DNA of 64,000 nt, taken from assembly GCF_026229185.1 (NCBI RefSeq), contig NZ_JAGGJA010000004.1:1-64000 (forward strand), given 5' to 3'. Each line of letters begins with the position of its first letter. Position 1 is the first letter of the stretch. This DNA is from Fodinibius salsisoli (GTDB taxonomy: Bacteria > Bacteroidota > Rhodothermia > Balneolales > Balneolaceae). The notes beneath the pieces were generated by a model. It worked only from the letters and a program-made list of their open reading frames with translations. It did not search any database and had not been told where the DNA came from. The position numbers and the translations under genes were made by a program. Below are positions 1-64,000 of the stretch, in pieces.

Positions 1-197
1 ATTTTTTTCCGTTCCTCGAACTCTTCCCGTTCAATTTCTCCGCGGGCAAATCTTTTCTTTAATATTTCCATGGCATTCTCTTCCAGTTCTGTTTTGGGGC
101 GATAGGGGATGACATTGAAAACAACCAGAAGGATAATACCAACCACAATAAGCCACCATATCCAATGCATGCCTATAAAGTGATGATCGTAAAACAT
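1..197 (-). CDS. SHOCT-domain small membrane protein (partial)
   Basis: The gene starts at the ATG at 197 and runs off the window at base 1, so the C-terminus is missing. The visible ~65 residues give one membrane segment (about residues 11-29, rich in Trp, Ile, Val) followed by a charged stretch with the SHOCT pattern ILKKRFARGEIEREEFEERK. SHOCT domains are short oligomerisation modules common in small membrane proteins of metal-stress operons; the molecular role is unknown. A second SHOCT protein lies at 1909-2124. The gene is the first of its transcript: a CTTAAA direct repeat and a -10 box lie upstream at 259-292, shared with two other operons of the metal module. Confidence 0.75.
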   Translation of the reverse strand, partial: MFYDHHFIGMHWIWWLIVVGIILLVVFNVIPYRPKTELEENAMEILKKRFARGEIEREEFEERKK

Positions 198-258
198 AAT
201 ACTGATGTTTTAATTAACGGTTGGTAAATACAGCTAGAACTGTATTTAAACTAATAGT

Positions 259-292
259 AAGATAGGAACAGACGCCTTAAAACAAGCTTAAA
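259..292 (-). promoter_or_regulatory. Metal-module promoter 1: CTTAAA direct repeat plus -10
   Basis: CTTAAA occurs at 276-281 and again at 287-292, an 11-bp period. Read on the minus strand, TATCTT (264-259) follows exactly 11 nt after the repeat. The same layout recurs at 3089-3122 and 5570-5603. An 11-bp direct repeat ending about 11 bp before -10 is typical of activator sites for OmpR/PhoB-family response regulators. It would drive the SHOCT gene starting at 197. Confidence 0.6.
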
Positions 293-309
293 TTAGGAGA
301 GGAGTTTTC

Positions 310-1395
310 TTAATCTTGAATCTGTGGGGCTGCCTGTTTATCAAGTAGTATCTTATTCAGATTGGAATGTGTAATTATCCCCTTAAGTTTGCCGTTTTCA
401 ATGACTGGATAAAGGGTTTGGTTTTCCAATCGAAGGACATCAATTACATCAGCCAATACTAAATTGGGTTCAAAGGTCTTAACATCTTCCTGAATTAGAT
501 CAATTATTGGTTGTTCTGATTTGCCTTCCTGAATTGCTAGGATAACTAATCTATAGGAGACGATTCCCACAAATTGATCTCCGTTTGTGACAACAAGTTC
601 TGAGGATCGGTTTTCAAGCATCAGAGAAGCGGCCTGTGCTACTGTAGCACTCAGTGAAATACTTTGGAAATTACCGGTCATGACATCTTTTGCTGATATC
701 AGTTTCATAGATTCTGCCATAGAAACTTGTCGCGATTCAGCACCGGCACCAAGAAATACAAATACCCCGATAAATAGTAGAAACGGATTGTAAAAAAGTC
801 CAAACAGGATGAAGCCTATGGCCAGTAGTTGTCCTACGGAGGCAGCAACTTGGGTGGCTTTGGCCCGCTTCATCTTAAAGGCCAACAAGGCCCGAAGCAT
901 GCGGCCTCCATCCATTGGAAATGCTGGTATTAAGTTGAAAAGGACCAGAATGATGTTGATGGCCAGCAAATCAGACAGAAAATTGCTTCCCGTTACATGG
1001 TGGCTAATATCGAGCTGGCTCTGTCCGGTAACCAGTATCAACAAGAATAGTACACCGGCAATAGCCACATTTACTGCAGGACCCGCAGCCGCAACAACTA
1101 ATTCTTGCTTGGGATCCTCAGGCATTCGCTCAAGTCTTGCTACTCCACCAATGGGTAATAAGTTGATATCCTGTGTATCGATACCATACCTGCGAGCTGC
1201 CAAGGCATGTCCAAATTCGTGTAGCGTCACACAAGCAAACAGCAAGGCCAGAAAGAACAGGCCCATTATAATTTCAAAAAGTCCGTGCCCCTGTTGCAGG
1301 TGCATCCAGGAGAGCCAAATAACCAACAGGACAAAGGTCCAATGGATAAAAACTTTAATGCCTGCTGGTTTACCGAGGTAGAGGGACCACTTCAT
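310..1395 (-). CDS. M50 site-2 protease family protein with CBS domains
   Basis: This is a 361-residue integral membrane metalloprotease of the S2P/M50B type. HEFGH (about residues 60-64) gives the zinc ligands and catalytic Glu, and NLIPAFPMDGGR (about 155-166) provides the third ligand region. Several hydrophobic segments surround these motifs. The C-terminal ~120 residues form a CBS-domain pair, as in many bacterial and archaeal M50 enzymes where it may sense adenine nucleotides. The ATG overlaps the stop of the upstream DUF5676-like gene (ATGA type), so translation is probably coupled and the gene closes the 3043-to-310 operon. Substrate unknown; cleavage of a membrane-bound regulator or damaged membrane protein under metal stress is inference. 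Confidence 0.9.
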   Translation of the reverse strand: MKWSLYLGKPAGIKVFIHWTFVLLVIWLSWMHLQQGHGLFEIIMGLFFLALLFACVTLHEFGHALAARRYGIDTQDINLLPIGGVARLERMPEDPKQELVVAAAGPAVNVAIAGVLFLLILVTGQSQLDISHHVTGSNFLSDLLAINIILVLFNLIPAFPMDGGRMLRALLAFKMKRAKATQVAASVGQLLAIGFILFGLFYNPFLLFIGVFVFLGAGAESRQVSMAESMKLISAKDVMTGNFQSISLSATVAQAASLMLENRSSELVVTNGDQFVGIVSYRLVILAIQEGKSEQPIIDLIQEDVKTFEPNLVLADVIDVLRLENQTLYPVIENGKLKGIITHSNLNKILLDKQAAPQIQD

Positions 1396-1691
1396 GATGG
1401 TCTGCTTTCCTCTTGTGTATCCTGATCAATGCCAATATTATATATTGCCGCGATCAAGGCACCGACCAGCCAACCCAGAATAAAGGTTTGTATGAGGCCA
1501 AACAGTGCATCCAATGGTGGGACACTCATGCGAATTATGGGTTCTACATCCAGTCCATGTAATAGACTGTTAAAGAAGAAAATAGTCCCCTCTCTTCCCA
1601 CCGTAACCATCAGGATAATACAGCCGATATATAGAACAGCGCCAGTAGTACCAACGGCCATTCCCAATTTTTTAATGCTTAGCGTTTTCAT
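1392..1691 (-). CDS. DUF5676-like small membrane protein
   Basis: A 99-residue protein with two hydrophobic segments (about 11-31 and 65-85) joined by a loop containing GREGTIFFFNSLLHGLDV, a sequence I associate with the DUF5676 membrane family found beside copper and heavy-metal genes. It lies in the same-strand run of small genes, 14 bp after the DUF2933-like gene stops, and its own stop overlaps the M50 protease start. No enzymatic motif is visible; a role in the metal-stress module is inferred from context only. Confidence 0.75.
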   Translation of the reverse strand: MKTLSIKKLGMAVGTTGAVLYIGCIILMVTVGREGTIFFFNSLLHGLDVEPIIRMSVPPLDALFGLIQTFILGWLVGALIAAIYNIGIDQDTQEESRPS

Positions 1692-1705
1692 AGTGACCTC
1701 CGTAT

Positions 1706-1894
1706 TTAATGTTGATGATCTTGATGTTTGGATCCTCTTCGGTGGTGCCCAATCATCAGGATGTGGCAGGCAAACATTGCTACGACAAATAGAAAGATGG
1801 TTATGTTACTGCTCAGCCCCAGCATTGGGGCGAAAAACAGAAGCAGAAGTGGAACACCACATCCAATAATCATCCAAAGGGTATGCTTGCTCAT
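1706..1894 (-). CDS. DUF2933-like small membrane protein
   Basis: A 62-residue protein with two closely spaced membrane segments (about 5-25 and 30-48), MIIGCGVPLLLLFFAPMLGL being the first, and a His-rich tail (HHRRGSKHQDHQH). This size, the C-G-x-P-LLL start and the His tail match the DUF2933 family, usually encoded with copper-resistance genes. The terminal histidines could bind metal, but that is inference. It is encoded 14 bp downstream of the SHOCT gene within the operon. Confidence 0.75.
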   Translation of the reverse strand: MSKHTLWMIIGCGVPLLLLFFAPMLGLSSNITIFLFVVAMFACHILMIGHHRRGSKHQDHQH

Positions 1895-1908
1895 TTTTTG
1901 TGATATGG

Positions 1909-2124
1909 TTAGTTGTTGGCAAGTAAACTTTTGAGCTTGTTGAACTCTTCTTTTGATATCTCACCGGTTTGAAATCGTCTACGGTGAACTTCGACGGCTG
2001 CATTTCTGATTTCAAGCCGGTGCTTGCCACGTAAGGCCAGATACCAGATTAGAAGAAAAACCCCGGCTAATAAAATCCATAGTACCGGGGCCCAATGCGT
2101 ATTTAGAGCGTTAAGCCAGTCCAT
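1909..2124 (-). CDS. SHOCT-domain small membrane protein
   Basis: A 71-residue protein with one N-terminal membrane helix (about 10-30) and a C-terminal SHOCT-like module ending in RRRFQTGEISKEEFNKLKSL. The domain layout is the same as in the partial protein at 1-197, though the sequences differ, so the two are likely paralogues. It starts 2 bp after the Met-rich gene's stop, supporting co-transcription. Function is unknown. Confidence 0.8.
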   Translation of the reverse strand: MDWLNALNTHWAPVLWILLAGVFLLIWYLALRGKHRLEIRNAAVEVHRRRFQTGEISKEEFNKLKSLLANN

Positions 2125-2126
2125 GA

Positions 2127-2612
2127 TTAGTTGTGATGTTGCCCGCGGCTGTTGCCTTTCATACCGTCTTTTTTGTTCATCATTCCTTGGCCATTCATCA
2201 TGTTACCCTGCATCATCTGCATGCACATCATCTGCATTTTCATCATGGATGAGTCACCCATCATCTCCATCATTTTAGAGCGGTCCATTTCTCCATCCTG
2301 CATCATAGACTGCATCATGTTCATGTGTTTTTGCATGCGCTCCTTCATCTGAGGATTTTTCATCATTTTCTGCATATTGCCCATCATCATGGTACTGTCC
2401 ATGTTCATCGAACCCATCATTTGCTGCATCATTTGTCGGCGCATCTGGGGATTCTGGGCCATATGTTCCATCATCATGGAACGCATGGTGGAGTCTTGCA
2501 TCATCTCCATCATCTGCTGTCTTTTTTGTGTCATGTCTCCCTGCTTCTGCTGGGCCATACCCATGGTTGTAAAGAGTAGCATGAAGGATAGAATCATTGT
2601 TAAGCGTTTCAT
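2127..2612 (-). CDS. Methionine-rich exported protein, probable Cu/Ag binder
   Basis: A 161-residue protein with a signal peptide (MKRLTMILSFMLLFTTMGMA, cut before QQK) and a mature part in which about one residue in three is Met, mostly as MM or MMM with Gln, Asn, Lys and Asp. One Cys (MMCMQMMQ) and a terminal HH are present. Met clusters bind Cu(I) and Ag(I) through thioethers, so a periplasmic metal sponge or chaperone is likely; this is inferred from composition and neighbours. A GTG lies three codons upstream, but the ATG at 2612 has AAAGG 8 bp ahead of it and starts the signal peptide directly. The next operon gene begins 2 bp downstream. Confidence 0.85.
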   Translation of the reverse strand: MKRLTMILSFMLLFTTMGMAQQKQGDMTQKRQQMMEMMQDSTMRSMMMEHMAQNPQMRRQMMQQMMGSMNMDSTMMMGNMQKMMKNPQMKERMQKHMNMMQSMMQDGEMDRSKMMEMMGDSSMMKMQMMCMQMMQGNMMNGQGMMNKKDGMKGNSRGQHHN

Positions 2613-2656
2613 AGTAGTCACCTTTTATTTGGATTAAATTCCAGTTTAATTTCTTG

Positions 2657-3043
2657 TTATAGGTTGCTTATTACCTTTTCTAATCTCTTTCGGACCTCAT
2701 CAGCAATAGGCTGAAGTCCATCGTTGGATACGGCCTGCATTGAGGCCACTGGGTTTACGGCCGAAACTTCTACCGTGCCATCTTCATTTTCCTCCACAAT
2801 GACGTTACAGGGGAGCATTACGCCAATTTTGTCTTCCGCCTGCAGCGCCTTGTGAGCAAAGTTTGGATTACAGGCACCCAGGATTTTATACTTTTTAAAA
2901 TCTACATCCAGCTTCTTTTTCAGGGTATCCTTGACGTCGATTTCCGTCAGCACTCCGAATCCCTCTTCTTTGAGTAGGTCGGTTACTTTTTCGATGGCCT
3001 GATTATAGGAGAGATCGACTTTTTGTGATGTGAAATATTCCAT
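2657..3043 (-). CDS. DUF302 domain protein
   Basis: A 128-residue cytoplasmic-looking protein of the DUF302 family. It begins with an amphipathic strand and helix (TSQKVDLSYNQAIEKVTDLL), followed by GFGVLTEIDVKDTLKKKL, KILGACNPNFAHKAL and LLPCNVIV-type segments typical of the family; the Cys in GACNP and in MLPCN are family-conserved. The reading frame is open upstream to a TTG at 3100, but the -10 box TATGTT lies at 3094-3089 inside that extension, so the ATG at 3043 is the better start. It is the first gene of the operon that runs to 310. DUF302 function is not established; recurrent linkage to copper ATPases suggests a metal or redox role. Confidence 0.85.
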   Translation of the reverse strand: MEYFTSQKVDLSYNQAIEKVTDLLKEEGFGVLTEIDVKDTLKKKLDVDFKKYKILGACNPNFAHKALQAEDKIGVMLPCNVIVEENEDGTVEVSAVNPVASMQAVSNDGLQPIADEVRKRLEKVISNL

Positions 3044-3088
3044 AGTGTTTTGGTTTTTAAGATTCAGTAGGTTTTGATGTTCTACTGT

Positions 3089-3122
3089 AACATACAACAA
3101 CCTCCCTTAAAGCAACCTTAAA
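3089..3122 (-). promoter_or_regulatory. Metal-module promoter 2: CTTAAA direct repeat plus -10
   Basis: CTTAAA lies at 3106-3111 and 3117-3122 (11-bp period). On the minus strand TATGTT (3094-3089) follows after exactly 11 nt. The site lies between the P-II-like gene and the DUF302 gene and fixes the DUF302 start downstream of it. Same architecture as 259-292 and 5570-5603. Confidence 0.65.
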
Positions 3123-3133
3123 GTGTGTAAGAA

Positions 3134-3464
3134 TTATTTAAGAATAGCTGCTCCCTCTTTACCGTCACGAATTCTTATTAACTTTTCAATAGGGCAAACA
3201 AAGGCTATTCCGTCTCCTTTATGACCTGTTTTCCCATACTTTTTAATAATGTCAATAACATTGTCTGAATCTTTTGATTCCACAGCAATCTCAATTTTTA
3301 CTACATGTGTATGCATGGCAGGAAAATTCAGGGACCCATGCTGATGGTCAGGATCACTGTACCGACCGGTTCCTTCCCCTTCAAAAACGGTCATACAGCA
3401 TGCGGAGTGCTGTGTAAACATCTTCAAGGAGCATGGGCCGTATATAAGCTTTGACAAGTTTCAT
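3134..3464 (-). pseudogene. P-II-like protein gene, frameshifted near the N-terminus
   Basis: The ATG at 3464 opens a normal P-II-like beginning, MKLVKAYIRPMLLEDVYTAL, but this frame stops after about 27 codons. The rest of the protein (CCMTVFEGEGTGRY, later KIEIAVESKD, GHKGDGIAFV, IRIRDGKEG) is in another frame, reachable on its own only from a TTG at 3457 that yields a non-homologous start. In P-II proteins about four residues separate the ALR helix end from the CCM/GM strand; here a single base remains, so about 11 nt appear deleted. P-II-like genes commonly accompany copper ATPase genes. The copy is probably inactive unless the base call is wrong or translation slips. It follows copB closely and would share its transcript. 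Confidence 0.65.
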
Positions 3465-3477
3465 GATAACCTCAGGT

Positions 3478-5508
3478 TTAGCGTTCTATTTTAAGGAATC
3501 GTGCATTAATAGCCACGATTACGGTACTAAGTGACATTAACACAGCGCCAAGGGCGGGGCTCAGAATAATACCATAAGTGTATAAAACCCCTGCAGCCAA
3601 TGGTATCGCAAAGGCGTTGTATCCCGTAGCCCACCACAAGTTCTGAACCATTTTTTTGTAGGTCGCTTTTGCAAGCGCAATTAATGACGCTACATCCTTG
3701 GGATTACTTTGGGTAAGAATAATGTCACCTGTTTCTACAGCCACATCCGAACCGGCCCCGATAGCAATACCCACGTCTGCCTGCGCCAGGGCCGGGGCAT
3801 CATTCACACCGTCACCGGTCATGGCCACTTTGAGTCCGCGCTGTTGCACTTCTTTTATTTTAGCCGCTTTTTCTTCGGGCAATACTTCGGCAAAGAAATC
3901 ATCCAGCTCGAGCTCGTTGGCCACATAGGCGGCGGTTTGCCGGTTGTCGCCGGTGAGCATGATACACTGGATGCCCATGTCGTGGAGACTTTGAATAGCC
4001 TCGCGAGAATCTTCCCGGATACTGTCACCAAGGGCGATAGCTCCCTGAAGTTGATCGTCAATAATCACGAATACCACCGTTTTACCCTGTCCTGAAAGCT
4101 GCTCATACTGTTCTGTTGGATGGTCAATGTTATGTTCACGCAGGTAACCGGGGCTTACCACTTTGACCTGTTCGCCATCCACGCGACCTTCAATTCCTTT
4201 TCCTGTAATAGAGTTAAAGTCCTCTACTTTCATCAGTCCGTCCGTAGCTTTTACGATGCCCCGGGCAATAGGATGTTCGGAGTTTTGCTCCAGCGAGCCG
4301 GCAAGGCTCAACAGTTGTTCCTTATCGTCGAAGCCATTAAATGTAAGGACATCCGTCACGCCGAATTCACCATGGGTAAGTGTTCCTGTCTTATCAAATA
4401 TGATGGCACCAAGGTTACGGGCCTCTTCAAAAGCGGTACGGTTGCGAATCAAGAATCCATTTTGGGCGGCCAGGCTGGTGGAAACGGCTACAACCAGTGG
4501 TACGGCCAGTCCCAGCGCATGCGGACAGGCAATAACCATTACGGTGACGGTTCGTTCCAGAGCGAACACAAAGCTTTGGGTTGTAAAGAAGGTCCACGCA
4601 AAAAAGGTGAGCGCACCGGCACCTAACGCAATGATTGTTAGCCAAAATGCTGCACGGTTAGCCAAGTCCTGTGTTCGAGATTTGCTTTCTTGTGCCTGCC
4701 GTACAAGGTCAATGACCTGGGAGAGAAAGGAGTCTTCCCCCGTCCGGTTAACTTCAATAGTAAGAGATCCTTCTCCATTAATAGATCCCCCGATTACTTC
4801 ATCGTCTTTTTGTTTGGACACGGGCTTTGATTCTCCCGTCATCAGTGATTCGTTAACCGAACTTTTCCCCTCCAGGACAACACCATCTGCAGGAATCTTC
4901 TCACCAGGTTTTACCAGCACCTTAAATCCTTTCTGAAGCTCCTCAAGCGGGACATCTTTTGTTGATCCATCGTCTTGCACAACATGCGCTTCCGACGGCA
5001 TGAGCTTAGCCAGCTCTTCCAACGCACGAGAGGCGCTCATCACCGACTTCATCTCGATATAGTGGCCGATCAGCATGATATCCACCAGGGTAGCGAGCTC
5101 CCAGAAGAAAACTTGTCCTTCTACCGCAAACACTACCAGGGTGCTATATACGTAGGCGGCCGTAATAGCAACACCAATAAGGGTCATCATTCCGGGCTGG
5201 CGTTTTTTCAGCTCATCATAGAGTCCCTTCAAAAATGGCCAGCCTCCATAAAAGAAGACGACACTGGAAAGTACGAATGAGATATAGGTATCACCGGTAA
5301 AGTGGAGCGCATCCCCTAACCCCAGCAGTTCCTGAATCATGTGAGATAGAATCAGGATAGGAATAGTTAGGGCAATGGATATCCAAAACCGCTTCAGGAA
5401 ATCCTGGGCCATGTGGGCATGGTGCTCGGCATGCCCGCCGGAGTGGTTGTGTTCTTTGTGATGTTGATGCTCGTTTTGATGAGCGTGAGAGTGATCAGTG
5501 TGTTCCAT
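3478..5508 (-). CDS. copB: CopB-type heavy-metal P1B ATPase
   Basis: A 676-residue P-type ATPase that should pump Cu or Ag ions out of the cytoplasm. A His-rich N-terminus (about residues 3-33) replaces the usual CxxC metal-binding domain. Signature motifs in order: TGES (actuator domain), CPH in the sixth-helix region (MVIACPHALGLAVP), DKTGT (phosphorylated Asp), SEHPIARGI (nucleotide-binding HP), and GDGVNDAPAL. CPH with a His-rich tail separates CopB-type pumps from the CPC CopA type. It heads its own transcript from the promoter at 5570-5603, with the P-II-like pseudogene downstream. Cu versus Ag specificity cannot be read from sequence. Confidence 0.93.
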   Translation of the reverse strand: MEHTDHSHAHQNEHQHHKEHNHSGGHAEHHAHMAQDFLKRFWISIALTIPILILSHMIQELLGLGDALHFTGDTYISFVLSSVVFFYGGWPFLKGLYDELKKRQPGMMTLIGVAITAAYVYSTLVVFAVEGQVFFWELATLVDIMLIGHYIEMKSVMSASRALEELAKLMPSEAHVVQDDGSTKDVPLEELQKGFKVLVKPGEKIPADGVVLEGKSSVNESLMTGESKPVSKQKDDEVIGGSINGEGSLTIEVNRTGEDSFLSQVIDLVRQAQESKSRTQDLANRAAFWLTIIALGAGALTFFAWTFFTTQSFVFALERTVTVMVIACPHALGLAVPLVVAVSTSLAAQNGFLIRNRTAFEEARNLGAIIFDKTGTLTHGEFGVTDVLTFNGFDDKEQLLSLAGSLEQNSEHPIARGIVKATDGLMKVEDFNSITGKGIEGRVDGEQVKVVSPGYLREHNIDHPTEQYEQLSGQGKTVVFVIIDDQLQGAIALGDSIREDSREAIQSLHDMGIQCIMLTGDNRQTAAYVANELELDDFFAEVLPEEKAAKIKEVQQRGLKVAMTGDGVNDAPALAQADVGIAIGAGSDVAVETGDIILTQSNPKDVASLIALAKATYKKMVQNLWWATGYNAFAIPLAAGVLYTYGIILSPALGAVLMSLSTVIVAINARFLKIER

Positions 5509-5569
5509 AATACCATCCTTAAGCTATTTTTGTGTTAGCCAAAATGGACCGCAACTTTGGCTTTCAGGT

Positions 5570-5603
5570 ATTATAGTAAGAAAAGGCTTAAATTAAGCTT
5601 AAA
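5570..5603 (-). promoter_or_regulatory. Metal-module promoter 3: CTTAAA direct repeat plus -10 for copB
   Basis: CTTAAA lies at 5587-5592 and 5598-5603 (11-bp period). On the minus strand a perfect TATAAT (5575-5570) follows after exactly 11 nt. No good -35 is seen, as expected for an activator-dependent promoter. It drives copB (start 5508), giving a leader of about 55 nt. Confidence 0.7.
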
Positions 5604-5644
5604 AACGCCTACTCTTGATATAATTTTTAAAGGGAAAGTTATAT

Positions 5645-5953
5645 CTATGAAAGTACTTTCGATACCCAAGCACGACTTACACCAAATTTTCGAGCTATTT
5701 CATCTTGGTTTTTTACCTTACCAGAGTCTAATAACTCCTCATAGATTGAACGTTGCTCGGCTCGACTTTTCTGTTTCTTTTTCTTCTTTTTGGGTGATTT
5801 AGAGTTAACAAATTTTGTGTAAAATTTTTGGTTCGCATCATTAAAATTCGGGTATGAATTGAGCAATTTTTGGTAGTCAATTTTGTACTCATTTCCTTTT
5901 GGACCCTGTCTTAGGACTCTGATAGGCCATTGTAGGGGAAAGGCTTTCCGCAT
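5645..5953 (-). CDS. Hypothetical Lys-rich protein with C-terminal HTH
   Basis: A 102-residue reading frame. Residues about 50-63 are extremely Lys-rich (SPKKKKKKQK) and the C-terminus reads QDEIARKFGVSRAWVSKVLS, a good helix-turn-helix of the kind found in recombinases and small regulators. The end falls exactly at the recognition helix, so it may be a fragment of a longer DNA-binding protein. No Shine-Dalgarno is seen. A diverged, apparently startless relative may lie at 8361-8507, suggesting a mobile-element origin. Function not recognised. Confidence 0.45.
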   Translation of the reverse strand: MRKAFPLQWPIRVLRQGPKGNEYKIDYQKLLNSYPNFNDANQKFYTKFVNSKSPKKKKKKQKSRAEQRSIYEELLDSGKVKNQDEIARKFGVSRAWVSKVLS

Positions 5954-6023
5954 ATACGTGGAGCTCTATTGAAGGCTGATTAGCAGAAGCCGGTCAGTCC
6001 TTTTTTATTTTGAAGGGAGTAAT

Positions 6024-6191
6024 ATGAAGCATTTTCTTTACATACTTCGATCAGAGGTTAAGGAGACATACTACATTGGTGTGTCGGATGATCCAGAACG
6101 CCGGCTGGCATACCATAATGGAGAAAGCAAAGGCTATACCCGGCAGATCTCTTTGGTGGGGATCCCTTTTTTATTCCCATCATATAAATAA
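6024..6191 (+). pseudogene. Truncated GIY-YIG endonuclease-like gene
   Basis: Translation from the ATG at 6024 (AAGGGAG 6 nt upstream) gives 55 residues: MKHFLYILRS, then TYYIGVSDDPERRLAYHN and SKGYT. These are the first half of a GIY-YIG domain (Tyr pair, the G-V replacing G-S, and the Arg of the active site). After GYTR the sequence changes to QISLVGIPFLFPSYK and stops, so the second half with the catalytic Glu is missing. Full small GIY-YIG proteins are about 80-100 residues; the complete one at 10738-10983 has 81. Probably a broken gene. Confidence 0.6.
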
Positions 6192-6460
6192 GTCTTTCCC
6201 TCGCACAATTCACCGGGTATAAGGCTATCCCTGACTGTCTCCCTCAATTGTGGAGTTTATGTATGTTCAGTTTTCAAGTAATACTATCCAGGCAGTAGTT
6301 AATATTGTGTTAATTTTCCATCCAGATTTAACATAATATCAATTATCAATATCCGGGGCACTGGGTAGAGTTAAGATATACGTTAATAGCGTTTAAGCGG
6401 CGATTTTGCAATATTATTTTTGTCAATTCTGATTCTTCATCGTAAAATGATAGGGAAATA

Positions 6461-6510
6461 AAAAAGCCCCCGGTCATATCCGCTAAGATTTGGGCCGGAG
6501 GCTTCAATAA
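6461..6510 (-). terminator. Stem-loop with T-run on the minus strand
   Basis: AAGCCCCCGG (6465-6474) pairs imperfectly with CCGGAGGCTT (6495-6504). On the minus strand the hairpin is followed by six T residues (6466-6461 region), the form of an intrinsic terminator. No minus-strand gene ends just upstream of it, so it may be a leftover or may act as a leader structure for the plus-strand gene at 6534. The remaining bases from 6192 to 6533 show no gene. Confidence 0.45.
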
Positions 6511-6533
6511 CCCTAAATAAATAGGATTACACT

Positions 6534-6986
6534 ATGCAAAGTAACAAAAAAATCGACTTACAGAAAGCACTGGATAATTTTATTAATGAACTCAAAAGGA
6601 CTGGCAGAGGCTTATCCAGAGAAAGATTTTGACGGGTACTTGATTGAAGAGGTTGCACCAGTATTAACAGAGGATGATCAGATATTTTCTACATCTGTAT
6701 TCAGTAAACTAAATTTAGCGGTTATGTTAAGTCGTTATGAACTCGAAAATAGAGGACGTTTTTTGGAGCGCGCAATGAGATTAATGAACGACAAGGCTAT
6801 TTGTTAGCTGTTAGATCATCTTTATTCATGCGAGAAAGGGGTAACCGTAAGAGGATGGGTATTGATCCTAAAGGTGTAGAATATGCCTATAACAGCCTAA
6901 GTGCAGACAATAACCAATTACAAAAAATGCTTAATACATACCTGTGTGACCGTATTCAGTCATACAGGAACGAAATAAAAAACTAA
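6534..6986 (+). pseudogene. Unknown gene with two frameshifts
   Basis: Starting at the ATG at 6534 (AGGA 7 nt upstream) the frame reads MQSNKKIDLQKALDNFINEL. At an A4 run (about 6592-6596) it must shift to continue as GLAEAYPEKDFDGYLIEEV and on through LSRYELENRGRFLERAM. Near 6775 a second shift gives EINERQGYLLAVRSSLFMRE and DPKGVEYAYNSLSADNN, ending in TAA at 6984-6986. Joined, this makes one acidic helical protein of about 150 residues, whereas each frame alone gives only fragments. Family not recognised. The two shifts suggest decay, consistent with neighbouring broken genes. Confidence 0.4.
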
Positions 6987-7466
6987 GAGAAGCATCTTAA
7001 CTCTCAAAGCCCCGGTCTATTATTTTTCACACTCTTTCACATCTTTTTGGGCTGATCTACAAAAGGTGGTAAAAGAAATTATCCCTCCTCGATGCCCTGG
7101 AAGCTTTGGAATGATTGAGTTCAAACAAAGTAGATTTGATGTTCTTGGATTTAAATATGCATAAATATAATTGAGATGAAAATTTTAAATGACGTATATC
7201 TAATCGTGGGTGAGGTCAATTGTAACCCGGAGTGCGTATGGAAAACTTGAGAAAGACACTGTTTTTTGTGCGAAGAACAAGTAGCTAAGGATTCTGATTT
7301 CAATCTGAAGGGGGGCGCTATTATGATATCATTGAACGAGAGGTCTATAAGACAAAAAGCCGGTAGAAATTAGTATGATAATACCTATCGGGTGAAATGA
7401 TTGTGTAGATTCATATGTTATTAGGCTTGAATAATTCAAAGTTATTTAAGTAAGGATCTTATTTGC
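6987..7466 (+). other. Gene-free stretch
   Basis: No reading frame with a recognisable product on either strand. Very short frames occur, such as one starting with ATG at about 7177, but nothing supports them. It separates two broken genes and is probably decayed sequence. Confidence 0.4.
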
Positions 7467-8096
7467 ATAAGCCGAAAGGATATTGATGGTATGGAAAAGG
7501 TTCCCCGGCTTAAGCTAATCAACGGCCTCTCAGGGTTTAAAAGTGCAAACTTGGTAGGCACACGGAATGAGGGTGGGGTTGAGAACTTAGCGGTGTTTAG
7601 CTCAGTTATTCACTTAGGATCGACCCCGCCGCTTCTTGGCAGTATCTTACGACCTAATACTGTTCCCTGGCATACCTGGGATAATATTAAGTCATAAGGT
7701 TGGTACACGATAAATCATGTTAACGTCGATATATACGAGCGGAGCCATAACACTTCCGGAAAATATCGCGAAGACATATCCGAGTTTGGTGCATGTAATT
7801 TGACCCCTTGGTATTCGGAGCAATGCCGGGCACCGTATGTTGCCGAATCAAAAATAAAGATTGGTCTCAAACCTGTGGAACAGCATCTGATTGAAGCAAA
7901 TAATACCATGTTGCTTGTAGGTTCAATTCAGGAGATAAGGCTTCGAGAGGAGTTACTGGGTACTGATGGATCGCTCGACATCGAAAAAGCGGGTACCGTA
8001 GCAATTAGTGCACTGGACGGATATCATAAAACCGAGGTTTTGGATAAGCTGGATTACGTTCGGGTAGACCCAAAAGATAGAAGAGCGGATCAATAG
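7467..8096 (+). pseudogene. Flavin reductase-like gene with an in-frame stop
   Basis: A single frame encodes a flavin reductase (FMN-binding split-barrel) protein: ISRKDIDGMEKVPRLKLING, GFKSANLVGT, NLAVFSSVIHLGSTPPLLG, ILRPNTVPWHTWDNIK, then a TAA at 7695-7697, and straight on in the same frame with GWYTINHVNVDIYERSH, SEFGACNLTPWYSEQC, KIKIGLKPVEQH, LDIEKAGTVAISALDGYHK. The stop replaces a residue in the conserved NIK-E-T-GxYTIN segment. Homologous residues also continue upstream of the ATG at 7491 without a good start codon. The enzyme would bind FMN and reduce it or act as an oxidoreductase; here it is probably inactive. Confidence 0.75.
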
Positions 8097-8570
8097 CTTT
8101 AGTTCTGTTCATACCCGATCCTTGGCCTCCTCCAATATCATCTCCATCCATGTTGTATGAAACCGAAATTATGTACTTATAATAACGAACTGAGACATCC
8201 ATTTCCTGATCATCAAACGAGGCCCCAAATTCGGAGATAAGTCAAACTGTGGTATCTTGATTTTCCATCTTGAGGGATAAACCGATTGGCCGTTTGGGTG
8301 TTCTCAGGTACACAATATTTCGAATGTGTTACGTCGCTAACATCGGTTAATAGGACAGCTTTATTTTTCAGCCTGTTTTGAAATCGAGTAGTTCTGGTAA
8401 CCCTTACGCTGCCCAGCCCAACTTTTCAGTTTCTTTTTGCCTTTTGAGTTAGCACTTTTCACTCTTAGTCTTTGGGTTGCATTATTTAAAAATAGGTGTC
8501 GCCCAAAACATGGTCGTCCTTATTTTTTCCACTAAGAGCGGGAAACTGATATTGAAATACAATGATTGGA
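8097..8570 (-). other. Largely gene-free stretch with fragmentary frames
   Basis: A minus-strand frame (about 8100-8240) reads EFGASFDDQEMDVSVRYYKY and IGGGQGSGMNRTK but has a stop just upstream and runs into the flavin-reductase remnant; it may be a gene scrap. Another scrap is described at 8361-8507. No complete gene is visible. Confidence 0.35.
8361..8507 (-). pseudogene. Possible degraded copy of the Lys-rich ORF at 5645
   Basis: The minus-strand frame ending at the TAA at 8361 reads NATQRLRVKSANSKGKKK then LKSWAGQRKGYQNY. It aligns without large gaps to NDANQKFYTKFVNSKSPKKK then QKSRAEQRSIYEE of the protein at 5645-5953 (shared N-A-x-Q, K-x-x-N-S-K, K-K-K, K-S-x-A-x-Q-R-x-x-Y). There is no start codon and the HTH part is absent. 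The similarity is short and partly low-complexity, so this is tentative. Confidence 0.25.
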
Positions 8571-9218
8571 TTAGGAAGATCTGAAAATAAGCCCCCAGTC
8601 GCCGTCTTTCTTCCATGCTTTGCCTACATAGGTTCCAAATACAGTAATTTTTTCCCATTTTTCCGGGGTAATGGTGATAGGATCATAGGCCGGATTCTCT
8701 GGGTAAAGGATAATGCCATCCGATTTACGCTGAATGGTTTTGAGCGTGGTTTCTCCATGGTAATCAATGGCTCCAATCTCTCCATCCTGAGGGGGGCGTG
8801 GATCAATGATAATATACTCACCATCTCTTATATCCGCATCAATCATGCTCTCTCCATCGACGATAAGCGCAAAATAATGGTCAGACTTTGAAGGATGTAT
8901 CTCTACCGGCAGGTGGCCGAGGTTCTCGCTGATAGCCTCATGCATGGCTCCGGCAGCTATACGGCCCTTCACAGGAATACCGGGGTAAAAGCCCTTAAGT
9001 TGTGAACGTTTGGTAGGATGCACATCATAATTTCCACGTCCCTGTTTAATCAGGTAGTTCTTGCGTTTCAGCGAGCTAAGATGTTGGTAGATGCTATTGG
9101 TAGAGCTGTAGTCAAACTTTTCCTGCATATCAGCATAGGAGGGAAATTGGTTATAGTCTTCCAGATAATTAAGGAGATATTCCCAAAGCTGTTGTTGTTT
9201 GTCAGTCAATGATTTCAT
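8571..9218 (-). CDS. lexA: LexA-like S24 family repressor
   Basis: A 215-residue protein of the LexA type. The N-terminal ~75 residues form a winged-helix DNA-binding domain (LTDKQQQLWEYLLNYLEDYN, then YSSTNSIYQHLSSLKRKNYL). A linker leads to the self-cleavage site in GRIAAGAMHEA (Ala-Gly bond), and the C-terminal peptidase domain has the catalytic Ser in VDGESM and Lys in TTLKTI. Bacterial LexA represses the SOS regulon and cleaves itself on RecA filaments. The ATG at 9218 starts at the conserved LTDKQ helix; an upstream TTG at 9236 only adds six unmatched residues. No SOS partner (imuB, dnaE2, dinB) adjoins, so it could be an SOS master or a specialised S24 regulator. A CATG-N8-CATG element lies upstream. 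Confidence 0.85.
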   Translation of the reverse strand: MKSLTDKQQQLWEYLLNYLEDYNQFPSYADMQEKFDYSSTNSIYQHLSSLKRKNYLIKQGRGNYDVHPTKRSQLKGFYPGIPVKGRIAAGAMHEAISENLGHLPVEIHPSKSDHYFALIVDGESMIDADIRDGEYIIIDPRPPQDGEIGAIDYHGETTLKTIQRKSDGIILYPENPAYDPITITPEKWEKITVFGTYVGKAWKKDGDWGLIFRSS

Positions 9219-9240
9219 AAGAGGCAATGATAACAAAAAA

Positions 9241-9256
9241 CATGAAATAATACATG
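9241..9256 (-). promoter_or_regulatory. Possible operator upstream of the lexA-like gene
   Basis: CATG-AAATAATA-CATG, a pair of CATG half-sites 8 bp apart, lies 22 bp upstream of the lexA-like start. The octamer CATGAAAT is also repeated directly (9241 and 9253). On the minus strand TATTAT within the spacer could be a -10. Position suits autoregulation, but the motif is not one I know for LexA. The rest of 9257-9512 shows no gene. Confidence 0.3.
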
Positions 9257-9512
9257 AAATGATGAAGAGCTGATTGTAGTCAAAATCATGTCTGATTGGG
9301 GAATAAAATTAGTAGCTCAAAGCGCGTTGTGTCTGGGGCTAAACCCAGAACTTTCCAAATAGAACTTCATTTAGATTAAGGGGGGCAACTATATACAGTC
9401 AATGAAATGATGATATATCAGGAGATGCAAACATCACTTATTAATTCGTTATTCCAGAAGTGTATTGTAGAAAAGTCTAAACCATTGGTGGAAATTGATG
9501 AAACGATCAAAA

Positions 9513-9540
9513 CAGCCCATCCATAAGTATGGACGGGCTG
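9513..9540 (-). terminator. Intrinsic terminator of the 9568-10311 gene
   Basis: CAGCCC-TCCATA pairs with TATGGA-GGGCTG around a 2-nt loop (9513-9540). On the minus strand it is followed by TTTTG, 28 bp after the stop codon of the exported protein gene. Confidence 0.75.
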
Positions 9541-9567
9541 ACGGGCTTTAGCTTATATTGGAAGCGT

Positions 9568-10311
9568 TTAGTTTTGTTGGGTACTGATATCTGTAAGCCG
9601 ATTTCTTAAACCGACTTTGCTCATAGATACACTCAATTCATAATCATCCAAAAACAATTGCCAGGTGCCTTCGCCATGTGTAGTAATAAAGCGTTGCCTT
9701 AACTCGCTGGATTCATCCAGCTCAGCAAGTCCTGTATCCAGGGAGCTGACAATGGCCACCTGACCCTGCCCGTGGAGTTGTCGCTGATATACATTATAGC
9801 GGCCATCAAACCCTTGTTCCGTGTTGGCTTCATACCAGTCATCAAGCATACGAGTAAACCGGGCCATTTCTCCCGATTTAATGTGATATACGGTTACAAT
9901 AGACATTTCTGTTGGAGTATCAGATTCATTTTGAGCATACTTGTTCATATGCTTCCACCATTCCACGTCAATAGTCCCCACCAGTAATGGCTGCACATTA
10001 TCCAGCCAATCTTTTCCATGAGCGTCGGTATATTCAACGTTTTCATGCTCTGTCCAGGTCATAGGCCCTTCTACTCCTTGATAAGTGCCACTGTAGGGGC
10101 CTGACTCCATATAAAAGGCATAAACCGGTGACTCTTGGTGGAATTTTTGGTTATGATCTTCCCAAGCCTGTTCAAACTCTTGTACTTTGTCATTTTCAGC
10201 TGTCAATCGGTATAAAACATAAATTTGGTTTTCATCGGATGTGTCCTGTGCTGTGACGCCCAATGCCCCAAAAATAAAAACCACTCCCACAAAGCTTATT
10301 ATTCTTTTCAC
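9568..10311 (-). CDS. Exported protein of unknown function with two similar halves
   Basis: A 247-residue protein with a clear signal peptide (MKRIISFVGVVFIFGALGVT, cut after AQ). The mature part seems to hold two related modules: IYVLYRLTAENDKVQEFEQA..WEDH (about 30-52) and SIVTVYHIKSGEMARFTRML..WYEA (about 138-163). Each is a beta strand followed by a helix, as in dimeric alpha/beta-barrel (ABM/NIPSNAP-like) proteins. No catalytic motif is recognised. It stands alone, with its own terminator downstream. Confidence 0.75.
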   Translation of the reverse strand: MKRIISFVGVVFIFGALGVTAQDTSDENQIYVLYRLTAENDKVQEFEQAWEDHNQKFHQESPVYAFYMESGPYSGTYQGVEGPMTWTEHENVEYTDAHGKDWLDNVQPLLVGTIDVEWWKHMNKYAQNESDTPTEMSIVTVYHIKSGEMARFTRMLDDWYEANTEQGFDGRYNVYQRQLHGQGQVAIVSSLDTGLAELDESSELRQRFITTHGEGTWQLFLDDYELSVSMSKVGLRNRLTDISTQQN

Positions 10312-10737
10312 ATCTAACCCCTATGATTATGTTATATTTAATATGATACGTTAGTTCTTCAAGGGGTTATTTGCAATTTTATCGGATAAATTTTGTATGA
10401 ATAACAACATTATGGGTGTAAATACCCATGCTCATCTAAGTATAATCTCTTACTATTTTCCCTTACTCAGTCCAAAATAGTATCTAATGTTGGATGTTCA
10501 GCATAATAGTGCAGAACCAAACTAAGCCTGATAAAAAACAAGCCGCCCGGCTGATATACAATCCTGAATATCAGTTATGATTGCATATTTATTATGTCAA
10601 AAATAGATAACAGGGGACTTTTTGCTCAAGAGTGAGAGAGATAGGGCTCTTTGCTTATGTTTTTTGTTAATATTGCTGCCAATTTGATGATGAAATATAC
10701 TGTATGCGCTTTTAATGAGGTCCTTAATTGAGAAGAA
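10312..10737 (+). other. Gene-free intergenic region
   Basis: AT-rich sequence between two minus-strand genes. I see no reading frame, tRNA or strong hairpin; only a weak CAAGAG/CTCTTTG pairing near 10626-10652. Confidence 0.4.
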
Positions 10738-10983
10738 TCAATAAATAATTAAAGCTTCCTTTTCGTGCTTGTTGAGCTGTTTAATTTCATATTCTCGCTG
10801 ACAGGCTTTGGAACGATTAGGATGTTCTTCAACAAATACGACTTCTTTTGGCTCATGGGCTTGTAGGTACTTGGCCCCATTACCCCGCCTGTGTTGATGC
10901 CAACGCCGTATTACATTATTTGTACTACCCGTATAAAGACTGCCATTGGTGCAGCGTATCATGTATACAAACCAATTTCTCAT
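10738..10983 (-). CDS. Small GIY-YIG nuclease-family protein
   Basis: An 81-residue stand-alone GIY-YIG domain of the YhbQ/UPF0213 type. It shows FVYMIRC, GSLYTGSTNNVIRRWHQHRRG (second Tyr and catalytic Arg), GAKYLQAHEPKEVVFVEEH and the Glu/Lys-rich C-terminal helix RSKACQREYEIKQLNKHEKE (metal-binding Glu). Length is normal for the family. These proteins are presumed DNA nucleases, but most stand-alone members have no proven role. It is monocistronic. Compare the truncated relative at 6024-6191. Confidence 0.85.
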   Translation of the reverse strand: MRNWFVYMIRCTNGSLYTGSTNNVIRRWHQHRRGNGAKYLQAHEPKEVVFVEEHPNRSKACQREYEIKQLNKHEKEALIIY

Positions 10984-11520
10984 AAAGCTATGTAATACGT
11001 TCCAAATTTTATTGAAGAACCCAAAGTAAGTCGAGTATAATCAGTTTTTATGAATAGTAACAGTTAAGGTAGTTACCGATCATGTTGGGGGGCTTCTAAA
11101 GCCATGCATACCGTATAAAATGGAATATTTTATCAGAAAGGTGATATAATAAATTTGGCTTAGAATCTATAACCTTAAGTTCAAATGTCCATTGATAGTT
11201 AGTAATTGGGTTCCATTTAGGAGTAAATTTTTATTGGAATTTTTTTCACAAAAAAGGTAATGTTCACTGACCTTGTAATATAGGTCATGGCTTAAAATAA
11301 ACTCCCATCAAATATTGAACCTGTTTATAAAGGTTTTCTTCAATTTTCTGGGGATTGGGACTTCTTTTGGAAAGATAATCCGGATTCGTATACAAGAGCA
11401 TTATACGCAGACTCTTATCCCGGGCAAATCTTCCAGTTTGTATGTGACTAAATTACCTGTGACTATAACGGAGGATTTATAGCACAAATATAAACTGCTC
11501 ACTTTCTAAATCAGCTTTCT
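10984..11520 (+). other. Gene-free intergenic region
   Basis: AT-rich sequence upstream of the Sel1-repeat gene. Presumably holds its promoter and that of the divergent GIY-YIG gene; I could not assign a convincing promoter or any reading frame. Confidence 0.4.
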
Positions 11521-12468
11521 ATGAGATTTTCATTATTGATATTTGTCTTTGCCTTGACTTGTACGGCTGCCAGTGCCCAGGAACATACTCAAATGGGGCG
11601 GAAGATGTTTGAAAAAGGAATGACCCATTTTTATAAACTGGAGTATGATCAAGCTCACAGCCAGTTTAAAAAAGCAGTTAATACGGGATATAAATATGCC
11701 TACTTTTTCCTGGGCTACCTGAATCAGGAGGGCTATGGTAATTTAGAACAGAACCATGACCTGGCCTATTCCTATTATAAGAAGGGCGTTTCTGCAGGGG
11801 ATCCCAAGGCATATTATGGTCTTGGCCATATACATTTTAATACTAAGAGCGATGATATTGAATTTGATGTCAGTTTAGGCAAACGTTACTTGCGCCGTGC
11901 ATGGGACCCAATGTACGGGGAGGCTTCTGCCGGCGAGCCTTTTTGGCAATATATAGTGGGTGGAATATACTGTCAGTATCAAACAGTAGGTAAACCTCAT
12001 GTAAAAGGTGGATTATTAGAAGGAGGGGATTATTCTAAAAGAGATGATAAAGGGATGAAATGGTATCGAGAATCGGCTGAACAGGGATTTGCGACTGCCC
12101 AACATAGATTAGGATATGTTTATCAGATGGGACTTTGCGGACAAGATAAAAATGATGAGCAAGCTTTCTTCTGGTATCAAGAAGCTGCCGAACAAGGTGT
12201 GCTTAGGGCCCAATCTGAAGTGGCGAATAGCTACATTAATGGAAATGGAGTCGCCAGAGATTATTCTAAAGGCTTGATATTACTCCGGAAAGTTGCAAAT
12301 CAAGGACATGCCGGGTCACAATATAAACTGGGTGTTTATTATGAACAGGGATCGGTAGGTTTGGATAAAGATTTGGTTAAAGCCAAGTACTGGTATAAAA
12401 AAGCAGCTAAGAATGGGAATTGGGTTGCAGAAAATAGGTTAGAAAGACTTGATAATCAGGGGAATTAA
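11521..12468 (+). CDS. Exported Sel1-like repeat (TPR) protein
   Basis: A 315-residue protein with a signal peptide (MRFSLLIFVFALTCTAASA, then QEH) and tandem Sel1-like repeats of about 36 residues. Examples are GYKYAYFFLGYLNQEGYGN, GDPKAYYGLGHIHF, GFATAQHRLGYVYQMG, GVLRAQSEVANSYINGNG and GHAGSQYKLGVYYEQGSVG. Such repeats form alpha-solenoids for protein-protein contact in the periplasm. No catalytic domain. It is monocistronic and faces the phosphatase gene at 12553. Confidence 0.88.
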   Translation: MRFSLLIFVFALTCTAASAQEHTQMGRKMFEKGMTHFYKLEYDQAHSQFKKAVNTGYKYAYFFLGYLNQEGYGNLEQNHDLAYSYYKKGVSAGDPKAYYGLGHIHFNTKSDDIEFDVSLGKRYLRRAWDPMYGEASAGEPFWQYIVGGIYCQYQTVGKPHVKGGLLEGGDYSKRDDKGMKWYRESAEQGFATAQHRLGYVYQMGLCGQDKNDEQAFFWYQEAAEQGVLRAQSEVANSYINGNGVARDYSKGLILLRKVANQGHAGSQYKLGVYYEQGSVGLDKDLVKAKYWYKKAAKNGNWVAENRLERLDNQGN

Positions 12469-12552
12469 CATCGGGTGTAAGTTTTCCTGAATAATGTACT
12501 GCTAACCAGCATTAATATAGTGCCTTTGGTAGAGTTAAAAGGAAATCTTGGT

Positions 12553-13305
12553 TTATCGCTTATAAAACAGTTCGCCCCATGCCATCCGTTTTTCTCCAAC
12601 GCCTTCGTGCGTGGTCGGTCGAAGCCGTTGCAAATTGGTTTGCGCTCCCTCTTTCGCATATCCAAGGTAGCGCAAAAAGGCGTAGCTGATCATTCCGGTG
12701 CGGTGGATGCCCGCCGAGCAGTGCAGGTAGATTCTACCTTGGTTGTCCAAAATATTAATCATTTCGTCGAATAAGGAAGTAAATTCTGACATCCGGTCTT
12801 TTGATGGCGGTTCGGCCGAGCTCATGCCCAGCCAAAGCCATTCCAGTTCTTTCTTTAAGGCTTCTTTTTGAATGACTTTAGCTCCTTCACTTTCAGATAA
12901 CAGAGTAAGAATATGAGTGCCGCCCTGGAGCCGGATATCCGAGATAAGCTTGCTGCCGGGTCGGTGACCAATGGCAAGATGTCCGCCGCTGATAGAAACC
13001 CAGTTGATGGGCTCAATATTATTAAGACGCTTTTGAAGTCCTTTCACCTTGCCAATCAACGGCCCCAGTGTACGGCCCGCCGATGGGTTACTTTTGAGTA
13101 TTTCTTGAAGCCTGGATGTAAAGGTAGTGGCATTTTCCAGTGCCGCCTCTATTCCTTCTTTAAGAGGATCATCCAGCCAGTCTTTTATTTCTGCTTGTAA
13201 CTCTTGAATGGTATTTCCCAACTTTTTTAAATGCTTTTTTGTGATTGGTCGCTTATTAAATGAGATGTGCCAGGTCAGAAAAGGTACTTCTGGGTTTACC
13301 CTCAA
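12553..13305 (-). CDS. Cys-based protein tyrosine/dual-specificity phosphatase-like protein
   Basis: A 250-residue protein. The C-terminal ~130 residues form a DSP/PTP-like domain: INWVSISGGHLAIGHRPG, a strand-loop region (THILTLLSE), and the P-loop IYLHCSAGIHRTGMI, which matches HCxxGxxR(T) with catalytic Cys and Arg. The N-terminal ~110 residues are helical and Lys-rich. It should dephosphorylate phospho-Tyr, phospho-Ser/Thr or a small phosphate ester; the substrate is unknown. Its start overlaps the end of the upstream gene by 50 bp, indicating co-transcription with that unknown protein. Confidence 0.8.
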   Translation of the reverse strand: MRVNPEVPFLTWHISFNKRPITKKHLKKLGNTIQELQAEIKDWLDDPLKEGIEAALENATTFTSRLQEILKSNPSAGRTLGPLIGKVKGLQKRLNNIEPINWVSISGGHLAIGHRPGSKLISDIRLQGGTHILTLLSESEGAKVIQKEALKKELEWLWLGMSSAEPPSKDRMSEFTSLFDEMINILDNQGRIYLHCSAGIHRTGMISYAFLRYLGYAKEGAQTNLQRLRPTTHEGVGEKRMAWGELFYKR

Positions 13306-13783
13306 ATGGGTTTTTCATATTCTCTGACATAACAGCAACATTAATAATAGTCTTTTTATACCACCAGCCACTGAATCGAAAAAGGGAAACGTGCCGTCCA
13401 TTATACATCGCTTGTCCCCATTCGCCGGACGTAAGCGTTAGCACCTGTCGGGGATATTTGCTGCGTTTAGGCGCTCCTCCTTCCATGAAGTCATACTTAT
13501 AGACAACCTTTGCTTTTTCATCTTCCCAGCGAACGTCGAGGCATCGGTATTTCTCCCTCTTACCCAATTTCAAAAGCCGTTGATTAACTTCTTGATCAGG
13601 CTCCGAAAACTGATTCTCTTCACAGTAAGTTACGGTGTGCTCGATCAGGCTGTTATCATATTTTGGTTCAGTTTTGTAAGGTAAAGCCAAGCGATCAGGA
13701 ACCGCATTTCGAAGCGTAGCACCCGAAGCAGAGCGTGATTTTTTTGTCCAGCGGATAGTGATATATTGGATGATTAAAGTCAA
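13256..13783 (-). CDS. Hypothetical protein co-transcribed with the phosphatase
   Basis: A reading frame of about 175 codons with no ATG near the beginning; TTG at 13783 is the first usable start, and the open frame upstream adds hydrophobic residues (SILVAV before LTLIIQYITI), so the N-terminus may be a membrane anchor with a misplaced or lost start. The rest has RWEDEKAKVVYKYDF, PRQVLTLTSGEWGQAMYNGR and FRFSGWWYKKTIINV, which suggests a beta-rich domain. Family not recognised. The last 50 bp overlap the phosphatase gene, so the two products may act together. Confidence 0.55.
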   Translation of the reverse strand: MTLIIQYITIRWTKKSRSASGATLRNAVPDRLALPYKTEPKYDNSLIEHTVTYCEENQFSEPDQEVNQRLLKLGKREKYRCLDVRWEDEKAKVVYKYDFMEGGAPKRSKYPRQVLTLTSGEWGQAMYNGRHVSLFRFSGWWYKKTIINVAVMSENMKNPFEGKPRSTFSDLAHLI

Positions 13784-14053
13784 AACAGCAACTAATATAG
13801 AATAATAGTTAGTCTTAAGCAGTAATAATAAAGATTAGAATAACACTTGCGGGCCTCATGCGAGTAGCATTCGTGCATCTTTTGGGCTTTTGCAAGGCCT
13901 GAAAAGGTTGTAAGATCGTCGATTTTCGTTGTACTTCCAAAGCAGAGATAAAGTTGGTATTTCCAACAATAAAATATCACCGTTGTTAGCACACTGAAAA
14001 AGCAAAGAGCCTATCTTATTTCCCGGGAATCCAGTTAGAGATAAAAAGTGGGT

Positions 14054-14905
14054 TTAATCGGTTTCGATATAATTAGATTGGAAGACACGATATTTAAATA
14101 GGGCTACGACGATACCACCGCCAATGCTATTGCCAATCAGTGCGATGGCAAGGAACCGAATGTAATCCAAAAAGGAGATGGAATCGGAAAATAATAGCGC
14201 ACCAAAAACTTCTATATTACCGACAATGCTGTGGTGGAACCCTCCAAAGCCTATGATAGCAGTAATCATAAAAATCATGGCAAATCGAGTAATGGAATTA
14301 ATGATAGAGTTTAAAAGCCAGGTTAAGAGTCCCATTAGCCATCCGGCTATAACGGCGCTTAAAAAGATCACCTCACTGTTATAGCTCAAAACGTGTTCTC
14401 CAATTTCGGCCATTGTCTGGTGGGTAAAGAGGTTGAGCTCGGGAGCTAAGTAGCTGATAAAGAAAACGAAAATTATACCACCGATTACATTGCCTATAAT
14501 GACGTCGGTCCATACCCGAAGTAGTTGCCATGCGCTCCGTTGACCGTTTAAGACAGGTAATACCAAAATAGATGTTTGTTCGGTAAATAAGGCGGATTTC
14601 CCCACGATGACCATAATAAATCCTGCAGGGTATACAATGCTGAATAACTTATAGATAGCATTGTCGGGAATAGTGCCATGCAGGAAAAAATACAATGCAC
14701 AGACCAGCAAGTAGCTGAAGCCTATCTCTAATCCAGCGACAATAGAGCTGAGAAATACCGTTTTATTCTGTAAGGAAAACATGGCTTCGCCTTCATGGAT
14801 AACAGTGCTGAGGATGTCGCTATAACTTTTGGAAGTCTTGGCGTCTTTGGCCTTTTCCTGCAGTCGTTTCTGATGGGGAGCCTGGTTGTTTTTTTCGGTT
14901 TTCAT
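14054..14905 (-). CDS. Formate/nitrite transporter (FNT) family channel, YfdC-like
   Basis: A 283-residue protein with a charged cytoplasmic N-terminus (about 1-45) and six hydrophobic segments, in the FNT fold. Family-like stretches are FSLQNKTVFLSSIVAGLEIGF, GKSALFTEQTSILVLPVLNG, GNVIGGIIFVFFI, and GFHHSIVGNIEVFGALLF. The FTEQT stretch and the HHSI motif resemble the YfdC branch rather than FocA/NirC. Substrate is a small monovalent anion or weak acid, not identifiable here. It stands alone. Confidence 0.85.
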   Translation of the reverse strand: MKTEKNNQAPHQKRLQEKAKDAKTSKSYSDILSTVIHEGEAMFSLQNKTVFLSSIVAGLEIGFSYLLVCALYFFLHGTIPDNAIYKLFSIVYPAGFIMVIVGKSALFTEQTSILVLPVLNGQRSAWQLLRVWTDVIIGNVIGGIIFVFFISYLAPELNLFTHQTMAEIGEHVLSYNSEVIFLSAVIAGWLMGLLTWLLNSIINSITRFAMIFMITAIIGFGGFHHSIVGNIEVFGALLFSDSISFLDYIRFLAIALIGNSIGGGIVVALFKYRVFQSNYIETD

Positions 14906-15470
14906 ATACTATTTATCTGAGTATTTCTGAGCTGGAAAACGTAATAGGGCTGTGATGTAGAACGAGTAGCCGAGAACTTACCAAGTCCAAAGGTGGCTTA
15001 CAAGTGAAATAAAAACCGCATTTATTACTTGTCTAAGCATATGTTCCGTATTAAAACACCGGTGACAGGTATTCTGAAATCTGGTTATGAGCAGCAAATT
15101 GACCATTCAATGGATGGCAGGGCACTGCTGGTTTTCCAACTGAAAGGATCGCTATAGCAATACGTAGCGGTTATTCTAGGCTTGGTTGGATTATAATTCT
15201 CGGGCTTTAAGAATCAGCCTTTTTCAGGCACAGGAGAATGTTCATCAAAAAAAAACGGAATAACGTAGATTAATTTTCAGTTAGATAAACAAATAGTTGT
15301 TCACTTTGTCATATATGGTGAAATCAAAGAAATTGATAGCGGTTTAAAATATCCTAATTTGCATAAGAAACTATCTTCAATTAATATTTTAGCAATTATA
15401 ATTGGATGGTAAACTTTCAGTCCAATTACTTGGTAACTGTAAAATAAATAAAGGGATAGGGTGATAGGGT
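14906..15470 (+). other. Gene-free intergenic region
   Basis: Between the divergent FNT and beta-helix genes. One 38-codon frame (15041-15157, MFRIKTPVTGILKSGYEQ) exists without supporting evidence. No strong hairpin or RNA gene seen. Confidence 0.35.
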
Positions 15471-16514
15471 ATGAATCAATCATTAGTTAGAATTGGATTA
15501 TTAATTACGACATGTTTTTTGATTTGGAGCTGTGATACCGCTATTGAAAGTACCAGTAGTGTGGATCAGAACGCAGCTATCCAATCAATGAATAATAAAT
15601 CGCCTAATACCAATACTTTGGCTCTATGCCAGAATGCTGGAGATACAGGCATGACGGCTGTTTATGTAAATGAGTCAGTCAAGGGAAAGTCTATTGACTT
15701 TTCAAACCATAACTGTGATTTAGCCATTTATTTTGATGAGAACGCTCCAAAAAATGCAGTTGTACGTAATACCACGGTCATCCAGGAGACCGGGAATAGT
15801 GGTACCGGTATGGGACTGTGGAATGAAGGGGCAAAGGTAATGGTGAGCCGATCAACTTTTACCACCAATTTTGCAGGCCAATATGTTCCAATCCGGTTTG
15901 ATGCAGGGGCAAGCGGAATGATTTCCAAAAATGAAATAAGCGGTACACATCGGACGGGTATTTTGCTGCGTGGAGCGGGTACCGACATTCAGGTGAAGGG
16001 GAACACTATCTCAGGCAGTGGCGCCAAAACCAGTGGCTGGGCTGAAAACGGCATACAGGTCGATCAGGGAGCAACCGCTGATATTACCGATAATGAAATT
16101 AACGGTCACTGGTGGGATGGAGAGTCTAATTGGGCTTCTACCGGACTCATTTTATGGGGATCAAATGCACAAGCCACCAATAATACATTTAACAATAACG
16201 AATTCGGTATCTATCTCTTCGGTGAGGGCAACAAGGTAACCGGCAACCAGACGACGTCCAATATCGAAAGCCAATCCTCCTTTAACTTTAAAGCTTATGG
16301 CGTACTTGTTGGAGGAACTGAAAACCACTTGGCTGGAAATAATTTAAGCAGCAAGGAAGGGACGGGAGCGGCAGGAATATACATATATCCGGGCACCTCA
16401 TATAGCAAAGTGACAGGTAATCGCATAAAGGGATTTGCAGAACCAGTGAACGACAGTGGCAATGATTCTATGATTAGAGGTACGCCAGCTTCGGTGTCAT
16501 CCAGCGACATTTAA
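15471..16514 (+). CDS. Right-handed parallel beta-helix lipoprotein
   Basis: A 347-residue lipoprotein: a hydrophobic signal ending in LIWSC (lipobox) with DTAIES after the Cys. From about residue 75 onward there are repeated beta-helix rungs rich in Asn and Gly, such as GMISKNEISGTHRTGILLRG, VKGNTISGSG, ATNNTFNNNEFGIYLFGEG and HLAGNNLSSKEG. This is the NosD/PbH1-type fold used by carbohydrate lyases and surface adhesins. No catalytic triad can be assigned. A terminator follows at 16597. It is 18 kb from the pectin locus and not obviously linked to it. Confidence 0.82.
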   Translation: MNQSLVRIGLLITTCFLIWSCDTAIESTSSVDQNAAIQSMNNKSPNTNTLALCQNAGDTGMTAVYVNESVKGKSIDFSNHNCDLAIYFDENAPKNAVVRNTTVIQETGNSGTGMGLWNEGAKVMVSRSTFTTNFAGQYVPIRFDAGASGMISKNEISGTHRTGILLRGAGTDIQVKGNTISGSGAKTSGWAENGIQVDQGATADITDNEINGHWWDGESNWASTGLILWGSNAQATNNTFNNNEFGIYLFGEGNKVTGNQTTSNIESQSSFNFKAYGVLVGGTENHLAGNNLSSKEGTGAAGIYIYPGTSYSKVTGNRIKGFAEPVNDSGNDSMIRGTPASVSSSDI

Positions 16515-16596
16515 TTACCAAAATAAATCGCAGGTAGGGGGGGATTGCTTGGCGACTAATTAAAGAGCCCGCCCGGCTACCCTACCCAGTCTGAAC

Positions 16597-16642
16597 AACT
16601 TCTGCATCTATCCGGAGGGAGAGGGGGCAGAAGTTATTTTTT
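16597..16642 (+). terminator. Intrinsic terminator after the beta-helix lipoprotein gene
   Basis: AACTTCTGC (16597-16605) and GCAGAAGTT (16627-16635) form a 9-bp stem, followed by ATTTTTT on the plus strand. The minus-strand side lacks a T-run. Confidence 0.8.
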
Positions 16643-16662
16643 CGCACGTAGCATCAACCATC

Positions 16663-19011
16663 TTAAGTTTGCTTAGACAAGCCACTGCCAATACCGGGCA
16701 AATCTGATCGTTCAAAATGGAGCGAGAACTGCGTGCCGTTACCTTGGGATACAAAGTGGGACTCTGCCTCCAGTTGGGTTGTAAGGGTCTTGATAAGTTG
16801 GAACCCGAGAGAGCCCTGTTCGATGAGATTCTCATAGTCATCAGGTAGCCCCATTCCGTTATCTTTGATAACAAGAGAAATAGTATCGTTCTTCTCTGAC
16901 AGATTAACGCCGATTGTGCCATCCTCTTCACCATTAAAAGCATGTTTTAAAGCATTGGTGACGACCTCGTTTATAATGAGTGAACAGGGAATAGCTTGAT
17001 TTACATTTATGGTAATGGGTTCAAGTTCAAAATTAAATTTAACCTGATCATCCACTTGGAATGTCGCAGATACATCAGAAATCAATTTTTGAATATTTTT
17101 ATCCAGGCGGAGGTTCGAAAAGCTCTTGGAACTATAAAGCAGCTCGTGGATACCAGCCATCGTTTGGATGCGGGCTATGCTGTCAAAAAGTTTATCCTTG
17201 ACTTCCTGCGCAACCTGTTCGTAGGCCTGTAGTTGCATCATCCCTGAAATGACGGCGAGGTTATTCTTTACTCGGTGATGTACTTCGGTCAGCAGTGTCT
17301 CTTTCTCCTGGAGTGATTCGCGAATTTTCTTTTCCTTCTCGTTCTTTTCTTGATAGGCCAAGAGATGGGCTATCTGGTCGGTAATAGCACCGGCAAACGC
17401 AATTTCATCACTTAACCATTTGTGACCTTGTCCTACGGTTTCGTGACAAACAATGACCTGGGTAGAACCATAACTATGTACGCTGGTATCCAATATCGCC
17501 TGAATATTATTGGGTTTTAGGTACGAGTCGATAAGCTCGGTATGGGCTTCATGATCGTAGGGGTTGGCGGAGGCAATAACGCGCTGATTGCGAATGTAAT
17601 GGAAATATTTTGGATAGTCTTCTTGTGTAAGGCGTTGCCCCCTCATGGTATTTATTTTGCCGTCCTCATAAGAACATATGCAGCGAATAGTATCACCCTC
17701 GAGCAACCAAATATTAACTCGTTGTATCTTCAACGCCTGAGCAGATACTTTTAAGACTTCTGAAAGGGCATCCAAAATGTTCATCCCAAGCAGAGAACGA
17801 TTGGTTGCCAGGGAGGATATTACTTGCTGAAACTTACGGCTGCGTTGCTCACGCTTTTTAAATGTTGAAATGTCCTGGATAGTACCAATCATACGAATAG
17901 CCTCACCATCGTTCTTTCGAATGATAAAAGTACGACTGAAAACATGTCTGTAGCTACCGTCAGCACATTGAAAACGATATTCAAACTGGATACGATTCTG
18001 CTTGGTCGAGAGTGCTTTATCAAGCCTGCTTTCCAACGTTGGCAGATCAGCCGGATGTACTTTATCAGCCCACCATTTATATTGGCTTCCAACCTGATCC
18101 GGTTTGTAGCCAAACATCCTGTACAGGTTTTCATTGTACGTTACCTCACCGGATGACCGATCCCATTCGAAAATAGTATCACTGGTTGCTTTGGTTATAA
18201 TCTCATACTGTTTGAGGCTTTGCTGTAGTTTTTTTTCCGCTTTTTTCTCTTGAGAAATGTCTACCATCAGTCCATGAAGACGATGGGGTTGGCCATCCTT
18301 CATGATTACAGTTACATAATCACGAAGCCAAACGACTTCATCATCCGCCGTAATCATGCGATATTCAAAGGTATGGTCTTGGCCTTGGTCAGTGTGCCGT
18401 TTACAAAAAGAGATAGTCTTTTCACGATCATCCGGATGAATATGATCTTGCCAAAAGTTTGGTTCACTTAACCATTCTTCCGGAGTATAACCCAGTATAT
18501 CTTTCGATTTTGGGCTTAGATATTGAAAGGTGAGTGATTGAGCATCGCATTCCCACACAATACCGTTCACTGACTGTATGAGGGTTTCATAACGGCTTCG
18601 GGATTCCGTGAGCTTTTCTCTCTGCTGTTTATATTCAGCATAATTTTTGAGTTCACGTAAAACAGCTGGACCTAAACGTCCTATATTTTTTTTGGTCGTA
18701 AAGTCAGAAGCCCCTTCCAGCATAGCATCCACTGCTTTGGCCTCGCCCATATATTTTGAAACAAATATAAAAGGGAGGTGGGGATGTTGTTGCCGGACCA
18801 TTCTTAAAGCTTCCATGCCAGTGAGAGATGGTAACTGGTAGGCGCTTATAATAAGATCAGGAGGGTTGTTTTTTAGTTGGTCGATCAACTCTTCTTTGCT
18901 TTGAACAACCGTAAGCTCTTTGTTAACATCCAGCTTGTTCAGTTCAGACCGGATAAGCTCCAGCGTATTCTTTTCATGTTCAAGAAGTAGAATATAATAA
19001 GTCTGGGCCAT
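16663..19011 (-). CDS. Sensor kinase with N-terminal receiver, PAS, GAF and HisKA_2 domains
   Basis: A 782-residue cytoplasmic kinase. Order: receiver-like domain (about 1-120), two PAS domains with PAC tails (about 145-265 and 270-390; WLRDYVTVIMKDG and RIQFEYRFQCADGSYRH), a GAF domain (about 405-560), then HisKA_2 with the phospho-His in EVHHRVKNNLAVISGMMQLQ and a HATPase domain (NEVVTNALKHAF, DNGMGLPDD, GSLGFQLI). The receiver has Ala57 (LIISAYQLPSLTG) where family members carry the phosphorylated Asp, and the acidic pocket reads EH instead of E/D-D, so it is probably not phosphorylated. The ATG at 19011 has GGAGG 5 nt upstream; a GTG one codon earlier is less likely. No response regulator adjoins it. 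Confidence 0.9.
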   Translation of the reverse strand: MAQTYYILLLEHEKNTLELIRSELNKLDVNKELTVVQSKEELIDQLKNNPPDLIISAYQLPSLTGMEALRMVRQQHPHLPFIFVSKYMGEAKAVDAMLEGASDFTTKKNIGRLGPAVLRELKNYAEYKQQREKLTESRSRYETLIQSVNGIVWECDAQSLTFQYLSPKSKDILGYTPEEWLSEPNFWQDHIHPDDREKTISFCKRHTDQGQDHTFEYRMITADDEVVWLRDYVTVIMKDGQPHRLHGLMVDISQEKKAEKKLQQSLKQYEIITKATSDTIFEWDRSSGEVTYNENLYRMFGYKPDQVGSQYKWWADKVHPADLPTLESRLDKALSTKQNRIQFEYRFQCADGSYRHVFSRTFIIRKNDGEAIRMIGTIQDISTFKKREQRSRKFQQVISSLATNRSLLGMNILDALSEVLKVSAQALKIQRVNIWLLEGDTIRCICSYEDGKINTMRGQRLTQEDYPKYFHYIRNQRVIASANPYDHEAHTELIDSYLKPNNIQAILDTSVHSYGSTQVIVCHETVGQGHKWLSDEIAFAGAITDQIAHLLAYQEKNEKEKKIRESLQEKETLLTEVHHRVKNNLAVISGMMQLQAYEQVAQEVKDKLFDSIARIQTMAGIHELLYSSKSFSNLRLDKNIQKLISDVSATFQVDDQVKFNFELEPITINVNQAIPCSLIINEVVTNALKHAFNGEEDGTIGVNLSEKNDTISLVIKDNGMGLPDDYENLIEQGSLGFQLIKTLTTQLEAESHFVSQGNGTQFSLHFERSDLPGIGSGLSKQT

Positions 19012-19325
19012 CACAACCTCCGGTCTTTATCCAAAGAAGGTTAATCAAGAGATATTGATTTATTACTAATCTCCAACCCTTGAGTTCCATATTTAGCATG
19101 AGATCGGCAATTTATTGCCGCTAAAATTTGTCTGGGTAATTAGAGATAGATGTCAATCAACTCAACTTACCCCTTTATTTATCTGAATCATGGGTTTAGC
19201 AGTATGAAGGCATAATAACAACTACCATTTATCTATACACTAAAGTATATATTACATTTTTGGCGAACCTTTCCCAATTAACCTAATCTGTTTTTATTTA
19301 GCAATATTTTTTATCTGAATGGTGT

Positions 19326-19347
19326 CTTATTATGATATTATAATAAG
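19326..19347. promoter_or_regulatory. AT-rich perfect inverted repeat, possible operator
   Basis: CTTATTAT (19326-19333) and ATAATAAG (19340-19347) are exact inverted arms separated by 6 bp. Size and symmetry suit a dimeric regulator. It lies about 235 bp upstream of the exported propeller cluster. Confidence 0.35.
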
Positions 19348-19433
19348 GCTGGCGCTGGGTTTATAGTTTCATACCGCATCATACCGATGGGGCTTTAGAG
19401 CTTTTTAGCGACATCATTTATACAAGGCTGATA

Positions 19434-19470
19434 GCTACTTCTCAGCCGGCATTATTGGGAGAGAAGTAGC
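19434..19470 (+). repeat. 10-bp inverted repeat (stem-loop)
   Basis: GCTACTTCTC (19434-19443) and GAGAAGTAGC (19461-19470) are perfect arms with a 17-nt loop, followed by an A/T-rich stretch but no clean T-run. It could be a leader hairpin for the gene at 19583 or the terminator of a small transcript. Confidence 0.4.
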
Positions 19471-19582
19471 AGCTTAAATTTTAAAACTATTTAAATAACG
19501 CCGCTTTACTTTGACTATCAGCCAATTTTTACTGATTATCCAAGCTTAATGAATATTATTGGCTTCAATAAAATAAATTTAA

Positions 19583-21973
19583 ATGTATATGCGTCGATTA
19601 GTTTCGGTCTTTTTGGTATTCTTCTTTCCTCTATTAATGAATTCGGCAATAGCCCAGACAACACACTCGGGCAATACCGAGAGTATGATGGGTTTTGCTC
19701 GGGCGGTTGAAGTTAACGATGGATTGGTATTCATCGGAGAGTCGGCCAATGCTCACCAACCTGGTATTGTTTACGTTTATCGACAGTCTGATGGCAATTG
19801 GTCACAACAGGTGCAACTTTCGGCTGTTGACGGCCAGGTGGGCGATAGCTTTGGGTCTGCATTAAGTGCCTCTGGTAATCGTCTGCTTGTTGGTGCTCCC
19901 GAGAAAAATAATGAGCGCGGTGGGGTATATCTTTTTGAACAGTCAGGCGACGGTTCCTGGACACAAACTATTGCAATGGCTTTATCCGATACCAGTAAGA
20001 GAGGAAGCTTCGGTTCAAGCGTCGTTCTTCATGAAAACCTTGCCTTTATTGGTGCGCCCAATGAGCAGGATGATGTGGGTGCTGTCTATGTTTATGAGCA
20101 AACCTCAGAAGGAGCATGGACTCAAAAAGCTCATATTGAAAATCCAGACACAACGGCTGGACTTAGCTTTGGTTCTGCGCTGGCTGTACATGACAATGGT
20201 TCTGATTTGGTGATCGGGGCTCCCGAAGAACAGGGCGGGGCCGTATATGTCTATCGAAACAATGATGGAACATGGACCAATGAAGCAACCCTTACAAGTG
20301 ACCGGGTAGGGGAAGGAGCTAATTTTGGAGCCTCTATTGAATTAAGTGATAATCAGTTACTCATTGGCGCCCCGCGTAACCAAGGGGGATCAGGTATAGT
20401 GTTCGTGTATCAGCAGGATAGCGGAAAATGGACTCCAACCGGAAGCCTCGTAGCCTACGACGGAGCACCCCGATATGGGTTTGGGTCTTCTGTTGCGCTG
20501 GTGGAATCAACGGCATGGATTGGTGCCCCGGGTGCAGATAGCCGACAAGGAGCACTTTACCAGTTTGAACAGGATGAAAACGGCTCTTGGTCGAGCGTAA
20601 CTAAAGTTAGTGGACCTGAACGCAAGCAGGGCGATCAATTTGCCAGTACGTTGGCTGTAAATGAAGAAGTGGCAGTTGCAGGACTGACCGGGGCTGATTT
20701 CGGCGCTGGTACGGCGGCTATCTTGGCAAGAGGGATGGACAAGCAGGAATGGACTGTACAGACTACCCTGCTGGGAGAGGGAAGTTCAGTCCTTGATCCA
20801 ATTACCGGAGACATGGTAGAATGTGCGGATGGCAAGGCGTCAATCTTTGGATGTAATAATGTGGACTTGCTTTCATTTATGCCTATCGATGCTATTGGCG
20901 GCCCGCGTGGCGTACGCCTGAATGATATCTGGGGCTGGACGGATCCAGAAACGGGTAAAGAATATGCCTTGGTTGGTCGCATGGATGGAACTTCTTTTGT
21001 GGATGTCAGTAATCCTACCAACCCGGTTTATGTTGGTACACTTTCTTTGCCGGAAAGTGCACAGACCAGTATTTGGAGAGATATCAAGGTTTATAAAAAC
21101 CATGCCTACGTGGTAGCTGATAATGCAGCAGAGCACGGGGTGCAAGTGGTTGACTTAACGAAGTTGCGTGAGTTTGATGGCGAGCCGCTCATCCTGGAAG
21201 AAGATGCTCATTACGATCAGGTCCATAGTGTCCATAATATTGTAATTAATACTGATACCGGCTTTGCATATGCCGTAGGTAGCAGCGGCGGTGGAAACAC
21301 TTGTGGTGGTGGCCTGCACATGATTAACATTCAGGAACCCACCAATCCTACTTTTGCTGGATGCTTCGCAGATCCCTCGACAGGAAGAAGTGGAACCGGC
21401 TACAGCCACGATGCCCAATGTGTGACCTATCAGGGACCTGATGCCGATCATAAAGGCGATGAAATTTGTTTCGGAGCGAATGAGACCGCCATCAGCATTG
21501 CAAATGTTGCGGATAAAGAGAATCCACAGGCGCTTTCTACAATTTCTTATCCGGATTACGCCTATGTCCACCAAGGCTGGTTGACAAAAGATCATAAGTA
21601 TTTTATTTCGAATGATGAGCTGGATGAGCTCACCGGGAATGTAGATAGAACACGATCATTGATTTGGGATGTAACCGACCTGGATAATCCCCAGTTTGTG
21701 AAGGAGTATTTGTTTGACAACAAATCATCCGACCACAACCTTTACATCAAAGGAGATACGATGTATCAATCGAATTACGTTAGTGGGCTGCAGGTACTGG
21801 ATGTAAGCAATCCGGAAGAGCCTGAAAAAACCGGCTTTTTTGATACTGAGCCTTTTGGTGAAGATGTACCCGGATTTTCCGGAACGTGGAGTAACTACCC
21901 GTTCTTTGATAGCGACATTGTCATTATGACCAGTTCGCAAGAAGGACTCTTTGTATTGAAGAAGCAAGACTAA
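19583..21973 (+). CDS. Exported FG-GAP repeat / choice-of-anchor B protein
   Basis: A 796-residue protein with a signal peptide (MRRLVSVFLVFFFPLLMNS, then AIAQ). Residues about 30-400 carry tandem FG-GAP-type propeller blades, with recurring LLVGAPEKN, AFIGAPNEQ, LVIGAPEEQ, LLIGAPRNQ and AWIGAPGAD units, each followed by a YVY or LYQF strand. Residues about 410-796 form the choice-of-anchor-B domain (VDLLSFMPIDAIGG, FVDVSNPTNPVYVG, SVHNIVINTDTGFAYAVG, YSHDAQCV, ISNDELDE). Such domains occur in secreted or surface proteins with LVIVD-type repeats; biochemical role unknown. It starts a run of three exported repeat proteins and ends at a terminator. Confidence 0.88.
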   Translation: MYMRRLVSVFLVFFFPLLMNSAIAQTTHSGNTESMMGFARAVEVNDGLVFIGESANAHQPGIVYVYRQSDGNWSQQVQLSAVDGQVGDSFGSALSASGNRLLVGAPEKNNERGGVYLFEQSGDGSWTQTIAMALSDTSKRGSFGSSVVLHENLAFIGAPNEQDDVGAVYVYEQTSEGAWTQKAHIENPDTTAGLSFGSALAVHDNGSDLVIGAPEEQGGAVYVYRNNDGTWTNEATLTSDRVGEGANFGASIELSDNQLLIGAPRNQGGSGIVFVYQQDSGKWTPTGSLVAYDGAPRYGFGSSVALVESTAWIGAPGADSRQGALYQFEQDENGSWSSVTKVSGPERKQGDQFASTLAVNEEVAVAGLTGADFGAGTAAILARGMDKQEWTVQTTLLGEGSSVLDPITGDMVECADGKASIFGCNNVDLLSFMPIDAIGGPRGVRLNDIWGWTDPETGKEYALVGRMDGTSFVDVSNPTNPVYVGTLSLPESAQTSIWRDIKVYKNHAYVVADNAAEHGVQVVDLTKLREFDGEPLILEEDAHYDQVHSVHNIVINTDTGFAYAVGSSGGGNTCGGGLHMINIQEPTNPTFAGCFADPSTGRSGTGYSHDAQCVTYQGPDADHKGDEICFGANETAISIANVADKENPQALSTISYPDYAYVHQGWLTKDHKYFISNDELDELTGNVDRTRSLIWDVTDLDNPQFVKEYLFDNKSSDHNLYIKGDTMYQSNYVSGLQVLDVSNPEEPEKTGFFDTEPFGEDVPGFSGTWSNYPFFDSDIVIMTSSQEGLFVLKKQD

Positions 21974-21986
21974 AAAGCTCTTACTC

Positions 21987-22036
21987 AAATCCCTGCTGAT
22001 CTTCATCATTGAGAACGGCAGGGATTTCGTTTTTTT
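21987..22036 (+). terminator. Intrinsic terminator after the choice-of-anchor B gene
   Basis: AAATCCCTGC (21987-21996) and GCAGGGATTT (22018-22027) form a 10-bp stem with a 21-nt loop, followed by CG and a run of seven T. This separates transcription of the next gene. Confidence 0.88.
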
Positions 22037-22062
22037 ATAACTCTTCTTCATAAAAGAATTTG

Positions 22063-23145
22063 ATGTTTATGAAAGATCTTATCCATACGACAATACGTTT
22101 TATATCCGCGATTGCTATACTCCTTTTGGTTGGTACTTCTACCGTACTGGGGCAAAAGCATCAGCGTATTTATGTATGCAACCAGGGAGAAGCAACGCTG
22201 AGTGTCATTGATACACAAGGCAATGAAATTCTCGATACGATTGACCTGCAGGAACTCGGCTTTTCTGCTAAAGCCAAACCGCATCATACGATAGCGGAAC
22301 CCGACGGCTCTTACTGGTATGTGACGCTTATTGGAGCCAACCGGGTGTTAAAATTTAACCGGGATAATGAGCTTGTGGGGCAGACCGAGATGGAAGTCCC
22401 CGGATTGTTAACGCTGCATCCCACACGCGATCTATTGCTCGTTGGTCGCTCGATGAGTGCTGTCAATCCGCCGCAGAGTATCGGGATCATCAAACGGTCG
22501 GATATGACCCTGCAGCAAGAACTGCCAACCTTTTTCCCACGTCCACACGCCATTGCAAGCGGCCCCTCAGGGGATTGGTCTTTTATTGCCAGCCTTGCGC
22601 AGAATCAGATGCTCTCGGTTGATATGGAATCCTATGAAACAAATTTGACAAGATTTCTCGGTCAAACGCATGTTTTCGTTGATTTTGCCATTGCACCCGA
22701 TGGGGAAACAATGGTGGTAACCACACAAGTGACGGGGAAGGCACTCGTGATGGATATCAGCAATCCGGCTTCGCCTACAGTAATCGATACTATTGATGTG
22801 AATGCTCAGCCCTGGCATCCGGTATTTTCTCCGGATGGGCAATATGTCTATTTCGGAAATAAAGAAGCCCATACCGTTACGGTACTGGATATGAAATCCC
22901 GAACGGTGGATGCGGTAATTGAAGGAGAGGGGCTGGCCCAACCTCACGGAAGTGCACTCTCAGCCGATGGAAAGTATCTCTACATTTCTAACAATAACCG
23001 AAAGGGTACCTATAAAGCGAGTGGTATGGCCAAAAATGGCGAGCCCCGGGGGACGGTTACGGTCATCAATACCCAGACGCGCGAAATTGAGAAGATTATC
23101 GAAGTAGGCAGCTATACTACCGGCATCGGTACACGCGCATGGTGA
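22063..23145 (+). CDS. Exported YncE-like beta-propeller protein
   Basis: A 360-residue protein with a signal peptide (HTTIRFISAIAILLLVGTST, cut near LGQ). The mature part is a seven-bladed YVTN/YncE-type propeller: RIYVCNQGEATLSVIDTQGN, GSYWYVTLIGANRVLKFN, HAIASGPSGDWSFIASLAQN, PWHPVFSPDGQYVYFGNK, and HGSALSADGKYLYISNNN. Such proteins bind DNA, heme or protein partners in the periplasm; the role here is unknown. Starts at 22063 and 22069 are both possible; an in-frame TTG at 22060 is less likely. It lies between two other propeller-type genes. Confidence 0.85.
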   Translation: MFMKDLIHTTIRFISAIAILLLVGTSTVLGQKHQRIYVCNQGEATLSVIDTQGNEILDTIDLQELGFSAKAKPHHTIAEPDGSYWYVTLIGANRVLKFNRDNELVGQTEMEVPGLLTLHPTRDLLLVGRSMSAVNPPQSIGIIKRSDMTLQQELPTFFPRPHAIASGPSGDWSFIASLAQNQMLSVDMESYETNLTRFLGQTHVFVDFAIAPDGETMVVTTQVTGKALVMDISNPASPTVIDTIDVNAQPWHPVFSPDGQYVYFGNKEAHTVTVLDMKSRTVDAVIEGEGLAQPHGSALSADGKYLYISNNNRKGTYKASGMAKNGEPRGTVTVINTQTREIEKIIEVGSYTTGIGTRAW

Positions 23146-23217
23146 GTGCTGGATTTATAACAATGAACTTCTATTTCTGATAACATTACATCTGCAATCT
23201 TCAAACAATTTCTTTTA

Positions 23218-25041
23218 ATGTTTCCTCGTCCATTTCTCCACCTGTTTTGTGCAGTTTTGTTGATTTCGGGCTGCAGTGGTACTCAAAATGTGCAGAAACA
23301 GGAACAAGCCCATGCTGAATCATTCGAACGCATTGTCCATCCGTTTGCTGTCTATGACAGCTCGGGCAAAGCCATAGCACAGCCCTTTTTAGGAGGATTT
23401 AATACGCCCCGACCGCAGTTTGTAGATATAGATGGAGATGAGAACCCGGATATGTTTGTCCAGGAAAACTCTGACCAGCTCATGTATTTTAAGAATAGTT
23501 CTTCGGGATCAGGGTCCTCATTGCAATGGCAGACCGATCGTTTTCAGGACCTCTCCATTGGCGAATGGTTTCGTTTTGCGGATATGGATCAGGATGGAGA
23601 TATGGACCTGCTCGCCGAACAGCCCTATAGTCACATCCGCTACTATCGCAACGATGGCTCGAAAGAGAAACCAGATTTTACACTGGCAGCCGATACGCTC
23701 AAAGATACCGATGGTGAACCCATCTTCTCGGATCGGCAGAACATACCGAACGTTACAGATATTGACTGTGATGGCAAGCTTGACCTGTTTATCGGTCGTC
23801 TGGATGGCACCGTCACCCGATATGAATCAACGGGCAGAGACAACGAGGGTATCCCTCAATTCCAGCATGTCAGCAAGCGCTTTGAAGGGATTGAAATAGT
23901 TAAGCAGTTTGGCACCCTGCACGGAGCCAATACGCTTGCCTTCTATGATATCGACAATGATGGCGACCAGGATTTGTTTTGGGGCGATTTTTTTGAGCCG
24001 GGCCTGCTACTCATCGAAAATGAAGGGAGCTGCAGCAATCCTGAACTGCAGGGTGAGCCCAAGCCTTTTCCAAGTTCTAATCCGCTGCAATCAAGTGGCT
24101 ACAACGCACCTGCTTTTACCGATTGGGGCAACGACGGGGATATCGATCTGCTGATCGGGGTACTGGGCGGGGCTTACAATGCCAGCAATACCATCGCAAA
24201 GAATTTGTATTTCTATGAGCAGGGTAGCCAGGGGAATTTCAACCTTAGAACCAAACAGTTTTTGAATACCATCGATATTGGTAATGAAAGTATCCCCGCT
24301 ACCGGAGATCTGGATGGCGATGGCGATGCGGATCTGCTGCTGGCGAATAAGATTGATCCCGGTGCACAGAATACATCGATCGTTTATCGTTTTGAGAATC
24401 AAACTTCCGATGGTGAGACTCAGTTTCAACAAACCGAGACGTTGCAGGGACTGCCCAATACCTACCATTTAGCACCAGCTCTTGGTGATTTAAACGGCGA
24501 TGGTTTCGATGATCTTTTGATGGGCAGCTGGAAAGGAGGGATTGCTTACTATCAAAATACCGGCAGTGGTTTTGAGGAAGTGGCCCAATCATTTGTGAAG
24601 CTGCAGCGAGTGAACAACAGCGTGCCGGCACTCGGTGATTTGGATGCTGACGGCGATCTGGATTTGTTGATTGGTGCTTCGGGTGGTGAAGTCCATTTTC
24701 TGAAAAATGAAGGCACTCCAGAGAGACCCGAATTTGTATTACAACCAGAAGCTTTGTCCAATGTAGAAGCAGAGCACCGTAGCGCCCCTACTTTACATGA
24801 TATTGACGGCGATGGCGACCTGGATCTCTTTTTAGGTACTCAGGGACAGGGACTTATATTCTACCGAAATACGGGCACACCTGGCCGAGCGGTATTTAAG
24901 GCTGAGTCTCTGCCTATTGCAGTTAATGCACCTACTTTAGCTGCTCCTGAGTTTTCCGATCTGGATGGAGATGGTGTCATAGATTTATTGATGGGGGGGG
25001 ACGGCGGTGGACTTCTGTACTTTAGTCGTTCGGACCATTAG
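23218..25041 (+). CDS. FG-GAP/VCBS repeat lipoprotein
   Basis: A 607-residue lipoprotein: signal ending in LLISGC (lipobox), followed by SGTQNVQKQ. From residue 60 on it has repeated Ca-binding-type loops with D-x-D-G-D patterns: VDIDGDENPDMFVQ, ADMDQDGDMDLLAE, TDIDCDGKLDLFIG, GDLDGDGDADLLLAN, GDLNGDGFDDLLMG, GDLDADGDLDLLIG, HDIDGDGDLDLFLG and SDLDGDGVIDLLMGG. This is an integrin-like FG-GAP/VCBS propeller exposed on the cell surface or periplasmic side. It is encoded 72 bp after the YncE-like gene and may share its transcript. Ligand unknown. Confidence 0.88.
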   Translation: MFPRPFLHLFCAVLLISGCSGTQNVQKQEQAHAESFERIVHPFAVYDSSGKAIAQPFLGGFNTPRPQFVDIDGDENPDMFVQENSDQLMYFKNSSSGSGSSLQWQTDRFQDLSIGEWFRFADMDQDGDMDLLAEQPYSHIRYYRNDGSKEKPDFTLAADTLKDTDGEPIFSDRQNIPNVTDIDCDGKLDLFIGRLDGTVTRYESTGRDNEGIPQFQHVSKRFEGIEIVKQFGTLHGANTLAFYDIDNDGDQDLFWGDFFEPGLLLIENEGSCSNPELQGEPKPFPSSNPLQSSGYNAPAFTDWGNDGDIDLLIGVLGGAYNASNTIAKNLYFYEQGSQGNFNLRTKQFLNTIDIGNESIPATGDLDGDGDADLLLANKIDPGAQNTSIVYRFENQTSDGETQFQQTETLQGLPNTYHLAPALGDLNGDGFDDLLMGSWKGGIAYYQNTGSGFEEVAQSFVKLQRVNNSVPALGDLDADGDLDLLIGASGGEVHFLKNEGTPERPEFVLQPEALSNVEAEHRSAPTLHDIDGDGDLDLFLGTQGQGLIFYRNTGTPGRAVFKAESLPIAVNAPTLAAPEFSDLDGDGVIDLLMGGDGGGLLYFSRSDH

Positions 25042-25168
25042 CTCAACTTGTCACTATATATGCAATACTTTCTTAATGCCTTAGATCTGAACACATAAAG
25101 TTCAAATTTTTACATTTTATCAATTTACACTAAGCTGAACGAATACAATCGGTTATACCACGTACTGT

Positions 25169-25542
25169 TCATTGATTATCCCCATCTTTAATTAGCATAA
25201 ACAGGCTCACTAACCACATAGCGAAATCAGTACGCATCTCATGGGCCATACTCCAAAAGCCATATCTGCTGAGATCACGCAACACAAAAGGACCAAAGGC
25301 GATAAGAGTTTTAGTGACCAGAGCAACGGTCATTATCATTAAGGTTGTCAGTGTTTCGGCTCGGGTTAAGAAGCTATCAAATTCTGAATAAGGATTTTCA
25401 TATCCTTGAAACGACTAATACCACTGGAATCGGGAAACATAAATTTTTGGATACCTTCGAAGAGAAATATCAATCCAATCAACAGACAGATTAAGGTGAT
25501 GAGTTTTGACCCTTCAGTTTGAATAAGCTTCTTAAACATCAT
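25169..25542 (-). pseudogene. DoxX-family membrane protein remnant
   Basis: From the ATG at 25542 the minus strand reads MFKKLIQTEGSKLITLICLL, then GLIFLFEGIQKFMFPDSSG and ISRF, a typical DoxX start. The frame then breaks; a second frame resumes with SFLTRAETLTTLMIMTVALV and ends with RDLSRYGFWSMAHEMRTDF and a TGA at 25169. YGFWSMAHExRTD is the family's C-terminal signature. Besides the frameshift near 25390-25420, roughly 25-30 residues of the middle helices (the FFAPFVGVVEIVCG-like part) are absent. DoxX proteins are small four-helix membrane proteins. Clearly decayed. The flanking bases 25042-25168 and 25543-25617 show nothing else. Confidence 0.8.
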
Positions 25543-25617
25543 CAAATATAATTAGTTGGAATGGGCACATATATAACAATATCTTATTGAAGTTAAATTG
25601 AGAAAAAATTAGGTCCC

Positions 25618-26943
25618 ATGAATAAGAACGTTCTGATAATTGATGACGAAGAGCGATTTCGTGAGTTACTCGCCCGTGTGATTGGATTAGAAGGCTTTAC
25701 CATTTTCCAGGCTAAAAATGCGCGGGAAGGATTTCAAATTATGGAGAGAGAAGGCATTAGTGTAGTCGTTACGGATGTAAAGTTACCGGGCATCAATGGC
25801 TTAGAGATACTCAGGAGAGTTAAAAAGGAATATCCACTGATTGAGGTAATTGTTATAACGGCCTTTGGCACTATCGAGGATGGAGTGAATGCGATGAAGC
25901 AAGGAGCATTTGACTATATCACCAAAGGAGATGAAGATGATCATATCCATGTAGTGGTAGAGCGAGCCGTTGAGAAAGCCCAGATGAAGTCCAAACTCCA
26001 ACATTTGGAGCAACGGATGGAGAGTCAGTATAGTTTTGAAAATATCATAGGGGAATCTAAAGCTATTCAAGAAGCAAAGCAGATGGCTAATAAGGTCGCT
26101 TCCTCAGATATGAGTGTATTACTACAGGGAGAGACCGGTACAGGTAAAGAACTCTTTGCGCAGGCAATTCACCAGGCAAGCCCACGTAAGAATGGACCTT
26201 TTGTCGCATTGAATTGTAGTGCCTTTCCTAAAGATATGTTGCAATCTGAATTATTCGGCTTTAAAAAAGGGGCATTTACAGGGGCTGACCACTCAAAAAA
26301 GGGACTTATAGAAGAGGCAGATACCGGCAGCCTTTTCCTAGACGAGATTGGAGAAATGGATGTAGGGCTCCAGGCGAAACTGCTTCGGTTTTTGGAAAAC
26401 AAAACTTTTACTAAGTTGGGAGATACCAAGCAGCAATCTGTTGACATTCGTGTTATTGCAGCTACCAATAAACGTTTAAGGGAAGAGGCTGAAGCCAAGG
26501 ATTTCCGGGATGACCTGTACTATCGTCTTGCCGGTTTTACTATTGATATACCCCCGTTGAGGGATCGCACAGGAGATATCCCGTTACTGGCCCACTTTTT
26601 CTTGAAGCGCGTTAAAAATAAGGTTCGGGATATTGATGATGATGTACTCAGTCTCTTGGAGGATTACCCTTGGAGAGGAAATATCCGTGAGTTGAAAAAT
26701 ATTATTGAACGGGCAGCAATATTGGCAGAAGAAGACCATATTACAGCTGATCTATTGCCCCCAGAGTTGCGGCAGAATTCTCAAACAGCAATTGTTTCCC
26801 CCTCTAGCACCTTGGAAGAGGTTGAGAGGTCCCATATTAAACGCGTACTTGACGATGTGGATGGTAATAAAACAAAGGCTGCTGAGATCTTAGGAATTGG
26901 TACAAGCACTCTTTACCGTAAAATTGAGTCATACAACCTTTAG
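25618..26943 (+). CDS. Sigma54-dependent response regulator (NtrC family)
   Basis: A 441-residue activator. Receiver domain about 1-120 with acidic pair IIDDE and phospho-Asp53 (VVVTDVKLPG); AAA+ domain about 145-375 with Walker A GETGTGKE, the sigma54-contact loop GAFTGA, and Walker B-like LFLDEIGEM; C-terminal Fis-type HTH (NKTKAAEILGIGTSTLYRKI). All residues needed for phosphorylation, ATP hydrolysis and sigma54 contact are present. It is followed by a palindromic site and a sigma54 promoter in front of the sensor kinase gene, so it probably activates the downstream kinase-KtrBA genes. Gene pair with the kinase at 27122 defines a two-component system. Confidence 0.94.
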   Translation: MNKNVLIIDDEERFRELLARVIGLEGFTIFQAKNAREGFQIMEREGISVVVTDVKLPGINGLEILRRVKKEYPLIEVIVITAFGTIEDGVNAMKQGAFDYITKGDEDDHIHVVVERAVEKAQMKSKLQHLEQRMESQYSFENIIGESKAIQEAKQMANKVASSDMSVLLQGETGTGKELFAQAIHQASPRKNGPFVALNCSAFPKDMLQSELFGFKKGAFTGADHSKKGLIEEADTGSLFLDEIGEMDVGLQAKLLRFLENKTFTKLGDTKQQSVDIRVIAATNKRLREEAEAKDFRDDLYYRLAGFTIDIPPLRDRTGDIPLLAHFFLKRVKNKVRDIDDDVLSLLEDYPWRGNIRELKNIIERAAILAEEDHITADLLPPELRQNSQTAIVSPSSTLEEVERSHIKRVLDDVDGNKTKAAEILGIGTSTLYRKIESYNL

Positions 26944-26955
26944 TTCCTCTTAAAT

Positions 26956-26985
26956 TGGGAGACTTAGTTCCCAAAATGGGAGACT
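26956..26985 (+). promoter_or_regulatory. Probable upstream activator sequence for the sigma54 regulator
   Basis: TGGGAGACT occurs at 26956-26964 and 26977-26985, with TTCCCAA between (26968-26974), giving overlapping TTGGGA/TCCCAA and TCCCA/TGGGA palindromes. The centre is about 125 bp upstream of the predicted sigma54 start site, the usual distance for an enhancer. Confidence 0.65.
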
Positions 26986-27067
26986 CTCTTCTGTCTATTT
27001 ACGTATCCCTTTTCTTTTTGCCACCCTTTATTAGTTCTTAAGCCTGATTTACTCTTTATATTGACTA

Positions 27068-27085
27068 TTGGTACCACCCTGGCAT
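27068..27085 (+). promoter_or_regulatory. Sigma54 (-24/-12) promoter of the kinase-KtrBA operon
   Basis: TTGGTAC-CACCC-TGGCAT gives GG (27070-27071) and GC (27082-27083) separated by exactly 10 bp, the sigma54 hallmark. The expected start is near 27095, about 27 bp before the kinase ATG at 27122. It lies just after the NtrC-type gene and its palindromic site. Confidence 0.7.
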
Positions 27086-27121
27086 AGTATTTTCAATATG
27101 TAATCAGTAAAGACTTATACC

Positions 27122-28978
27122 ATGAATATTAATATCAAATCAAAGCTCTCTATTGGGATTGGCCTGTTGGCAGGCTTCGTGGTTCTGCTTTGGATCAGTG
27201 GTTCCGTATTTATTAATACGCTTGCTGAAAATTCGGGGGCTATTATAGAGGATAATATCCGTTCGGTGTCGTATGCCCAGCAGATGGAGCAATCGCTCAA
27301 TGATTTATATACAACCCATATGTCAGCTCTGAGCGGTAATAATGCTGTACTTGCTCTAAAGAAAGATTCCTACCAAAAGGCCGCTAGGCAGTTTGAGAGT
27401 ATTTTGGCTAAGCAGGAGTCTAATATAACTGAAACAGGAGAACGAGCACTTACCAACCAACTGAAAGAAAATTATAGCAATCTGTGTGCCATCCTTGAGT
27501 CAGCCGTGCAATCTCCCTCCATATTACCGCAGATCGCATCCCAGCAATTAACCCCAGCTTATCACCTGGTACAACAAAACCTGAGTCAGCTTACAACCAT
27601 GAATGTGGATGCGATACATCGCAAAAATAGTATTGCCCAGCAGACAGCCTCCAATGTAACTATCTACATGAGTGTCATTGGGGGGTTGTGCTCAATATTG
27701 GGGCTTTTAATGCTCATTCGGTTTCCAAGCTATATTGTAGATCCTATCCACGAGCTTATCAGGCGAATAAAGGAAATTGCCAATCGCAATTATGATCAGA
27801 CATTAAATTTTCATACCGGAGATGAATATGAGGAGTTAGCTGAAGCTTTTAACCAGATGGCAGGAAAACTGCAGGAATATGAAAACAGTAGTCTCGACCG
27901 TATTATGAGCGAGAAAAAACGGGTTGAGGCTATTATTAATCACATGGGGGATGCGGTAATTGGATTAGATGCAGCGAAATATGTTCTGTTCGCGAATGAT
28001 AAGGCCATTGAACTTATCGGCCAGGGAGAAGAAGAACTTGTTGGGCAATATGGACCTGATATTGCCTCTCACAATGAGCTGTTTCATAAAATTATTCAGA
28101 CGCTTTCAGGAGAAGCTGAGGAAGATATTGGATACATAAAGATTACTGACAAAGATGAGCATTATTACTCGATCGAAGCAACATCAGTACATCATGACCG
28201 ACACGAAGAGGCCTCTCAAACTAATCACCTTGGGAATATTATTACGCTGAAGAATGTAACCAAATTCCATGAACTAGATCAGGCCAAGACAAATTTTATT
28301 TCGGTCGTATCTCATGAGCTTAAGACGCCAATATCTTCTATCAATATGAGCCTTCGACTGCTGGGAGATACGCGAGTAGGAAAGCTAAATGAGGAACAGG
28401 AACAATTGGTGTCAAGCATCCAAAAGGATATTCGCCGGATGAAACAAACAACCGCTGATCTACTGGATTTGACCCAGATTGAATCGGGTAATGTTCAACT
28501 TAACACCCAGAAGGTTAATCCCAGCCATTTACTGGAATATGCCTATGAGACTATGATCATGCAGGCATCTCAAAGGGGGCTTGAGATAGATCTTCAACTG
28601 GATGAGAGTTTACCACAGGTACAGGCAGATACCCAGAAAACGGTTTGGGTGCTGGTTAACCTTATCTCTAATGCGATCCGATATACCGATTCTGGGGGAC
28701 ATATCACGCTTAAGGCTCAAAAAAATGGGGAAGACCATTTAGTCCAATTTGCTGTGAAGGATACCGGGGAAGGGATAGCACCTGACGAGCTGGATAAAAT
28801 ATTTGACAAATACTACCAAATAGACAGAAACCATAAAGATCGCAACGGGTCGGGGCTAGGACTCTCCATCGCAAAGGAATTTATTATCGCCCAGGGAGGC
28901 CGGATTTGGGTAGAAAGTAGTCCTGGATCGGGCAGTTGTTTTTATTTTACGTTACCCCAAATGAATAAAGATACATAA
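27122..28978 (+). CDS. Membrane sensor histidine kinase (HAMP-PAS-HisKA-HATPase)
   Basis: A 618-residue kinase partnered with the NtrC-type regulator. TM1 about 8-30 (LSIGIGLLAGFVVLLWISGS), an extracytoplasmic helical sensor of about 150 residues, TM2 about 178-203, then a HAMP domain (SYIVDPIHELIRRIKEIANR, EYEELAEAFNQMAGKL), a PAS domain (about 270-385), HisKA with phospho-His in FISVVSHELKTPISSINMSL, and HATPase motifs NLISNAIRYTD, DTGEGIAPDEL and GSGLGLSIAKEF. The ligand is unknown; linkage to K+ uptake genes suggests osmotic or cell-envelope stress. Transcribed from the sigma54 promoter at 27068. Confidence 0.93.
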   Translation: MNINIKSKLSIGIGLLAGFVVLLWISGSVFINTLAENSGAIIEDNIRSVSYAQQMEQSLNDLYTTHMSALSGNNAVLALKKDSYQKAARQFESILAKQESNITETGERALTNQLKENYSNLCAILESAVQSPSILPQIASQQLTPAYHLVQQNLSQLTTMNVDAIHRKNSIAQQTASNVTIYMSVIGGLCSILGLLMLIRFPSYIVDPIHELIRRIKEIANRNYDQTLNFHTGDEYEELAEAFNQMAGKLQEYENSSLDRIMSEKKRVEAIINHMGDAVIGLDAAKYVLFANDKAIELIGQGEEELVGQYGPDIASHNELFHKIIQTLSGEAEEDIGYIKITDKDEHYYSIEATSVHHDRHEEASQTNHLGNIITLKNVTKFHELDQAKTNFISVVSHELKTPISSINMSLRLLGDTRVGKLNEEQEQLVSSIQKDIRRMKQTTADLLDLTQIESGNVQLNTQKVNPSHLLEYAYETMIMQASQRGLEIDLQLDESLPQVQADTQKTVWVLVNLISNAIRYTDSGGHITLKAQKNGEDHLVQFAVKDTGEGIAPDELDKIFDKYYQIDRNHKDRNGSGLGLSIAKEFIIAQGGRIWVESSPGSGSCFYFTLPQMNKDT

Positions 28979-28980
28979 TT

Positions 28981-29238
28981 ATGGAATTTTTAGGCACACA
29001 TCGCGGAGCCGCGCTTTACAAAGTTTTGGTAGATGATGAAAGTCTATATGGTAAGGTGATTGAAGAAAAGGTGAGGGCAGAAGCCATTCATCCTGGGCAA
29101 AAAAATTTAAAAGTGGATTTTGAAGCAGAAGGGATAAACCAAAAAGAGGCACTAAAAAACCTAATTAAAAAGATTGATAAATATCTGGATAAACATGGAT
29201 TGGATGAGTTTGACTTCAGTCAACTTGATGAAAAATAA
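28981..29238 (+). CDS. Hypothetical small acidic protein
   Basis: An 85-residue soluble protein rich in Lys, Glu and Asp. It starts MEFLGTHRGAALYKVLVDD and ends in a helical part (NLIKKIDKYLDKHGLDEFDF). The strand-rich first half with a helical tail could be a small alpha/beta domain. No family recognised. It begins 2 bp after the kinase stop, so it belongs to that operon and could modulate the kinase or KtrBA. Confidence 0.75.
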   Translation: MEFLGTHRGAALYKVLVDDESLYGKVIEEKVRAEAIHPGQKNLKVDFEAEGINQKEALKNLIKKIDKYLDKHGLDEFDFSQLDEK

Positions 29239-29253
29239 CCTAATGTATTATCT

Positions 29254-29661
29254 ATGATAACATCTATGAATAATGTTAAAAAAACTGAGCATCTTCTTGC
29301 TGAGAAAGCACAATCTATCCTTGAACATCAGCAAGAACTGCAGTCACTGCAATCACGAAAAGAGGAGCTACAGCAGAAAAAGCCTACAGCAGAGAAACAG
29401 CAACTTTCCTATGAAGAGTCCTTACAATTCGGAAAACAGGTAAAACAGTATGAAAAAAAACTTCAAAACATTGAAGTGGATATCCAAAAAATAACCCGAG
29501 AGCTTAGCGCTTTAAAAAAACAGGCTAAAAAACTACTCCCCGTATCCAATATAAATGTAAGAGTATCAACGGATGAGGTACATCAACATACCTACTGTAT
29601 AAAACATGTGAATAGCGATTCTGCGTCCGAAGACTCTTTTGTGGTGGAGGAACTATCCTAA
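29254..29661 (+). CDS. Hypothetical coiled-coil protein
   Basis: A 135-residue soluble protein. Residues about 8-95 form a long predicted coiled coil (HLLAEKAQSILEHQQELQSL, KRLQNIEVDI-like heptads) rich in Gln, Glu and Lys, followed by a short strand segment (NINVRVSTDEVHQHTYCIKH). No family recognised. It lies 15 bp after the previous small gene and 34 bp before ktrB. Starts at 29254 and 29266 are both possible; neither has a clear Shine-Dalgarno. Confidence 0.7.
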   Translation: MITSMNNVKKTEHLLAEKAQSILEHQQELQSLQSRKEELQQKKPTAEKQQLSYEESLQFGKQVKQYEKKLQNIEVDIQKITRELSALKKQAKKLLPVSNINVRVSTDEVHQHTYCIKHVNSDSASEDSFVVEELS

Positions 29662-29695
29662 AGGCTTTTTTTCAGAATTAACATAGCACTCTACT

Positions 29696-31549
29696 ATGAA
29701 ACTCCCTTACCGTTGGAAACAGAAATGGCTGCAATTTTTACGCGAATGGAAAAAATTTAAGAGGGATGCTAACCTCAATCTTCGATACCTGCAGGATGAT
29801 CTGTATGAAATAGATAAAGCTGCTTTTCCCTACTTTCGGGCATTTACGGTGGTCCTGAGTGTTTTGGTTATAGCAAGTATTCTTATACCAATCGGTTTTG
29901 AATTAACACCCGAGTTGATTCAATTGAACCGCCAAATTGAAAGTTGGATTCTGTTTGGCTTTGTTACAAACTTTCTTCTCCGGTTGGTCTTGACCAGCGA
30001 CCAGGTAACCTACCTTAAAAAACGCTGGTTTGAAGGAGTAGTATCGGTGTTTTCGGTATTTCTACTCATTGATATTGGGATTTCTTCCATCGGTATTATT
30101 GATTTTCTTTTTGGGGATGAACCTAATCCGGAAGGTGTTTTCCTGCAGTTTTTAAAAGGATATCTGCTATTTATTGTGGTAATAAAATTTTTGCAGTATT
30201 TGCCCGAACTGTTGGATCGACAGAAGAATACGGCTCGTTTTTTAGTTTATAGTTTTTTGTCGCTTATTGCCGCTGGCACATTCCTTCTTATGCTCCCGGG
30301 TGCTACCCAGGATGGGGAAGGACTTTTATTTATTGATGCCCTTTTTACTTCGACAAGCGCGGTTTGTGTCACGGGACTTATTGTTGTTGATACGGCCACT
30401 CATTTTACGTTGTTTGGGGAGCTTGTAATTTTATCTCTCATCCAGCTGGGAGGAATCGGTATCGTCACCTTTGCTACTTTTTTGTTTCTCTTTATTAGCG
30501 GTGGCTTAGGCGTCGGGCAAATGAATACCCTCAAAGGGATGGTAGGGGAAAGTAATACGAGTCTGGTTACCTCAACTTTAAAACGGGTTGTAGGATTTAC
30601 CTTTGTTGTTGAGTTGATAGGAGCCATAGGCTATTATCTAAGCTGGGAAGTCTCTTTTCCATCCTCTGGGCAACGAATATTATTTTCTATTTTTCATGCG
30701 ATTTCTGCATTCTGTAATGCCGGGTTCTCGCTGTTTACCAATAGTCTTGCCGATGGGATGAATGCTACGAATATCGGGGTCAATATTACAACCGTGATCC
30801 TCATTGTGTTGGGAGGTCTGGGGTTTACAACCATCTGGGAACTGATTCGCACCCAAACAGATCGGGCTCGATGGCGCCGAAGGCTCTCCATTCATACACG
30901 GACGGTGCTGTTAACGACAGTAGTACTCATTACTGTGGGGACGGCACTTATTCTGATAATGGAATGGAATCAAACCTTGGGGGGCTACAGTTGGGGCAAC
31001 AAGATGTTGGTGTCTTTGTTTCAAAGCATCACCACCCGAACAGCCGGATTTAACACAATTGATACCGGGAGTATAGGAATATCAGCCACCCTGGTCATGA
31101 TCATTCTTATGTTTATCGGCGGCTCTCCGGCTTCCACGGCAGGTGGTATAAAAACGACAACTTTCGCGGTTCTCATGAGGTCGCTGGCAATGACCATTCG
31201 CGGATATGATAGAATGGAACTATTCAAGCGTACCGTACCCAACAGGGTCATTTTCCGGGCTATGACGGTGATTTTATTAGCTGCCTCTTGTATCAGCGTT
31301 AGTACAATTTTGCTATCCCTTGTGGAAGATCATGCATTCATGGATTTACTTTTTGAAGAGGTCTCTGCATTTGCCACTGTCGGTCTATCTCGGGGAATAA
31401 CGGCTGAGCTTACTCCCTGGGGCAAACTCATTATTGTGATCTCCATGTTTTTGGGCCGCGTTGGTATTCTGACGTTTATGGTTGCTTTTGCTAATCGCCT
31501 TGATACACATGAATATAAATATCCAGAAGAAACAATTATGGTTTCCTAA
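29696..31549 (+). CDS. TrkH/KtrB-family potassium transporter subunit
   Basis: A 617-residue membrane protein with a cytoplasmic N-terminal extension (about 1-45), extra N-terminal helices and the four M1-P-M2 repeats of TrkH/KtrB. Selectivity-loop regions are visible: TSTSAVCVTGLIVVDT, AISAFCNAGFSLFTN, QSITTRTAGFNTID and EEVSAFATVGLSRGIT; each has the conserved Gly. SPASTAGGIKTTTF in the D2/D3 region is typical. Together with the RCK subunit encoded next, it imports K+ (possibly coupled to Na+). For a salt-exposed cell this is a primary osmotic response. Member of the kinase operon. Confidence 0.92.
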   Translation: MKLPYRWKQKWLQFLREWKKFKRDANLNLRYLQDDLYEIDKAAFPYFRAFTVVLSVLVIASILIPIGFELTPELIQLNRQIESWILFGFVTNFLLRLVLTSDQVTYLKKRWFEGVVSVFSVFLLIDIGISSIGIIDFLFGDEPNPEGVFLQFLKGYLLFIVVIKFLQYLPELLDRQKNTARFLVYSFLSLIAAGTFLLMLPGATQDGEGLLFIDALFTSTSAVCVTGLIVVDTATHFTLFGELVILSLIQLGGIGIVTFATFLFLFISGGLGVGQMNTLKGMVGESNTSLVTSTLKRVVGFTFVVELIGAIGYYLSWEVSFPSSGQRILFSIFHAISAFCNAGFSLFTNSLADGMNATNIGVNITTVILIVLGGLGFTTIWELIRTQTDRARWRRRLSIHTRTVLLTTVVLITVGTALILIMEWNQTLGGYSWGNKMLVSLFQSITTRTAGFNTIDTGSIGISATLVMIILMFIGGSPASTAGGIKTTTFAVLMRSLAMTIRGYDRMELFKRTVPNRVIFRAMTVILLAASCISVSTILLSLVEDHAFMDLLFEEVSAFATVGLSRGITAELTPWGKLIIVISMFLGRVGILTFMVAFANRLDTHEYKYPEETIMVS

Positions 31550-31571
31550 TTCAACAAAAATAGAATTTATC

Positions 31572-32273
31572 ATGAAACGACGAAGAGAACTACATTTTGC
31601 AATTATCGGAATTGGTGCTTTTGGAAGCGCTTTAGCCAAAAAGCTTTCTGAGGAAGGGGCCTATGTGATTGCCATTGATAATAATATGGAGCATATAAAT
31701 CAGGTCAAGGAATATGTTTCTGATGCCATCTGTTTTGATGCAACAGATCCCGAACTATTGGAAAATCACGGCATTACCAATGTTGATGTGGCCATTATTG
31801 CCATTGGTGAGTCTTTTGAACCGGTGGCTCTTATTGCCATGCACTTGCGCAATTCCGGAGTCAAAGAAATTTATGGCAGGGCCGGAAGCTATATACAGGA
31901 GCAAATTCTAAAACAAATTGGGATTACAGATGTCATTCATCCCGAGCGACAGGTGGCCGAACGCATGGGCGTTTCCCTGGTGCGACGAGGCATGTCTGAT
32001 GTATTTGACTTGGGAGAGGGACTTGCCATGTTTGAGGTGGAGGCTCCGGATTCTATGGTCGGATATACCTTGGAAGAGCTCGAAATCAGGAAGAGGTATG
32101 AACTCAATTTAATTACAATCAAACGCCCAAACGAAACAGGTTCAGATATTCCGTCAGATAAAGAATATAAACCAATTGGGATTTTAACCGGAAAGACGGA
32201 AATTAAAAAGGGAGATCGCTTTATCTTGGTAGGAACAAAAGAAAATTGTGACAAACTGCTGGAAACAAATTAA
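31572..32273 (+). CDS. TrkA/KtrA-family RCK regulatory subunit
   Basis: A 233-residue cytoplasmic gating subunit. The Rossmann RCK_N domain starts FAIIGIGAFGSALAKKLSEEG (GxGxxG nucleotide site) with Asp at AIDNN; the RCK_C domain covers about 140-225 (AMFEVEAPDSMVGYTLEEL, KKGDRFILVG). KtrA rings bind ATP/ADP or NAD(H) and gate the KtrB pore. The ATG at 31572, 22 bp after the ktrB stop, is used; an open frame extends upstream into ktrB but gives no homology. Single RCK unit, so KtrA-like rather than E. coli TrkA. Confidence 0.92.
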   Translation: MKRRRELHFAIIGIGAFGSALAKKLSEEGAYVIAIDNNMEHINQVKEYVSDAICFDATDPELLENHGITNVDVAIIAIGESFEPVALIAMHLRNSGVKEIYGRAGSYIQEQILKQIGITDVIHPERQVAERMGVSLVRRGMSDVFDLGEGLAMFEVEAPDSMVGYTLEELEIRKRYELNLITIKRPNETGSDIPSDKEYKPIGILTGKTEIKKGDRFILVGTKENCDKLLETN

Positions 32274-32501
32274 ATCATTAATCTAATTCTGCCTAAGTTT
32301 ATTTGTTAATCCAAAAGGGTTACATAGGCCATTATGCATATTTTTTATAGAGAACAGATATACTGATAATCCTTTTAGTAAGTATTGTGACACGGACAAT
32401 TTAACTTTCCGATAAAAATTGTCGCCTCCCACAATTTCAGTTATTTTATTGAGTTCTATATACTTCGTTTTGAGTTGTTAAAAATTTAATTGTATCGCTT
32501 T

Positions 32502-33536
32502 ATGATTTGGCAGGATGCGCTCTATTTATGGTTTCTGTTAATTATCCCGTTACTTATTGGGGCCACTTATTGGTATAACAGAAATTTAGAGAAGAAAAGG
32601 GAAGCATACTTTGGAGAAGAGCTATTTCAAAAGCTGAGGAAAGGCTTTTGGTCACTCGGCAAGAGAATCAGAAACGTAAGCCTGTATATTGGCATTGCTT
32701 TGCTTATTGTTGCCGCAGCCGGACCCAAGATTGGCACAGAAGTCCGAGAGGTTAAGCGGCAGGGCGTCGATCTGTTGATAGCCCTTGATCTTTCGGCCAG
32801 CATGAATGCAGAGGATGTAAAACCCAGTCGCCTGGAAAAGGCCAAATATGAAATTAGCCGCCTTATCGATCAGCTGCAAGGGGATCGTATAGGGTTAATC
32901 GTTTTTACCGGTGAGGCCTACCTGCAATCGCCTATGACCCTGGACTACTCGGCGTTGCGATTGTTTTTGAATATTGCTGAGACCAGCCAGATGCCCAGTT
33001 CATCCACTGATTTCAGTGCTGCCATGGAAACAGCAGCCCAGTCCTTTGAATCAGGTGAAGACAGTGAAAATACTTCTAAAGCTGCAAAAGTGTTGATGAT
33101 TATCTCTGATGGTGAAGATCATGGGGAAGGATATAGCGAGGCCTTGCAGAAACTGGAAGAGCAAAATGTCTCGGTTTACACTCTGGGAATGGGAACACAG
33201 TCGGGAACTACCATTCCTCTCTATGATGATTCCGGTTCCTTAATAGGATATAAAAGAGATGAGCAGGGCAAAGTCGTAAACACCCATCTACAAGCCGAAG
33301 CACTTCGATCTATTGCCAGTGATGGTGGCGGAGAATATTATGAGATCCGAAATGGAAGTTCCGATATTGATGCTTTTTTGGGGCGTTTGGATGAACTGCA
33401 GCAGGGAGAATTTGCCAGCCAGGAGTATGCTGATTTCAAAAATCAATTCCAGTGGCTGGCAGGTATCGGACTGGCTTTTGTGGTCGTTGGCATGGTCTTT
33501 CCTTTTTATCGGAGCCGAGAGTCATCCAGAGAATAG
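32502..33536 (+). CDS. VWA-domain membrane protein (BatA-like)
   Basis: A 344-residue protein with two N-terminal hydrophobic segments (about 6-24 and 58-76), a von Willebrand factor A domain (about 88-285) and a C-terminal TM (about 308-330). The MIDAS site is complete in appearance: DLSASM (DxSxS), the Thr region in MTLDYS, and ISDGEDHGEG. This is the BatA/BatB layout of Bacteroidota, where such proteins work with MoxR ATPases in stress tolerance; here no MoxR or Bat partner is present. The ATG at 32502 is preferred over an upstream TTG. Upstream 32274-32501 holds no gene. Confidence 0.85.
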   Translation: MIWQDALYLWFLLIIPLLIGATYWYNRNLEKKREAYFGEELFQKLRKGFWSLGKRIRNVSLYIGIALLIVAAAGPKIGTEVREVKRQGVDLLIALDLSASMNAEDVKPSRLEKAKYEISRLIDQLQGDRIGLIVFTGEAYLQSPMTLDYSALRLFLNIAETSQMPSSSTDFSAAMETAAQSFESGEDSENTSKAAKVLMIISDGEDHGEGYSEALQKLEEQNVSVYTLGMGTQSGTTIPLYDDSGSLIGYKRDEQGKVVNTHLQAEALRSIASDGGGEYYEIRNGSSDIDAFLGRLDELQQGEFASQEYADFKNQFQWLAGIGLAFVVVGMVFPFYRSRESSRE

Positions 33537-33585
33537 AAAGCCTCCACACAAAAACAATATAGTTCAACTATTTAATTTTTAGCTG

Positions 33586-34359
33586 ATGATTAAACTTTTT
33601 GTTACCGATCTTGACGGTTGTATCTCTGTTCCTTTTCAAACGCCGGACTGGCAGTTACTTTCCGAAATTCGAAGACTGAATGAACAGCATGTGCATGACC
33701 GAGCCGTGCCACCTCTTACCATCTGCTCAGGCCGCCCGCAACCCTATGTAGAAGCGGTTGCTCAATGGCTGAACGTGCAGCATCCGGCCGGGTTTGAAAA
33801 TGCCGGGATATACAATGTCCAACGAAATGAACTGGAATTGTTGCCGGCTTTTAATGAAGAAGCAGCCCAACAGGTCAAAGAGCTTAAGGAATGGTTGCAG
33901 CGAGAAATTGTGGACCGCCATTCGGGAATGATTGTCGAGTTTACCAAGAAAATGGATGCAGGCGTCATCCACAGTGATAAGGAAGCGATTGATGCGGCAT
34001 TTCCTGTTATTGAAGAATATGTGGCTGAAAATTATTCGCTTTTTGAGGTTCATAAAACGGATGTGTCGGTAAATGTTATCCTGGCGAACAACAATAAGGG
34101 TAATGGTATACTAAAGCTTTGTGAACTGCTGGATATTGATCCGGAAGAGGTGGCTTATATTGGTGACAGTAGTGGAGATATTCCGGGCTTAAAGATTGTG
34201 GGACAACCTTATGCTCCGCTCAACGCTTCGGATGCGGTAAAAGCATGTGCAGAAGTGCTGGATGCCGAAGTTACGGAGGCAGTATTGATGGCTTATCGAC
34301 GCATTATCCAAAGAAACAGGGAGCAATTGTCTAAGAAGATATCAAACCAGGCCAGCTGA
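33586..34359 (+). CDS. HAD-superfamily phosphatase (Cof/IIB type)
   Basis: A 257-residue hydrolase. Motif I VTDLDGCIS (nucleophile and general acid Asp), motif II TICSGR, motif III Lys about NKGNGI and motif IV GDSSGDIPGL are all present, with a cap inserted between II and III as in the IIB/Cof group. It removes phosphate from a small metabolite, perhaps a sugar phosphate; no specificity can be read. It follows the VWA gene by 49 bp and may share its transcript. A terminator-like hairpin lies 26 bp downstream. Confidence 0.85.
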   Translation: MIKLFVTDLDGCISVPFQTPDWQLLSEIRRLNEQHVHDRAVPPLTICSGRPQPYVEAVAQWLNVQHPAGFENAGIYNVQRNELELLPAFNEEAAQQVKELKEWLQREIVDRHSGMIVEFTKKMDAGVIHSDKEAIDAAFPVIEEYVAENYSLFEVHKTDVSVNVILANNNKGNGILKLCELLDIDPEEVAYIGDSSGDIPGLKIVGQPYAPLNASDAVKACAEVLDAEVTEAVLMAYRRIIQRNREQLSKKISNQAS

Positions 34360-34384
34360 AGGTTAACCTCCAAGAGGTCTTTGT

Positions 34385-34424
34385 AAAACCCACCACATCT
34401 CCGAAAGTGGTCGGAGCGGGCTTT
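34385..34424 (+). terminator. Imperfect terminator-like hairpin between convergent genes
   Basis: AAAACCC (34385-34391) and GGGCTTT (34418-34424) flank an inner CTCCGA/TCGGAG stem (34399-34416). It sits between convergent transcription units and could stop the HAD transcript. The remaining 34425-34650 holds no gene, apart from an 80-codon startless minus-strand frame (34331-34573). Confidence 0.5.
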
Positions 34425-34650
34425 GTCATTTCGTCCGCCAGCTGGGGGATCAGAATCTCATAGACCTTTGGCAGCTTTTCAAAGGAGATCCTGAATCCCG
34501 AATTCTCGGTAGATGATAAGCTTAGTTTTGCATAAGCCCTTCCAAATAGTTTGGTATCAGCCGGTATGTCTGGCTATCAATTTTTTACGGATTAACCGAT
34601 CAAAAACAATATGCCTGCAGCAAGAAGTGTTCTGTAGAGCCGCCTGATAA

Positions 34651-35841
34651 TTAGGGGCTGAGAGTTCCTCGGATGCCTAACTCGAGGCCGCGCAGTTCAG
34701 CGAGTCCACGCAGGCGGCCCAACCCCGAGTAGCCGGGATAAGATTCTCTGCTGAGATCATCCAGCAGCCGGTGACCGTGATCCGGGCGCATGGGTATAGC
34801 CAGATCTTCTCTGCCATTTGCTTGCCGGCGTTCCTGCTCTTCAATAAGCGCCCGCATAACATGGTACATACCGGCATCACCTTCAAGATGGCGAGCTTCC
34901 TGAAAGCTGCCGTCGTCATCGCGTTTTACACTACGAAGGTGGATAAAGTTGATGCGGTGCCCCAGTCGTTTGATCATACCAGCTAAGTCATTATCTGCTC
35001 GCCCACCATAGGAGCCGGTGCAGAAGGTCAATCCATTGTAGGGGGAGTCAACAGCCTGGAGTAATGAAGAGGCGTCTTCTTCTGTGCTCACAATGCGCGG
35101 AAGGCCAAATAGGGAGAAGGGAGGGTCATCCGGATGGATAGCCATGCGCACCTTATGCTCTTCGGCCACCGGTATAATTTCTTCAAGAAAATAATGAAGA
35201 TGTGACCTCAGCTTCTGTTCATCAATATCCTGATAACTGTCGAGTTGTGCCTGGAACTTCTTGAGGGTCATCTTTTCATCGCCGGGTAATCCCAGCAGGA
35301 TGGTATCTGTTAATTCTGCGATTTCATCCTCTGAAAGGGAATCAAAATAATCTTTAGCTCTGGATTGTTGGTCCGCTGAATAAAGATCCTCAGCTCCTTT
35401 GCGTTTTAGGATAAAGAGTTCAAATGCCGCAAAAGCCGTCATATCAAAACGGAGCGCGGTGCTGCCATCATCGAGCGGATGGTTCAGGTCAGTACGCGTC
35501 CAGTCAGTGAGGGGCATAAAGTTGTAGCAGACGGTGTGGATATCGCATTCCGCCAAGTTCCGAATAGACTGCTTATAATTTTCGATATACGTTTTATACT
35601 CTCCGGTCTGGCGTTTGATATCCTCATGTACGGGGATACTTTCTACCACTGACCATTGCAGTCCGGCCTCCTCAATCTGTTGCTTTCGCTCTTTAATATC
35701 TTTAACAGGCCAAACCTCACCATGAGGAATGTGGTGGAGTGCTGAAACAATACCTGTTGCCCCGGTCTGCTTGATATCAGAAAGGGGAATAGTGTCATAG
35801 GATCCAAACCAGCGCCATGTTTGCTCAAAGTGCATTGTCAT
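34651..35841 (-). CDS. uxuA: Mannonate dehydratase
   Basis: A 396-residue TIM-barrel enzyme that dehydrates D-mannonate to 2-keto-3-deoxy-D-gluconate (KDG). Family features: [98 protein letters not shown] and PMRPDHGHR, which include the metal-binding His/Asp/Cys and catalytic residues of UxuA. Length is normal. It is the last gene of the uronate operon. Its partner reductase in the operon looks like UxaB (tagaturonate reductase) rather than a fructuronate reductase, which leaves the branch used unclear. Confidence 0.95.
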
Positions 35842-35913
35842 ATAATTTTATTGAAAATAAATAGGCACGCAGAAAATTACTCTGGTGCCTATCACTGGCA
35901 AATAATACAATTT

Positions 35914-37359
35914 TTAGCCATCAATTTCCTGAATTGTTGAAGCAACGCCATTTTCCAGGATACCAGACACATAATTCGCGGTCTTCGCTGTAAGGCCGGG
36001 TATATCATCCAGATTTTGATCCCAGAATGAAGTTGTACTCAGAATTTTTTGTACGGTTTCTTCTACGCTCTCTGCAGACCAGGCTTCTTTTATAGAAGCA
36101 ATAATTGCTTCCGAATCGTTGAGTGGGATTGGCTCTCCGTTCCATTCACCTTTGTAGAAGCAGAGCAAGGCCGCCAGTGCAAAAGTAAGTCGGTGGGGGA
36201 GTTCTCCCTTTATCTCGTGGTATTTAAGCAATGAGGGAAGCACTCGAACCTTATATTTTGAAATCGAATTGAGCGCAATAGCACTCAGCTCATGCTTAAT
36301 ATATGGATTGTAAAATCGTTCGAGTATGTCATCCGCAAATTCCCGGAGCTCATCTTCTGGAAAATCGAGTGTGGGTATAATTTCCTGGTAGAGCTCTTCC
36401 TGAAGGAAAGGCCCCACAATCTCGTCATCCACTGCGTCTTTAACCGTGCGGTTACCGTGCAAATACCCTACGGGTACCATGCTGGTATGTAAGCCGTTAA
36501 GAATACGGACTTTACGCGTGCGATAGGGAGTGAGATCATCTACAAAGCGAACATTAAGTCCTGCTTCTCTGAATGGAAGTCGCTCTTCCAGACTATCCGG
36601 ACCTTCAATAACCCAGAGATGAAAATATTCACCAGCTACAATCAGGTTATCATCAAACCCTATCTCTTCTTTAAGATCGTCTGCCCGTTCTTTGGGATAT
36701 CCGGGTACGATACGGTCAACCAGCGTATTGCAGAAGGTACAGTGGGTATCAACCCAGTTGTAGAAGTCTTCCCCGGTAGACCATAGCTCAGCATATTGGA
36801 GTATAAATTCCTTAAGCTTGTCTCCATTGCGATCAATAAGCTCACAAGGTATGATGACGGGTGCAGTATCGGGATCGCCATCAAAATGGTTGAACCGATG
36901 ATGGAGCAGGGCCGTCAGTTTCGCCGGGAAGCTGCTGGGAATTTCTTCGTAGGAGGTATCATTTTCATCAAAAGAGATACCTGCTTCAGTGGTATTGGAT
37001 ACAATAAATTCCAGATCCAGGTTCTCACCAAGGGCGAGATATTCCTCATAATTTTCATAAGGGTTAATTCCCCCTTTGACGGATGTGATCAACCGTTTTT
37101 CAGTATGAGGAGAACCGTCTTTCATGCCTTCAAGTAGCACATGGTAAAGCCCGTCCTGTTTTTCGAGCACATCTACCATACCGTGGGGTATGGGCTGGAT
37201 GATATTAATATTACCTTCGAAAGAAGTTTTTTCATTAAGAATATCGATTTGCCAATCGACAAAGGCACGCAAGAAGTTGCCTTCTCCAAATTGTAAAACT
37301 TTATCAGAAGCAGGAGCTGCATTTACATCAGCCGTAGTTCTATTCAAGGGTTTAGGCAT
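35914..37359 (-). CDS. uxaB: Tagaturonate reductase (altronate oxidoreductase)
   Basis: A 481-residue NAD-dependent enzyme of the mannitol dehydrogenase superfamily. It matches UxaB closely: VLQFGEGNFLRAFVDWQIDI at the nucleotide site, FIVSNTTEAGISFDEND, PAKLTALLHHRFNHFDGD, IIPCELIDRNGDKLKEFIL, FCNTLVDRIVPGYP, LNGLHTSMVPVGYLHGN, and NPYIKHELSAIALNSISKY. The catalytic Lys sits in RTRKVRILNG. It reduces D-tagaturonate to D-altronate; UxuB-type fructuronate reductases have a different start. Altronate would need UxaA, which is not in this window. Encoded between dctM and uxuA. Confidence 0.9.
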   Translation of the reverse strand: MPKPLNRTTADVNAAPASDKVLQFGEGNFLRAFVDWQIDILNEKTSFEGNINIIQPIPHGMVDVLEKQDGLYHVLLEGMKDGSPHTEKRLITSVKGGINPYENYEEYLALGENLDLEFIVSNTTEAGISFDENDTSYEEIPSSFPAKLTALLHHRFNHFDGDPDTAPVIIPCELIDRNGDKLKEFILQYAELWSTGEDFYNWVDTHCTFCNTLVDRIVPGYPKERADDLKEEIGFDDNLIVAGEYFHLWVIEGPDSLEERLPFREAGLNVRFVDDLTPYRTRKVRILNGLHTSMVPVGYLHGNRTVKDAVDDEIVGPFLQEELYQEIIPTLDFPEDELREFADDILERFYNPYIKHELSAIALNSISKYKVRVLPSLLKYHEIKGELPHRLTFALAALLCFYKGEWNGEPIPLNDSEAIIASIKEAWSAESVEETVQKILSTTSFWDQNLDDIPGLTAKTANYVSGILENGVASTIQEIDG

Positions 37360-37395
37360 AGCAATCGTATTTATAAATTAGATAAAATCGTGTGT

Positions 37396-38691
37396 TTAAA
37401 AGCCAAAGAAGTTTGGCAGCCAAAGGCTAAGTTGTGGGAAAAAGGTAACCAGCAGCAGGGCCACAACCATAGCCAGAAACAGCGGCAACAATGGTTTGAC
37501 CAGTTTAGCAATGGTCGTTTTAGCAACACTTGCGCCCACAAAGAGGACCGATCCCACTGGCGGAGTACATAGCCCGATACATAGATTAAGAATCATAATA
37601 ATGCCAAAGTGGATGGGATCCATGCCCATCTCGGTGACGATAGGCAGGAATATAGGCGTGAAAATAAGCACCGCCGGGGTCATATCCATGAAGGTACCGA
37701 CAAACAAAAGAATAAAATTAATCATCAATAAGATGATGATCGGATTGTCACTAAGTCCCAGCAGAGCGGCACTTACGGACTGTGGAATATTTTCGAACGA
37801 CATCACCCAAGACATACCAATTGAGGTTCCGATCAGGAGGAGTACAACAGCAGTAGTCTTAACGGCATTTTCAAAAATTCCAGGCAGCTGCTTTGCAGAT
37901 AACTCTTTATAATAAAAGCCGAGAATTAAGGTGTAGAGTACAGCAATAGCTGAGGCCTCGGTAGCGGTAAAAATTCCAATGACGATACCTCCAATCACAA
38001 TAATCAATAAAAGTAAAGAGGGGATGGCATCGATAAAGCTGCGGGTTAACTCTTTAAAGGGCACTCGTTCACCCGTTGGATAGTTTTTCTTTTTGGCCCA
38101 AATTGCAGAGACGCCCATCAGGAGGAGTCCGGTAATAATACCCGGTATATAGCCCGCAAGGAACAGAGCAGCGATGGATACACCACCACTTGCCAGGGAA
38201 TAGATAATGAGGATATTTGAAGGGGGGATAAGGAGTCCGGTTGTAGCTGAGGTGATATTAACGGCAGCCCCAAATTCTTTGGAGTAGCCCTCTTCTTCCA
38301 TACGAGGGCCTAAAATACTTCCCACAGCCGTAGCCGCGGCCATAGCTGAGCCAGCTACTGCTCCAAACAACATGGCAGCCACAACATTTACATGAGCCAG
38401 TCCACCGGGCAGTGAGCCCATGAGATTTTTGGCGAATTTAATAAGCCTGGGTGCAATGCCGCCACTGTTCATTATCTGGCCTGCCAGAACAAAGAACGGA
38501 ATGGCCAGCAGAGTAAAGCTGTCAAGGCTGGTACCAATTCGCTGTGCCATCGTTGTAAAAGCTGATAGCGACTCAATACTTAGCATCATCGTTACCAGGC
38601 TTGAAGCTCCAATACTCCAGGCAATGGGAACTCCGATCGCTAATAAACTCAGAAAACTAAATACCAACACTAAAACATCAAAGACTTCCAT
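37396..38691 (-). CDS. dctM: TRAP transporter large permease
   Basis: A 431-residue DctM subunit with about 12 hydrophobic segments. Typical stretches are FFVLAGQIMNSGGIAPRLI, GGLAHVNVVAAMLFGAVAGS, ATTGLLIPPSNILIIYSLAS and IHFGIIMILNLCIGLCTPPV. With DctQ and DctP it imports an organic acid, here probably galacturonate or glucuronate, using the Na+ gradient. The Na+-driven type suits a salt-adapted cell and replaces the ExuT-type MFS carriers used in many uronate operons. Confidence 0.95.
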   Translation of the reverse strand: MEVFDVLVLVFSFLSLLAIGVPIAWSIGASSLVTMMLSIESLSAFTTMAQRIGTSLDSFTLLAIPFFVLAGQIMNSGGIAPRLIKFAKNLMGSLPGGLAHVNVVAAMLFGAVAGSAMAAATAVGSILGPRMEEEGYSKEFGAAVNITSATTGLLIPPSNILIIYSLASGGVSIAALFLAGYIPGIITGLLLMGVSAIWAKKKNYPTGERVPFKELTRSFIDAIPSLLLLIIVIGGIVIGIFTATEASAIAVLYTLILGFYYKELSAKQLPGIFENAVKTTAVVLLLIGTSIGMSWVMSFENIPQSVSAALLGLSDNPIIILLMINFILLFVGTFMDMTPAVLIFTPIFLPIVTEMGMDPIHFGIIMILNLCIGLCTPPVGSVLFVGASVAKTTIAKLVKPLLPLFLAMVVALLLVTFFPQLSLWLPNFFGF

Positions 38692-38702
38692 AATCCCTAA
38701 AT

Positions 38703-39206
38703 CTAAATATTTTCTTTAACCGGTGACGTTGAATCAGAATCAACAGGCTGCTGTTGCAGCTGAATAAAGTCTAAAACTTTATAATAGCAGATGAGTAACC
38801 CACTGACAGGCAGGATGAGATAGACATAAGCCAGCGGAATTTGAAGGGCCGCAGAGGTTTGATTAAGAATATAACTGATATATACGAGCTGCCCTCCGCC
38901 AATAATAAGGGCCACAATCACAAAAAGAATGATAATCAGGTTAATACCGATCTGTAATTTGCGTTTGTTTTCTCCCTCTAACTTTCGAGGAAGCAAATCA
39001 ATGGCGAGGTGCCCATTCTCCCCGGAGATGTAGGCAGCTCCCAGCATCCCAATCCAAATAAGTAAAAAACGGGCCAGCTCTTCGGTAAAGGTGCTTGCTT
39101 CTCCCATAACATAGCGGGTAAAAACCTGCCAGAGTACACACACCAGCATGATCCCCATCAACAATGACAGGAAGGATCCTACGAACTTATTGATGTTCTT
39201 TTTCAT
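38703..39206 (-). CDS. dctQ: TRAP transporter small permease
   Basis: A 167-residue DctQ subunit with four hydrophobic helices. The conserved TEELARFLLIWIGMLGAAY motif and ENGHLAIDLL are present. It bridges DctM and the binding protein. Encoded 11 bp upstream of dctM on the same transcript. Confidence 0.93.
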   Translation of the reverse strand: MKKNINKFVGSFLSLLMGIMLVCVLWQVFTRYVMGEASTFTEELARFLLIWIGMLGAAYISGENGHLAIDLLPRKLEGENKRKLQIGINLIIILFVIVALIIGGGQLVYISYILNQTSAALQIPLAYVYLILPVSGLLICYYKVLDFIQLQQQPVDSDSTSPVKENI

Positions 39207-39223
39207 AACATTATACCTAATAC

Positions 39224-40216
39224 CTATGGTTGAACTTGACGGATACGTTCAGCTAAATCGTATAATTCAGGATTACTTTCCTGTATCTGGTCATAAATCG
39301 GTTGCGTCATTTCCATGAAAGGCTCTTTGTCTGGTCGATTTATTTCTACTCCTGCTTCTTTTACAACTTCCAGTGCTTCTTTTTCAGCATCAGCCCACAA
39401 TTCACGCTGATGGATCGCCGATTCATCGGCTGCCTCTTGCAGCCACTGTTGCTCTTGTTCGCTAAGCTTATCCCATGTCTTGGTTCCAATTAAAAGAATA
39501 TCCGGAACGGCGGTATGCTCATTCAAACTGTAAAATTTACAAACTTCATAGTGCCGGGAGGTATGAAAAGAAGGGGGATTATTTTCAGCCCCATCCACAA
39601 TGCCCTGTTGAAGTGCTGAGTAGAGCTCGCCCCAGGAAATTGGGGTAGGAGAGCCGCCTAAATTGTTTACCAGTGAAATAGCCATCGCACTTTCCTGAAC
39701 CCGTACCTTAAGTCCCTGAAGGTCTTCAGGCGTTTCAATGGGTTTGGATTTTGTGTAAAAGCTTCGAAAACCAGCATCGTAATACGTTAACCCTCGTAAC
39801 CAGAATTGTTCAGGCTCCTGGAGTAGATTTTTACCTATTTGGCTATCAAAGACTTCAAATTTATGTTGATCGTCTCGGAATAGGTAGGGAAGACTAAAGA
39901 CCCTGATTTTGGGAGCGAAATTTTCTAATACAGCAGCTGATACTTTGGTGATATCCAAACTACCAATTTGGAGGAGCTCCAAGAGCTCTCTCTCTGAACC
40001 AAGTTGCTGGCTGGGATAGATTTTGATTTCAAGCTTTCCCTTTGATCGCTCTTTGACCTTTTCAGCCATAAATTCCATCGCCTTATGGACAGGATGCGTA
40101 ATATCCAGTCCATGACCAAGGCGAAGAGTCTTGACATTGGTATCTTGTTCACAACTACCAATAAAAAGGATGAGAAAACTGAGGATTGCTATCGAGAAAT
40201 ATTTCCGAAAAGTCAT
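39224..40216 (-). CDS. dctP: TRAP transporter substrate-binding lipoprotein
   Basis: A 330-residue DctP-family binding protein. The signal ends in FLILFIGSC, a lipobox, so it is membrane-anchored rather than free in the periplasm as in Proteobacteria. Family motifs: LRLGHGLDITHPVHKAMEFM, QLGSERELLELLQIGSLDI, LKVRVQESAMAI with the carboxylate-binding Arg, and QQGIVDGAENNPPSF. Placement between eda and dctQ points to hexuronate as ligand; this is context, not sequence proof. Confidence 0.93.
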   Translation of the reverse strand: MTFRKYFSIAILSFLILFIGSCEQDTNVKTLRLGHGLDITHPVHKAMEFMAEKVKERSKGKLEIKIYPSQQLGSERELLELLQIGSLDITKVSAAVLENFAPKIRVFSLPYLFRDDQHKFEVFDSQIGKNLLQEPEQFWLRGLTYYDAGFRSFYTKSKPIETPEDLQGLKVRVQESAMAISLVNNLGGSPTPISWGELYSALQQGIVDGAENNPPSFHTSRHYEVCKFYSLNEHTAVPDILLIGTKTWDKLSEQEQQWLQEAADESAIHQRELWADAEKEALEVVKEAGVEINRPDKEPFMEMTQPIYDQIQESNPELYDLAERIRQVQP

Positions 40217-40218
40217 CG

Positions 40219-40893
40219 TCAGTTATCCTCTTTTATTTCTTTAATAAGCTGGAGTGTATCCTGAACATGGTCTTGCAGTCCGTCGTAGTCGCGGTCTTTC
40301 AAGAACTGTTTGGTCACCAGCTTTGAGCCCATTCCCACGCAGGTAGCGCCGGCTTCGAACCAGCCTCGCAGGTTGTCCTCCTCAGCGGTTACTCCGCCGG
40401 TTGGCATAATGGATGTCCACGGGCACGGACCGGTAACGGCCTTCACAAAGCCGGGGCCCAGCTGGCTGCCGGGGAAAGCTTTGACAATTTCGGCCCCGAG
40501 CTCTTCTGCCCGGTTAATTTCGGTCAATGTCCCGCAACCGGCTGCCCACATCACCTTTCGGCGGTTGCAGGTCCGGGCTACATCTTCTTTTAGCATGGGA
40601 GTAACCACAAAGTTAGCTCCCAACTGCATGTACTGAGCGGCAGTGGCCCCATCAACCACGGATCCAACTCCCAGGATCATCTTCGGGAGTTCACGGGCGG
40701 CAAACTTGTTAAGCTCACCAAATACTTCGTGTGCAAAGTCGCCCCGGTTGGTAAACTCCAGCAACCGGGCTCCACCTTGATAACAGGCGGTTAGAACTTC
40801 TTTAGCAACTTCAACATCCTGATGGTAAAACAGCGGAACAAGGCCGGTTTCGGCCATAACACTGGCTACCTCTATACGTGAAAATCGTGCCAT
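40219..40893 (-). CDS. eda: KDPG / KHG aldolase
   Basis: A 224-residue class I aldolase that splits 2-keto-3-deoxy-6-phosphogluconate into pyruvate and glyceraldehyde-3-phosphate. Motifs: GLVPLFYHQDVEVAKEV, LLEFTNRGDFAHEVF with the catalytic Glu region, LGVGSVVDGATAAQYMQLGA, FVVTPML, AAGCGTLTEI, IVKAFPGS with the Schiff-base Lys, and IMPTGGV. It follows kdgK and ends 2 bp before dctP. Final step of the uronate route. Confidence 0.93.
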   Translation of the reverse strand: MARFSRIEVASVMAETGLVPLFYHQDVEVAKEVLTACYQGGARLLEFTNRGDFAHEVFGELNKFAARELPKMILGVGSVVDGATAAQYMQLGANFVVTPMLKEDVARTCNRRKVMWAAGCGTLTEINRAEELGAEIVKAFPGSQLGPGFVKAVTGPCPWTSIMPTGGVTAEEDNLRGWFEAGATCVGMGSKLVTKQFLKDRDYDGLQDHVQDTLQLIKEIKEDN

Positions 40894-40923
40894 AATATTG
40901 CGTCAGTCTTTAGAAAATTACGG

Positions 40924-41958
40924 TTATCGAGAGACGCGTCCAGAGGCGTCGCCTTCCATGAGTTTTTCAACCTCAGCCACTGTCGACAGATTGGCATCTC
41001 CATAGATGGTATGTTTCAGACAGGAGGCAGCCACGGCAAATTCAAGCGCCTGTTGGTCACTCTCGTAGGTCATTAGTCCGTAGATGAGTCCGCCCATGAA
41101 GGAGTCTCCACCACCTACACGATCTACAATATGCGTAATTTGGTAGGTAGGCGCCTCTAAAAACTCGTCTCCATTGTAAAGAACGCCAGACCAGCTGTTA
41201 TGTGAAGCACTTATGGATCCCCGGAGGGTTGTAATCACTTTTTGGGCACGCGGGAATCGCTCCATGAGGGCCTCGCAAGTAGCTCGATAGGCTTCCGCTT
41301 CCACTGAATCGCCTTGGGTGACGTCCACCGTATCGGGGTGTATTCCAAAATGTTTTTCAGCATCTTCCTCGTTACCCAGAATCACATCACACCCTTCCAC
41401 AAGTTCGGGCATTACCTCGCCAGGTTCTTTGCCATAATTCCACAATTTGGCGCGGTAGTTTAGATCCGTAGAAACTGTTACCCCGAGCTCGTTCGCTGCT
41501 TGGATCGCTTCTAAACAGACATCGGCGGCTCCTTGAGAAAGCGCAGGAGTGATGCCGGTCCAGTGGAACCAACCCGCATCGTCAAAGACTTTCTCCCAGT
41601 CGATAGTGCCTTTCTCAATGGTAGAGATAGCAGAATGAGCCCGATCATATACAACTTTACTTCCGCGGCTGACGGCTCCGGTCTCCAGGAAATAAATGCC
41701 AAGTCGTTCACCGCCCCAGGCAATATTATCAGTACCAACGCCTCGCTTGCGCATTTCCATCATCGCGCAGTGGCCCAGGTCATTGTCGGGCAGGCGGGTT
41801 ACAAAATCCACGGGAACGCCGTAGTTGGCCAATGATACAGCCACATTAGATTCTCCGCCCCCATAGATGACATCAAAAGAGCTGGCTTGTGAAAACCGCA
41901 GTTTGCCTGGTGGAGACAGCCGCAGCATAATTTCTCCAAACGTTATTGCTTTTTGCAT
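40924..41958 (-). CDS. kdgK: 2-keto-3-deoxygluconate kinase (PfkB family)
   Basis: A 344-residue PfkB sugar kinase. The N-terminal GEIMLRLSPPGKLRF and GGGESNVAVSLANYG, the middle WFHWTGITPALS, and the C-terminal anion hole and catalytic base DRVGGGDSFMGGLIYGL are clear. With eda next door, phosphorylation of KDG to KDPG is the natural reading. It lies 24 bp after uxaC. Confidence 0.93.
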   Translation of the reverse strand: MQKAITFGEIMLRLSPPGKLRFSQASSFDVIYGGGESNVAVSLANYGVPVDFVTRLPDNDLGHCAMMEMRKRGVGTDNIAWGGERLGIYFLETGAVSRGSKVVYDRAHSAISTIEKGTIDWEKVFDDAGWFHWTGITPALSQGAADVCLEAIQAANELGVTVSTDLNYRAKLWNYGKEPGEVMPELVEGCDVILGNEEDAEKHFGIHPDTVDVTQGDSVEAEAYRATCEALMERFPRAQKVITTLRGSISASHNSWSGVLYNGDEFLEAPTYQITHIVDRVGGGDSFMGGLIYGLMTYESDQQALEFAVAASCLKHTIYGDANLSTVAEVEKLMEGDASGRVSR

Positions 41959-41982
41959 GATAGTAAGTTGTTTTTGAATTGA

Positions 41983-43383
41983 TTAGAAGTTGAAATATTC
42001 TTCTGCGTTGTTGTAGCAAATATCTGAGACAATTTTACCCAGCCATTCAATATCATTGGGCAATAGTCCTTTATCGACGTCTTCACCGATAAGATTACAT
42101 AAGATACGGCGAAAGTAGTCATGGCGTGGGTAGGACAGGAAGCTACGCGAGTCCGTAAGCATTCCGACAAAGCAACTCAACAGCCCTAAGTTAGACAGCG
42201 CGTTAATCTGCTTTTCCATACCATCTTTTTGATCCAGGAACCACCAGGCTGACCCAAATTGCATTTTTCCTTTGGTTGACCCATCGTTGAAGTTGCCGAT
42301 CATTGAGGCCATAACTTCATTGTCACTGGGATTCAAATTATAAAGGATGGTTTTAGCCAGCTGGTCGGTTGAATCAAGTTCATTTAAAAATTTTGCAAGC
42401 GTCTGGCTCTGAGAAAAGTCTCCAATCGAATCAAAGCCGGTGTCGGGACCCAATTGGCGCATCATACGATCATTGGTATTGCGTAAGGCACCAAGATGGT
42501 ATTGCTGTACCCAGTTTCTGCTTTCATACATTTTACCGAGCTCGAGCATTATATAATAGGACAAGCTGTAAGCCTGGCTCTTACTGAGGTTATCACCGCC
42601 CCGAACCTGGTCAAAAGCATTACTCAATTCTTCTGTAGTAGCTTCAGCATAGTAAATTTTTTCAACGCCATGATCTGCCAGGCGGCACCCTTGGGTATGA
42701 AAATAGTCTATACGCGCTTCCAGTGCACTTAACAAGTCCTCAAGGTTGTTGATGGAAATATCGCTGACCTCTTCGAGCTTGTCCAAATAGGTATTATATC
42801 CCTGAACATCATCAAACGAATAGGCCTTATCGGGGCGAAAAGCAGGTATTACTTTGGTGCCGAAAGGATCTTCTTTTATTTTCTTATGATGCTCCAGAGA
42901 ATCTACCGGATCATCCGTTGTACAAATTGTTTTGACATTATTTTTCTCTATCAGGCTTTGCGTGCTAAAAGAGGGTTTTTGCAGTAATGCGGTACATTCA
43001 TCGTAAATTTGTTCACCGGTATCAGCATCCAGTAATTCATCCACATCAAAATAGCTCTGAAGCTCCATGTGGGTCCAGTGATAGAGCGGATTACGAACCG
43101 TATATGGGACCGTTTCTGCCCATTTCATGAATTTTTCTTTATCGGGAGCATCACCGGTAATGTATTTCTCGTCGATGCCGAGCGTGCGCATCGCTCTCCA
43201 TTTATAATGGTCCCCATCCAACCAAATATTTGTGAGGTTATCAAAATTTTTATCAGTGGCAATTTCGTCAGGGGGAAGGTGGCAGTGATAATCGATAATT
43301 GGGCAAGATGCTGCGTATTCGTGATAAAGTTTTTCAGCAGCTTTCGATTCTAGTAAAAAGTTTTTGGATAAAAAGGAGCTCAT
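41983..43383 (-). CDS. uxaC: Uronate (glucuronate/galacturonate) isomerase
   Basis: A 466-residue UxaC that interconverts galacturonate/tagaturonate and glucuronate/fructuronate. Motifs: IIDYHCHLPPDEIA (metal-binding HxH), NIWLDGDHYKWRAMRTLG, NPLYHWTHMELQSYF, CTTDDPVDSLEHHK, HLGALRNTNDRMMRQLGPDTG and SCFVGMLTDSRSFLSYPRHDYFRR. First gene of the operon that runs to 34651. Promoter and LacI-type operator lie directly upstream (43402-43445). Confidence 0.96.
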   Translation of the reverse strand: MSSFLSKNFLLESKAAEKLYHEYAASCPIIDYHCHLPPDEIATDKNFDNLTNIWLDGDHYKWRAMRTLGIDEKYITGDAPDKEKFMKWAETVPYTVRNPLYHWTHMELQSYFDVDELLDADTGEQIYDECTALLQKPSFSTQSLIEKNNVKTICTTDDPVDSLEHHKKIKEDPFGTKVIPAFRPDKAYSFDDVQGYNTYLDKLEEVSDISINNLEDLLSALEARIDYFHTQGCRLADHGVEKIYYAEATTEELSNAFDQVRGGDNLSKSQAYSLSYYIMLELGKMYESRNWVQQYHLGALRNTNDRMMRQLGPDTGFDSIGDFSQSQTLAKFLNELDSTDQLAKTILYNLNPSDNEVMASMIGNFNDGSTKGKMQFGSAWWFLDQKDGMEKQINALSNLGLLSCFVGMLTDSRSFLSYPRHDYFRRILCNLIGEDVDKGLLPNDIEWLGKIVSDICYNNAEEYFNF

Positions 43384-43401
43384 ATGAATTATTTTTGTAT
43401 G

Positions 43402-43445
43402 TGCAATCGATTGCGCAATTAAGGGATTATAAATAATTAATTCAA
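43402..43445 (-). promoter_or_regulatory. Promoter and LacI-family operator of the uxaC operon
   Basis: On the minus strand TTG (43445-43443), a 19-bp spacer and CTTAATTG (43423-43416) form a Bacteroidota-type -33/-7 promoter. The operator CGCAATCGATTGCA (43415-43402) follows at once, so a bound repressor would cover the transcription start. The uxaC ATG is 18 bp further on. Confidence 0.75.
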
Positions 43446-43564
43446 CCGGAAAATATTTTCTTTCACTATATAGTTCATATCCCTGCTTTATTCCTAAGGG
43501 CTGGAGATTATGTTTTTTTTATAGAGATTGCAAGATTATTACGGGGATTGCAAAAAGGAGGGAG

Positions 43565-43607
43565 AAAAAAGCCTGGAGGGATCGATAAACTTGTGACTTC
43601 CAAGCCT
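43565..43607 (-). terminator. Intrinsic terminator of the lacI-family gene
   Basis: On the minus strand GGCTTGGA (43606-43599) pairs with TCCAGGCT (43577-43570) with two G-U pairs, followed by a run of six T. It separates the regulator gene from the uxaC operon. Confidence 0.75.
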
Positions 43608-43632
43608 ATTTAGGGCAGTTAAAGGACGACAG

Positions 43633-44670
43633 CTACTTTTTTTCCTTGAGGGATGATTTTCGAACAATAAGCTCAGGATTTAAAACCGTCTTGCTGGGGG
43701 CGTAATTATTTTTTTCGCCATCCATGTGATCCAGGAATTTCTGTGCAGATATCTGGCCCATCTTTTCGCCATGCTGGTCGATGGTCGTAAGAGCTGGTTC
43801 CACGAAGGAAGTAAATGATTCATTTAAAAAACCAACAATGCCAATATCTTCCGGTATGCGTATGCCATTGTTTTTAAGGACCTCCATGGCGCCTACCGCC
43901 CCATAATCACTTGCCGAAAAAATAGCATCAGGTAATTTATCCCATGAGAGTACTTCTTTACCCAGCTCTCTTCCGGCTTCTAACTTTAGATTGCTTTCTA
44001 CAATTAAGCTTTCGTCAATAGGAATGTTATGTCTTTTTAGCGCTTCTTCATAGCCTCGGCGTCGCTCTTTATAAATGCTGATATGTTGTTGGCCAGAAAA
44101 ATGCGCAATTCTTTTATAGCCTTGCTCTATTAGGTGTTCCGTAGCCTTATAGGCTCCGAGGTAATCATTGATGACCACAGAGCTGACTTTAAGCGACTCG
44201 AGCGTTTCATGGAGCCGGTCGAAAAGAATGAGAGGAACATTTTGGTTGACAATTTCTTCGTAATGACTGAATTCTGTTGTCTCTTTAGCATATGAAGCTA
44301 AAATGCCATCCACCTGAGATTCCAAGAGAGCTTTTATATTCGCTTTCTCTTTTTCCGGAGAGTCGTTAGACTGGCTGATGATAACGCGATATCCAGCTTG
44401 GTTTACAACCTCCTCCACACCACGAATAATTGAGGCAAAAAAGTTTCGGTCTGCCATCGGAATAATCACTCCAATAATATTACTCTTTCCTTTCCGGAGA
44501 GCTGCTGCAATATGGTTTGGTTGATAGTCGAGTTTGTCTGCTGTTTTTACAACAAGTTCTTTCGTTGCATCACTAATTCGGGGGTGATCTTTGAGTGCTC
44601 TTGATACTGTGGAAGCCGTAATATCAAGCTCTTCAGCAATATCATGGATGGTGGTTTTTTTATTTTTCAT
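43633..44670 (-). CDS. LacI-family regulator of pectin/uronate genes
   Basis: A 345-residue LacI/GalR-type protein. The HTH (TIHDIAEELDITASTVSRAL) and hinge helix (NHIAAALRKGKSNIIGV) are followed by the periplasmic-binding-protein-like effector domain (ADRNFFASIIRGVEEV, SASDYGAVGAMEVL, TTIDQHGEKMGQISAQ). It sits between the two arms of the uronate/pectin locus, and five LacI-type palindromes (core AATCGATT) lie at the promoters of both arms. It most likely represses them and releases on a uronate or KDG-type metabolite. The inducer is inferred. Confidence 0.92.
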   Translation of the reverse strand: MKNKKTTIHDIAEELDITASTVSRALKDHPRISDATKELVVKTADKLDYQPNHIAAALRKGKSNIIGVIIPMADRNFFASIIRGVEEVVNQAGYRVIISQSNDSPEKEKANIKALLESQVDGILASYAKETTEFSHYEEIVNQNVPLILFDRLHETLESLKVSSVVINDYLGAYKATEHLIEQGYKRIAHFSGQQHISIYKERRRGYEEALKRHNIPIDESLIVESNLKLEAGRELGKEVLSWDKLPDAIFSASDYGAVGAMEVLKNNGIRIPEDIGIVGFLNESFTSFVEPALTTIDQHGEKMGQISAQKFLDHMDGEKNNYAPSKTVLNPELIVRKSSLKEKK

Positions 44671-44946
44671 CGATTTATATAAGATCTAAAAATGCTATGG
44701 ATTTTGGGTATCAGCAGAGTATTTGTTGAATATCAATGCTATCAACAGCTGTGCTAAAGAACTTGGACAAGTTAGGATATAAAGTATTCATTACTGGCAG
44801 TCAAGAAATTTAATAACGGCAAAACTATTGCAAATAACACTTTTTACAAAATAACCTGTCAGTTTCAACTGGTTTCGAAAGGTCAATACAATGTCTTTTC
44901 TATACGGCTTAAGCATTTGTTGTCAAGTTATGTAACGAATAATTAA

Positions 44947-44974
44947 TGTAATCGATTGCACTCTGGCAAAATAG
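44947..44974 (-). promoter_or_regulatory. LacI-type operator with possible promoter of the regulator gene
   Basis: TGTAATCGATTGCA at 44947-44960. On the minus strand CTATTTTG (44974-44967), close to TAnnTTTG, lies 6 nt upstream of it, the same order as at the other promoters; no good -33 is seen. This would give autoregulation with a leader of about 285 nt. It may also loop with the operator at 45165, 218 bp away centre to centre. Confidence 0.55.
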
Positions 44975-45130
44975 TTTCTGCTAATATCGTAGTAGAATAA
45001 TGTCAAGTGTCGATACCGCATAAAAAGGTCTTTTAAGTTTGTCAAAGGTGATTATTGCGGTATTAGTCAACGTGATCAAACTATTAGTAATTAAAAATAT
45101 TTTTATAGTTAACGCAAATAAATAAAAATA

Positions 45131-45178
45131 TTTGCAATACTTAGGTCTATTCTTTTATTTGATGTGCAATCGATTGTT
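45131..45178 (+). promoter_or_regulatory. Promoter and LacI-type operator of the ECF sigma gene
   Basis: TTTG (45131-45134), a 19-bp spacer, and TTTATTTG (45154-45161) form the promoter; the operator TGCAATCGATTGTT (45165-45178) starts 3 nt later. The stretch begins ATTTGCAATA, exactly as at 57206. It sets the sigma gene start at the downstream ATG 45228. The rest of 44671-45227 holds no gene. Confidence 0.72.
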
Positions 45179-45227
45179 CAATTGCGTGTTTTCTTTTATT
45201 TATTTTCAAAGGGATTTAGACAAGATA

Positions 45228-45815
45228 ATGAAATCGTCTGTTGACAAAGATCGTATAAAACGGGAAACCCGATGGGTTAAGGAGATACAAAAGGGCAAGC
45301 GGGATAGTTTTAAGGCGTTATATCAGTTTTACTATCCTCGCTTGAGTCAATTTGTATTTCGTTATGTAAAATCCAAAGCTATCGCTGAGGACCTGGTCCA
45401 TAATGTTTTTCATAATATCTGGAAAAATAGAAATAACCTTAAAGCGAACGGTAAGCTAAGGGCCTATTTATATACGGCAGTTCGAAATCAGTCGTTCAAG
45501 TTTTTAAACCGGCGTAAAGGACAGTTGCAGACCACATTCGATGATTTGTCATTCCTTGAAAGCAGAGAAGCGAATCCAGAGGAGCAAATAAATGGGAAAG
45601 AGTTTGAAGAGGCTATTCAGTCTGCTATAAGGGAGTTGCCAAAACGCCGAAGAGCTGTTTTCCTAATGAGCAGAGAGGATGATTTGACGTATAGAGAAAT
45701 TGCTGAGGTCTTAGAAATTTCTGTTAAAACGGTAGAAACACAAATGAGCCGGTCGTTAAAGCATCTCCGTCACCGACTTGCTCATTTTATCTCCTCAGAA
45801 AACGTTTCTACATAA
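45228..45815 (+). CDS. FecI-like ECF sigma factor
   Basis: A 195-residue RNA polymerase sigma-70 factor of the Bacteroidota ECF type. Region 2: FKALYQFYYPRLSQFVFRYV, AIAEDLVHNVFHNIWKNR and AYLYTAVRNQSF; region 4: IRELPKRRRAVFLMSRED followed by LTYREIAEVLEISVKTVETQ. The frame is open upstream to 45132, but that part would place the operator inside the gene; ATG 45228 gives the usual length. It is followed by FecR and a SusC with an STN domain, the full trans-envelope signalling set. Its likely target promoter lies at 46011-46042. Confidence 0.92.
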   Translation: MKSSVDKDRIKRETRWVKEIQKGKRDSFKALYQFYYPRLSQFVFRYVKSKAIAEDLVHNVFHNIWKNRNNLKANGKLRAYLYTAVRNQSFKFLNRRKGQLQTTFDDLSFLESREANPEEQINGKEFEEAIQSAIRELPKRRRAVFLMSREDDLTYREIAEVLEISVKTVETQMSRSLKHLRHRLAHFISSENVST

Positions 45816-46010
45816 TGAAGACTTCCTAAAAAATATTGAAAGAGGGGGTACTTGTTTACCCATCTGGCTGAAAAATAAGCATTTGAACGGATAGGTATAG
45901 TAAAAAGTCTCTGATGCTGACAGTTAGCGTATTATGAGCCCATCGGTATAGTTCGATAGATCAAGAAAAGTTCGACCCTTCCATCATTTTTCAAAAAAAG
46001 TAAAAAAAAC

Positions 46011-46042
46011 TTGTAGGGGTAGTTCTAGTTTTTTCGGTATAG
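46011..46042 (+). promoter_or_regulatory. Candidate ECF-sigma promoter for fecR-susCD
   Basis: TTGTAGGGG (46011-46019) and CGGTATAG (46035-46042) are placed with 16 nt between GTAGGG and CGGTAT, the spacing of ECF -35/-10 elements. It lies 40 bp before the fecR ATG in a 266-bp gap after the sigma gene. The recognition sequence of this sigma factor is not known, so this is positional inference. Confidence 0.45.
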
Positions 46043-46081
46043 AGAGTAGAGCACTTAAAGATCAACCGAAAAAACATCCAA

Positions 46082-47173
46082 ATGAATTCCAAAGAAATCA
46101 ACTGGAATAAACTTCTGCGGTACATACGCGGGGATAGTTCCCATGAGGAGCAAAAGGAAGTTGAGGAATGGGCTAGCTCCAGTTCAGAGAATAAGAATGT
46201 TATTTCTTTTTTGGAAGGAGTATGGCAAGCATCTGCTGAAGAGAAAGAGGATTGGGATGTAGATTCAGCCTGGCTGCGCTATGAATTTCGCTATGGAAAA
46301 GATTTTCAGGATCCTGCGGAGGAAGGTGAAACAGATAAAAGCCGTATACCTACATCCGGGTCTCCCCAAAAGGAAGTCAAGGTTGCTGAGGATAGAAAAT
46401 CGGGTGTCCTTAGCTGGGCATTGGTAGCGGCGGCCGCAGCGTTAGTCTGTTTAATAGTGTTATACAGTTATCCGTCTCAGAAGGCGTCCGTTACTGAGGC
46501 TCCGCCTATGAAAGAGATTGTTGCTAAACATGGTCAGCGCATTCATTTTCGTCTCAGCGATGGCACGAAAGTTACTTTGAATGCCGGGAGCAAAATCATA
46601 GCACCTAAAGTTTTCTCAGATTCGGCACGTACCCTCCAACTCGAGGGACAAGCCTTTTTTGATGTGGCTACTGATTCAACGCGTCCTTTCCTGGTTAATA
46701 CGGATCGGTCTTTAACGAAAGTTCTTGGAACACGATTCGATGTGAAAGCTTATCCAACAGATAGTAGAGTGGAAGTTACAGTAGCAGAAGGTAAAGTGGC
46801 GCTACAAGCTGTTCGGAGTATAAATGATGCTGGCAATGCCCAAGTGATTACACGCGGATATCAGGGGTATCTATCACCAGAAGGGAATGCTTCGGTAACA
46901 AAAGTAGGTGATATAAACAGTTATATAGGCTGGACCAAAGGGCAGTTGGTCTTTAATAATGATCCGTTTGCTCAGGTAAAAAGGGTGCTGGAGCGGTGGT
47001 ATGATATTGAAATAAGTATTGCGTCTGAACCTGGGGATACACTTAGCAAGCAAAGGTTTACGGGTTCTTTTACCGATACTCAATCTATGGATGAGGTGCT
47101 CGAGGCCATTGCTCTTTCCTTAAATATCAAATTCAAAAAAATGTCGGATGGCTCGTATACCATCTACGAATAA
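46082..47173 (+). CDS. FecR-family anti-sigma factor
   Basis: A 363-residue inner-membrane protein. The cytoplasmic N-terminus (about 1-105; NWNKLLRYIRGDSSHEEQKE) binds the sigma factor, one TM helix (about 107-128; WALVAAAAALVCLIVLYSYP) crosses the membrane, and the periplasmic FecR domain (GQRIHFRLSDGTKVTLNAGS, VLGTRFDVKAYPTDSRVEV) precedes a C-terminal DUF4974-type domain (RFTGSFTDTQSMDEVLEAIA). The partner SusC with an STN domain follows 25 bp later, so a substrate signal can pass from outer membrane to the sigma factor. Confidence 0.93.
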   Translation: MNSKEINWNKLLRYIRGDSSHEEQKEVEEWASSSSENKNVISFLEGVWQASAEEKEDWDVDSAWLRYEFRYGKDFQDPAEEGETDKSRIPTSGSPQKEVKVAEDRKSGVLSWALVAAAAALVCLIVLYSYPSQKASVTEAPPMKEIVAKHGQRIHFRLSDGTKVTLNAGSKIIAPKVFSDSARTLQLEGQAFFDVATDSTRPFLVNTDRSLTKVLGTRFDVKAYPTDSRVEVTVAEGKVALQAVRSINDAGNAQVITRGYQGYLSPEGNASVTKVGDINSYIGWTKGQLVFNNDPFAQVKRVLERWYDIEISIASEPGDTLSKQRFTGSFTDTQSMDEVLEAIALSLNIKFKKMSDGSYTIYE

Positions 47174-47198
47174 GTTCAATCTAAACCAGAGAATAACT

Positions 47199-50100
47199 AT
47201 GAATAAACAACTCACCAAATATCGAAAAACAGGCCCGCTTTTGCTGGCAGTGTTGTGGATACTGTTGTCTATGCAAGGAGTGTTGGCTCAGCAAAGTTCT
47301 CAAGCTAACAAAAACTTTGTTCCTCTTGAATGGTATGCAGCAAACGAGAATTCTGCATCGATGTACGAAAAAGTCATCAGTATTTCTTTGGAAGAAGTGC
47401 CGCTGGTTCAGGCTATAAATGAGTTGGCCAACCGGGTGGGGGTACGACTGTCATATAATCAACGAGAATTGCCCAATAAGAAAGTGACGTTGGTTGCAGA
47501 TAACATTTCTGTGATTCGGGCTTTTGAGAAGATGTTTCAAGCCACAGGTTTGGATATTTTGGCTTCACCTTCCGGGCAAATTGTAATTAAGAAAAAAACG
47601 ATCAAGACTAATATTGCAGAAGTCATTTCTGGTAAAGTTACAGATGCTGAGACGGGAGATTTGCTTCCCGGAGTCAACATCGCAATCAAGGGAACAAGCT
47701 CAGGTACTTCAACAGGTGGGAGTGGAACTTTTGAGTTGGAGGTTCCTTCTCTGCAAGAAACCTTGGTATTTTCGTTTATCGGATATAAGACGAAGGAGGT
47801 TGCATTACAGGGGCGTAGTGAACTGGATGTCCAGCTACAGCCGGAAGCTATTGCCGGAGAAGAAGTAGTGGTGGTTGATTATGGCTATGGAACCGTAAAT
47901 CGGGCCGATTTAACGGGGTCGGTTGCGTCGGTTAGTGGTCAGGATTTGAAGGAGATCCCTGTGTCTAATGTTTCAGAGGCCATTAATGGTCGTCTGCCCG
48001 GCGTAAACGTCTTATCAACAGATGGTGCGCCCGGTGCTGAAAGTGTTATAACGATTCGGGGTGGTGGTTCTATAACGCAGGACAATTCTCCACTCTATGT
48101 GGTCGATGGTTTTATTGTTGGAAGCATCCGGGATATCCCGCCTTCTGATATTGTCAGTATTGATGTATTAAAGGATGCCGCAGCGACCGCTCTTTACGGT
48201 GCTCAGGCTTCAAACGGTGTTATTGTCATTAACACAAAAAAGCCACAGGAGGGTAAAATAAATGTATCCTACAATAATTATGTGCAATACAATAAGCTTC
48301 CCTCTGACAGGAAATATGATGTCTTATCTCCTTATGGGTATGTGATGGCCAATTATGAACAGGCTAAACTGAGGTCTGAGGCCGACTTAAGAAATTTTGA
48401 AAAGTATTACGGAAAATATGATGACCTGGAGTTATACAAAGCCAAGCCGGGTACCAATTGGCAGGAAGAGCTTTTCGGCGATCCTCAGCTATCTCAATAT
48501 CACAATCTGAGCATCAATGGAGGCACAGAATACACAAAAATGGTTCTAAGCCTGTCTCATAATGATGAAGATGGCCTTTTAGTAGGATCCGGTTATCGGC
48601 GGTCAACAATCAATTTCAAACTAAACCAAAGGTTGGCCAACTCTCTGCAAATGGATGTATCAACCAGAATAACCAACACCCGGATTGATGGCTCTGGTAC
48701 TTCGGGAAGTTCTCAAATTCGTATTAAGGATGCTATTACCCGGCGGCCGGTCAATGGTATCGCCGATGAACTGGATATCGATTTAACAAATGTAAATAAC
48801 GATGATGAGTACCAATCATTTTTGTTAAACATGATTAATCCCCGGGACCTTGCAGAACAAGATTGGAGAAAAAGAACCGAAAACTCCTATGTATTTAATG
48901 CGGGGTTGACCTGGGATCCAATGGACAATATGATTGTTAAATCAACCTTCACCACCAAAAAATCTTTTGAAGAAAACCTGCGGTTTTATGGGCCGCTCAC
49001 AGGAGAGTCCAGGCAGGAAGGGAATAGTTTGCCGTTGGGCACCAAAAATGAATCGCAAGGTCAATCCTACCGTTGGCTAAATACAATTAAATATGTGTTT
49101 AACAACTTTGATAAACACGACTTGGATATTTTAGTCGGTCAGGAGATATACTCTACCGGTGGGAAAGGTAATTACGTTCGGGTTGAAGACTTCAGGGAAT
49201 CGATGCTTCCTGACGAATTATTTGCGAATATGGCTCTTGGAAACCTGGTAGATCAATCAACCTCACGGTCTACAAATCGAAACCGATTTTCCTTGTTCAC
49301 AGGCAGTAATTATCAGTATGATGACAGGTACCTGTTGACGGCTACGCTAAGGGCTGATGCCTCCAGTAAATTTAAGGAATCAAACCGATTAGGATTTTTC
49401 CCCGCCGTAGCCTTGGGGTGGAAGTTATCTAACGAGTCGTTTTTGGAAGAGCTGGAGTTTCTTGATCGGTTGAAACTGAGGCTCAGCTATGGCATCACCG
49501 GCAATGATCGGATTTCTGCTACGGCCTCCCAGTTTTTGTTTTCGCCCAGTACATACAATGGCCCTGGAATGGGAACCAACGATTATAACGCTTACTACTC
49601 GCCTTCTGGGAACACGCTTTATAACCCCAACCTTATCTGGGAATCTACCATCCAGAAGAACATAGGTCTCGATTTTGGATTCTTGGATTCAAAGATAAAC
49701 GGGAGCCTTGATCTGTATCATAACACAACTAAAGATCTGTTGCTGAAATCTGCTATATCCCCTGTATCAGGGTTTTCAACGCAGTGGAACAATATAGGAA
49801 GTACGGCAAACAAGGGAATAGAGCTGGGGCTGAATGCTTATATAATTAATAAGCAGAATTTTACTCTCAGGGGAAACTTTAACTTTGCCATCAATCGTCC
49901 GGAAATTGTTGAGCTGGATGGCACTGAAGAAAGATTCTACCAATCGAATTGGTCCAGCACCGACTTAAAGGATCGAAATGACTTTTACTTAAAGGTAGGA
50001 CGGTCCATTGGATTAATGTACGGGTACGTAAATGAAGGAATGTATTCGGTCGATGATTTTGCAGGCTACAATGAATCCACCGGCGAATATATCTTGAAAG

Positions 50101-50819
50101 ATGGGGTCCCTGATAATAGTCAAACACTGGGAGTAAATAGCTTGCGGCCCGGCTATATGAAACTGAAGGATTTAAATGGTGATGGGCAAATTAACAGCCA
50201 GGATAGAAAAGTAATCGGAAATGCCATCCCGGAAGCGCAGGGAGGTTTTGGATTTGATTTAAACTACAAAGGATTTGATGCCTCCGTATTCTTTAACTGG
50301 TCGTACGGAAATGATGTCTACAACACCGGGAAAATAGATTTCAATCAATTCTATCGTACAAGGTACGGCAATATGCTGAGTACCATGAGTTGGGATAATC
50401 GGTTCACTTATATCGATGTTGACGGTTCCTATACCGGGACGCCCGGGGAAGTGGTAACCGACCTCGACCAGTTGGCGGAAATGAATAAAGATAAAAAAAT
50501 ATGGAGCGGTAATAATTCTTTCGGCCAGGCAACTACCGTCTTTCATGATTGGGCAGTTGAAGATGGATCATTCATCAGGCTCAATAAATTGACGCTGGGT
50601 TATACCTTACCCACAAGCTGGACCTCTAAGGTAAGTCTTAGTAACTGCCGGGTGTATGTCACGGGCTATAATCTCGCCTTATGGACGAACTATTCTGGTT
50701 TCGATCCGGAAGTGAGTACCACCAGAAGTAGTACGTATACGGCCCTAACTCCCGGGGTAGATTATTCTTCTTACCCGCGTAGCCGATCTCTTACCGTCGG
50801 ACTGAACGTCACTTTTTAA
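47199..50819 (+). CDS. SusC-type TonB-dependent transporter with STN domain
   Basis: A 1206-residue outer-membrane protein. Signal peptide (LLLAVLWILLSMQGVLA, then QQS); STN signalling domain (about 55-130; ISLEEVPLVQAINELANRVG); carboxypeptidase-like beta-sandwich (about 145-230; VSGKVTDAETGDLLPGVNIA); TonB-box region EEVVVVDYGYG; plug (SEAINGRLPGVNVLSTDGAP, LYVVDGFIVGS, VLKDAAATALYGAQASNGVI); then a 22-strand-type barrel to the C-terminal TVGLNVTF. It should import pectin-derived oligosaccharides with its SusD and signal to FecR. ATG 47199 begins the signal peptide; an earlier in-frame ATG lies within fecR. Confidence 0.94.
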   Translation: MNKQLTKYRKTGPLLLAVLWILLSMQGVLAQQSSQANKNFVPLEWYAANENSASMYEKVISISLEEVPLVQAINELANRVGVRLSYNQRELPNKKVTLVADNISVIRAFEKMFQATGLDILASPSGQIVIKKKTIKTNIAEVISGKVTDAETGDLLPGVNIAIKGTSSGTSTGGSGTFELEVPSLQETLVFSFIGYKTKEVALQGRSELDVQLQPEAIAGEEVVVVDYGYGTVNRADLTGSVASVSGQDLKEIPVSNVSEAINGRLPGVNVLSTDGAPGAESVITIRGGGSITQDNSPLYVVDGFIVGSIRDIPPSDIVSIDVLKDAAATALYGAQASNGVIVINTKKPQEGKINVSYNNYVQYNKLPSDRKYDVLSPYGYVMANYEQAKLRSEADLRNFEKYYGKYDDLELYKAKPGTNWQEELFGDPQLSQYHNLSINGGTEYTKMVLSLSHNDEDGLLVGSGYRRSTINFKLNQRLANSLQMDVSTRITNTRIDGSGTSGSSQIRIKDAITRRPVNGIADELDIDLTNVNNDDEYQSFLLNMINPRDLAEQDWRKRTENSYVFNAGLTWDPMDNMIVKSTFTTKKSFEENLRFYGPLTGESRQEGNSLPLGTKNESQGQSYRWLNTIKYVFNNFDKHDLDILVGQEIYSTGGKGNYVRVEDFRESMLPDELFANMALGNLVDQSTSRSTNRNRFSLFTGSNYQYDDRYLLTATLRADASSKFKESNRLGFFPAVALGWKLSNESFLEELEFLDRLKLRLSYGITGNDRISATASQFLFSPSTYNGPGMGTNDYNAYYSPSGNTLYNPNLIWESTIQKNIGLDFGFLDSKINGSLDLYHNTTKDLLLKSAISPVSGFSTQWNNIGSTANKGIELGLNAYIINKQNFTLRGNFNFAINRPEIVELDGTEERFYQSNWSSTDLKDRNDFYLKVGRSIGLMYGYVNEGMYSVDDFAGYNESTGEYILKDGVPDNSQTLGVNSLRPGYMKLKDLNGDGQINSQDRKVIGNAIPEAQGGFGFDLNYKGFDASVFFNWSYGNDVYNTGKIDFNQFYRTRYGNMLSTMSWDNRFTYIDVDGSYTGTPGEVVTDLDQLAEMNKDKKIWSGNNSFGQATTVFHDWAVEDGSFIRLNKLTLGYTLPTSWTSKVSLSNCRVYVTGYNLALWTNYSGFDPEVSTTRSSTYTALTPGVDYSSYPRSRSLTVGLNVTF

Positions 50820-50830
50820 TCTAACAACCA

Positions 50831-52627
50831 ATGAATCTCATGAATGTAAAGATGAAACACTTTGTCTGGATTATAGCAATATTTTTGGTTGCCGGTTGCG
50901 ATAGCTTTTTGCAACCCGAATCGCTCTCTACCTTTGACGACAATTATGTTTTCTCGAATGTAGAGGATGCAAGAAAAGCCGTGAACTCCATCTATGTTCA
51001 ATTCAATCACGATGGATTTAGGTCAAGGCTGTCTAATAATATGACAGGGAACACGGATATTGAACACAACGGTGGATCCAGTGATGGCGCTCGATACCAG
51101 ATATGGCGGCTGGATGCTCAACCTAATAATGGTGATCTGCGTTACGTATGGGAAATAGCCTACAAGGCTATTCGTGACGCCAATATTGCGATTGAGGGAA
51201 TTTCACAGAGTGCAGCTCTTAACTCTTCCGATGAACTTGTGGCAAGAAAGATGAATCACCTGCTGGGCGAGGCCTATACATTACGCGCCTATTGGTACAG
51301 CATGCTTATCTATTATTTTGGCGATGTCCCTTTTATGACCGAAGCTCCTAAAGCAGGCGTTGACTTTAATCTGCCAAAAGAAGACAGGAACGTGATTCTT
51401 TCTTCAGTCATCGAAGACCTGATCAATATCGAAGAAGACATGATGTGGGCTGACCAGGTACAATCTGGTATTGAGCAAGTCAACAGAGAATATGCCATGG
51501 GAATGATAGCACGCCTTTCGTTACAGCGCGGCGGATGGTTCCTAACACCGGATATGACTATGGACCGAACGGACGATTACCTGGAGTATTATGAAATAGC
51601 CAATCAGTACACTAAAAAGCTTATCAGGTTAAAAGATCGTCCTTTGCCTCGGGATTATCGGCAGGTCTTTATGAACCAGAACAAGTTTATTTCTCCAGTA
51701 AACAGCGATATTCTTTTTGAGGTTCCCTTTCCTGTGGGCGAAGGCGATGTGGGATGGAATATCGGCATCCGTGTGGATAAGGGAAATCATCCCTATGGGT
51801 CGGGTGGTAACTACATGAACATCCCCCCAACCTATTACTATTCATTTGATGAACAAGATAAGCGGCGGGATGTAACCTGTTCGTGGTACTTCATCAACGA
51901 GGATTTTGAACAAGAACTGGTCAATGTAGGAGGCATTTCGCAAGGCAAGTGGAGTCGGCATTTTCTGGAAAATCCACCAGGTCCATCAACGGCTAAAGGA
52001 ACGGGTATCAACTGGCCCATGATGAGATACTCTGATGTGCTTCTTATGCATGCTGAAGCCGAAAACGAGCTCAATGGTCCAACAGTAGATGCGCAAGAAG
52101 CACTAAAACGCGTTCGTCGGCGGGCATTTCCGGAAGAGGAATGGGCTTCGAAAGTGGACCAGTATGTTGGGGAAGTATCGGCAAGTAAGCAATCATTTTT
52201 CAATGCCATAGTCGATGAGCGAGCGTGGGAGTTTGGGGGAGAGATGACCCGAAAGTATGATCTGATACGGTGGAACCTCTATGATGAGAAGATAAATGAA
52301 ACCGTTGAAGGCCTGAAAAAGATGGCTGATGATGCCTTCTATGGCACAGGGGATTTGCCTGACTATGTGTATGTAAAGCATGACGAAAATGGTGACTTGA
52401 TGATTTACAACAGGGATGAAAAAGTCGTTTCTCCCCCCGATGATACCTGGGAAAGAGAGGGATGGCTCATTGGGTTAGTGGATGAAGATCAACCCAGTAA
52501 CTATACCGAATGGATAACCCGGGACTGGGCAAACTATAATGAACCTGTACGGTATGTTTTCCCAATTCCAAGTTTAGCTATTGATAACAGCAAGGGAGTG
52601 CTGAAAAACGACGGCTACAATTTTTAA
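50831..52627 (+). CDS. SusD/RagB-family surface glycan-binding lipoprotein
   Basis: A 598-residue lipoprotein, 11 bp after susC. Signal ends FLVAGC (lipobox), followed by DSFLQPESLS, the usual SusD start. Family features: NNGDLRYVWEIAYKAIRDAN, LLGEAYTLRAYWYSMLIYYFGDVP, RLSLQRGGWFL, WPMMRYSDVLLMHAEAENEL, and IVDERAWEFGGEMTRKYDLI with RWNLY. TPR-type helices and a binding face cap the SusC barrel and capture oligosaccharides; pectin oligomers are inferred from the neighbouring enzymes. Confidence 0.94.
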   Translation: MNLMNVKMKHFVWIIAIFLVAGCDSFLQPESLSTFDDNYVFSNVEDARKAVNSIYVQFNHDGFRSRLSNNMTGNTDIEHNGGSSDGARYQIWRLDAQPNNGDLRYVWEIAYKAIRDANIAIEGISQSAALNSSDELVARKMNHLLGEAYTLRAYWYSMLIYYFGDVPFMTEAPKAGVDFNLPKEDRNVILSSVIEDLINIEEDMMWADQVQSGIEQVNREYAMGMIARLSLQRGGWFLTPDMTMDRTDDYLEYYEIANQYTKKLIRLKDRPLPRDYRQVFMNQNKFISPVNSDILFEVPFPVGEGDVGWNIGIRVDKGNHPYGSGGNYMNIPPTYYYSFDEQDKRRDVTCSWYFINEDFEQELVNVGGISQGKWSRHFLENPPGPSTAKGTGINWPMMRYSDVLLMHAEAENELNGPTVDAQEALKRVRRRAFPEEEWASKVDQYVGEVSASKQSFFNAIVDERAWEFGGEMTRKYDLIRWNLYDEKINETVEGLKKMADDAFYGTGDLPDYVYVKHDENGDLMIYNRDEKVVSPPDDTWEREGWLIGLVDEDQPSNYTEWITRDWANYNEPVRYVFPIPSLAIDNSKGVLKNDGYNF

Positions 52628-52644
52628 AGTAAAATATTAGTGAT

Positions 52645-54261
52645 ATGAAATTTAGAAGAGGAACAATAAACAGAGTCTTATTTGTACTGGTTACAGGCAT
52701 AATGTTCTTTTACGCCTGTAAAAAGGATAATCCTGTATCACAAGAAACCCGGCTTTTTCGGCCCGTTTTAAATGAGCAATTATTTGCGGAAGACAACAGC
52801 ATTATTGTGGATATGGGAGATATGAAGGATGCTGCTTCCTATACATTGGAAGTAAGCAGGGATACTTTCCAGACCATCGAGCTCGAATTAGATACGGATA
52901 CCAATTATGTAGAAATTGACAGCCTCCTTTGGAATACTATTTATCAAGTACGGGCAACAGCCCATGCCGAAGATTCCGAATTTGATAGCAAGGTTTCGGA
53001 TTTGGGAGCCGTACGAACCCAGCGGTTTCCATCTATCATGGAGCTCCCGGAAAGTTTTGACGTTACGGATGTCGCCGCTCGCATCAAATGGACAAGGGGA
53101 GGTGCATTGGTAACTGGAATCAAAGTATTTGCCGGGAATGATGAAAAATTAACCACACCTATAATAGAAGAAGAGGTTACACCTGAAGATCAAAATAAGG
53201 AGCAAAAAATAGTACATGGATTAGACCCTTCGACCTCGTATCAAATTGCGATATACAGCGATGGTGAACTCCGGGGATGGGCCGAATATAAAACCAAGGA
53301 GGCTTTGCCATTAGGAGATAACGTTGTAGATCTAAGAGGAATTGATGATCCGTCTATTTTGGCTGAAACCCTGCCGACTATTGCCAACAATAGTGTAGTG
53401 TTGCTCGAAAGTGGCAAAACGTATACCACGGGAGGATACAGTTTTGATAAATCGGTAACCATCAGAAGTGGCTATGGTTTTGAGCCGGGTGGGGCAATAA
53501 TAGACTGTAGCTCAAATTTTAACATAAATGATGGTAGTGCTGTAGATTCTGTAGTCTTCAGAGACGTTACGTTAACGGGCAGTTTTGATTCAAACTATGT
53601 ATTCAACATCAACAATAGCGGCTCCATAGGAGAGGTTAAATTTCAATCATCCAATATTCGTTCACTTCGGGGCATGCTCAGGATGAAAGGAGGGGCAGGT
53701 ACAATCGATAAATATACTATTAGCAATAGTGTGGTGGATAGTATAAATGGCTATGCGTTGTTGACCGTAGATACGCCCGATTGGAGCGTTGGGGATATAA
53801 CGATAGAAAATTCTACCATATCGAGAACGCAATATTTTCTGGTAAGTCGATCTAATACCAATTCTATTACCATCGAATCTTCTACGATCAACGAAGCTCC
53901 TGAAAAGGGACGGCAGATGTTTCGATGGAGAGGAGATGAAGGGAATAACAACGTACTCAACGGCGTCAAAATCCACAATACCATATGGGGACATGGGTGG
54001 AATATGGATGGAGAGGAGGATGTCAGTGTTAGCGGCGTTGACGGAATGGAGTCAACCAACTTCGATATCGTAAATACCTACACCACATCCCAATTCTCGT
54101 TCTCTGGAGATGAGATTCCCGGATTTCCCAATTTTGTCTATGGAGGGACCGGTCAGGACCTGTGGGTGTCTCCCTATATCGATGGAGATTTTAATATTAA
54201 CGATTCTGGCTTTGCAGGTAAGAGCGATGCCGGTGATCCCCGATGGCGACTTGGATTATAA
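52645..54261 (+). CDS. DUF4957/DUF5123-like beta-helix lipoprotein
   Basis: A 538-residue lipoprotein (signal ending IMFFYAC, then KKDNP). Residues about 35-215 look like fibronectin type III-like modules (ASYTLEVSRDTFQTIELELD, TIYQVRATAHAEDSEFDSKV, GLDPSTSYQIAIYSDGELRG). Residues about 225-538 form a parallel beta-helix (VVDLRGIDDPSILAETLPTI, VTIRSGYGFEPGGAIIDCSS, and later ITIENSTISRTQYFLVSRSN, WGHGWNMDG). This layout fits the DUF4957/DUF5123 proteins often found in pectin loci. No catalytic residues are evident; a surface pectin-binding role or an undescribed lyase are both possible. Confidence 0.8.
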   Translation: MKFRRGTINRVLFVLVTGIMFFYACKKDNPVSQETRLFRPVLNEQLFAEDNSIIVDMGDMKDAASYTLEVSRDTFQTIELELDTDTNYVEIDSLLWNTIYQVRATAHAEDSEFDSKVSDLGAVRTQRFPSIMELPESFDVTDVAARIKWTRGGALVTGIKVFAGNDEKLTTPIIEEEVTPEDQNKEQKIVHGLDPSTSYQIAIYSDGELRGWAEYKTKEALPLGDNVVDLRGIDDPSILAETLPTIANNSVVLLESGKTYTTGGYSFDKSVTIRSGYGFEPGGAIIDCSSNFNINDGSAVDSVVFRDVTLTGSFDSNYVFNINNSGSIGEVKFQSSNIRSLRGMLRMKGGAGTIDKYTISNSVVDSINGYALLTVDTPDWSVGDITIENSTISRTQYFLVSRSNTNSITIESSTINEAPEKGRQMFRWRGDEGNNNVLNGVKIHNTIWGHGWNMDGEEDVSVSGVDGMESTNFDIVNTYTTSQFSFSGDEIPGFPNFVYGGTGQDLWVSPYIDGDFNINDSGFAGKSDAGDPRWRLGL

Positions 54262-54342
54262 ATACATGCAGCAGGTGTGGTTTTGACGGCCCGTCTGCTG
54301 CTATTTTTTATTTGCAATTCCAATAAAATTAGGGTCAGAGAT

Positions 54343-55809
54343 ATGAAAAAAATTAAGCCGTTTGTGTCACTATTTTGTGTAGCACTACTTTTTAGTGTGG
54401 TAAACTGTAGTGGTAACGTGGGGTCCGAGCCCGATCCCGAAGGAGAAGAACCCACCAAAGAGGAAGCGAAAGCCTTTCCCGGAGCCGAAGGATTCGGACA
54501 AGATGCCACAGGAGGGCGTGGTGGAAAGGTCCTATATGTAACTAATTTGAATGATTCAGGAGAAGGGAGCCTACGGGCGGCTATAGAAACATTTGGTCCA
54601 CGGATTATACTTTTTAAAGTCTCAGGGACCATTGCGTTAGAATCTAATCTTGATATCGATATTGGAGATGTAACGATTGCCGGGCAAACAGCGCCGGGCG
54701 GAGGTATTACCCTGAAGAATTATTCGATGCGTATAAATGCAGATAACGTGATTCTACGTTTTCTGCGGTTCCGGATGGGGGATGAGGCCGGACATCAGGG
54801 CGATGCTCTGGAAGGACGTTTCCACAAAAATATCATCGTTGACCATTGTTCGATGAGCTGGGCTACGGATGAAACAGTCACCTTTTACGCTAATGAAAAT
54901 ACAACCGTGCAGTGGTCTATAATTGCAGAAAGTTTACGGAAGTCGGTCCACGAGAAGGGAGCCCATGGCTACGGCGGCATATGGGGAGGGAGAAATGCCT
55001 CCTTTCACCATAACCTTTTGGCGCACCATGACAGCCGAAATCCCCGATTGGGCGAAGAGGCCGGAAAGGCCTTTGCCTTAACCGATTTGGTTGACCTTCG
55101 CAATAACGTAATCTATAACTGGGATGGGAATAGTACCTATGGTGGTGAGGCCATGAATGTGAACATCGTAAACAGTTATTATAAACCAGGGCCCGCCACC
55201 ACCAAAGAAGAACGGATCATTGCTATCGATAAAAATTTAGATGAAAGTACCGCTATCTATGACACCTGGGGTAAATTTCATATTAGTGGGAATTATATGG
55301 AAGGCAGTGAAAGAGCCACCGACGAGAACTGGACTTATGGAGTATATAATCAATTTCACTCAAAGTATGGAGACCTATCGGAGCAAGAAAAAGAAGCAAT
55401 GAGAATGGCAGAGCCTCATCCAATTGATGGCAATGTAACAACCCATACGGCTCTTGAGGCCTATGATCGAGTGTTGGGTTTTTCCGGAGCTTCTTTAGTT
55501 CGGGATGCCGTGGATACACGCATCATAAGTGACATTCGTAACCGAACATACACTGCCGAAGGATCAAATGGTAGTACCAATGGAATCATCGATTCTCAGG
55601 CTGATGTAGGCGGATGGCCCGAGTTAGAAAGTGAAGATCCGTCCGTTGATACCGACCAGGATGGAATGTCCGATGAATGGGAAATTGATAATGGCTTGGA
55701 TCCAGAAAAAGCCAATGCCAATGGGAGAGATCTGAGTACGGCCTATGATAATGTTGAGGTATATATTAATAGCCTGGTTACACCAATTGTAACAGAACAG
55801 AATCAGTAG
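54343..55809 (+). CDS. Pectate lyase, polysaccharide lyase family 1
   Basis: A 488-residue secreted lipoprotein (signal LFCVALLFSVVNC, then SGNVGS). The catalytic beta-helix begins FPGAEGFGQDATGGRGGKVL, then SLRAAIETFGPRIILFKVSG, FLRFRMGDEAGHQGDALEG, IIVDHCSMSWATDETVTFYA and HDSRNPRLG with the catalytic Arg region, the pattern of the Bacteroidota PL1 subfamily. It cleaves de-esterified homogalacturonan by beta-elimination with Ca2+. A D-x-D-x-D motif near the C-terminus (DTDQDGMSDEWE) is a probable Ca/dockerin-like loop. ATG 54343 begins the signal; an upstream in-frame extension adds nothing. The CE8 esterase follows 9 bp later. Confidence 0.92.
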   Translation: MKKIKPFVSLFCVALLFSVVNCSGNVGSEPDPEGEEPTKEEAKAFPGAEGFGQDATGGRGGKVLYVTNLNDSGEGSLRAAIETFGPRIILFKVSGTIALESNLDIDIGDVTIAGQTAPGGGITLKNYSMRINADNVILRFLRFRMGDEAGHQGDALEGRFHKNIIVDHCSMSWATDETVTFYANENTTVQWSIIAESLRKSVHEKGAHGYGGIWGGRNASFHHNLLAHHDSRNPRLGEEAGKAFALTDLVDLRNNVIYNWDGNSTYGGEAMNVNIVNSYYKPGPATTKEERIIAIDKNLDESTAIYDTWGKFHISGNYMEGSERATDENWTYGVYNQFHSKYGDLSEQEKEAMRMAEPHPIDGNVTTHTALEAYDRVLGFSGASLVRDAVDTRIISDIRNRTYTAEGSNGSTNGIIDSQADVGGWPELESEDPSVDTDQDGMSDEWEIDNGLDPEKANANGRDLSTAYDNVEVYINSLVTPIVTEQNQ

Positions 55810-55818
55810 AAGTAGATT

Positions 55819-56895
55819 ATGCGAGGAATAAAATTTAGCAGCTTAGTCCTGCCGGTTATTGTCTTTATAGTTGGTACTGCCTGCTCAGGTAATGATATAT
55901 CGTCCGATAAAGGGGAAGAGCCCCAGCCGATCGAGTTCAAGTATGTGGTGGATAAAAATGGGGATGGTGATTTTCAATCCGTACAGCAAGCAATTGATGC
56001 CGTTCCTTCCTATCTGGATGATCGGACATCTATTCTTATAAAAAAGGGGGTATATAAAGAATTGCTGACTATACCGGAAGAAAAAAAGAATATAACGCTG
56101 GTAGGAGAAAAGGCGGAGGAGATCATCCTAAAGTACGATAATGCAGCCGATAAAATTGATCCCGAGACAGGAGAGGAGTATGGCACCAGCGGATCAGCCA
56201 GTACCTTCATCCATGGCGATGGCTTTGTTGCTGTTAATATAACATTTGAGAATAGCGCGGGCACAGAATATGGCCCGGCATTGGCAATATATGTAGACAG
56301 CGATCAATCAATTTTCAAAAATTGTCGCTTCTTAGGTAGGCAGGATACATTTTATGGAGATCGCGTCCGGATCTTTGTACAAGATTCGTATATAGAAGGA
56401 ACTGTTGATTTTATTTTTGGTCCGGCCACGGCGGTGTTTGAAAACTGTGAGATCCACTCCTATGGTGGAACTTCTATCACGGCTGCCTCAACAGAGTCTT
56501 ATGTAGATTTTGGTTTTGTTTTCAGGAATTGCAGCATAACCTCAGAGCCTGGCGTGGAGACCGACCTTGGGCGTCCCTGGAGACCCTATGCCGCTGTTGC
56601 TTATCTGAACTCTGAACTTGGAGGTGGTATTAAACCGGAAGGATGGAATAACTGGGGCAACACCAGTAATGAAGCCACTGCTCGATATGTAGAATATAAT
56701 AACTCGGGCCCCGGAGCTCAGATCCAAGAAAGGGTCGAATGGGTAAGTATATTATCTGCGAATGAAGCAGAAGAGTATGCAACTCCTAATGTTTTGAAAA
56801 CCACTTATTCAAAAACCCAAGTCACGGATCACTGGGATCCCTATAAGCTGCTCGAAAAAATGAAAGAAATTGATTGGAGCGCTGGTGGTGGATAG
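55819..56895 (+). CDS. Pectin methylesterase (CE8)
   Basis: A 358-residue lipoprotein (signal ending FIVGTAC, then SGNDIS). Pectinesterase motifs: VVDKNGDGDFQSVQQAIDAV, GRQDTFYG (first catalytic Asp and oxyanion Gln), GTVDFIFGPATAVFENC (nucleophile Asp) and LGRPWRPYAAVAYLNSELGG (catalytic Arg). It removes methyl esters from homogalacturonan, which makes it a substrate for the pectate lyase upstream and the polygalacturonase downstream. Last gene before a regulatory gap, probably closing the first plus-strand operon. Confidence 0.94.
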   Translation: MRGIKFSSLVLPVIVFIVGTACSGNDISSDKGEEPQPIEFKYVVDKNGDGDFQSVQQAIDAVPSYLDDRTSILIKKGVYKELLTIPEEKKNITLVGEKAEEIILKYDNAADKIDPETGEEYGTSGSASTFIHGDGFVAVNITFENSAGTEYGPALAIYVDSDQSIFKNCRFLGRQDTFYGDRVRIFVQDSYIEGTVDFIFGPATAVFENCEIHSYGGTSITAASTESYVDFGFVFRNCSITSEPGVETDLGRPWRPYAAVAYLNSELGGGIKPEGWNNWGNTSNEATARYVEYNNSGPGAQIQERVEWVSILSANEAEEYATPNVLKTTYSKTQVTDHWDPYKLLEKMKEIDWSAGGG

Positions 56896-56919
56896 CTGAC
56901 TTTCAAATATCTTTAGGAT

Positions 56920-56957
56920 ATGGTTTTAATCCTTTCTTTTCATTCTGATAAAACCAT
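56920..56957 (+). repeat. 9-bp inverted repeat after the CE8 gene
   Basis: ATGGTTTTA (56920-56928) and TAAAACCAT (56949-56957) are perfect arms around a 20-nt, pyrimidine-rich loop, 25 bp after the pectinesterase stop. It could slow or end transcription or stabilise the mRNA; there is no T-run after it. Confidence 0.4.
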
Positions 56958-56988
56958 GTATAGAAAAGAAAAATACTTTGTAAATAGA

Positions 56989-57002
56989 TGTAATCGATTG
57001 CA
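56989..57002. promoter_or_regulatory. Upstream LacI-type operator of the second susCD unit
   Basis: TGTAATCGATTGCA, the same form as at 44947. No promoter of the local type directs transcription across it. It is 254 bp (centre to centre) upstream of the operator at 57243, so it may be an auxiliary site for looping. Confidence 0.65.
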
Positions 57003-57206
57003 CATATAATGCGCGCATTTATTTTATGATAGGTTGTACGACTATGGTGGATAGCTGGACAAATACAAAAATGAACTGTCTCTCGGATAAATGCCCCATT
57101 TGGTATGTATAGATGTATTTTATCTGTTTATTAAAAGTCAATACGGAAATTAATTAGATCCTTTCAGGAATTTGTCCCATTCTTTTTCAAAATAGGTGGG
57201 AAATTA

Positions 57207-57256
57207 TTTGCAATATATACGAGAAAATATTTACTTGATAAGTGCAATCGATTGCA
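57207..57256 (+). promoter_or_regulatory. Promoter and LacI-type operator of the second susCD unit
   Basis: TTTG (57207-57210), a 19-bp spacer, TTTACTTG (57230-57237), then the perfect palindrome TGCAATCGATTGCA (57243-57256; 16 bp with the flanking G and C). Layout matches 45131-45178. The susC ATG at 57320 follows with AGGA just upstream. The rest of 56896-57319 contains no gene. Confidence 0.75.
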
Positions 57257-57319
57257 CATGTATTGATATATGTATGATTGACAGAACTTTTAATCTCAAA
57301 ACTTTCAAAATTCAGGATT

Positions 57320-60292
57320 ATGGTTGTAAGGAAAATAGCTACAATTGGATGTTTTTTGTTTGGTGTGTTGATGGTGGCAATGACGCCCCATCAAGTGTTG
57401 GGACAGACAGTAACCGGCGAGGTTATTGATGCTCAGTCTCAAGAAACATTGCCCGGAGTAAATATCATCGTTAAAGGAACGAGTATTGGTACTTCCAGTG
57501 ATGCTGAAGGAGGGTTTTCGCTAAAGGTTCCTTCCTTATCCGATACCTTGGTTTTTACCTTTATCGGTTATCAGCGCCTGGAGGTGCCTTTACAAGGGCA
57601 GAGTTCTCTGGATGTGAGTTTAACGCCCGAAACTATTGCCGGTGATGAGGTGGTGGTCATTGGATATGGAGCCGTACAAAAAAGTGATTTGACGGGCTCT
57701 GTTTCTTCTATAAGTGCTGAAGAAGTCACCAAAGTTCCAACGACTAACGTTGCAGAAGCTTTGCAGGGTAAAGTAAGCGGAATGGATATTACCCGAGGTA
57801 GTGGTGAAGCAGGTTCAGGGGTCAATATCACCGTTCGGGGTAACCGTTCGTTAACGGCTTCGAATAGTCCGCTTGTGATTGTCGATGGTATACAATACGG
57901 CGGCGGTCTTGAAGATATAAATCCTGCGGATATCGAGTCTATAGAGGTGCTCAAAGATGCCTCTTCTACTGCTATCTATGGTTCCCGGGGAGCGAATGGC
58001 GTTATTTTGATTTCTACTAAGAAGGCCGAGGCGCAGGGAACACAGGTTTCCATTGAAAGCTATGCGGGTATTTCAAAGACGTTGGATTACCCGGACTTTA
58101 ATACAGGTCCTGAGTATGTAACACAAAAGCGGGAAGCTAACAGGGTAAGCGGAGACTGGAGCGGCCCGGAAGACGATCCCAATATTTTTACATCCAGTGA
58201 GCTGGAAAATATTGAAAATAATGTGTGGACGAATTTTCGAGATCTGCTGTTTCAAACAGGTATACAGCAAAGCCATCAGATAAATGTTTCGAGAGGTACG
58301 GAAAACAATTCGATGTACTTGTCGGTCAACTATTTTGATGAAAAGGGGATCCTGGAGATGGATCAGCTGAAACGCTACACGGCTCGTCTTAATGTAGATC
58401 AACAGGTTGGCGAAGCTCTGACGGTCGGTATGAATTCGCAAATTACCTACTATGATCGTGACCGGCGCAGAGATCCTACAAACATTGCAAATAAAATAAA
58501 TCCCCTTACCCGGGCATATGATGAAAATGGCGATTTGATTGTTCGCCCCCATAGTGGGAGAGATATTAGTCCGTTGGCCGATACGCAACCCAATGCTTAC
58601 GAGAATAATACGCTGACGACTAAAATATTTCCGACACTGTATGCAGAGCTTGACTTTGCTGAAAATCTTTCGCTTCGGACCAATATTTCAGCTACGCTGT
58701 CTAATTCGCGGCAGGGCATTTATAGAGATTCCGAGACTATCGATCGTAATGGAACCGCTCCAGAAGCGGTATACAACAGCTCAAACAGTCGAAATATTAC
58801 TTTTGAAAATATTTTGAGCTACGAAGGTGATTGGGATCAGCACTCTTTAGCATTGACAGGGGTGACAAGTTACCAGTTCAATAAGAATGATCTGGGTTCC
58901 GCTCTGGGACAAAATCAGCTGCTTGCATCACAACTGTACTATGGTCTCTTGAATGCGACCGAAGGTATTGCCGTTGAGAGTGGTTATGAAGAGAGTAGTC
59001 TTATGTCGTACGCTGGGCGTGCCAATTACAGCTTTAAAGACCGGTATTTACTTACGCTTACGGGCCGTTTTGATGGTTCCTCAAAGTTGAGTGAAGAAAA
59101 TCGATGGGCTTTCTTCCCGTCTGCGGCAGCAGCCTGGCGGATCAGCGAAGAAGATTTTATAGGAGATGATTCGATAGTTAGCAATCTGAAACTGCGTGCC
59201 AGTTATGGAGTTTCTGGAAATGACGCCATTAGTCCCTATTCAACGCAGTCAGCTCTTCGGAGAATTCCCTTTTCGTACGGAGAAGATTCCGCCCCTGGCT
59301 TTACGTTTAGCCCCACATTAGGAAATCCGAATTTGGAGTGGGAGATATCCAAAACAGCTAACCTTGGATTGGATGTTGGACTCCTTAACGATCGGGTAAC
59401 CGCAACAATCGATGTTTATGATACACGTACATCCAACTTGTTGCTTGACCGGTTCTTACCACTGAGTAGCGGCGTTTCTTCCGTAACACAAAATGTCGGG
59501 AAAACGAGAAACCGTGGTATTGAATTTGCTTTAGAGACAACCAATATCTTGAAAGATGATTTCAGCTGGACATCGAATCTCACTTTCTTCTCGAATAAAG
59601 AAGAAATTGTAGAGCTGGTCAGTGATGGCGATGATATTGGAAATGGCTGGTTTATAGGAGAACCCACTTCGGTATTCTATGATTACGAAAAAACCGGCAT
59701 ATGGCAGCAGGATGAAGCGGATGCAGCTGCATCCTTTGGACAGGAGCCCGGAGAAATTAAAGTGCGCGATCAGAATGGCGACGGCGAAATAACCGCCAGT
59801 GATGATCGGGTTATTCTGGGATCCCCGCGTCCAAAATGGAGCGGCGGAATCGAGAACTCCATCAACTATAAAGGGTTCGACTTAAGCGTTTATGTGTACG
59901 CTCGGATCGGACAGATGATGGATTACGAATATTATGACAATTATAAGCCCGGTGGAGTGGAGAACGGAGCCAATGTCGATTATTGGACGCCCGACAATCC
60001 TACAAATGCCTTTCCACGTCCCAATGCGGCCCTCTCGCAAGATAACTACCAGTACTACAGTACCCTTTCGTACGAGAGTGGATCTTTTGTGAAGATTCGA
60101 AATGCTACATTGGGGTATACCTTACCTCCATCGCTAATGGAAAGTATGCCAGTTAGAAATATCAGACTCTATGTAACTGGTAAAAACCTGTACACCTTTG
60201 CAAAAGTTGACAATTACGACCCGGAACGGGGCGGCGCGCTTAGCTTTCCGATGACGCGGTTATTCGTTACAGGTATAAACATAGATTTTTAA
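57320..60292 (+). CDS. SusC-type TonB-dependent transporter, no STN domain
   Basis: A 990-residue outer-membrane transporter. Signal peptide (FLFGVLMVAMTPHQVLG, then QTVTG), carboxypeptidase-like domain (VTGEVIDAQSQETLPGVNII), TonB-box region DEVVVIGYGAVQ, plug motifs (AEALQGKVSGMDITRGSGEA, SPLVIVDGIQYGGG, VLKDASSTAIYGSRGANGVI) and a barrel ending LFVTGINIDF. Unlike the SusC at 47199 it lacks the STN domain, so it cannot use the FecR route and appears to rely on the LacI-type operators upstream. Likely imports pectin oligosaccharides of a different size or modification. Confidence 0.94.
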   Translation: MVVRKIATIGCFLFGVLMVAMTPHQVLGQTVTGEVIDAQSQETLPGVNIIVKGTSIGTSSDAEGGFSLKVPSLSDTLVFTFIGYQRLEVPLQGQSSLDVSLTPETIAGDEVVVIGYGAVQKSDLTGSVSSISAEEVTKVPTTNVAEALQGKVSGMDITRGSGEAGSGVNITVRGNRSLTASNSPLVIVDGIQYGGGLEDINPADIESIEVLKDASSTAIYGSRGANGVILISTKKAEAQGTQVSIESYAGISKTLDYPDFNTGPEYVTQKREANRVSGDWSGPEDDPNIFTSSELENIENNVWTNFRDLLFQTGIQQSHQINVSRGTENNSMYLSVNYFDEKGILEMDQLKRYTARLNVDQQVGEALTVGMNSQITYYDRDRRRDPTNIANKINPLTRAYDENGDLIVRPHSGRDISPLADTQPNAYENNTLTTKIFPTLYAELDFAENLSLRTNISATLSNSRQGIYRDSETIDRNGTAPEAVYNSSNSRNITFENILSYEGDWDQHSLALTGVTSYQFNKNDLGSALGQNQLLASQLYYGLLNATEGIAVESGYEESSLMSYAGRANYSFKDRYLLTLTGRFDGSSKLSEENRWAFFPSAAAAWRISEEDFIGDDSIVSNLKLRASYGVSGNDAISPYSTQSALRRIPFSYGEDSAPGFTFSPTLGNPNLEWEISKTANLGLDVGLLNDRVTATIDVYDTRTSNLLLDRFLPLSSGVSSVTQNVGKTRNRGIEFALETTNILKDDFSWTSNLTFFSNKEEIVELVSDGDDIGNGWFIGEPTSVFYDYEKTGIWQQDEADAAASFGQEPGEIKVRDQNGDGEITASDDRVILGSPRPKWSGGIENSINYKGFDLSVYVYARIGQMMDYEYYDNYKPGGVENGANVDYWTPDNPTNAFPRPNAALSQDNYQYYSTLSYESGSFVKIRNATLGYTLPPSLMESMPVRNIRLYVTGKNLYTFAKVDNYDPERGGALSFPMTRLFVTGINIDF

Positions 60293-60311
60293 TTACTAAA
60301 CAGGATAAATT

Positions 60312-61952
60312 ATGAGACGTTTATTGACAGTTTTCGTATTCTGTATCAGCAGCTTTTTGTTCGTTTCTTCGTGCGACCTTACGGAGTATAATCCCGGTGG
60401 AATTACCTCTGAAACGGTGTATACCACACCTGAAGGGTTTGAAAGCTTGGTGAATGCCGCCTATTCCTATTCCCGATGGTGGTACGGTAAGGAGGAAGGA
60501 TGGGCCGCCGGTGAGATGGGGACCGACCTTTGGACCAGTGGAGCCGGGGATGAAAATCCCAATTTTACCCGCTATGAGAGCCTCCAGCCTAACGCTAATG
60601 TGGTTGGTGTTTTCTGGGAACAGTTTTATTCCGCTATCAACCTCTGCAATGCGGGCATTAACCGAATTGGAGAGTCCGGCATGTCGGAAGAACTCCAGAC
60701 CACCCGTTTAGCTGAACTCCGATTTTTACGAGCCTTTTATTACTGGCATATCGTAGAGATGTGGGGAGGTGTTCACTTTACGACCGACGAAACAGAAGGA
60801 ATACAAGTGAATGCAAATAAATCATCGGTCGAGACTTTCTACAACCAGATTTTTGAAGATCTCGACTTCGCAGTGAACAACTTACCGGTTACCACGTCTG
60901 ATATTGGCCGTGTAACCAAGCCGGCAGCCGAAGCATTTCTGGCGCGCATGTACTTAACACGAGGCATGGATCAGGAAGCCTTTAATATGGCTGACAAAGT
61001 TATTAATGATTATAGCTTTGGTCTGGTCGAAAATTACGATGACCTGTGGGAGATGGATAATCTGCGAAACGAAGAAGTTATTTGGGTTGTAAACTATTCT
61101 GAAGATCTGGCACTTAACGATCAGGAAGATGATATTCTCTTTCCGGAAGGTCATGGCCGCGGTGGACACAACGGTCACCTGCACTTTTTTATGACCTACG
61201 ATCAGGTAAGCGGAATGGACCGTGATATCGAAAATGGTCGTCCCTTTAACCGCTATATGCCAACGCAGTTTTTACTGGATTTATACCAGGATGACATCGA
61301 CTCTCGCTACGATGGTTCCTTCAAGTCCGTATGGTATTCCAACGCGCCCTCCGAAGTTGAGGGAATGGCCGAGGGTGATACCGCTATTTATGCAACCAAG
61401 TACGAGGTATCTGAAGAGTTCCGTGAGGATGCGGTGTACACCATCTATGACCGATCGGATATCTACGAATCGGATGGATCCATTGTACAGCGAACGAAAT
61501 ATCCAAGCCTTGATAAATTCGCTGATCCAACCAGGCCATCAATCTCCGAGATGAGAAGCTCGCGCGATGCCTTTGTAATCCGATTGGCCGAAATGTACCT
61601 CATTGCTGCCGAAGCTCAGTTCAACAGGGGGAATAACACCGAGGCTGCCAATTACATTAATGTGATCCGAGAGCGGGCTGCCAAGCCGGGTAATGAAGCT
61701 GCGATGAGAGTTACCGCAGCCGATATTGATCTCGATTTTATACTGGATGAGCGTGCTCGTGAGCTTGCCGGTGAGCAGCTCCGTTGGTTCGATCTGAAGA
61801 GAACAGGTACCCTTTTGGAAAGAACAAGAGAATATAATCCCGAAGCAGGTGCTAATATTCAGGATCATCATGTTCTCCGACCTATTCCACAATCTCAGAT
61901 AGATGCGGTTCAGAACAAAGATGAATTTACTCAAAACGCAGGCTATCAATAG
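60312..61952 (+). CDS. SusD/RagB-family surface glycan-binding lipoprotein
   Basis: A 546-residue lipoprotein paired with the upstream susC (19-bp gap). Signal ends FLFVSSC, then DLTEYNPGGITSETVYTTPE, typical for SusD. Further features: FWEQFYSAINLCNAGINRIG, RLAELRFLRAFYYWHIVEMW, PAAEAFLARMYLTRGMDQEA, FVIRLAEMYLIAAEAQFNRG, and LDERARELAGEQLRWFDLKR. It differs strongly in sequence from the SusD at 50831, which supports a different oligosaccharide preference. Confidence 0.94.
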   Translation: MRRLLTVFVFCISSFLFVSSCDLTEYNPGGITSETVYTTPEGFESLVNAAYSYSRWWYGKEEGWAAGEMGTDLWTSGAGDENPNFTRYESLQPNANVVGVFWEQFYSAINLCNAGINRIGESGMSEELQTTRLAELRFLRAFYYWHIVEMWGGVHFTTDETEGIQVNANKSSVETFYNQIFEDLDFAVNNLPVTTSDIGRVTKPAAEAFLARMYLTRGMDQEAFNMADKVINDYSFGLVENYDDLWEMDNLRNEEVIWVVNYSEDLALNDQEDDILFPEGHGRGGHNGHLHFFMTYDQVSGMDRDIENGRPFNRYMPTQFLLDLYQDDIDSRYDGSFKSVWYSNAPSEVEGMAEGDTAIYATKYEVSEEFREDAVYTIYDRSDIYESDGSIVQRTKYPSLDKFADPTRPSISEMRSSRDAFVIRLAEMYLIAAEAQFNRGNNTEAANYINVIRERAAKPGNEAAMRVTAADIDLDFILDERARELAGEQLRWFDLKRTGTLLERTREYNPEAGANIQDHHVLRPIPQSQIDAVQNKDEFTQNAGYQ

Positions 61953-61964
61953 TTTGTAGCAGAC

Positions 61965-61992
61965 ACAGAGGATATCATTTTAGGGCCTCTGT
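61965..61992 (+). repeat. 7-bp stem-loop after the second susD gene
   Basis: ACAGAGG (61965-61971) and CCTCTGT (61986-61992) with a 14-nt loop, followed by ATT and A-rich sequence, 13 bp after the susD stop. It may attenuate transcription or protect the susCD mRNA 3' end. Confidence 0.45.
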
Positions 61993-62029
61993 ATTAAAAA
62001 ACTAAAACAATGTCGTATCCCTAGGAGAA

Positions 62030-62065
62030 GGATCAGTAGCGCGATGTAAATCGTGTTGCTGGTCC
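62030..62065 (+). ncRNA. 16-bp RNA hairpin with GUAA tetraloop, susD-GH28 gap
   Basis: 62030-62045 pairs with 62050-62065 around GUAA, a GNRA tetraloop. The stem has 16 consecutive pairs, four of them G-U in the plus-strand RNA; in the minus-strand RNA those would be A-C mismatches, so the structure belongs to the plus transcript. It lies 41 bp before the GH28 ATG and has no T-run after it, so it is more likely an mRNA-processing, stability or translation element than a terminator. Not a family I recognise. Confidence 0.55.
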
Positions 62066-62106
62066 TCTCTCATTAAATAAGAATATGTAATTATGGTTAG
62101 ATTGTA

Positions 62107-63561
62107 ATGAAAAGGAAGTATCAGTTTTTAGCCCAGGTAATAACCATTTTTCTTGTTGGAGCTTTGTTGCAAAACTGTGTCAACAAGAAAGAAGAGGACG
62201 CCCATGATCCGTGGAATCAGCTCGAAGAAATTAAGGCTCAAATTCAGCCGCCCACCTTTCCGGATCGCTCATTTAATATCACTGATTTTGGTGCAGAAGC
62301 TGGTGGAGAAATAAAAAATACCGATGCTTTTGCCCGGGCTATCCAAGAAGCCCACGATAGCGGTGGAGGGAAAGTGGTTGTTCCCAAAGGAACTTTTTTA
62401 ACGGGTGCTATCCACCTGAAGAGCAATGTAAACCTCCATCTTGAAGAAGGCGCCACGATTCTTTTTAGCCGTGATCCTCAAGACTATCTGCCGGTGGTTT
62501 TTAGTCGTTGGGAGGGGATGGAACTGATGAACTATTCGCCCTTTATTTACGCTTACGATCAGGAGAATATCGCTGTCACCGGTAAAGGAACGCTGGATGG
62601 CAATGCCACTACGGAGTACTGGTGGCCGTGGAAAGGGAATAAAGAAGACGGCTGGGAAGAAGGGATGACCAATCAGGATGCAGATCGTGATTCTTTGCAC
62701 CACCTGAATGCAGAAAAGGTACCTCCCAGAGAACGGGTGTTTGGAGAAGGGCACTACCTGCGACCGAATTTTGTGCAGTTTTATAAAAGCAAAAATATCC
62801 TGGTCTCGGATGTCAAACTTGTACGTTCGCCGATGTGGAATATTCACCCGGTACTAAGCGAAAATGTGACCATCAGGAATGTGCATATTGAAACGCTGGG
62901 CCCTAACAATGACGGAGTAAATCCGGAATCGTCCAAGAATGTATTAATAACCGACAGTTACTTCGATACGGGGGATGATTGCATTGCCATCAAATCCGGA
63001 AGGAATCAGGATGGCCGACGCATTGGCGTACCTTCGGAAAATATTATTATCGAAAATTCGGTGATGAAAGACGGCCACGGAGGTATCGTGATGGGCAGCG
63101 AAATTTCGGGAGGTGTACGTAATGTGTTTGCCCGAAACTTGCAGATGGACAGCCCAAATCTGGACCGGGTGTTACGCATTAAAACCAGTTCGAAGCGGGG
63201 TGGAACAACTGAGAATATCTACCTGAAAGACATCAAGGTGGGACAATATAAAGAAGCAGCCATCCGGGCCAATATGTTTTATGAGCCTCCTGGCGAATTT
63301 ATGCCTACCATCCGAAACATTGTTGTTGAAAACCTACAAGTGGAAAACGGTGGTGAATATGGAGTTCTTATCGAGGCTTATGAAGAGTCACCGGTTGAAA
63401 ATTTAAAAGTCATCAACAGTACCATTAAGGGCGTTGAGAAAACGTTGGAAGTTAACAACGCAAAGGGACTGGAATTCCGAAATGTGACGATCAACGACCA
63501 AAAGTTTGATAAAATATTTGGCAGTGAATCTTTTACTGAAAAGACCAATCAGGAAGAATAG
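62107..63561 (+). CDS. GH28 polygalacturonase-type glycoside hydrolase
   Basis: A 484-residue lipoprotein (signal ending VGALLQNC, then VNKKEE). GH28 beta-helix motifs: FNITDFGAEAGGEIKNTDAF, NNDGVNPESS (catalytic Asp), DTGDDCIAIKSGRNQDG (Asp pair), DGHGGIVMGSE (His) and RVLRIKTSSKRGG (substrate-binding Arg/Lys). It hydrolyses alpha-1,4 bonds of galacturonan; exo versus endo action or rhamnogalacturonan preference cannot be settled. It follows the susCD pair with the hairpin at 62030 between. A GDSL esterase gene follows after 19 bp. Confidence 0.94.
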   Translation: MKRKYQFLAQVITIFLVGALLQNCVNKKEEDAHDPWNQLEEIKAQIQPPTFPDRSFNITDFGAEAGGEIKNTDAFARAIQEAHDSGGGKVVVPKGTFLTGAIHLKSNVNLHLEEGATILFSRDPQDYLPVVFSRWEGMELMNYSPFIYAYDQENIAVTGKGTLDGNATTEYWWPWKGNKEDGWEEGMTNQDADRDSLHHLNAEKVPPRERVFGEGHYLRPNFVQFYKSKNILVSDVKLVRSPMWNIHPVLSENVTIRNVHIETLGPNNDGVNPESSKNVLITDSYFDTGDDCIAIKSGRNQDGRRIGVPSENIIIENSVMKDGHGGIVMGSEISGGVRNVFARNLQMDSPNLDRVLRIKTSSKRGGTTENIYLKDIKVGQYKEAAIRANMFYEPPGEFMPTIRNIVVENLQVENGGEYGVLIEAYEESPVENLKVINSTIKGVEKTLEVNNAKGLEFRNVTINDQKFDKIFGSESFTEKTNQEE

Positions 63562-63580
63562 TATTTGAAAAGATTGCGTT

Positions 63581-64000
63581 ATGGTTTTTTTTAAAAAGGC
63601 GGCCTTTATAATCTTGTTTATGAGCCTGGCTGGCATGCAGTCAGGCTCTCAGATCACAGGCAAAGTGGTTTGTTTTGGGGATTCTATCACTAACGGTGCG
63701 GAAGTTAACGGTCAAAGTTGGATACAATATCTGTCGCAGAAACATCCTGACATTGATTTTGTAGAAGCCGGACAAAACGGTCGAAAGACAGCTGATAAAC
63801 AGGATATCATACCGGTACTGCAGGCGCATTCCAATGCGGATCATTTCCTCATTTTTCTGGGCGTCAATGACTTGAAAGATGGAACACCACAGATGGTTGA
63901 ACAATGTGTCAAAAACATGCGCTGGATGATCAGGAAGGTGCAAGAAGCTAATCCAACAACAAAGATAACTATTCTGGCTCCTTCTGATATTAATCTGGAG
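63581..64000 (+). CDS. SGNH/GDSL esterase (partial), probable pectin acetylesterase
   Basis: The frame opens at ATG 63581 and stays open to the window end (140 codons). A signal peptide (MVFFKKAAFIILFMSLAG) precedes block I GDSITNGAEV (catalytic Ser), block II AGQNGRKTAD (oxyanion Gly) and block III LGVNDLKDG (oxyanion Asn). The catalytic Asp-His block V lies beyond the end. In pectin loci such SGNH enzymes remove acetyl groups from galacturonan or rhamnogalacturonan (CE12-like). Signal and position 19 bp after the GH28 gene support that role here. Confidence 0.85.
   Translation, partial: MVFFKKAAFIILFMSLAGMQSGSQITGKVVCFGDSITNGAEVNGQSWIQYLSQKHPDIDFVEAGQNGRKTADKQDIIPVLQAHSNADHFLIFLGVNDLKDGTPQMVEQCVKNMRWMIRKVQEANPTTKITILAPSDINLE

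Follow-up and report, generated by a model that had tools for sequence, protein, structure and literature searches.

We propose that the pectin utilisation locus carried by the window (the whole 64,000-nucleotide stretch of Fodinibius salsisoli DNA analysed here) contains a serial two-input switch, a reading to which we give a probability of about 0.68. A LacI-type regulator would gate the synthesis of a FecI-type ECF sigma factor, FecR and SusC1 would gate the activity of this sigma factor, and the sigma factor would in turn transcribe fecR-susC1-susD1. Regulators of the LacI family usually respond to intracellular sugars, while a sigma factor of this kind normally responds to extracellular ones. 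Two sets of predicted sites carry the proposal, LacI-type operators upstream of the sigma gene and a conserved ECF-type promoter between the sigma gene and fecR.

Gene content of the locus

The locus is part of contig C38 of a 4.85-Mb genome and was recognised with Pfam and NCBIfam models. Genes for uronate catabolism and TRAP uptake come first, on the minus strand (34651–43383: uxuA, tagaturonate reductase, TRAP-M, TRAP-Q, dctP, eda, a kdgK-like gene and uxaC); NCBIfam names six of these eight, TRAP-M and TRAP-Q being named by reading and by their position beside dctP. They are followed by lacI (43633–44670, minus strand), whose product combines an HTH with a periplasmic-binding-like sensor domain (PF00356, PF13377), and then, on the plus strand, by the ECF sigma gene (45228–45815), fecR (46082–47173), susC1 (47199–50819, start by reading), susD1 (50831–52627, Pfam) and a group of genes (52645–56895) that encode a DUF4957/DUF5123 protein, a protein without Pfam family that is pectate-lyase-like by eye, and a pectinesterase. 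The order ends with susC2 (57320–60292, plus strand, Pfam, start by reading), susD2 and a GH28 gene. The succession of sigma, fecR, susC with an STN-like extension and susD resembles the protein set of surface-signalling loci, in the same order.

The sigma factor scores 163.1 bits against TIGR02985 (cut-off 126.4), which places it among the FecI-type ECF sigma factors. FecR exceeds the cut-offs for both its domains, FecR and FecR_C (PF04773 and PF16344), and has one strongly hydrophobic stretch, residues 108–128, that fits a single membrane span. The N-terminal extension of SusC1 is only STN-like: the STN match has E = 0.032 and 14.5 bits, below the Pfam cut-off of 28.4, and a profile search of the N-terminal segment against solved structures gave a best E of 0.33, with HasR at 1.3. 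This segment can nevertheless be aligned with those of seven relatives. In searches of relatives, STN is found at 2.2e-4 (L150), 4.7e-5 (L154) and 0.027 (L151), and is not reported for L146 and L148. In SusC2 a CarboxypepD_reg domain lies close to the start, and an STN segment would not fit.

LacI-type operators and the sigma gene

Operators of the TGYAATCGATTRCA pattern are predicted before uxaC (43402–43415, from the genome scan at up to one mismatch), upstream of the sigma gene at a distal position (44947–44960, perfect match), and twice upstream of susC2 (56989–57002 and 57243–57256, both perfect). Across the 4.85-Mb genome the pattern has 11 matches at up to one mismatch, where the reversed pattern has one, and four of the 11 fall in this locus; a further site lies farther along C38, 22 bp upstream of an altronate dehydratase gene (L157). 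The second operator of the sigma gene, the proximal one at 45165–45178, has two mismatches, with its core intact and one outer half weak, and is left out of the 11. Counts of loose matches restricted to the window do not exceed chance and were dropped as proof: the pattern at two mismatches occurs seven times for 4.1 expected (16 of 100 shuffles reach seven), and the 8-base core five times for 2.25 expected (8 of 100 shuffles reach five). The window has five core sites, each of them in a regulatory gap of the pectin locus.

LacI orthologues with 62–79% identity adjoin uronate genes in ten other genomes, and all ten (identity of at least 62%, up to 20 kb searched around each) have operator sites near kduI, uxaC, kdgK or eda. 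Among homologues of 53–59% identity a site is present in four of ten, one of them poor, and absent from six (G104, at a contig end, left out). The operators are thus kept with the LacI orthologues, which indicates that regulator and operator belong together and that the class is one of uronate control. Features of such regulators are present, namely a LacI HTH, a sensor domain of the sugar-binding type and, close to uronate genes, palindromic operators centred on CG. From gene content, the ligand is predicted to be a uronate or KDG, and binding at the predicted operators would presumably mean repression.

The sigma ORF as listed starts at a TTG at 45132, which is probably too early, as the ATG at 45228 fits the alignment of orthologues from which we picked the start. 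With this start the proximal operator is 50–63 bp upstream of the gene and outside it. The earlier note had the sigma gene itself carrying a LacI-type operator; the predicted operators (44947 and 45165) keep their place upstream of sigma, and the proximal one is moved out of the gene by the new start. LacI operators upstream of sigma are present in two of the 11 orthologous loci, the window and one relative (G029), each with two operators of which the nearer is at most about 65 bp from the gene. In the other nine no LacI core site was found within 600 bp of sigma, and these include the closest orthologue (G011, 71% identity), which argues that LacI control of sigma is a local addition. G011, which has no operators, groups with G000 inside the clade of the window's sigma, with weak support (89/21), and the history of LacI control in this clade may be either one gain and one loss, or two gains.

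A motif scan at up to two mismatches found no sigma-type promoter upstream of sigma itself, so there is no sign that the sigma factor drives its own gene, which would then not be autoregulated. At the operators, scanning for TAnnTTTG did not reveal a housekeeping promoter that convinced us, and sigma-70 matches were no more frequent than background (5 vs 6.7). Downstream, a core scan found no LacI site between 45176 and 56991; fecR-susC1 would therefore answer LacI only via sigma or by read-through. Since susC2 and uronate catabolism have LacI operators of their own, at most the susC1 branch would be doubly gated.

A conserved promoter between sigma and fecR

The earlier note had placed a candidate ECF promoter at 46011–46042, and this proposal is borne out by a conserved footprint, TGTnnGGGTA-N14-GGTA, predicted at 46012–46039 on the plus strand. 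The gap between sigma and the gene that follows holds this motif, with at most one mismatch, in all 11 sigma orthologues, the window included, seven gaps having a perfect copy and four a copy with 11 of 12 positions; the 11 are not independent cases, G086 and G046 being near-copies, and a further orthologue, G149, was left out. The summed motif score is 128 of 132, where 300 dinucleotide shuffles average 82.5 (sd 2.2) and reach 89 at most, a test that flatters the motif because the motif was derived from these same gaps. The reversed motif reaches 6–9 per orthologous gap.

The prediction of ECF promoters has been termed a challenging task (PMC3878776, in its available portion). In the window's genome the site at 46012 is the single perfect match, where reversed controls average about one per genome, and at zero or one mismatch there are 22 matches against 35 for the reversed control. 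Ten relatives together have 18 perfect matches and 12 reversed ones, barely apart, so that genome counts alone are no proof of specificity and it is position that counts. Of the 18, six are the known sites after sigma, one precedes a displaced fecR (G082) and one precedes uxaC (G029). Behind 26 of 117 other FecI-type sigma genes, from several phyla, there are likewise sites with 10–12 of the 12 positions, which suggests that the motif is part of a wider promoter class. We did not retain an inverted repeat at 46029–46038/46065–46074 as a candidate control element, since it is absent from G011.

Related loci and the proposed wiring of the relay

The relative G029, whose sigma and LacI are 61% and 67% identical to those of the window, has LacI operators at L147:9752 and 9906, the second of which begins some 44 bp upstream of the sigma ORF; kduI adjoins its sigma gene, lacI does not. 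No fecR lies beside this sigma gene, the FecR proteins of the whole genome are at most 36% identical (the G011 orthologue has 53%), and tblastn found no FecR remnant in the gap (best E = 0.36). The G029 genome has two perfect sigma promoters, against one reversed control. One is after sigma and before susC2D2, with the weak point that it is 419 bp from susC2. The other is 65 bp before uxaC, at the head of a cluster of uxaC, kdgK, eda, TRAP, uxaB and altronate dehydratase genes; by a rough estimate, at about one chance match per genome, the odds that any of about ten operons in a given locus has a match in the 300 bp ahead of it are far below 1/1000. In the window, both of these operons (uxaC and susC2D2) have LacI operators. 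G029 has seven LacI-type places, of which two (kduI and sigma) have the AATCGATT core; the other five, near C1:96000–120000, are of a different kind and lie beside another LacI gene. The relay can thus apparently run in G029 as a plain cascade from LacI to sigma, as far as its predicted sites tell.

In 134 loci with 130 sigma genes between them, 41 of these genes have a LacI gene no more than two ORFs away; this proportion is no base rate, because the loci were picked by likeness to the window's sigma and contain duplicates (G106 is the L001 stretch, and the window's own gene is counted). The 40 genes outside the window represent 39 distinct sigma sequences, from Dyadobacter, Telluribacter, Rhabdobacter, Chryseolinea and Agaribacillus, which we take to be members of the order Cytophagales. 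In 38 of these 39 loci relatives of uxuA or uxaC follow, L067 being the exception, and in 37 of 39 the 450 bp ahead of sigma contain GGGAACGGT-type palindromes; the tandem GGGAACGGT form occurs once each in three of four genomes searched, single copies being at background. No FecR-labelled ORF of at least 90 aa was found in the 39 loci (about 16.5 kb each). A common sigma promoter was not found in them either, GGGTA-N14/15-CGTC being present between sigma and uxaC in only 9 of 39. One ancestral LacI–sigma unit for Balneolaceae and Cytophagales was rejected by an AU test (p = 6.3e-6) on 36 hand-picked rows of the 122 of a quick tree, in which the groups had already been seen apart. As the sigma factors of the window and G029 do not form one clade with those of the Cytophagales, the coupling of a FecI-type sigma factor to LacI probably arose at least twice.

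In the wiring that we favour, the LacI-type repressor of uronate catabolism would sit on the predicted operators upstream of sigma, a step with comparative support, and would let go once uronates from pectin, or products of these, accumulate in the cell, so that the sigma factor is made. FecR would then hold or license the sigma factor until the STN-like N-terminus of SusC1 reports an external pectin oligosaccharide, a step suggested by the FecI/FecR family. The sigma factor would finally start transcription at 46012–46039, again with comparative support, and yield FecR, SusC1, SusD1 and probably the products of the genes behind. LacI would also act directly on uronate catabolism and susC2D2, leaving at most the susC1 branch in need of both signals, and the first internal signal would probably come from basal or susC2 uptake. 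The path through FecR and SusC1 and the AND behaviour are what we infer. The AND-gate put forward in the earlier note is supported in part. The operators over sigma and the ECF promoter before fecR-susC1 stand, and the wiring with LacI over sigma recurs in G029; the gate may be less than a strict AND, as read-through is possible, and an internal uronate and an external oligosaccharide as the two signals are suggested by gene content.

Read-through is at the centre of another reading, in which LacI control primes the relay: sigma, fecR and susC1 would be co-transcribed from the LacI-controlled promoter, the sigma-dependent promoter would only amplify, and release of LacI alone would give substantial SusC1 that the surface signal then boosts. 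No terminator-like site was found in the 266-bp gap between sigma and fecR, so that transcription following LacI release may read through from sigma into fecR-susC1, and a relay that needs SusC1 to make SusC1 requires a starting supply. The conservation of the sigma–fecR promoter in 11 of 11 gaps nevertheless suggests that the main flow starts there. Neither point decides, and we regard priming as possible, if rather unlikely. The operators may instead serve lacI itself by autoregulation, sigma not being under LacI: the two genes are divergent and have a common gap, the distal operator is nearly equidistant from them (277 bp from lacI, 268 bp from the sigma ATG), and the sigma gene of G011 has no operator. 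The proximal operator, however, is far closer to sigma (50 bp) than to lacI (495 bp), and in G029, where lacI is not beside sigma, an operator is still found just before the sigma ORF; we consider autoregulation alone very improbable.

It has also to be considered that FecR no longer gates the sigma factor, fecR being a passenger of a plain LacI-to-sigma cascade as in G029, where sigma is under LacI operators with no adjacent fecR; none of the 39 LacI-linked Cytophagales loci has a recognised fecR ORF (at least 90 aa) either. FecR of the window is intact, however, with both domains and the membrane span, and is encoded directly behind the conserved sigma promoter, while SusC1 keeps the N-terminal segment common to its relatives, and we judge loss of gating improbable. 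The serial switch, for its part, may be a stage in a broader process. As a tentative proposal, which we hold at just under even odds, capture of FecI-type sigma factors by LacI regulators would be a recurrent uronate module, in which the sigma factor may lose FecR and, as a pure relay, stand in for LacI operators at SusCD operons and those of catabolism. The window would then be a two-input intermediate, and G029 and, independently, Cytophagales such as Dyadobacter and Chryseolinea would represent the captured state.

The closest known topology is that of iron uptake as ferric citrate. According to the available part of PMC9249621, Fur controls fecIR in E. coli, the sigma factor does not regulate its own gene, and expression of the receptor needs both the sigma factor and the surface signal. 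Our locus resembles the Fur/fecIR/FecA system in having sites for a cytoplasmic repressor that senses a metabolite over the sigma gene, and in a sigma gene with no sigma-type promoter ahead of it, here judged by sequence. It differs in that the repressor is a sugar regulator of the LacI type and not Fur, relieved presumably by a catabolite and not by starvation; in that fecR lies behind a sigma-dependent promoter, whereas E. coli fecR is in the sigma transcript; and in that Fur also binds at fecA, while the window's receptor promoter has no LacI core site. Bacteroidetes polysaccharide loci with ECF sigma, anti-sigma (FecR) and SusC have the same protein set and order, to which LacI operators upstream of sigma are added here. 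In Bacteroides, the breakdown of glucuronate, galacturonate and mannuronate is predicted to be under the LacI-family regulators KdgR, UxaR, UxuR and UxmR (PMC3878776, available portion); we liken our regulator to them by family membership, and an ECF sigma gene is not mentioned as a target in that portion. Bacteroides pectin loci are assigned to hybrid two-component systems, LacI uronate regulators and ECF/anti-sigma loci being treated apart, in the available portions of PMC3878776 and PMC10766802. Among the open-licence matches listed, no title or abstract describes a LacI regulator acting on an ECF or FecI-type sigma gene. The idea that such control is not usual for pectin loci needs a qualifier, as the Fur-on-fecIR topology is known and LacI uronate regulators are predicted in Bacteroides (PMC9249621, PMC3878776, as far as available).

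If the proposed wiring is true, a single locus couples a gauge of internal fuel to a sensor of external glycans, the Fur/FecI logic being moved from iron to polysaccharides, and a concrete promoter sequence is provided for a FecI-type sigma factor. That uxaC and susC2D2 have LacI operators in the window and sigma promoters in the related genome of G029 would offer a clear and testable example of how regulation is rewired. Wiring with two inputs, familiar from iron uptake, seems to have emerged on more than one occasion among bacteria that use uronates.

LacI-sigma pairs and FecR in relatives

In 39 Cytophagales loci (L017, L018, L026, L032 and 35 others) a FecI-type sigma gene is adjoined by a LacI gene; LacI-type palindromes precede it within 450 bp in 37 of the loci, and relatives of uxuA/uxaC lie downstream in 38. 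No fecR ORF of at least 90 aa was recognised across the 39 loci. Downstream of the Chryseolinea sigma gene (L018:8580 and L019:8578) there are a GGGTA-N14-CGTC site and an ORF of 77–78 aa, which might tentatively be likened to a lone FecR N-terminal domain: against a profile built from five sequences, the L018 and L019 ORFs gave E values of 0.0016 and 0.78 (Z = 1000), versus 0.17 for the best shuffle.

In the relative G082, the interval between sigma and fecR encodes an aldolase of the DeoC family along with a GH2 enzyme (L153:433-5880), and sigma-promoter-like sites are found at two places, downstream of sigma and upstream of fecR. In F. salsisoli, an inverted repeat (TTTTTTCGGT / ACCGAAAAAA, 46029–46038 and 46065–46074) lies around the fecR promoter's -10 element; this repeat is not present in G011, the genome with the closest sigma orthologue.

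Operators in the window and elsewhere in the genome

The sigma gene and susC2 share a two-operator layout (44947/45165 and 56989/57243, respectively), with centre-to-centre spacings of 218 and 254 bp and the nearer operator about 50–75 bp upstream of the gene in both cases. Such pairs make repression by looping possible.

Further along the same contig (C38), candidate LacI-type operators lie upstream of a 3-keto-disaccharide hydrolase-like gene (89940) and of an altronate dehydratase gene (96729; both L157). On contig C11 of this genome there are three LacI-type sites with one mismatch (118928, 140684 and 150208; L160, L161), one upstream of an unlabelled gene and two at the start of SusC-like genes. 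Pectate-lyase-like relatives are encoded near these sites, and this setting suggests that the predicted LacI regulon includes a second pectin locus, on C11.
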